From contig CAADWP010000060.1 of NCBI GenBank assembly GCA_900752785.1, positions 1 to 19,668 on the forward strand: a stretch of 19,668 nucleotides of DNA, written 5' to 3'. Each line of letters starts with the position of its first letter. The first letter of the stretch is position 1. Shown piece by piece: positions 1 to 19,668 of this stretch. The stretch is from an uncultured Ruminococcus sp. GTDB lineage: Bacteria; Bacillota; Clostridia; Oscillospirales; Ruminococcaceae. The position numbers and the translations under genes are program-made. The notes under the pieces are model-generated. The model made no database searches and was not told the DNA's origin. It was given only the letters and a program-made list of their open reading frames with translations.

Positions 1-107
1 AACTTAACTGTAACACAGGTCTATGCTGCTCCGCTACCTTTTTTTGTTAATTGTCTCATATCTATTGTAATCCTACAATAATTTTACATGCATTAAGCAT
101 TATACGC

Positions 108-136
108 TTGACAATAAATATATTTAGTGGTAAAAT
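108..136 (+). promoter_or_regulatory. Sigma-A promoter for the riboswitch-pump-birA unit
   Basis: TTGACA at 108-113 and TAAAAT at 131-136 are separated by exactly 17 bases, close to the housekeeping consensus. Transcription should begin near 142-144, giving a leader of about 485 bases before the ATPase start at 628. That leader contains a palindromic element and then the Mn2+ riboswitch. A weaker alternative (TTGTTA followed by TGTAAT) lies further upstream at about 46-73. Confidence 0.72.
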
Positions 137-144
137 AAACTTGT

Positions 145-326
145 GAGCCTGTCCGCACAGAACTTATATTAAATGTCAAAAATAATTTGACGTTTAATAT
201 AAAAAATTTATTTAAATTGCCTCGCACATACGCTCGCTATGCTCGCTCCGTGCGTATCGGCAGATAGCAAACTCCAAATATATTTGTCGTTTGCTATAAG
301 TTCATATTTTCAATTGAACAGGTTCT
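145..326. repeat. Nested palindromic (MITE-like) element in the 5' leader
   Basis: The outer arms GAGCCTGT (145-152) and ACAGGTTC (318-325) pair with one G-T wobble. Inside, GAACTTAT (160-167) pairs with ATAAGTTC (296-303). A 17-bp hairpin (164-180 with 186-202, one wobble) is followed by ATACGC/GCGTAT (228-233 with 252-257) and a 9-bp ATAGCAAAC/GTTTGCTAT hairpin (264-272 with 289-297). The first hairpin and the reverse complement of the last look alike (shared GAACTTATA, then an AAA...CAAA pattern), so the element is an inverted repeat of a hairpin. It has no coding capacity. It may be a non-autonomous mobile element or a structured leader RNA; copy number elsewhere was not testable. Confidence 0.5.
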
Positions 327-328
327 GA

Positions 329-476
329 TAAAAGGGAGTAGCTTCTCTGCCGGTGCAGAGTGTCCGTATCGCCATAACCACAGCCATGCGCTGTCGGACG
401 GACAAGGCTCATATGACAATAAACAAATCTGTAAGGCGGCGTTGTCATATATATCTGAGCTGTAGCAAGACTTTTA
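329..476 (+). promoter_or_regulatory. yybP-ykoY family manganese riboswitch aptamer
   Basis: Both conserved loops of the yybP-ykoY (Mn2+) aptamer are present: GGAGTAGC at 335-342 and TAGCAAGA at 463-470. They are closed by a 6-bp P1 stem, TAAAAG (329-334) with CTTTTA (471-476). Between them are a CTCTGC/GCAGAG hairpin (345-350 with 355-360), a GTCCG/CGGAC arm (362-366 with 395-399) enclosing ACAGC/GCTGT (380-384 with 390-394), and a long arm made by ATATGACAA/TTGTCATAT (411-419 with 442-450) with GCTC/GAGC outside it (407-410 with 457-460). In known members the two loops dock and bind Mn2+. The aptamer lies directly ahead of a P-type cation ATPase, the classic position. The short open frame reading across it is not a gene. 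Confidence 0.9.
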
Positions 477-529
477 TTGCAGTTTCAAGCGCATTATGCA
501 GCTGCAATAAGAGCCTTGCTTTTGTTTTA
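465..529 (+). terminator. Intrinsic terminator forming the riboswitch expression platform
   Basis: The left arm at 465-482 and the right arm at 502-519 form an 18-bp stem with one mismatch and one wobble, followed by TTTTGTTTTA. The left arm consumes the conserved GCAAGA loop bases and the 3' strand of P1, so aptamer and terminator are mutually exclusive. Metal binding stabilising P1 would block the terminator: a transcriptional ON switch for the ATPase when Mn2+ is high. Confidence 0.87.
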
Positions 530-627
530 TTTACCCTCAAACTTGATAAATTACTCACTATTCCGTCAATAATAATACAATGATATACCCGCCGCCGCTC
601 CATATGACATATGAAAGGAATCAAGCT

Positions 628-3210
628 ATGAATTATTTCAATCAGGACAAGGAAGCCGTTCTGAGTCAGCTCGGAACAGACAGAGAAAAAGGACTGAACG
701 CCGAACAAGCGCTTAAAAGCCGCGAAAAATACGGCGAAAATGCTATTTCCGAGGAAAAGCAGAAAAGTCTCATTAAAATATTCCTTGAGCAGTTCGCCGA
801 CCTTCTTGTAGCCATTCTCGTTATAGCTTCCATAGTTTCAATGATAAGCGGCGAGGTCGGAAGTACTATCGTTATTCTTTTCGTTCTTGTTATGAATGCC
901 GTTATCGGTACAGTACAGAACGTTAAAGCGCAAAAATCGCTGAACAGCCTTAAAGCAATGAGCTCGCCCAGCGCACGCGTTATCAGAAACGGCGAACAGA
1001 TGGAAATTCCCGCAGCCGAAGTAGTTGTGGGCGATATTCTTCTTATTGAAGCAGGAAACGTAGCCGCTGCGGACGGACGTCTCCTTGAAGCTGCTTCGCT
1101 TCAGGTGAACGAAAGTGCTCTCACCGGAGAATCGCTTAACGTTGTAAAATCTACCGATACGATCAATTCCGAGGAGCTTGCTTTAGGCGACCGCATAAAC
1201 ATGATCTATTCCGGTTCAAACATATCCAACGGCCGCGGCGTTGCCGTTGTAACCGGAGTGGGCATGAATACCGAAATAGGCAAGATCGCTTCTTTGATGC
1301 AGAACGCCAAAAAGAAAAAAACTCCCTTACAGACAAGCCTTGATAAATTCAGTAAGGTTCTCTCGATCACGATCATATGTATCTGCATTGTTGTTTTCCT
1401 TATGACAAAATTCATAAACGGACAGAGCGCTGTTGACGCTATGATGTTTGCCGTAGCTCTTGCCGTTGCCGCAATTCCTGAAGCGCTCAGTTCCATTATC
1501 ACGATATCCCTTGCTATCGGAACGCAAAAAATGTCAAAGCAAAAAGCAATTATAAAGGATCTTAAAGCCGTTGAAGGACTGGGCTGCGTGTCAATTATAT
1601 GCTCCGATAAGACAGGTACGCTTACGCAGAACAAAATGACCGTCCGCGATATAAATTTTCCCTGTGTACGCGCAAAGGACGAGCTTCTTCTTGCAATGGC
1701 TCTGTGCAACGACGCCGCACAGTCGGGGGATACCTGGCTGGGCGACCCTACGGAGACTGCGCTCTCGGACTATCTTGGCGGCGAGGAATATCTCCGCATC
1801 AGGAACGAAAATCCCCGAATTGACGAGATACCGTTTGACAGCGACAGAAAGCTCATGACAACCGTTCATCTTTTCGGCGCTGCGCGCACAGCCTATACAA
1901 AAGGCGCGGTCGACGTGCTTATGCCGCGTTTAAAATTTATTCTCGACGATCATGACGTACGCCCCATTACCGAAAGCGATCTGGTCAAGATCCGCCGTGC
2001 AAACAGCACATACTCTGAAAACGGTATGCGAGTACTTGCCTTTGCAAAAAAGATATTGACAAGCGACGACGCTGTAACGCTTGACGACGAATACGATTAT
2101 ATTTTTATAGGTCTTGCCGCTATGACCGATCCTCCCCGTGAGGAGAGCAAGGCTGCCGTAGCCGAATGTATTTCCGCAGGCATAAAGCCTATTATGATAA
2201 CAGGCGACCATAAGGTAACAGCCGTTGCAATTGCTAAGGAGATCGGAATATATAAGGACGGAGATCTTGCTCTGGACGGCAATGAGATCGACAGCCTGTC
2301 CGATGAAGAACTCTCCGCAAAGCTTGAAAGCATCTCCGTTTACGCTCGTGTTTCCCCTGTACACAAGATCAGAATAGTTGAACTGTGGCAGAAAAAGGAT
2401 ATGGTCGTTTCAATGACAGGCGACGGCGTAAACGACGCTCCTGCGCTGAAAAAAGCCGACGTAGGCGTCGCTATGGGCATCACGGGCACGGAAGTCTCAA
2501 AGGATGCGGCTTCAATGATCCTTGCCGACGATAATTTCGCAACCATTGTAAAAGCGGTCGCAAACGGACGCTGCATTTACAGTAATATCAAGAACGCTAT
2601 TAAATTCCTGCTTGCGGGAAACGCTGCCGCTATCCTTGTCGTGCTTATCACAACGATCTGCAATCTTCCGCTGCCGTTCAGTCCGGTACACCTGCTTTTC
2701 ATCAATTTACTGACCGATTCTCTGCCGGCGCTTGCGCTCTGCATGGAGCCGATGCAGCCCGGAGTTATGAAAGAAAAGCCCCGTTCTTCAAAAGAATCTA
2801 TCCTTAATAAAGAAACGGGAATTTACATCGTTTTTCATAGTATTGTTATCGCAGCCTGCGTTATGACAGCCTTTATGATCGGTAAAAACAGCAGCGACTC
2901 CGCAGCTATGGCAAGCACAATGGCATTCGGAACGCTCTGTCTTGCACGTCTTTTCGAAGGCTTTGACAGCCGCGGAAAATACTCTCTCACAAAGCTTGGT
3001 CTTACTAAAAATATGTTTTCGATCGGCGCATTTCTTCTCGGCGCACTGCTTCTTGTATGCGCTCTTATGATAACTCCCGTTCACGGATTCATGAAAGTCA
3101 GCAGCTGCTTTGGCTTAAAAAATCTTCTTCAGGTCATCGGACTCGCAATTATCCCTTTTGCTCTTACCCAGATATTGAGAATGGTAAGAGAAGCCGTTAA
3201 AAAGGATTAA
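628..3210 (+). CDS. P2-type cation-transporting ATPase (probable Mn2+/Ca2+ exporter)
   Basis: This 860-residue membrane pump uses ATP to move a divalent cation out of the cytoplasm. Visible landmarks are the TGES actuator loop (about 166), the M4 IPEAL cation site (about 283-287), the phosphorylated Asp of DKTGT (Asp327), an ITGDH segment and the TGDGVNDAP hinge (about 597-605). Hydrophobic helix pairs precede these, and a C-terminal block of about six helices follows. M6 carries the NLLTD site; M5 reads LLAGN followed by AAA, without the acidic residue used for site I in SERCA. This suggests a single-site (site II) pump like LMCA1 or PMR1/SPCA. The start is ATG 628, preceded by GAAAGGA with good spacing; the upstream ATG at 580 has no such site. 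Length is normal for the PacL family. The upstream Mn2+ riboswitch makes manganese the best substrate guess; calcium is the main alternative. Confidence 0.93.
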   Translation: MNYFNQDKEAVLSQLGTDREKGLNAEQALKSREKYGENAISEEKQKSLIKIFLEQFADLLVAILVIASIVSMISGEVGSTIVILFVLVMNAVIGTVQNVKAQKSLNSLKAMSSPSARVIRNGEQMEIPAAEVVVGDILLIEAGNVAAADGRLLEAASLQVNESALTGESLNVVKSTDTINSEELALGDRINMIYSGSNISNGRGVAVVTGVGMNTEIGKIASLMQNAKKKKTPLQTSLDKFSKVLSITIICICIVVFLMTKFINGQSAVDAMMFAVALAVAAIPEALSSIITISLAIGTQKMSKQKAIIKDLKAVEGLGCVSIICSDKTGTLTQNKMTVRDINFPCVRAKDELLLAMALCNDAAQSGDTWLGDPTETALSDYLGGEEYLRIRNENPRIDEIPFDSDRKLMTTVHLFGAARTAYTKGAVDVLMPRLKFILDDHDVRPITESDLVKIRRANSTYSENGMRVLAFAKKILTSDDAVTLDDEYDYIFIGLAAMTDPPREESKAAVAECISAGIKPIMITGDHKVTAVAIAKEIGIYKDGDLALDGNEIDSLSDEELSAKLESISVYARVSPVHKIRIVELWQKKDMVVSMTGDGVNDAPALKKADVGVAMGITGTEVSKDAASMILADDNFATIVKAVANGRCIYSNIKNAIKFLLAGNAAAILVVLITTICNLPLPFSPVHLLFINLLTDSLPALALCMEPMQPGVMKEKPRSSKESILNKETGIYIVFHSIVIAACVMTAFMIGKNSSDSAAMASTMAFGTLCLARLFEGFDSRGKYSLTKLGLTKNMFSIGAFLLGALLLVCALMITPVHGFMKVSSCFGLKNLLQVIGLAIIPFALTQILRMVREAVKKD

Positions 3211-3213
3211 GAT

Positions 3214-4200
3214 ATGAATGTAAAAAACGAACTTTTAAAGGCGCTTGCAGCCTCGAGCAGCAGCTTTGTTTCGGGAACAGAGCTTGCCGATACGCTCGGC
3301 GTAAGCCGAAATGCGGTATGGAAAGCAGTAAAGGCTCTACAGTCGGAGGGCTACGAGATAGAATCGTCGCCGGCAAAGGGCTATCGTATTTCCGCGATTA
3401 ACAGCAAACTTTCCGCGGAGCTTATATCTGCTGCACTTACAACATCTCACCTCGGCAGGAATATCATAGTTCTTGACGAAGTGGATTCTACCAACAACTA
3501 TGCAAAAAATCTTGCGTCCAAGGGCGCGGCTCACGGAACTACAGTGGCTGCCGATACACAGACGTCCGGCAAGGGCAGACTTGGTCGGAAATTCGTTTCT
3601 CCCTCGGAAAAGGGAATATATTTCAGTACGATAATTCGTCCCGAATTCGGAATTGAGACAGCTTCCATGATAACCTCCGCCGCTGCCGTAGCTGCTGCAA
3701 GAGCCGTAGAGGAGCTTTCTGACGCGGATGTAAAAATAAAGTGGGTAAACGATCTTTATATAAACGGTAAAAAGATCTGCGGCATACTTACGGAAGCTTC
3801 GTTGGGACTTGAAATGAAGCGTCTGGATTACGCCGTTATAGGTATAGGCATTAATGTAAGACGTTCGGAGGAGAGCTTCGGCAGAGAACTGAGCGACGTC
3901 GCTACCTCAATTGAGAGTGAAACAAAAAAAATTATCGACAGGAATATTCTTTGCGCAGCCGTGCTTAATCGTCTTGAGGGAATTCTCGGTTGTATTGAAA
4001 ACCGCGGATTTATTGAGGAATACCGCCGCCGTGAGATGCTCACCGGCAATATGATAACTGCAAATATAGGCGGAGAGGCTTGTCATGGAAAAGCTCTCGG
4101 CATCGACGACAACGCCAATCTTATTATTGAATTTTCTGACGGAACTATTCGGCATATCGGTTCAGGCGAGGCTAATCTTTGCAGAATCGCCGAGCAATAG
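3214..4200 (+). CDS. birA: Bifunctional biotin-[acetyl-CoA carboxylase] ligase / biotin operon repressor
   Basis: The 328-residue protein has an N-terminal winged helix (about 1-62; the recognition region includes TLGVSRNAVWKAVKAL) followed by a biotin ligase domain. Its G119-KGRLGR-125 motif is the biotinyl-AMP binding loop, K176-WVND is the catalytic lysine motif, and KKICGILTE follows. The C-terminal small domain spans about 280-328. The enzyme activates biotin with ATP and attaches it to carboxylase biotin carriers. The winged helix implies that it also represses biotin synthesis or uptake genes, none of which are nearby. The ATG is 3 bases after the ATPase stop, with AAAGGAT inside the ATPase tail as ribosome binding site. 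It is therefore most likely co-transcribed with the pump and under the Mn2+ riboswitch, an unusual partnership. Confidence 0.95.
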   Translation: MNVKNELLKALAASSSSFVSGTELADTLGVSRNAVWKAVKALQSEGYEIESSPAKGYRISAINSKLSAELISAALTTSHLGRNIIVLDEVDSTNNYAKNLASKGAAHGTTVAADTQTSGKGRLGRKFVSPSEKGIYFSTIIRPEFGIETASMITSAAAVAAARAVEELSDADVKIKWVNDLYINGKKICGILTEASLGLEMKRLDYAVIGIGINVRRSEESFGRELSDVATSIESETKKIIDRNILCAAVLNRLEGILGCIENRGFIEEYRRREMLTGNMITANIGGEACHGKALGIDDNANLIIEFSDGTIRHIGSGEANLCRIAEQ

Positions 4201-4205
4201 ACTTT

Positions 4206-4243
4206 AAAAAAGACCTGTCCCCAATTTTCGGGCAGGTCTTTTT
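4206..4243 (+). terminator. Intrinsic terminator after birA
   Basis: A 14-bp stem (4207-4220 with 4230-4243, one G-T wobble) with core GACCTGTCC/GGGCAGGTC begins with an A run and ends in TTTTT. This is a strong bidirectional-looking terminator six bases after the birA stop. It would also stop antisense transcription arriving from the convergent glycan operon. Confidence 0.9.
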
Positions 4244-4260
4244 GATTTAAGGCAACACAG

Positions 4261-4422
4261 TATTGCTCCACCAATTAATTCTTGAATAATTTATGCGAAG
4301 GACTGACAGCGAAAGACACGGAAGAAAAACGCAGGCATACTGTCGTATGACAAGGTTTTTTGACGCAGTATTTCACTGTCAGGACAAGCAGAAAAATTCA
4401 AGAATTAATTGGTGGAACAATA
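4261..4422. mobile_element. MITE-like palindromic element flanked by TA
   Basis: Perfectly spaced terminal inverted repeats of 26 bp (4262-4287 and 4396-4421) differ at one position. Their core is CCACCAATTAATTCTTGAAT. A TA dinucleotide stands at each end (4261-4262 and 4421-4422), as expected from a TA target duplication of IS630/mariner-type elements. The interior contains a second palindrome: CTGACAG near 4303 pairs with CTGTCAG near 4376, and a CATAC/GTATG hairpin lies near the centre. No open reading frame of note lies within. It occupies the gap between the convergent birA and hydrolase genes and could also act as a bidirectional transcription stop. The family and copy number are inferred, not searched. 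Confidence 0.66.
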
Positions 4423-4438
4423 ACCATAGAATACGATA

Positions 4439-5056
4439 TTATTTATAAAAATCCCGAAGCATATCGGCTAATTTTTCCGGCGCTTCAATGTTCACCTCAT
4501 GTCCGGAAGCGTTAATTATTTGAAGTCTTGAATTTTTCAAAATATTCGTCAGATGCATAGCGGCTTTTTGGTTAGCACGATCTTTTTCACCGAGAACTAT
4601 TAATACAGGACAAGTTATTTTATTTATAGAACTGCTGAAATCCAACTTCATCATAGATCTACAAAGCTGAATAAACTCCTTTTTCTTAAATCCTGTTTGT
4701 TGAAACGCAGACTTCGGCATAAATTTAAAAAGAATATTTTGAATTTTAAGCAATAGTTTAGGCATTTTATACTGCGCTGCAATAAGAACCAAAGAATTTA
4801 TTTTTTCAGGATGGTCTATCGTATAATTCAAAGCCAGTATTCCGCCAAGAGATAAACCGCATATATCTATTTTGTCGTCTAATTTATCGCAGAGATCCGA
4901 AAACTCCTTATACAGATTTTCATATACCGCATCTTTTCCTTGAATCATTTCAGCCAAATCCGGACATACGCTGAACTCGGCAGAATTCAAGTGTAAAATA
5001 GTTTTTTCCCAGCTAACGGATGTTTGTCCCAATCCATGCAGGTATATTCGTTTCAT
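4439..5056 (-). CDS. Small alpha/beta-fold hydrolase, last gene of the glycan operon
   Basis: The 205-residue protein has a complete hydrolase triad: nucleophile elbow GLSLGG with Ser69, Asp159 in GEKDR, and His186 in SGHEVN. An HGLG oxyanion segment lies at residues 7-10. There is no signal peptide or membrane helix, so it should be cytoplasmic, and it is short because the lid region is minimal. The ATG at 5056 is preceded by AAAGGAG; a second ATG four bases upstream is out of frame. It lies 32 bases after the membrane protein stop. A TATAAT (5088-5093) without a convincing -35 could give it some separate expression. Two lines I counted (4741-4800 and 4861-4920) are 30% GC, clearly poorer than a wzt line I counted (53%), so it may be a recent acquisition. 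The substrate (ester, acyl group or lactone) is unknown. Confidence 0.83.
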   Translation of the reverse strand: MKRIYLHGLGQTSVSWEKTILHLNSAEFSVCPDLAEMIQGKDAVYENLYKEFSDLCDKLDDKIDICGLSLGGILALNYTIDHPEKINSLVLIAAQYKMPKLLLKIQNILFKFMPKSAFQQTGFKKKEFIQLCRSMMKLDFSSSINKITCPVLIVLGEKDRANQKAAMHLTNILKNSRLQIINASGHEVNIEAPEKLADMLRDFYK

Positions 5057-5088
5057 TCATATACTCCTTTTACTGATTTGACGCATTA

Positions 5089-6051
5089 TTATAATACTTT
5101 TTCAGTATGTTCAGCAGATTTTACAACCGAATACATTCTTCCGATAACAAAAGCGAAAATATCCGCAACAACAGAAGATACCCTCATTACGAGGACAAAA
5201 AGCACTATCTTATCGGCAAATTTATCTCCGCTGACAAAAATCATTACGCCCTCGCGGATTCCGATACCTCCGGGCGCGCCTGGAGTTACAAAGCCTATTA
5301 TCCATGCAAACATGAATGCGCCCGTAAGCGTAAGAATCTCCGATACCTCAGCTTCACTGCCCAGAATCATTTTCAGCGCGGTAAAGTACATCGCCGCCGA
5401 AAGGATTGCGTTGAAAAAATAATAAAGCGCACCGCTAAGAAGCTTTGGAAAGTTCCGGCGGCTGAATGCCTTTGAATATCTCGAAAGATATTCTCCGAGC
5501 TTTTCACGAAATTTTATAAATACGAAAATGCCAAGAACAGCGGCTGCGGCTATGATACAGACTGCCGCGATAACAAGATTTCTGCCGTATTTTTCAAGGA
5601 GTTCCGCAATAGCTCCGCCCAGCAGGACAACCGAAACGATACCGGTTGAAATAACGCAGAAAGCTATGTCAAATACGGTAGCGCAGGCTACGTCGACATG
5701 GCTTATTTTCATGTCTGCCGCAAGCTTGTTCCTGCCAACATACTGAAAAACGTTTCCCGGAAGATATTTATATATATTGGACTTAGTATAGACGGGCATT
5801 GCCGCAGAAAACGGAATTTTACGTCCCGACAGCGACTGCGTAAAAACAAGCCACGGGTAGCATCCAAGCACGATAAGCAGCGTTTGTACGGCTGCTCCAA
5901 CGGCAAGAGATACGATAACTCCTGTTGATCTGAAGCTTTTCGGATCAATGTCCATATCAGCAAATTTCTTGACAATGAACGCAAGAGCAGCGATAACTAT
6001 AATGTTACCCGTCAGCTTCATAAGCCTTTTCAAGTTTATTTTATCTTTCAT
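5089..6051 (-). CDS. LPG-synthase-TM / UPF0104 family membrane protein (flippase-like)
   Basis: The 320-residue integral membrane protein has about eight hydrophobic segments (for example 15-30, 44-70, 122-147, 158-178, 205-230, 238-256 and 281-303). It carries two signatures of the lysylphosphatidylglycerol-synthase transmembrane (AglD/UPF0104) family: YKYLPGN at 94-100 and TPGAPGGIGIREG at 256-268. There is no cytosolic aminoacyl-transferase domain, so it is not MprF itself. Members occur in polysaccharide and glycosylation loci and are often proposed to move lipid-linked sugars across the membrane. Next to a CsbB-like GT2 and a YfhO-like protein, a flippase role is a reasonable inference but not proven. 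The ATG overlaps the upstream GT4 gene by 11 bases and its ribosome binding site is weak, implying translational coupling. Confidence 0.85.
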   Translation of the reverse strand: MKDKINLKRLMKLTGNIIVIAALAFIVKKFADMDIDPKSFRSTGVIVSLAVGAAVQTLLIVLGCYPWLVFTQSLSGRKIPFSAAMPVYTKSNIYKYLPGNVFQYVGRNKLAADMKISHVDVACATVFDIAFCVISTGIVSVVLLGGAIAELLEKYGRNLVIAAVCIIAAAAVLGIFVFIKFREKLGEYLSRYSKAFSRRNFPKLLSGALYYFFNAILSAAMYFTALKMILGSEAEVSEILTLTGAFMFAWIIGFVTPGAPGGIGIREGVMIFVSGDKFADKIVLFVLVMRVSSVVADIFAFVIGRMYSVVKSAEHTEKVL

Positions 6052-7198
6052 TCTTTTGAATTTTCTCCGTAAGGCGCATTACGACCTCGTTCATTCTGTC
6101 CCATGAATAGCGATAAGCTTCTTTACGCACATTTTCGGTAAATTCCTCCGACCTGTTTTCCTTAAAAAATCGAATAACCGCTTCGGCAAGAGCATGGGGA
6201 TTCTTTGGTTCAACTATATAGCCTGTTTTCTCATTGGTAACGACCTCCGGCAATCCGCCAACATCAGTCACAATAACAGGCTTTTCAAATCCGTATGCGA
6301 TCTGGACTATTCCGCTTTGGGTAGCCGATTCATACGGAAGCGCCACAAGGTCGCAGGCAGCAAAATATTTTTCGATTCCGCTGTCGGGTATATAACCGTC
6401 AACTACAGTTATATTGCTTTCAACTCCGCTGTTTTTTATAAGAGACATATATTCGTCCTTATCTTCACCGAATTCTCCTACGATCATAAGGCAAACGCCG
6501 CCGTCCGCTTTAACTATCTCCGGCATTGCTTTGATAAGATGCTTTAATCCCTTATATTCTCTTACAAAGCCAAAAAACAGCAGAACCTTTTTGTCCAGCG
6601 GTATTCCGAGCGTTTCTCTTGCCTCAGCATAACTCATATTCTTTATTTTAAAAGCATTAAAAGTAGGAATAACAGTAGCCTCATAATTCGGACGCCTCAC
6701 AATACTGTTCAGATCATCGGCGTCCATTTTTGAATGCGTTATAAAACCTGCTCCCCTTTTTAGAACGCATTTTGTAAGGAACTTATCCAATGGAAATCGC
6801 TCGTGCGGAAAAACGTTATGACAGACGAAAAGCTTCGGTATCTTCCTTGTCAACAAGGACAGTCCCGTATAACAGGGCGAAAAATAGGGATGCCACCATT
6901 GAATTATAACATAATCGGGATCAAGGCTTTTTATTTTTTTAGCCGTACTTATCCAGTTAAAAGGATTTGCGGTGTTAATTAGGAACTTTGTATCGCTGAT
7001 CTTAAAGGTATCGTTATCGAAATCACGCTGCTCTTTTTTGAAAAGCAGCTTTGGGTACTGCATTTTATATGATACGGTAAAGACCTCGAAATCTTTTTTC
7101 AAATTCTTCACCATAGAGCCTGTATAGTGGGATATACCGCCCTTAAAGGGATAAACGGGACCTATCATAACGATCCTTTTTTTACTGCTCTTTTTCAT
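6041..7198 (-). CDS. GT4 family glycosyltransferase
   Basis: A cytoplasmic retaining glycosyltransferase of about 385 residues with the GT-B fold. The N-terminal acceptor domain starts with IGPVYPFKGGISHYTG. The C-terminal donor domain contains GFVREYKGL and a segment SGIVQIAYGFEKPVIVTDVG, followed by GLPEVV. The usual GT4 E-x7-E pair is replaced here (Gln/Ile at the corresponding places), a variant seen in a subgroup of bacterial polysaccharide enzymes. The sugar donor is unknown. I chose ATG 7198 because AGGA (7207-7210) sits 8 bases before it; a GTG at 7219 and an ATG at 7207 would lack correctly spaced sites. The first 17 bases overlap the end of the GT2 gene. Confidence 0.9.
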   Translation of the reverse strand: MKKSSKKRIVMIGPVYPFKGGISHYTGSMVKNLKKDFEVFTVSYKMQYPKLLFKKEQRDFDNDTFKISDTKFLINTANPFNWISTAKKIKSLDPDYVIIQWWHPYFSPCYTGLSLLTRKIPKLFVCHNVFPHERFPLDKFLTKCVLKRGAGFITHSKMDADDLNSIVRRPNYEATVIPTFNAFKIKNMSYAEARETLGIPLDKKVLLFFGFVREYKGLKHLIKAMPEIVKADGGVCLMIVGEFGEDKDEYMSLIKNSGVESNITVVDGYIPDSGIEKYFAACDLVALPYESATQSGIVQIAYGFEKPVIVTDVGGLPEVVTNEKTGYIVEPKNPHALAEAVIRFFKENRSEEFTENVRKEAYRYSWDRMNEVVMRLTEKIQKNER

Positions 7199-8150
7199 TT
7201 TCTTCATCCTTTTTTTCACAGTCGGCGCGTCTTACCCTATATTGTATATCCTCGAGAAGCTTTCTGTTGGCGGCTATAGTATCACCGAGCAGTCCGAGTG
7301 TAACGGTCTGGAAGCCCATCATGAGGAAAATTGCCGTAAGTATAAGAGATTGTACGTGACCGCTGCCTTCGCCCATTCCGAGAAGTATCAGGAAACGAAC
7401 GCCCAAAGCTCCTCCAAGAAGCATGAATATCAGTCCGAGCGTCATAAAAAATTTAAGAGGCTTGTACATTACAAATGATCGGACAATGACGGTCGAAGAA
7501 CGCTTCATATACCTCCACATACTTGAAAACAGCCTTGACGGGCGCGTTTCAGGGTTTGTCCTTATCGGAACGGAGGTCATGGCAATTTTATTGTTGCCTG
7601 CCTGAATTATAGTTTCAAGAGTATAGGTATACTCGTTTACTACATTGAGCCGCAGCGCCGCTTCTCTCGAGTAAGCTCTGAATCCACTTGGAGCGTCGGG
7701 AATATCGGTTCCTGAGGCAGCACGAACCACCCAGCTTCCGAGATGCTGAAACTTTTTCTTTTTCCATGAAAAATGCTCAGTTTGGTCGATCGGACGTTCA
7801 CCGATAACTATATCGGCTTTTTCGTCCAGTATAGGACGGACTATCTTTTCAATATCCGCGCCGCAATATTGATTGTCGGCGTCGGTATTTACGATTATAT
7901 CCGCACCGAGATGCAGACAAGCGTCGATACCTGCCATAAATCCCTTAGCTAAGCCTTTGTTCTGCTTAAAAGAGACAATATGATGAAATCCCAGTTCCTT
8001 TGCGCGCGCTACAGTATTATCCTTACTGCCGTCGTTGATTATGAGATATTCTATGGTATCTATGCCGTCGATATGACGAGGCAGATCGTTATAGGCAAGC
8101 TCCAGCGTTTCCTCCTCGTTATAACAGGGGATCTGAATAATAAGCTTCAT
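7182..8150 (-). CDS. DPM1/CsbB-like family 2 glycosyltransferase with two C-terminal membrane helices
   Basis: An inverting GT-A enzyme of 322 residues. It begins MKLIIQIPCYNEEETL, has the NDGSKDNT nucleotide-binding segment (39-46) and the metal-binding DAD at 90-92, followed by a DAPSGFRAY acceptor-loop motif. Two hydrophobic helices (about 233-256 and 267-290) anchor it, with a charged cytosolic tail. This is the architecture of polyprenyl-phosphate-hexose synthases such as GtrB, CsbB and DPM1, which charge undecaprenyl phosphate with one sugar for use outside the membrane. The start is uncertain: ATG 8150 matches the family start but is about 13 bases from AAAGG, while ATG 8162 overlaps the upstream stop as ATGA but has no usable ribosome binding site. 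Its stop overlaps the next GT4 gene. Confidence 0.9.
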   Translation of the reverse strand: MKLIIQIPCYNEEETLELAYNDLPRHIDGIDTIEYLIINDGSKDNTVARAKELGFHHIVSFKQNKGLAKGFMAGIDACLHLGADIIVNTDADNQYCGADIEKIVRPILDEKADIVIGERPIDQTEHFSWKKKKFQHLGSWVVRAASGTDIPDAPSGFRAYSREAALRLNVVNEYTYTLETIIQAGNNKIAMTSVPIRTNPETRPSRLFSSMWRYMKRSSTVIVRSFVMYKPLKFFMTLGLIFMLLGGALGVRFLILLGMGEGSGHVQSLILTAIFLMMGFQTVTLGLLGDTIAANRKLLEDIQYRVRRADCEKKDEENEKEQ

Positions 8151-8158
8151 TTTTATAA

Positions 8159-10627
8159 TCATTCCTTTCCGAGAGTCGGTATGACTTCAAATTCAATTGA
8201 TTCAAGCGGAATCCCCACCATACGATTATCGTCGGGATTTGCGAAACGCGTATCCCAAAGCTCAGTTTCAAGCTCTATAAGATTTTCGCCGTCGTTTATA
8301 AGTTCCTCCGGAACTGTTACTTCTGCGCCTGAATTGATATTTGAGGAGTTGAATTCCGTTTCACCGGCTTTTATGCCGTTTATATAGACAGTAACGTCAA
8401 TTTCGGTCTTTCCGATTTTATCAAACGGTATTCCGCAGCCCAGATTTATCTTCATGCTGTAGTCGTCTGGACAAAGCTTCGTCATGATTTTAGTTTTTTC
8501 CTCAGCCGACCAGCAGAAGTTTCCCTCCACAGCCGAAAAGCCTGAGAAGTACTGATAATCCCTTTCAGCAGAATACCCAAGCTTATACTTTTCATAGGAA
8601 TAAACATAGATATTATCCTTGACCTGCCAAAATCGGTGAGGCATTATTTCATACTTATTTGAACGATTCAGATCATCCTCGGAGTGATTGACAATATTTC
8701 TATAGCATACAACGTATTCGTCGCCGAAAAGCTCCTTATTTGTAATGCGCAGAACTCGTGCGTACTTTTTACTTAGCTCCTCAAGCTGTTTTTCATTCTT
8801 GCTGTCCTCGGGGTACACATCAGCGTCTGTAAGAGCTTTCAGCGGCATCCAGAGTTTTGCAGCATAATCCACGTCAATAACAACGCAGCAATCGTCATAT
8901 ATTACATCGGTTACATCTTCAAGCACACTCCATTCCATGCGCGTGTCGTCTTTCTCATTCCGCAGGAACAAGGAATATGGAGAAATACAGATAAGACCTG
9001 CCGCAGCGGAGGGATAAATAACCTTTCTACCCAATCTGTCAAGAGTAAGCATTCCGAAAATAACAGCAATCGGCATAAACGGCGCAAGATAGCGCGAATA
9101 ATAATAGTAATGCTGAATATTCGGACGCAAAAATGCAGAATAAACAAGTATGCAATAAAAAAACGAAAGAAACATTACGAGTCTTGAATTTTTTTCGATA
9201 AAGAAACGCGGAGATTTTACCGCGAAAAAGAACGAAAGAGGAAGCACAACTATGCCGCCGGCAAAGAGAAATCCCAGTATAGAAGTGAACATACCGTACT
9301 TCCAAATACCATTGTAGGTTATGATAAACACAGGAGCAACCATGATCGCCGACATGAACAGCCTAAAAATCCGATTATCGGCAGCTCTTTTGTTTATCCC
9401 TTTTATGGCGGACTTTTCGGTTTTTTTCATAACTATGAGCACATACGCTGTTGAAACGGCTATGAGAACGGCGCTTACCGCAATTACGGCGGAAGTGATA
9501 TTGTTAACATTTATGCCTCCGACAAAAACACTGCCGTAATTATTCATAGTATACATGGGCTGAACCTGTCTCATCATGAAATAGCTCGCAAGATAACCTG
9601 CCGTTACGCCCGGAGTAAGTATTGCGTACTGCTTTTCACGGGTAAAGAAATACATTCCGCCGTATATCATGATGAAAAGTGGGAGCATTGTATAGATAGA
9701 AACATGATAACATCCAAAAACCGCTACGGGTATTACAGACAGCCATTTTTCCCTCGGACGCTCGTCGTCGGTAATAAAAAAGAGAAAGGCCGCAATAATG
9801 ACTGTAAGGAACATTTCAGTAAGCGAAGATTTTGCCACCCACAAAACTATCGGCGAAAGCGCAGTCATAATACAGGCACACAGGCTTGAAGCCTTTTTCA
9901 GTTTAAGGTTACGGCAGATAAAATATACCAGAAAAATCGTAAGTATGTAAAACACTGTTTCAATATCCAGCATATTTTCCATACCGAAAAGCTCTCCCCA
10001 CATGGCAAGCATCGAAGTATATGTGGGAATACCATGAATAATGCCCGATACCGGACTTATATTGCGGTCATAAACAGTATCAGGATAATCTTTACTTTGA
10101 ATATCGTACCCCCGACAATAATTTTTCACACCGTATTCAAAACTTAATTTCTGCTCATCAGTCTCAAGAAGATGATACTCCTCAAAGTCCTTTTGACGTG
10201 CATTGTCGTCATTCATAAAATATAAGGCTTGTACCTGATATACGCCTTGATCCTGCCCCATGCCGAATATCTCGTTTTTTACCGAAACAAATGGCAATGC
10301 GACAATGCAGACTATAATGGGTATAATAACGTCTTTAAGCGAAAGATCAAGTTCAATAAGCTTCCTCAGCTTCATTCCGTTTCTTCTGCGGACGGCGACC
10401 GCCACTCCCCCCAAAACGGCATTAAGTATCATTGACCCAAAAGCTGCCCTAAAAAGAGAGTACCTGTCAATAACAAACAGTCCCATGCTTACAAAAATAT
10501 AATTGAAAAAGAATAAAATAGTACCCATTACCGCCGCTTCGAGTACATTTCTTTTCCTGAACCACACAGCGGCAGTCCCCAAAGTAAACAAAAAGCCACA
10601 AATACATACTATCAAAAATATATTCAT
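8159..10627 (-). CDS. Large polytopic membrane protein, probable GT-C / YfhO-like glycosyltransferase
   Basis: An 822-residue protein with about a dozen hydrophobic segments in residues 1-565, then a soluble C-terminal part of about 250 residues. After the fourth helix, a large outer loop contains GMGQDQGVYQ with Asp126, in the place of the acidic catalytic motif of GT-C enzymes. A KSSLTEMF segment follows later, also GT-C-like. The soluble tail ends in a beta-rich stretch (VTVYINGIKAGE, then a run ending ENLIELE) that could be a carbohydrate-binding sandwich. I do not recognise a named family. Size and layout resemble B. subtilis YfhO, which uses a lipid-linked sugar made by CsbB, and a CsbB-like gene is directly downstream here. 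It could instead be a polymerase or ligase. The ATG lies 7 bases beyond the preceding gene stop. Confidence 0.8.
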   Translation of the reverse strand: MNIFLIVCICGFLFTLGTAAVWFRKRNVLEAAVMGTILFFFNYIFVSMGLFVIDRYSLFRAAFGSMILNAVLGGVAVAVRRRNGMKLRKLIELDLSLKDVIIPIIVCIVALPFVSVKNEIFGMGQDQGVYQVQALYFMNDDNARQKDFEEYHLLETDEQKLSFEYGVKNYCRGYDIQSKDYPDTVYDRNISPVSGIIHGIPTYTSMLAMWGELFGMENMLDIETVFYILTIFLVYFICRNLKLKKASSLCACIMTALSPIVLWVAKSSLTEMFLTVIIAAFLFFITDDERPREKWLSVIPVAVFGCYHVSIYTMLPLFIMIYGGMYFFTREKQYAILTPGVTAGYLASYFMMRQVQPMYTMNNYGSVFVGGINVNNITSAVIAVSAVLIAVSTAYVLIVMKKTEKSAIKGINKRAADNRIFRLFMSAIMVAPVFIITYNGIWKYGMFTSILGFLFAGGIVVLPLSFFFAVKSPRFFIEKNSRLVMFLSFFYCILVYSAFLRPNIQHYYYYSRYLAPFMPIAVIFGMLTLDRLGRKVIYPSAAAGLICISPYSLFLRNEKDDTRMEWSVLEDVTDVIYDDCCVVIDVDYAAKLWMPLKALTDADVYPEDSKNEKQLEELSKKYARVLRITNKELFGDEYVVCYRNIVNHSEDDLNRSNKYEIMPHRFWQVKDNIYVYSYEKYKLGYSAERDYQYFSGFSAVEGNFCWSAEEKTKIMTKLCPDDYSMKINLGCGIPFDKIGKTEIDVTVYINGIKAGETEFNSSNINSGAEVTVPEELINDGENLIELETELWDTRFANPDDNRMVGIPLESIEFEVIPTLGKE

Positions 10628-10634
10628 GTTTTAT

Positions 10635-11828
10635 TCATGCCCTTTCTGAAATTTTGTCGATAAGCTTTTGGAAATTGTCGATAATAACATCCCAACGGTA
10701 ATTTTTCTCAATGTATCTCGCAGCATTTTTACAAAGCATGGAATACTCTTTATCATGAGTGAAAATGTAATCAATGATCCCCTCGAACTCAAAATAATTC
10801 ATATAGTAAAGTCCGCCGTTGCTCTTTGTACAATGACCTTTAAGAACTTCGCATACGCCGTTGACTATAACAGGCACGGAAAGGGTCATAGCCTCCAGAA
10901 CGGAAATCGAAAGGCTCTCAAATTTGGATGGCAGAACAAGCGCCTTTGCAGCCGAAATTCCGCTGAATTTATCCTCCTCGCTGACGAAGCCAAGACTGAT
11001 TATGTCCTGATGCTTCGGTATTTCGCATACTGCCTTACCCATAAGCACAAGTTTTAAGGAACTGTCAGGCCGGCGTTTTTTATATTCCATAAAATATTTA
11101 AATAACGTCGGGCAATCTTTACCCTCGTCAATTCGTCCAACATAAACGATGTAGTTTTCAGTAATTCCGAATTTTCGGCGAAATGCTTCTCCGTCAGGCT
11201 CGCATGGAACTTCAACTCCCGTTCCCATTACGCGGCAGTCGATTTCTTTCGTTTCCGGAAATAAATCCTGCACAAGAGCTTTTTCTTCATCGGTAAGGAA
11301 AACATACGCCTTCGGCATTGGAAAAAGCCATTCAAAGAGCTTGAAGCGTATAAACGGTTCTTCATGAGCAGTCGGAATAAATATTGATTTTTCAGCAACT
11401 TCCGGCATTCCCATAACGGTGAGATAGTAGAGATATGTCACGAAAATAAAAGCGTCATAGTCGTCTTTATGCTCTCTGATATAATCCACCGCCGATGGGC
11501 AGTAGGGCCCCTGCTTATCGAACCATACCTGCTCCGCAGCTTCATCACGATCTCCTTCCGAAACGCGGCTTAGATACGAAGCATTATACTCGTTAAAATC
11601 TTTGGCGCGCGGCTTTTCAACTGTAAACCGCCTTACATGAACTCCGTTTATATCCTCCTCGTCGGCGGTATATCGGTTCGCCCAGTCGGTGTAATCCATT
11701 GCTTTCGTTGTGATGACTTCAACCTCAAATGCGTCGGTAAGACGCTCCGCAATGAGTCTTGTGTAATATTCCGAACCGCCGTTGACTTCAAGCCCGTACC
11801 GCTGATTGACCAATGCAATTTTTTTCAT
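10635..11828 (-). CDS. GT4 family glycosyltransferase (paralogue of the next gene upstream)
   Basis: A 397-residue cytoplasmic GT-B enzyme. The N-terminal acceptor domain includes YGLEVNGGSEYYTRLIAE; the donor domain has VGRIDEGKD (230-238) and the E-x7-E pair E304/E312 in a SKFESLSISVLEAM segment. It closely matches the upstream enzyme throughout: IPTAHEE versus IPCFHDE, GRIDEGK versus GRKDEGK, and SNGGLYYMNYFEFEG versus SNGGLYFGNYFEFEG. Tandem duplication with divergence is the simple explanation. The start is ATG 11828, preceded by GGAGAG with 7-base spacing; a longer frame would need a TTG at 11843. Four bases separate it from the upstream stop. Donor and acceptor are unknown. Confidence 0.92.
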   Translation of the reverse strand: MKKIALVNQRYGLEVNGGSEYYTRLIAERLTDAFEVEVITTKAMDYTDWANRYTADEEDINGVHVRRFTVEKPRAKDFNEYNASYLSRVSEGDRDEAAEQVWFDKQGPYCPSAVDYIREHKDDYDAFIFVTYLYYLTVMGMPEVAEKSIFIPTAHEEPFIRFKLFEWLFPMPKAYVFLTDEEKALVQDLFPETKEIDCRVMGTGVEVPCEPDGEAFRRKFGITENYIVYVGRIDEGKDCPTLFKYFMEYKKRRPDSSLKLVLMGKAVCEIPKHQDIISLGFVSEEDKFSGISAAKALVLPSKFESLSISVLEAMTLSVPVIVNGVCEVLKGHCTKSNGGLYYMNYFEFEGIIDYIFTHDKEYSMLCKNAARYIEKNYRWDVIIDNFQKLIDKISERA

Positions 11829-11832
11829 TACT

Positions 11833-13035
11833 TCACTCTCCAAGAATATCCCCGAAAAATTTCTTGTACTTTTCCACTATAACGTCCCAATCAAAATGAG
11901 TTCTCACGTAATCTCTGCCGTTACTGCCCATGCGCCATGCAGTATTTTTATGTGCAAGCATATAATCGGCACAGCCCTCAAACTCAAAATAATTTCCAAA
12001 ATAAAGACCTCCGTTTGATTCCAATACAAAATTTCTCGTAACGGAGCATTCCTCGTGAACGAGAACAGGGCGTCCGCATAGCCAGCTTTCCATGATAACA
12101 AGAGAAAAGCTCTCGTTTTTCGAGGGCTGACAAAGAAATTCCGCAGCTCCCAGCGCATTATATTTATCCTGACGGTCAACGAAACCGAGGTCGAGTATCC
12201 TTCCGTTTTTCACAAGCTCCCCGGGCAGGTCGATGCTGCCTCCGCCGATAAGCACAAGCCTAAGATCGGTTTCGCGCCGCTTTATGTATTCGGCAAAATA
12301 CTTAACAAGCGTATGAACATTCTTGCCCTCGTCCTTGCGTCCGGCATAAAGAACGAACTTTTCCCCTATGCCGTATTTTTGGCGAAAATCCGCAGGATCT
12401 GAGACAATATCCGTATCCATTCCGATCCCCATTGTAATAGTCTTTACGCCGCGTTCTGAAAACCGATAAAGCTTTTCCGCAAGTTCAGCTTCGGGCTGAG
12501 CGTTGAATATCATGCCTGCCGCAGTAGGAAATATCTCGCGAAAACGGCTGAGATAGGCATAGGCTTCGTCATGAAAGCAGGGAATCATCACCGACTTTTC
12601 AGGGCATATTTTAAGTCCGTTATAGGTAGTTCCGAACATATAAGGAATAAACACGAACAGCGAATAATCCTCGCTGTGCTGCTCCATAAAAGCGTACAAA
12701 TCGGGGCTGTTTACCATTTCGGCAAGAAAAACGTCCTCCTCCTCAGGAGTTATCGGAATATTGCTCATAAGCTTTGCGTTCACTGCGTCAAATGCCGCCG
12801 CATCGCGCTTTCTCGCCTTAAATCTGCGTATCGGGATTCCGTTCGCCGTTCTGTCCTCGCCCTCTTTATAGTAATTTTCGCTCCAGTCCGCGCCGAATTC
12901 TTTAACGCAGGTAGTGAGTATCTCCACGGGAACTCCTGCATAATGAAGATGCGAAGCTGCCTCGCGAAGCTCCATTTCCGCTCCTCCGGGAATCCCGTCG
13001 GCATACCATGGAATAACAAATCCTATTTTTTTCAT
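11833..13035 (-). CDS. GT4 family glycosyltransferase (paralogue of the next gene downstream)
   Basis: A 400-residue GT-B enzyme beginning MKKIGFVIPWYADGIPGGAE. The donor domain has YAGRKDEGKN (230-239) and the catalytic E-x7-E pair E308/E316 in SKNESFSLVIMES. A conserved NYFEFEG near 348-354 is shared with its downstream paralogue. The ATG at 13035 overlaps the preceding stop as ATGA and has AAAGG six bases before it. Presumed role: adding one sugar type to the growing lipid-linked polymer in the cytoplasm. The paralogue pair may act on alternating linkages, as pairs of GT4 enzymes do in ABC-exported O-antigens, but specificity cannot be read from sequence. Confidence 0.92.
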   Translation of the reverse strand: MKKIGFVIPWYADGIPGGAEMELREAASHLHYAGVPVEILTTCVKEFGADWSENYYKEGEDRTANGIPIRRFKARKRDAAAFDAVNAKLMSNIPITPEEEDVFLAEMVNSPDLYAFMEQHSEDYSLFVFIPYMFGTTYNGLKICPEKSVMIPCFHDEAYAYLSRFREIFPTAAGMIFNAQPEAELAEKLYRFSERGVKTITMGIGMDTDIVSDPADFRQKYGIGEKFVLYAGRKDEGKNVHTLVKYFAEYIKRRETDLRLVLIGGGSIDLPGELVKNGRILDLGFVDRQDKYNALGAAEFLCQPSKNESFSLVIMESWLCGRPVLVHEECSVTRNFVLESNGGLYFGNYFEFEGCADYMLAHKNTAWRMGSNGRDYVRTHFDWDVIVEKYKKFFGDILGE

Positions 13036-14117
13036 TTTATACCTTTCTTTTTATCTATAAAACCTCTGAGCTGTTCTTCAAATACGCCCATTATTTTTTC
13101 ATAAGAGAAATCCTCAAGACGGCTGCGCTGCCCCTCGATAATATGGCTGCGCAGAGCCTTATCCCGAACTATGCGGTCAATAACGCCCGCTGCAAATGCC
13201 GGATCGCTGTCAGGAAGAAGTATCCCGCTGCCGCCCATTGTATCGGGAAGCGCGCTCGAAGCGAGAGCAATTACCGGCACATCAAAAAACATTGCCTCAA
13301 CGACGGGAACACAGAATCCCTCATGCGCGCTCATGCAGACAAATACGTCTGCAAGACGGTAATATGCAAGTATTTCGCTGAATTTTATATGTCCTGTAAA
13401 TATAACATCATCCTCAAGTCCAAGAGCGGCAGCATACTTTCTGAGCCTCTCAAAATAGTTCTCCATTCCCGAATACGAACCTACAAGAATAAGCCTTGAA
13501 TCGGGATTCAGCCGTTTATAGCAGTAAAAAGCGCGTATAACGTCCTCCTGCTTCTTGTTGGGAGAAATTCTTCCCACAAAAACTAAATTTGTTTTTCCGT
13601 CAGAATATTTCTTTACGGTCATCTCGTCCGGCGATTGTTTATAATCATCAAAACGAATAAGTATCGGTCGCACGTCAATGAGACATTTATAGCCCATCTT
13701 CAGCAGGTCTTCACGGTTATAAGAGGAAACAGCCATACAATAATCCACTTTATCACTAAGAAATTTTACGCCTTCGTAGCCATATTCCGAGAGGGCCGCA
13801 GCAGAATTGCTGTAGGGACGAAAAAACTCCGCAGGCGTTATATTGTGATATATCATTATCTTTCGGCACTTCATTTCAGAAAATCGAAAGGTCAGGTCAG
13901 TACCGGTCGATTTATGATAAAGGATAACATCGTCAGCGGCAAGATTTTTCAGCTTGTCCACATTTTTGGCAGAATCCGCAGGCAGCCGCTTGTCAATATT
14001 TTCAGCGTAAACCTCGGATCTAAAACCCATTCGGGCAATAGCCTCCTTTAAAGCGAGGGTATCGTTGCCGATAGCGTCCCCGAAGGAAAGGGTAGGCAAA
14101 AGCTGTATAACTCTCAT
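13032..14117 (-). CDS. GT4 family glycosyltransferase
   Basis: A 361-residue retaining GT-B enzyme. The N-terminus is MRVIQLLPTLSFGDAIGND, an IYHNITPAEFF segment is at 89-99, VFVGRISPNKKQ begins the donor domain at about 179, and the classic E266-x7-E274 pair lies in SAHEGFCVPVVEAM followed by DVPVIA. The IYHNITPAEFF segment resembles mannosyl- and other hexosyltransferases of O-antigen-like loci exported by ABC transporters, but the donor is not proven. The ATG overlaps the coiled-coil gene stop by four bases (ATGA), with AAAGG upstream. It is the first glycosyltransferase after the export and capping genes, so it may act early in assembly. Confidence 0.92.
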   Translation of the reverse strand: MRVIQLLPTLSFGDAIGNDTLALKEAIARMGFRSEVYAENIDKRLPADSAKNVDKLKNLAADDVILYHKSTGTDLTFRFSEMKCRKIMIYHNITPAEFFRPYSNSAAALSEYGYEGVKFLSDKVDYCMAVSSYNREDLLKMGYKCLIDVRPILIRFDDYKQSPDEMTVKKYSDGKTNLVFVGRISPNKKQEDVIRAFYCYKRLNPDSRLILVGSYSGMENYFERLRKYAAALGLEDDVIFTGHIKFSEILAYYRLADVFVCMSAHEGFCVPVVEAMFFDVPVIALASSALPDTMGGSGILLPDSDPAFAAGVIDRIVRDKALRSHIIEGQRSRLEDFSYEKIMGVFEEQLRGFIDKKKGIK

Positions 14118-14617
14118 TGTTCCCGAACCTTTCCAAGCTCCTCGCGAAGAGCGGTATTTTCCTGTTCAAGTCTTTCAAGCCTTAAAATAAGCTCCTTCTG
14201 TGAAAGCTCAATAATTTCTACCCTATCTGCAATATTTTCGTCTTTTTCTAAATTTTCCGAATCGGCAGCCGCATTTACAAGGCAATTCAACGCCTTTACA
14301 GTATTTGCGTTTACATCGTTCTGTTCAAAAACCACCGGCTCTACATAAAATTTCACAAGCTTACGGATAACCTTCTTGAAAAAAACTTTTATGGGATTTC
14401 CGCCGAGATTCTTATATGGCTGGATATAGTAATGGGCGTTTAGATAGCGCATAGCTTCGCTGGCAGCTTCAAGGGAAGCTCCGCTCACGTCGGTTGCCGA
14501 ATGAAAAGGAACGTCCTCAAAGCTAAGCATATCCGAGGTCAGCCCCTGTTCCTTTATATTCTGTCTGATTTGCGCCATTATGGCTTCTATATTGATTTCA
14601 TCCTTAACGTTTTCCAT
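14114..14617 (-). CDS. Small coiled-coil protein with basic amphipathic helix, partner of the methyltransferase
   Basis: A 167-residue protein of no named family that I recognise. Residues 1-22 are helical (INIEAIMAQIRQNIKEQG), and 75-93 form a basic, aromatic amphipathic stretch (KVFFKKVIRKLVKFYVEP) suited to lying on the membrane surface. The tail from about 128 to 167 is a strong predicted coiled coil with Leu/Ile heptads (ELILRLERLEQENTALREEL). There is no signal peptide or transmembrane segment. ATG 14617 is chosen because AGGA is about 6 bases upstream; ATG 14632 overlaps the methyltransferase stop but has no ribosome binding site. Its place between a coiled-coil methyltransferase and the glycosyltransferases suggests a scaffold or chain-length ruler, an inference by analogy with the coiled coil of WbdD. 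Confidence 0.8.
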   Translation of the reverse strand: MENVKDEINIEAIMAQIRQNIKEQGLTSDMLSFEDVPFHSATDVSGASLEAASEAMRYLNAHYYIQPYKNLGGNPIKVFFKKVIRKLVKFYVEPVVFEQNDVNANTVKALNCLVNAAADSENLEKDENIADRVEIIELSQKELILRLERLEQENTALREELGKVREQ

Positions 14618-14628
14618 TTTTTGTCCTT

Positions 14629-15723
14629 TCATTTTACGGCTATGATCGCATAGTCCTGGCTGCCGTAAAGCAGCTCCGATACCTTGTACATAGACTCGTT
14701 GAACTCCTCCGCGCCCTCAACTTTCAGTTCGGGAATAGCAAAGGGCGGTTTGCTGCTTTCGGTGTAAATTATTTCTATATGCTCGAATCCCGCCTTTTCA
14801 AGGCAGTATTTCATTGTCATAGGATGCACAGGCTTAACATGGGAGGGATCTATATAAAAAGCGTTGGTATAAATTGCCAAAGAAGTCGGATTAGGAGTTT
14901 CAATAACGATACATCCGCCCTTAGGGAGTTTTTCATATGCCGTATCGCATATATTTACGATCTGATGAATTTTCAGATGCTCAACTACCTGACCGAGAAA
15001 AATACCGTCAACTTCTCCGCACTGAGCAAGATATTCCGCACCGTCTCCGCATACGGCATTCAGCTGCTTCATATTGCAGTAATCCACATAAGGCTCGTAG
15101 ATATCAACGCCCTTTGCATTTATTCCGTTATCTTTCATCAGCGATAAAAATTCCCCTCGACCGCAGCCGATATCAAGAACATTTTTCTTGTCCTTAAAAT
15201 AAGGAAGATATATCTCCTGAGCTTTTTTTATGCTGTCTATCGAACCGCGAAAACGATTTTCAAAATCAAAATAGTCGATACATTCATAATCTGCGGAACC
15301 GCCCTCAGACTTGACCGTTACAGATGCAGGCGCGTTCTGTTCTGCATTTTTTGCCGCTGCACCGTTTTTCTCAATACGGTTGAGTTTAAGCCGTACAAGC
15401 TCAACGTCCGCGCTGAGAGTTTCAAGAGCGCTGTTGTTGTTGCGGAGATTGACACAGGCTGATTCAAAGTCGTTTCTTAACGCCGGCACCGAGCCGCCAA
15501 TACAGCCAACGATCTCATCTATCTTTCTTTTAAGCGCCTCTGTTTCAGCAGTAAGCGTACCGATCATTTCACGGCACTGCGCTATCTCGGCGGCATTGCT
15601 TTCAAGATCTGAGTTTACCGCCTCAAAGCCTTGTAAAATGCTTAAAAAAAGTTTGTTTTTAAGCATTCCTTTAACGCCCATTTGGGATTTGAAATTATTT
15701 ATAAACATAGTTATATTATTCAT
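14629..15723 (-). CDS. SAM-dependent methyltransferase with N-terminal coiled coil, putative glycan cap enzyme
   Basis: A 364-residue protein. Residues about 34-119 are heptad-rich coiled coil, 120-145 is an Ala/Asn/Ser-rich linker, and 150-364 is a class I methyltransferase. The domain has FRGSIDSIKKAQEIYLPYF ahead of motif I VLDIGCGRGEF (182-192), then VDIYEPY and GIFLGQVVEHL. It should transfer a methyl group from SAM, most plausibly to the non-reducing end of the lipid-linked glycan, as WbdD and related O-antigen terminators do. Unlike WbdD it has no kinase domain, and the coiled coil is at the N-terminus. ATG 15723 overlaps the wzt stop (ATGA) and has GGAAG 8 bases before it; TTG 15738 is an alternative. 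Small-molecule or protein methylation cannot be excluded. Confidence 0.88.
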   Translation of the reverse strand: MNNITMFINNFKSQMGVKGMLKNKLFLSILQGFEAVNSDLESNAAEIAQCREMIGTLTAETEALKRKIDEIVGCIGGSVPALRNDFESACVNLRNNNSALETLSADVELVRLKLNRIEKNGAAAKNAEQNAPASVTVKSEGGSADYECIDYFDFENRFRGSIDSIKKAQEIYLPYFKDKKNVLDIGCGRGEFLSLMKDNGINAKGVDIYEPYVDYCNMKQLNAVCGDGAEYLAQCGEVDGIFLGQVVEHLKIHQIVNICDTAYEKLPKGGCIVIETPNPTSLAIYTNAFYIDPSHVKPVHPMTMKYCLEKAGFEHIEIIYTESSKPPFAIPELKVEGAEEFNESMYKVSELLYGSQDYAIIAVK

Positions 15724-16967
15724 AAATTTATCTTCCAATCATGCTTTATGCGGGCAATTCCGGCATCGCCCAAAGGAGTTATCATCTGAATGCGATAAGC
15801 CTCGCGGTAGTAATCAACGGGGATCCCGTCGCCTGTTTCAATGGCAAAGTCAAAAAGATATTCGCCTGCAAGAAGGTCTACAGATTCGAGAGTTATTGAC
15901 GCAGTTCCGCTTTTTGTCAATTCAAAGGCAGGCAATTTGTCTATCCGAGTATTCGTGCCGTAGCACTGCACTCCGTCGAGGTTAAAAATGCCGATACCGA
16001 TAACGGCATCCTCAACTTTTTCCTTAACGGCATAGTCAATTTTGAACGTTATGCTTTCACCGGTGCGAAATACTCTCTGCTCCGAGCCGTCGGAGGAATA
16101 GGCTGTTATTTTATTTATGCGTGCCTTTCCATTACCCCAGCGTTTTTTCTGTTCCTCATTATCTTCATCATGCTTATCCTTGGCAGCAGACTGTTCCGCA
16201 AGCTCATTACGAGAGCTTTCCTGCATTTTTCTTCCCATAAATTCAAGATATTCAAGATCTATCGCCTTTGGAGCGCCCTCCGCACGGATAAGCCCCTCAT
16301 GTATCCAGATAGAACGGTCACAGATCTGCTCGATCTGACCAAGAGAATGTGAAACGATAACGATCGTAGTACCGTGAGCTTTTATTTCCTTTAGCTTATT
16401 AAAGCATTTAGCCTGAAAATTTGCGTCCCCCACCGCAAGAATCTCGTCAATAAGCAATATATCCGCATCCACGTTTATAGCTACCGAAAATGCAAGCCGC
16501 ATATACATTCCCGAGGAATAGGTCCGCACGGGATTGTCAATAAAATCTTCAAGCTCCGAAAAGTTCACAATATCCTTTAAACGTGCATCTATCTCCTTTT
16601 TGGTAAGACCAAAAATTGCGGCATTTGTATAAATATTTTCCCTGCCGCTCATATCGGGATGAAAACCCGCGCCAAGCTCGATAAGGCTGGAAACTCTGCC
16701 GTTCATGGTTATTGTTCCGCTGTCGGGATACATTATCCTCGTCAACAGCTTTAAAGTAGTACTTTTTCCGCAGCCGTTATGACCGATAAGACCTATAGCC
16801 TCGCCTTTTTTAACGCTGAAGCTCACTTCGCGGAGCACCTGCCGTTCTTCAAATCGGCAGCGTTTTCTGAACAGCAGCCGTTCTTTAAGCTGAGCGCTCT
16901 TGTCAAGATAGACCTTGAAGGACTTTGTTATGTTTTTTACTTCAATTGCAGTTTCATTTTGTTCCAT
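15720..16967 (-). CDS. wzt: Polysaccharide ABC exporter ATPase with C-terminal glycan-binding domain
   Basis: A 415-residue protein. The nucleotide-binding domain covers about 1-245: Walker A GHNGCGKST (62-70), the SSLIELGAGFHPDMSG region typical of the Wzt/TagH class, signature YSSGM (149-153), Walker B ILLIDE (169-174) and switch His206. After a charged linker (about 250-275) comes a beta-rich domain of roughly 140 residues beginning RWGNGKARI, with IGIGIFNLDGVQCYGTN. It matches the Wzt-C carbohydrate-binding domain that in E. coli O8/O9a recognises the capped chain end. TagH-type exporters lack that domain in this form, so a cap-dependent exporter is favoured. GGAGGA precedes the ATG, and the wzm TAA shares one base with that ATG. 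It pairs with Wzm in the membrane. Confidence 0.94.
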   Translation of the reverse strand: MEQNETAIEVKNITKSFKVYLDKSAQLKERLLFRKRCRFEERQVLREVSFSVKKGEAIGLIGHNGCGKSTTLKLLTRIMYPDSGTITMNGRVSSLIELGAGFHPDMSGRENIYTNAAIFGLTKKEIDARLKDIVNFSELEDFIDNPVRTYSSGMYMRLAFSVAINVDADILLIDEILAVGDANFQAKCFNKLKEIKAHGTTIVIVSHSLGQIEQICDRSIWIHEGLIRAEGAPKAIDLEYLEFMGRKMQESSRNELAEQSAAKDKHDEDNEEQKKRWGNGKARINKITAYSSDGSEQRVFRTGESITFKIDYAVKEKVEDAVIGIGIFNLDGVQCYGTNTRIDKLPAFELTKSGTASITLESVDLLAGEYLFDFAIETGDGIPVDYYREAYRIQMITPLGDAGIARIKHDWKINL

Positions 16968-17743
16968 TATAATTCCTCCGCAAAGTGCTTCTGAAGCTTG
17001 TTAAACACTGCGCAGCCGATAAGCAGGAAGAAAACGCCAAGCCCTGCCGCCGAAAGCAGCGTGGTAAGATCGGGGATCCGCTTTTCATAAAGTACAGCGC
17101 GGTAGCACTCGATAACATGGGTCATAGGGTTAAGATTGAACACAGGCAGCAGCTTTTCGGGAACAATAGCTTTGTCGTACATGATCGGCGTCATATACAT
17201 CCAAGCCATTGATATTATGCCGAGAATATGCTCAAGATCACGAAAATAAACGGTTACTGCCGAAGCAAGAAGCGCCATTCCAAGCGCAAGCAGATATTCC
17301 ACAGCCATGATGACAGGCAAAGTCAGCAGCGCCAAAAAATTTATTCCCGCTCCCGAAAAAATAATTACCGCAAAAATCACTATAAAACAAAGCAGCATAT
17401 TTACAAAGCAGCTCGTCACATATGAGATCGGTATGACCATTCGCGGAAAGTATATTTTTTTGATAAGATCCTTCTGCGCCACCACAGAAGCGGCTCCAAC
17501 GGTGATCGAGGAGGAAAAGAAAATCCATGGTATGAGAGCAACAAAAAGGTAAAGGTAGTAACGTTCTATATTTGTTTTAAGAATGAACGAAAAGACGATA
17601 GTATAAACTATAAGCTGGAAAAGAGGATTGATAAACGTCCAGAGAAAACCGAGAACCGAGCCTTTATAACGGCCGCGGAGATCTTTTTTAACAAGACTGA
17701 AAATCATTTGTCTGTACGCGTACAATTCCTTGATCGTATCCAT
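16967..17743 (-). CDS. wzm: Polysaccharide ABC exporter permease
   Basis: A 258-residue ABC-2 type permease with six hydrophobic segments. The N-terminal interface helix DLRGRYKGSVLGFLW is the Wzm/TagG hallmark, and it is followed by NPLFQLIVYTIVFSFIL. A later IYFPRMVIPISYV segment and PIMYDKAIVPE plus NPMTHVIECYR near the C-terminus are also typical. It would form the channel for lipid-linked glycan export with Wzt. The start is ATG 17743, with AAAGGAG six bases upstream; the longer frame would use a TTG at 17764. It is the first gene of the operon, directly behind the promoter at 17777-17805. TagG (teichoic acid) is the alternative, but the Wzt-C domain next door argues for Wzm. Confidence 0.93.
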   Translation of the reverse strand: MDTIKELYAYRQMIFSLVKKDLRGRYKGSVLGFLWTFINPLFQLIVYTIVFSFILKTNIERYYLYLFVALIPWIFFSSSITVGAASVVAQKDLIKKIYFPRMVIPISYVTSCFVNMLLCFIVIFAVIIFSGAGINFLALLTLPVIMAVEYLLALGMALLASAVTVYFRDLEHILGIISMAWMYMTPIMYDKAIVPEKLLPVFNLNPMTHVIECYRAVLYEKRIPDLTTLLSAAGLGVFFLLIGCAVFNKLQKHFAEEL

Positions 17744-17776
17744 TTGCAGCTCCTTTCTGTACAATTATTTCATGTA

Positions 17777-17805
17777 ATTATATCATATATTTTTTTAATA
17801 TGCAA
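17777..17805 (-). promoter_or_regulatory. Sigma-A promoter of the twelve-gene glycan operon
   Basis: On the minus strand TTGCAT (17805-17800) and TATAAT (17782-17777) are spaced by exactly 17 bases, with an A/T-rich spacer. The transcript would start near 17770, about 27 bases before the wzm ATG, leaving no room for a riboswitch or leader control. No other convincing promoter is visible inside the tightly packed operon. Confidence 0.82.
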
Positions 17806-17950
17806 GAAAATAACATCCGCGGAGATTATTTTTGATCCGGAAAATTAGTTAGCTTTAGCGAACGATTACTTACTCTGGGCGCAAAAGCATTCATTATGTT
17901 CCAAATTAAGAAAAGGCCTGCCGCAGCATACAGCAACCCCTGATTTTAAT

Positions 17951-19249
17951 TTAAACAGCAGCTTTCTTGTCAGTCTTGTTCGCCGCCTTATCGGGAACGC
18001 TGACTTTCTCGATCTCAGCATTAAGCGCACGCAGCTTGCCCTCCATACAGTCATAGCCACGTTCGATATGGAAAATATCCTCGATTTCGGTAACACCCTG
18101 AGCAGCTAAACCTGCAATAATAAGAGCTGCGCCGGCTCTGAGATCGCAGGCTTTCACGGGAGCTCCCATAAGATTTCCCGTACCCTCGATAAGAGCAACC
18201 TTGCCGTTTACGGTAATATTCGCGCCCATTCGTCTTAATTCGTCAACATAACGGAAACGCTGTTCCCAAACGCCCTCCGTAACGATGCTCGTGCCCTCTG
18301 CAAGAGTGAGCAGCGTAGCGATCTGCGGCTGCATATCGGTAGGAAAGCCGGGATGAGGAGTAGTCTTGACATTTGCCTTTACAAGAGGACCATCGCACCA
18401 TACGCGGAGACTGTCGTCATACTGCTCGATATTTACGCCGATCTTTTCAAGCTTTTTCGTTATGGATTCCAAATGCTTCGGGATAATATTCTTGATAAGC
18501 ACGTCGCCCTTTGTAGCGGCAGCGGCTATCATAAACGTCCCCGCCTCTATCTGGTCGGGAATTACGGCATAATTCGTACCGTGAAGCCTCTCAACGCCGC
18601 GAATCTTGATAACGTCCGTACCTGCTCCCATGATATTTGCTCCCATAGAATTAAGGAAATTCGCGAGATCAACGATATGCGGCTCTTTTGCGGCATTCTC
18701 AATAATTGTAAGACCGTCTGCCTTTACAGCGGCAAGCATAGCGTTCATCGTTGCTCCGACAGAAACAACGTCAAGAAAAATCTGACTGCCGATAAGCCGC
18801 TGAACTTTGAGGTCTATCATTCCTTGACTGAGTGTATAATCCGCACCGAGAGCCGAAAAGGCTTTAAGATGCTGGTCAATGGGACGGTCACCGAGGGGAC
18901 AGCCGCCCGGCATAGATACTCTTGCCTTGTTGAACTTTCCAAGCAGAGCGCCGAGGAAATAATAGGAAGCTCTCATTTTTCTGGCGGTCTCATAGGGAAC
19001 GCAGAAGCGGTCGATACCCGTAGGGTCGATCCTGTAGACATTTTTATCAATATTCTGCACATCAGCGCCCATTTCGCTGAGAATGCGCAGACAGATGTTC
19101 ACATCGCTGATAGAGGGGACATTCTCGATAACACACGGCTCGTCCGACAAAATCACAGCAGGAAGAATAGCTACTGCGGCATTTTTAGCGCCGCTTATAG
19201 TTACTTCACCGTAAAGCTTCCGTCCGCCCTTAATAATAAATTTATCCAA
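17951..19249 (-). CDS. murA: UDP-N-acetylglucosamine 1-carboxyvinyltransferase
   Basis: A 432-residue enzyme that transfers enolpyruvate from PEP to UDP-GlcNAc, the first committed step of peptidoglycan synthesis, in the cytoplasm. It has Lys22 in SGAKNA, the catalytic and fosfomycin-target Cys117 in MPGGCPLGDRPID, and the DQIEAGTF and GFPTDMQPQ segments, all intact. Length is normal. The start is TTG 19249: family proteins begin (M)DKFIIKGG, and AAGGAG (19259-19264) lies 9 bases upstream. An upstream ATG at 19372 would add 41 lysine/arginine-rich residues partly encoded by a hairpin repeat, which I reject. The C-terminal KTDKKAAV tail is a small extension. No strong terminator is visible between it and the wzm promoter, so read-through into the glycan operon is possible. 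Confidence 0.96.
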   Translation of the reverse strand: MDKFIIKGGRKLYGEVTISGAKNAAVAILPAVILSDEPCVIENVPSISDVNICLRILSEMGADVQNIDKNVYRIDPTGIDRFCVPYETARKMRASYYFLGALLGKFNKARVSMPGGCPLGDRPIDQHLKAFSALGADYTLSQGMIDLKVQRLIGSQIFLDVVSVGATMNAMLAAVKADGLTIIENAAKEPHIVDLANFLNSMGANIMGAGTDVIKIRGVERLHGTNYAVIPDQIEAGTFMIAAAATKGDVLIKNIIPKHLESITKKLEKIGVNIEQYDDSLRVWCDGPLVKANVKTTPHPGFPTDMQPQIATLLTLAEGTSIVTEGVWEQRFRYVDELRRMGANITVNGKVALIEGTGNLMGAPVKACDLRAGAALIIAGLAAQGVTEIEDIFHIERGYDCMEGKLRALNAEIEKVSVPDKAANKTDKKAAV

Positions 19250-19336
19250 ATGAATTCTCTCCTTAATTTTTCGGAAAAATCTTTTTATCTGCTTCCGAGT
19301 TCTTTCTTTTGTTTTGCAGCTATCTGCAACTTTAGG

Positions 19337-19440
19337 AAAGGGGACGCTGTCCCCCTTTAAATCCCCTGCCAAAGGGCAGATACGCCCTTTGGAAACCCAT
19401 TAGCCGCAAGTTTCCACCCCATAAAGGGGTAAAAACTTGC
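19337..19440. repeat. Array of three hairpins upstream of murA, likely dispersed intergenic repeat
   Basis: Hairpin 1 is GGGGAC/GTCCCC (19340-19345 with 19349-19354) extended by AAA/TTT past a bulge. Hairpin 2 is a perfect 9-bp CCAAAGGGC/GCCCTTTGG (19369-19377 with 19384-19392). Hairpin 3 is GCAAGTTT-CC-ACCCC against GGGGT-AA-AAACTTGC (19406-19420 with 19426-19440), with a symmetrical internal loop. The region is richer in G and C runs than its surroundings and does not read as a gene. Together with the remaining bases from 19250 to 19552 it fills a gap of about 300 bases. I see no convincing promoter for murA in that gap. A regulatory RNA role is possible but unproven. Confidence 0.55.
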
Positions 19441-19552
19441 AATATGGATTCAGAGACTTCTACGCTTAACAGAGATTAAAGAAAACATAATTCCTGCTAA
19501 ATTGCAGAAAGTGCTTTTAGCCGAATCAAAATTCGCATTTATTTACGCTGCC

Positions 19553-19668
19553 TTATTTATAATCATCCATGTACCATTTAATTTCTTCGCCGTTGTATTC
19601 GCTTACTGTAACGGATTCGATAACAACATCTTTAAGAGGCTTGTATTCAGGACCAACGGTTTTATCAT
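19553..19668 (-). CDS. C-terminal end of an unidentified protein (cut by window edge)
   Basis: On the minus strand an open frame enters from the right edge and ends in TAA at 19555-19553. It gives 37 readable residues that include GPEYKPLKDVVIESVTVSEY and end EIKWYMDDYK. The frame has no internal stop and has codon use like the neighbouring genes. The piece is acidic and beta-strand-like; no domain can be named. The gene runs toward murA in the same direction, but about 300 bases lie between them, so they are probably separate units. Confidence 0.62.
   Translation of the reverse strand, partial: DKTVGPEYKPLKDVVIESVTVSEYNGEEIKWYMDDYK

Follow-up and report, generated by a model that had tools for sequence, protein, structure and literature searches.

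The window, meaning the whole stretch of 19,668 nucleotides that was analysed, comes from an uncultured Ruminococcus sp. It carries an operon of 11 tightly packed genes on the minus strand, running from 17743 to 5089. The genes encode, in order, Wzm, Wzt with a Wzt_C domain, a methyltransferase, the small protein cc, three GT4 glycosyltransferases, a GT-C protein, a GT2 enzyme, a fourth GT4 (gtD) and an LPG_synthase_TM protein. The features were as follows.

17777..17805, minus strand: promoter-like element, TTGCAT and TATAAT spaced by 17 nt, the -10 being extended (TGa), read from the sequence by eye
16967..17743, minus strand: wzm, ABC-2 type export permease (PF01061, E 3.6e-18)
15720..16967, minus strand: wzt, ATPase domain (PF00005) and putative cap-reading C-terminal Wzt_C domain, residues 274-404 (PF14524)
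14629..15738, minus strand: methyltransferase (mt) with an N-terminal coiled-coil arm, probable ATG 15723 (PF13489, E 4.6e-16)
14114..14632, minus strand: cc, small protein with a short C-terminal coil (264 relatives at E <= 0.001)
13032..14117, minus strand: gtA, GT4 glycosyltransferase (PF00534, E 3.3e-29)
11833..13035, minus strand: gtB, GT4 glycosyltransferase (PF00534)
10635..11843, minus strand: gtC4, GT4 glycosyltransferase, probable ATG 11828 (PF00534)
8159..10627, minus strand: GT-C glycosyltransferase with a C-terminal CBM35-like domain, residues about 680-818 (predicted fold)
7182..8162, minus strand: gt2, putative polyprenyl-phosphate sugar synthase of ArnC/DPMS/GtrB type (PF00535)
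6041..7219, minus strand: gtD, GT4 glycosyltransferase in a variable slot (PF00534, E 3.6e-29)
5089..6051, minus strand: LPG_synthase_TM (PF03706/UPF0104) membrane protein (PF03706, E 1.1e-8, above cut-off)
4439-5056, minus strand: alpha/beta hydrolase, possible twelfth gene (PF00561)
4207..4243, no strand assigned: hairpin with flanking A and T runs (inverted repeat I2 and sequence)

Neighbouring same-strand reading frames overlapped or were separated by gaps of at most 7 nt. The longest listed overlap (38 nt) involved the GTG start of gtD, and the true start of this gene probably lies later. A Shine-Dalgarno sequence, GAAAGGAG, precedes the wzm ATG at 17743. The earlier note had described one promoter and a compact run of twelve genes. 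The compact run was confirmed, but 5089-17743 holds 11 genes. A single promoter upstream was plausible; the site at 17805-17777 was absent from the consensus scan list, and its -35 element matched at 3 of 6 positions. The hydrolase lies outside the range of the 11 genes, 32 nt past the operon end. Its GC content was 34.8%, compared with 43.2% for the operon, and no relatives were found across the 129 loci compared. The hairpin is likely the terminator between the operon and the convergent birA gene. In the case of another inverted repeat (4261-4422), the piece tested had no exact match in the compared loci.

Domain searches bore out most of the earlier gene assignments. PF01061, PF00005 and PF14524 (E 1e-28) were all over the cut-off, which agreed with a Wzm and a Wzt carrying a C-terminal Wzt_C domain. 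PF00534 was found in all four proposed GT4 enzymes (gtA, gtB, gtC4 and gtD), PF03706 in the LPG-synthase-TM protein, and PF13489 together with a heptad-periodic arm in the coiled-coil methyltransferase. The earlier note would have dropped its combined model had the gene order not been conserved; among these relatives that refuting outcome did not occur. The core order was kept in 42/60 loci with enough upstream sequence, in Ruminococcus and relatives, and the order was kept in 33/51 loci visible on both sides. The GT-C gene itself was swappable, and gtD was substituted or missing in relatives. A set of 69 loci had been found with the GT-C protein as query, so order statistics drawn from it lean towards operons bearing GT-C. 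A gtB-based sample, which covered 20 of the 42 genomes with gtB and no GT-C, corrects the bias only in part.

The cc protein (172 aa) carries the conserved motifs DMLSFEDVP and KVFxKKVIRKLxKFYVEPVVxEQN in an alignment of 22. It had been proposed as a coiled-coil partner. A C-terminal coil was present, although weak, since 32/500 shuffles were equally strong. The role of a mere methyltransferase partner was rejected: cc-gtA-gtB was kept without wzm, wzt and the methyltransferase in the regions of L102-L104 and L112. The cc protein is therefore read as a putative glycosyltransferase-side factor.

Sugar supply and chain initiation

No initiating transferase was found in the window, in agreement with the earlier note. 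Its expectation of a primer from elsewhere was borne out by a companion operon in relatives, which reads phosphoglycosyltransferase (PGT)-ManC-Gmd-GT4-GT4-Rmd. A PF02397 initiating PGT was present in 29/29 relative genomes. It stood beside ManC-Gmd in four of the six companion regions (L089-L092) and not in L093; L094 ends at the contig start. Rmd was found in 29/29 relative genomes (PDB 2pk3, E 2e-74), and Gmd was over the NCBIfam cut-off. The predicted genes for GDP-D-rhamnose synthesis (ManC-Gmd-Rmd) were present in relatives.

The GAC polyrhamnose is made of L-rhamnose. RmlD, for L-rhamnose, was over the cut-off in 14/29 genomes versus 29/29 for Rmd. A TagO-type primer was rejected because 23/29 genomes had exactly one PF00953 protein, and the two read by model (G008, G011) were MraY over the cut-off. 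PF00953 had no match in G017, and a second protein occurred in Thermohalobacter (G025), nearer to WecA (L079, below the model cut-off). On these RmlD and PF00953 results, the relatives did not match a GAC-type system in dTDP-L-rhamnose supply and TagO-type initiator.

The exported glycan is probably of D-rhamnose type. The co-occurrence of Rmd was not accepted as proof of a D-rhamnan; Rmd was present in 115/120 genomes within the genus, and being near universal it says little there. In the family sample, Rmd was found in all 4 GT-C genomes, including a partial 76-bit match in one of them (G160), and in 25/197 overall. We also considered that the polymer is another GDP-mannose-derived or a mixed glycan and that the GDP-D-rhamnose pathway serves another polymer. 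Relatives of gtB were present in 70/120 genomes of the sampled genus, so the more widespread Rmd probably has users besides the operon, and gtA and gtB had only distant PDB relatives. This alternative nevertheless seemed rather doubtful. ManC-Gmd-Rmd-like genes lie inside the glycan cluster in L047, L049 and L057, Gmd-Rmd-like genes lie in the cluster of L043 and L044 (cluster genes Pfam-tested in L043 only), and the RmlD and Rmd counts given above favoured a D-rhamnan.

Cap methylation and the Wzt C-terminal domain

The best PDB match of wzt was 8dku (E 8e-77), presumably the A. aeolicus Wzt studied in PMC9445017. According to an excerpt of that paper, the A. aeolicus C-terminal domain (CTD) binds a 3-O-methyl-mannose/rhamnose cap. 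The alignment of wzt to the structure ended before it reached the residues that form the cap pocket in A. aeolicus. The methyltransferase matched PDB 3dli over residues 153-369 (E 1e-48), and none of 500 shuffles gave a heptad periodicity as strong as that of its arm. The arm varied from 117 to 222 aa over 37 loci, whereas the methyltransferase part stayed at 207-229 aa; these lengths assume the first ATG and cover 37 of 41 mt rows, with L039, L044, L058 and L099 missing under the motif/start rule. Such variation on a near-constant enzyme would fit a ruler, and the methyltransferase may be a chain terminator on a coiled coil.

The writing and reading of caps in ABC-exported glycans have been described in a few models, and the two are thought to be matched. 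In R. callidus, as judged by sequence comparison, the Wzt CTD and the adjacent methyltransferase gene were exchanged together, with the clear evidence coming from one genome pair. The R. callidus locus L035 and its sister L039 were 90% identical in wzm and 79% in the ATPase domain, 36% in the CTD and 21% in the methyltransferase, and then 75% in cc, 78% in gtA and 80% in gtB. Compared with the FkbM-type locus L020, L035 was 59% identical in the CTD, 50% in the methyltransferase and 37% in cc. The exchange of this cassette was not the sole change, since L035 and L039 had also diverged in gtC4 (62%) and GT-C (54%). In Wzt trees of 28 chosen rows out of 60 (59 loci and the window), the ATPase domains grouped L035 with L039 (100/97) and the CTDs grouped it with FkbM-type loci (99/100), the CTD tree carrying a long-branch warning.

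The same division was observed among all 60 Wzt proteins, when loci were classed as mt or FkbM by a tblastn match anywhere in the locus region. CTD identity never exceeded 40% in the 533 mt/FkbM pairs and never fell below 49% in the 78 FkbM/FkbM pairs. At an ATPase identity of 76-80%, the mean CTD identity was 51% for mt/mt (65 pairs), 58% for FkbM/FkbM (3 pairs) and 31% between classes (157 pairs). L050 has mt with an unlike CTD, and it alone lowered the mt/mt mean from 55% to 32% at an ATPase identity of 72-76%. In 14 further loci, FkbM relatives were accompanied by a third CTD type; enzyme families and CTD types thus did not pair one-to-one. No joint exchange of writer and reader was described in the titles surveyed in a limited literature search. 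A natural exchange of this kind would directly test writer/reader specificity and yields ready pairs for domain swaps.

Another explanation is that the methyltransferase acts on internal sugars or another substrate and makes no cap. The CTD would then read an uncapped end or another mark, and its linkage to the enzyme would be hitch-hiking in a recombination tract. As the two segments are adjacent, any tract there would take both. In addition, 6/59 Wzt loci had neither the mt nor the FkbM type (L018, L021, L100, L107, L046, L047) and retained an mt-like CTD, with 44-58% identity to the window and 30-36% to an FkbM-type CTD. With mt as the only query, no relatives at E <= 1e-8 were found in the four genomes checked (L018, L021, L046, L047). 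However, the left breakpoint in L035 fell within wzt, after the ATPase domain and before the C-terminal domain, and sequence identity was back up in cc, directly after the methyltransferase gene. The variable arm on an enzyme of near-constant length also fitted a ruler, and in Klebsiella and E. coli the ABC-dependent pathway is marked by coiled-coil terminators (PMC11231755, in excerpt). We considered the explanation without a cap unlikely. ABC-dependent export with terminal capping was the reading supported by Wzt_C, the coiled-coil methyltransferase and the joint exchange. The joint exchange also lends indirect support to a non-reducing-end cap as a possible requirement for export.

The putative decoration module

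The GT2 enzyme matched ArnC, DPMS and sll0501 in the PDB and has two C-terminal hydrophobic segments. These features are those of a predicted membrane-linked GT-A enzyme making a polyprenyl-phosphate sugar. The large membrane protein at 8159..10627 had been called YfhO/GT-C-like. The predicted fold was a GT-C fold with a C-terminal CBM35-like domain, which upheld the GT-C part. The only Pfam match was PMT_2, below the cut-off, and YfhO gave no match in Pfam (E <= 1) or NCBIfam (E <= 0.01). The GT-C fold is shared with the YfhO type, and fold alone does not decide the family. LPG_synthase_TM may be a polyprenyl-phosphate-sugar flippase. No GtrA-type or Wzx-type flippase was found in the operon by Pfam. 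The argument that LPG_synthase_TM must be the flippase for want of GtrA was discarded, as GtrA was encoded elsewhere in 27/29 relative genomes.

The GT-C gene was found in 28/120 genomes of the sampled genus. One operon, otherwise 70-96% identical, carried an unrelated GT-C+CBM next to a GT2 of 96% identity. CBM-like domains were present on both GT-C types. The alignment of the GT-C slot (A3) comprised 9 of 12 proteins, with L096, L100 and L113 left out.

The GT2, GT-C and LPG_synthase_TM genes lie inside the operon, and sequence and comparison supported the proposed extracytoplasmic decoration module, transcribed together with the exporter. They might instead decorate another acceptor, such as lipoteichoic acid or a surface protein, and be merely co-transcribed with the exporter. 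In several species, LTA is the target of CsbB/YfhO systems (PMC8035078, in excerpt), and GT2 and GT-C relatives occurred without wzm/wzt within about 10 kb in L051, L056, L066 and L067. We nevertheless judged another acceptor improbable, because the genes are inside the operon with a 4-nt overlap, the order was conserved in 33 of the 51 loci visible on both sides, both GT-C types carry CBM-like domains, and the GAC cluster is a precedent (PMC8035078, in excerpt). Decoration of the exported chain was preferred.

The earlier note held that export and decoration are usually described as separate loci. This was not supported, and their combination was dropped as a novelty. According to excerpts of PMC8035078, the S. 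pyogenes cluster gacABCDEFGHIJKL combines ABC export by GacDE with decoration by GacI/J/K/L. Like the operon, this Gram-positive cluster unites ABC export, a GT-A donor synthase (GacI), a GT-C (GacL) and a flippase, with decoration outside. It differs in its TarO-like initiator GacO, Wzx-type flippase GacK and polyrhamnose. Citrobacter O1/O2 loci also place a three-component GT-C system beside O-antigen genes (PMC11127046, in excerpt). In C. youngae O1/O2, GT136, a GT-C with a CBM puts side sugars on the polymerised O-antigen from the same locus. The donor there is a pentofuranose via a phosphoribosyl route and the flippase is of the MATE family, whereas the operon has GT2 and LPG_synthase_TM.

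The exporter side resembles A. aeolicus and E. coli O9a/Klebsiella, which have a carbohydrate-binding domain at the Wzt C-terminus, a modified chain end and a rhamnose/mannose polymer (excerpts of PMC9445017 and PMC11231755). A coiled-coil terminator is common to O9a, Klebsiella and, putatively, the operon (PMC11231755). These are Gram-negative LPS systems, and no GT2/GT-C module like that of the operon was seen for A. aeolicus and O9a in the excerpts. O9a WbdD is a methyltransferase-kinase with an N-terminal catalytic part and the coil behind; the arrangement in the operon's methyltransferase is reversed. The S-layer glycan of Geobacillus stearothermophilus is similar in being Gram-positive, with wzm/wzt, a 2-O-methyl-capped rhamnan and the WbaP-like initiator WsaP (PMC2943079, in excerpt). 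It differs in its L-rhamnose and in the attachment of the glycan to S-layer protein.

A model for the exported glycan

We propose, with a probability of roughly two in three, that the operon directs the ABC-dependent production of a cell-surface glycan, which is capped at its growing end, read by the Wzt CTD and decorated outside the cell. An initiator from another operon would prime the chain, and the GT4 enzymes would extend it in the cytoplasm, the added sugar probably being D-rhamnose or mannose donated by GDP-sugars. When the chain had reached a sufficient length, its growing end would be methylated by the methyltransferase at the tip of the coiled-coil arm. This methylated end would be bound by the Wzt C-terminal domain, and Wzm/Wzt would export the chain. 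GT2 would make the polyprenyl-phosphate sugar, to be flipped by LPG_synthase_TM or by GtrA encoded elsewhere. Outside, the GT-C, gripping the chain by its CBM, would add a side sugar from this donor. In this model we infer the sugar identity, methylated position, methyl nature of the cap, chain-length measurement, flippase role and final attachment. For the surface polysaccharide of gut bacteria of the R. flavefaciens type, the operon would serve as a concrete model; no publication on this polysaccharide was found among the titles in a limited literature search. The model points to D-rhamnose and names the initiator operon.

What is new here is the joint exchange, the replacement of GT-C around a constant GT2 and the variable methyltransferase arm. 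The first two could together describe a surface-glycan chassis with two independent exchange cassettes, a proposal for which we put the chances at about even. The first cassette would be the writer of the methyl mark and its Wzt reader, in three pairings (MT_23-type, FkbM-type a and FkbM-type b), with the cap changed in one swap through a breakpoint inside wzt. In the second, unrelated GT-C+CBM proteins would be swapped while GT2 and LPG_synthase_TM stay fixed. If this is true, the same side sugar would be attached in a new way by the swapped GT-C, and Ruminococcus could vary its surface antigen and phage receptor with backbone synthesis unchanged.

The last gene also has a counterpart around archaeal AglD, where an AglD-like glycosyltransferase, a UPF0104 protein and an STT3/PMT-like enzyme are neighbours and a flippase role has been predicted (PMC5898192, in excerpt). 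The archaeal system serves protein N-glycosylation, and the glycosyltransferase and UPF0104 domains are fused. With the operon, the flippase role predicted for PF03706 proteins can be tested in a bacterial setting.

Layout and conservation of the operon

Eleven minus-strand genes were packed between 17743 and 5089 of the window, with neighbours overlapping or separated by no more than 7 nt. The gene order was wzm and wzt (permease and ATPase of the ABC exporter), methyltransferase (mt), cc (a small coiled protein), gtA, gtB, gtC4, GT-C (a large membrane glycosyltransferase), GT2 (the putative donor synthase), gtD and LPG_synthase_TM. The products of gtA, gtB, gtC4 and gtD were GT4 enzymes. The listed start of gtD was a GTG that overlapped gt2 by 38 nt, so the real start probably lies downstream. 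The control sites and flanking genes were as follows:

17805-17777, minus strand: promoter with an extended -10, read from sequence
5' of ATG 17743, minus strand: good ribosome site, read from sequence
17951-19372, minus strand: murA, upstream of the operon
4439-5056, minus strand: alpha/beta hydrolase gene, possible twelfth gene, 32 nt after the eleventh, GC 34.8%
downstream of the operon, convergent with it: birA and a P-type ATPase gene

The earlier note had described a twelve-gene operon. The packed run was borne out for eleven genes, but the possible twelfth, the low-GC hydrolase gene, had no relatives in the 129 loci searched and was probably a recent arrival at the operon end. An inverted repeat of 27 nt (96% complementary, arms 108 nt apart) was located at 4261-4422, between the operon and birA. 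It resembled a small mobile or MITE-like element, and a 23-base piece of it had no exact match in the 129 loci.

Species genomes were scanned with a GT-C alignment, giving 69 loci with titles mostly of Ruminococcus, Oscillospiraceae or other clostridia. Gene order was conserved across these GT-C-bait loci. Of the 60 loci in which sequence 5' of GT-C extended beyond 7.5 kb, 42 showed the order wzm-wzt-cc-gtA-gtB-GT-C. Where more than 3.5 kb was visible downstream, GT2 lay directly 3' of GT-C in 46 of 57 loci and was followed by LPG_synthase_TM in 37 of 57. Both orders were present in 33 of the 51 loci visible on both sides. Because GT-C had served as bait, a second sample of 120 genomes of the genus was added. 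It gave gtB in 70 genomes, Rmd (GDP-D-rhamnose supply) in 115 and this GT-C in 28, all of them also gtB-positive. In the wider family (n = 197), GT-C was found in 4 genomes, one as a partial match, and Rmd in 25, including all 4. The operon was real and the earlier reading largely correct; the union of export and decoration in one operon, presented there as novel, was already known.

Pairing of the putative cap enzyme with the Wzt C-terminal domain

The best PDB match of Wzt was 8dku (E 8e-77), which we take to be A. aeolicus Wzt. According to PMC9445017, the C-terminal domain (CTD) of A. aeolicus Wzt binds a rhamnose-mannose O-antigen at its 3-O-methylated end. The catalytic part of the methyltransferase matched PDB 3dli; in the 37 loci measured, this part spanned 207-229 residues and the N-terminal arm 117-222. 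The arm of the window's methyltransferase showed strong heptad periodicity, equalled by 0 of 500 shuffles. In Klebsiella and E. coli systems, the terminator's coiled-coil arm is presented in PMC11231755 as the molecular ruler.

Three enzyme/CTD pairings were observed among the Wzt loci. Class 1, that of the window, had an MT_23-type enzyme (40/59 loci), and class 2 an FkbM-type enzyme (13/59) with PF05050 in all three tested and, judged by eye, a coiled N-terminal arm too. Six of the 59 had neither type. In class 3, a further FkbM relative adjoined wzt (14 loci, L115-L128, one truncated by a contig end), and cc-gtA-gtB was located elsewhere in the four genomes examined. Those units (L102-L104, L112) were minimal and lay next to birA, with wzm-wzt-FkbM-type enzyme elsewhere in the same genomes. 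In two variant operons (L101, L109), two proteins separated the FkbM-type enzyme from cc or gtA: one of 841 aa and GT4 type, which was matched over two stretches in L101, and one of 644 aa that had no Pfam match.

Over all pairs of 60 Wzt proteins, CTD identity was at most 40% between classes 1 and 2 (533 pairs) and at least 49% within class 2 (78 pairs). At 76-80% ATPase-domain identity, the 65 class 1 pairs averaged 51 in CTD identity and the 3 class 2 pairs 58, against 31 for the 157 pairs that joined the two classes. Two changes of label were needed to account for the FkbM rows on the ATPase-domain tree, but these rows grouped together (99/100) on the CTD tree, for which a long-branch warning was given.

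The clearest example was the R. callidus ATCC 27760 locus (L035), sister to L039 by ATPase domain (100/97); their wzm genes were 90% identical. Windows along wzt gave 68-98% up to about column 220 and 28-50% beyond, and the methyltransferases were 21% identical. Identity was 75% for cc, 78% for gtA, 80% for gtB, 62% for gtC4 and 54% for GT-C. Against the class 2 locus L020 the pattern was reversed (CTD 59%, methyltransferase 50%, cc 37%, gtA 60%). This pattern is what would be expected of a single recombination tract spanning the Wzt CTD and the adjacent gene. The evidence is a single such event, in the genome of one isolate and on one contig. The apparent joint exchange of the putative cap enzyme and reader domain is a new point.

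Some loci ran against the pairing. The six with neither methyltransferase type (L018, L021, L100, L107, L046, L047) had class-1-like CTDs, 44-58% identical to the window and 30-36% to L020. The three included in the tree (L018, L021, L100) formed one clade. A search of the genomes that carry L018, L021, L046 and L047 gave no mt relative. Either a different capping enzyme acts there, or these transporters no longer depend on this cap. L050 had mt with an unlike CTD; at 72-76% ATPase identity, mean CTD identity of mt/mt pairs was 32 with L050 and 55 without it.

Probable primer, sugar supply and decoration

The lipid primer had been expected to come from elsewhere, and a phosphoglycosyltransferase was indeed located in a companion operon of relatives. 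This operon ran phosphoglycosyltransferase, ManC, Gmd, GT4, GT4 and Rmd, the first (as EPS_sugtrans) and Gmd scoring above their model cut-offs, and lay about 26-35 kb from GT-C on the same contig in 10 of 29 genomes (G004-G010, G012, G013, G016). It is a new point. Rmd was found in 29/29 genomes and RmlD over its cut-off in 14/29. The one companion-operon Rmd tested best matched PDB 2pk3, a GDP-6-deoxy-D-lyxo-4-hexulose reductase. Gmd- and Rmd-like genes also lay inside the glycan cluster in L043 (Pfam-tested), L044, L047, L049 and L057, with a ManC-like gene in the last three. Together, these gene contents point to GDP-D-rhamnose as the leading candidate substrate, but none of the GT4 enzymes was matched to a characterised rhamnosyltransferase. 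Genomes G021 and G023 had a second PF00953 protein (L077, L081), diverged and roughly 360 aa long, which scored 44 and 37 bits and matched none of the NCBIfam models at 1e-10. The main PF00953 proteins of G020 and G021 (L075, L076) matched mraY only below its cut-off.

Neither GtrA nor Wzx was present in the operon, and GtrA genes were found outside it in 27 of 29 genomes. PMC5898192 treats PF03706 proteins as predicted flippases, next to AglD- and STT3-like proteins in archaea. In Thermohalobacter (G025), LPG_synthase_TM adjoined a GT2 split over two frames, and a GtrA search gave no match. LPG_synthase_TM may be the flippase, or GtrA genes elsewhere could serve instead. The GT-C enzymes appear to have been swapped around a fixed donor module, which is a new point. 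At L021:8197-9942, a 581-aa protein with a start like the other GT-C type preceded the 822-aa GT-C in the operon. This operon is possibly an intermediate of GT-C exchange.
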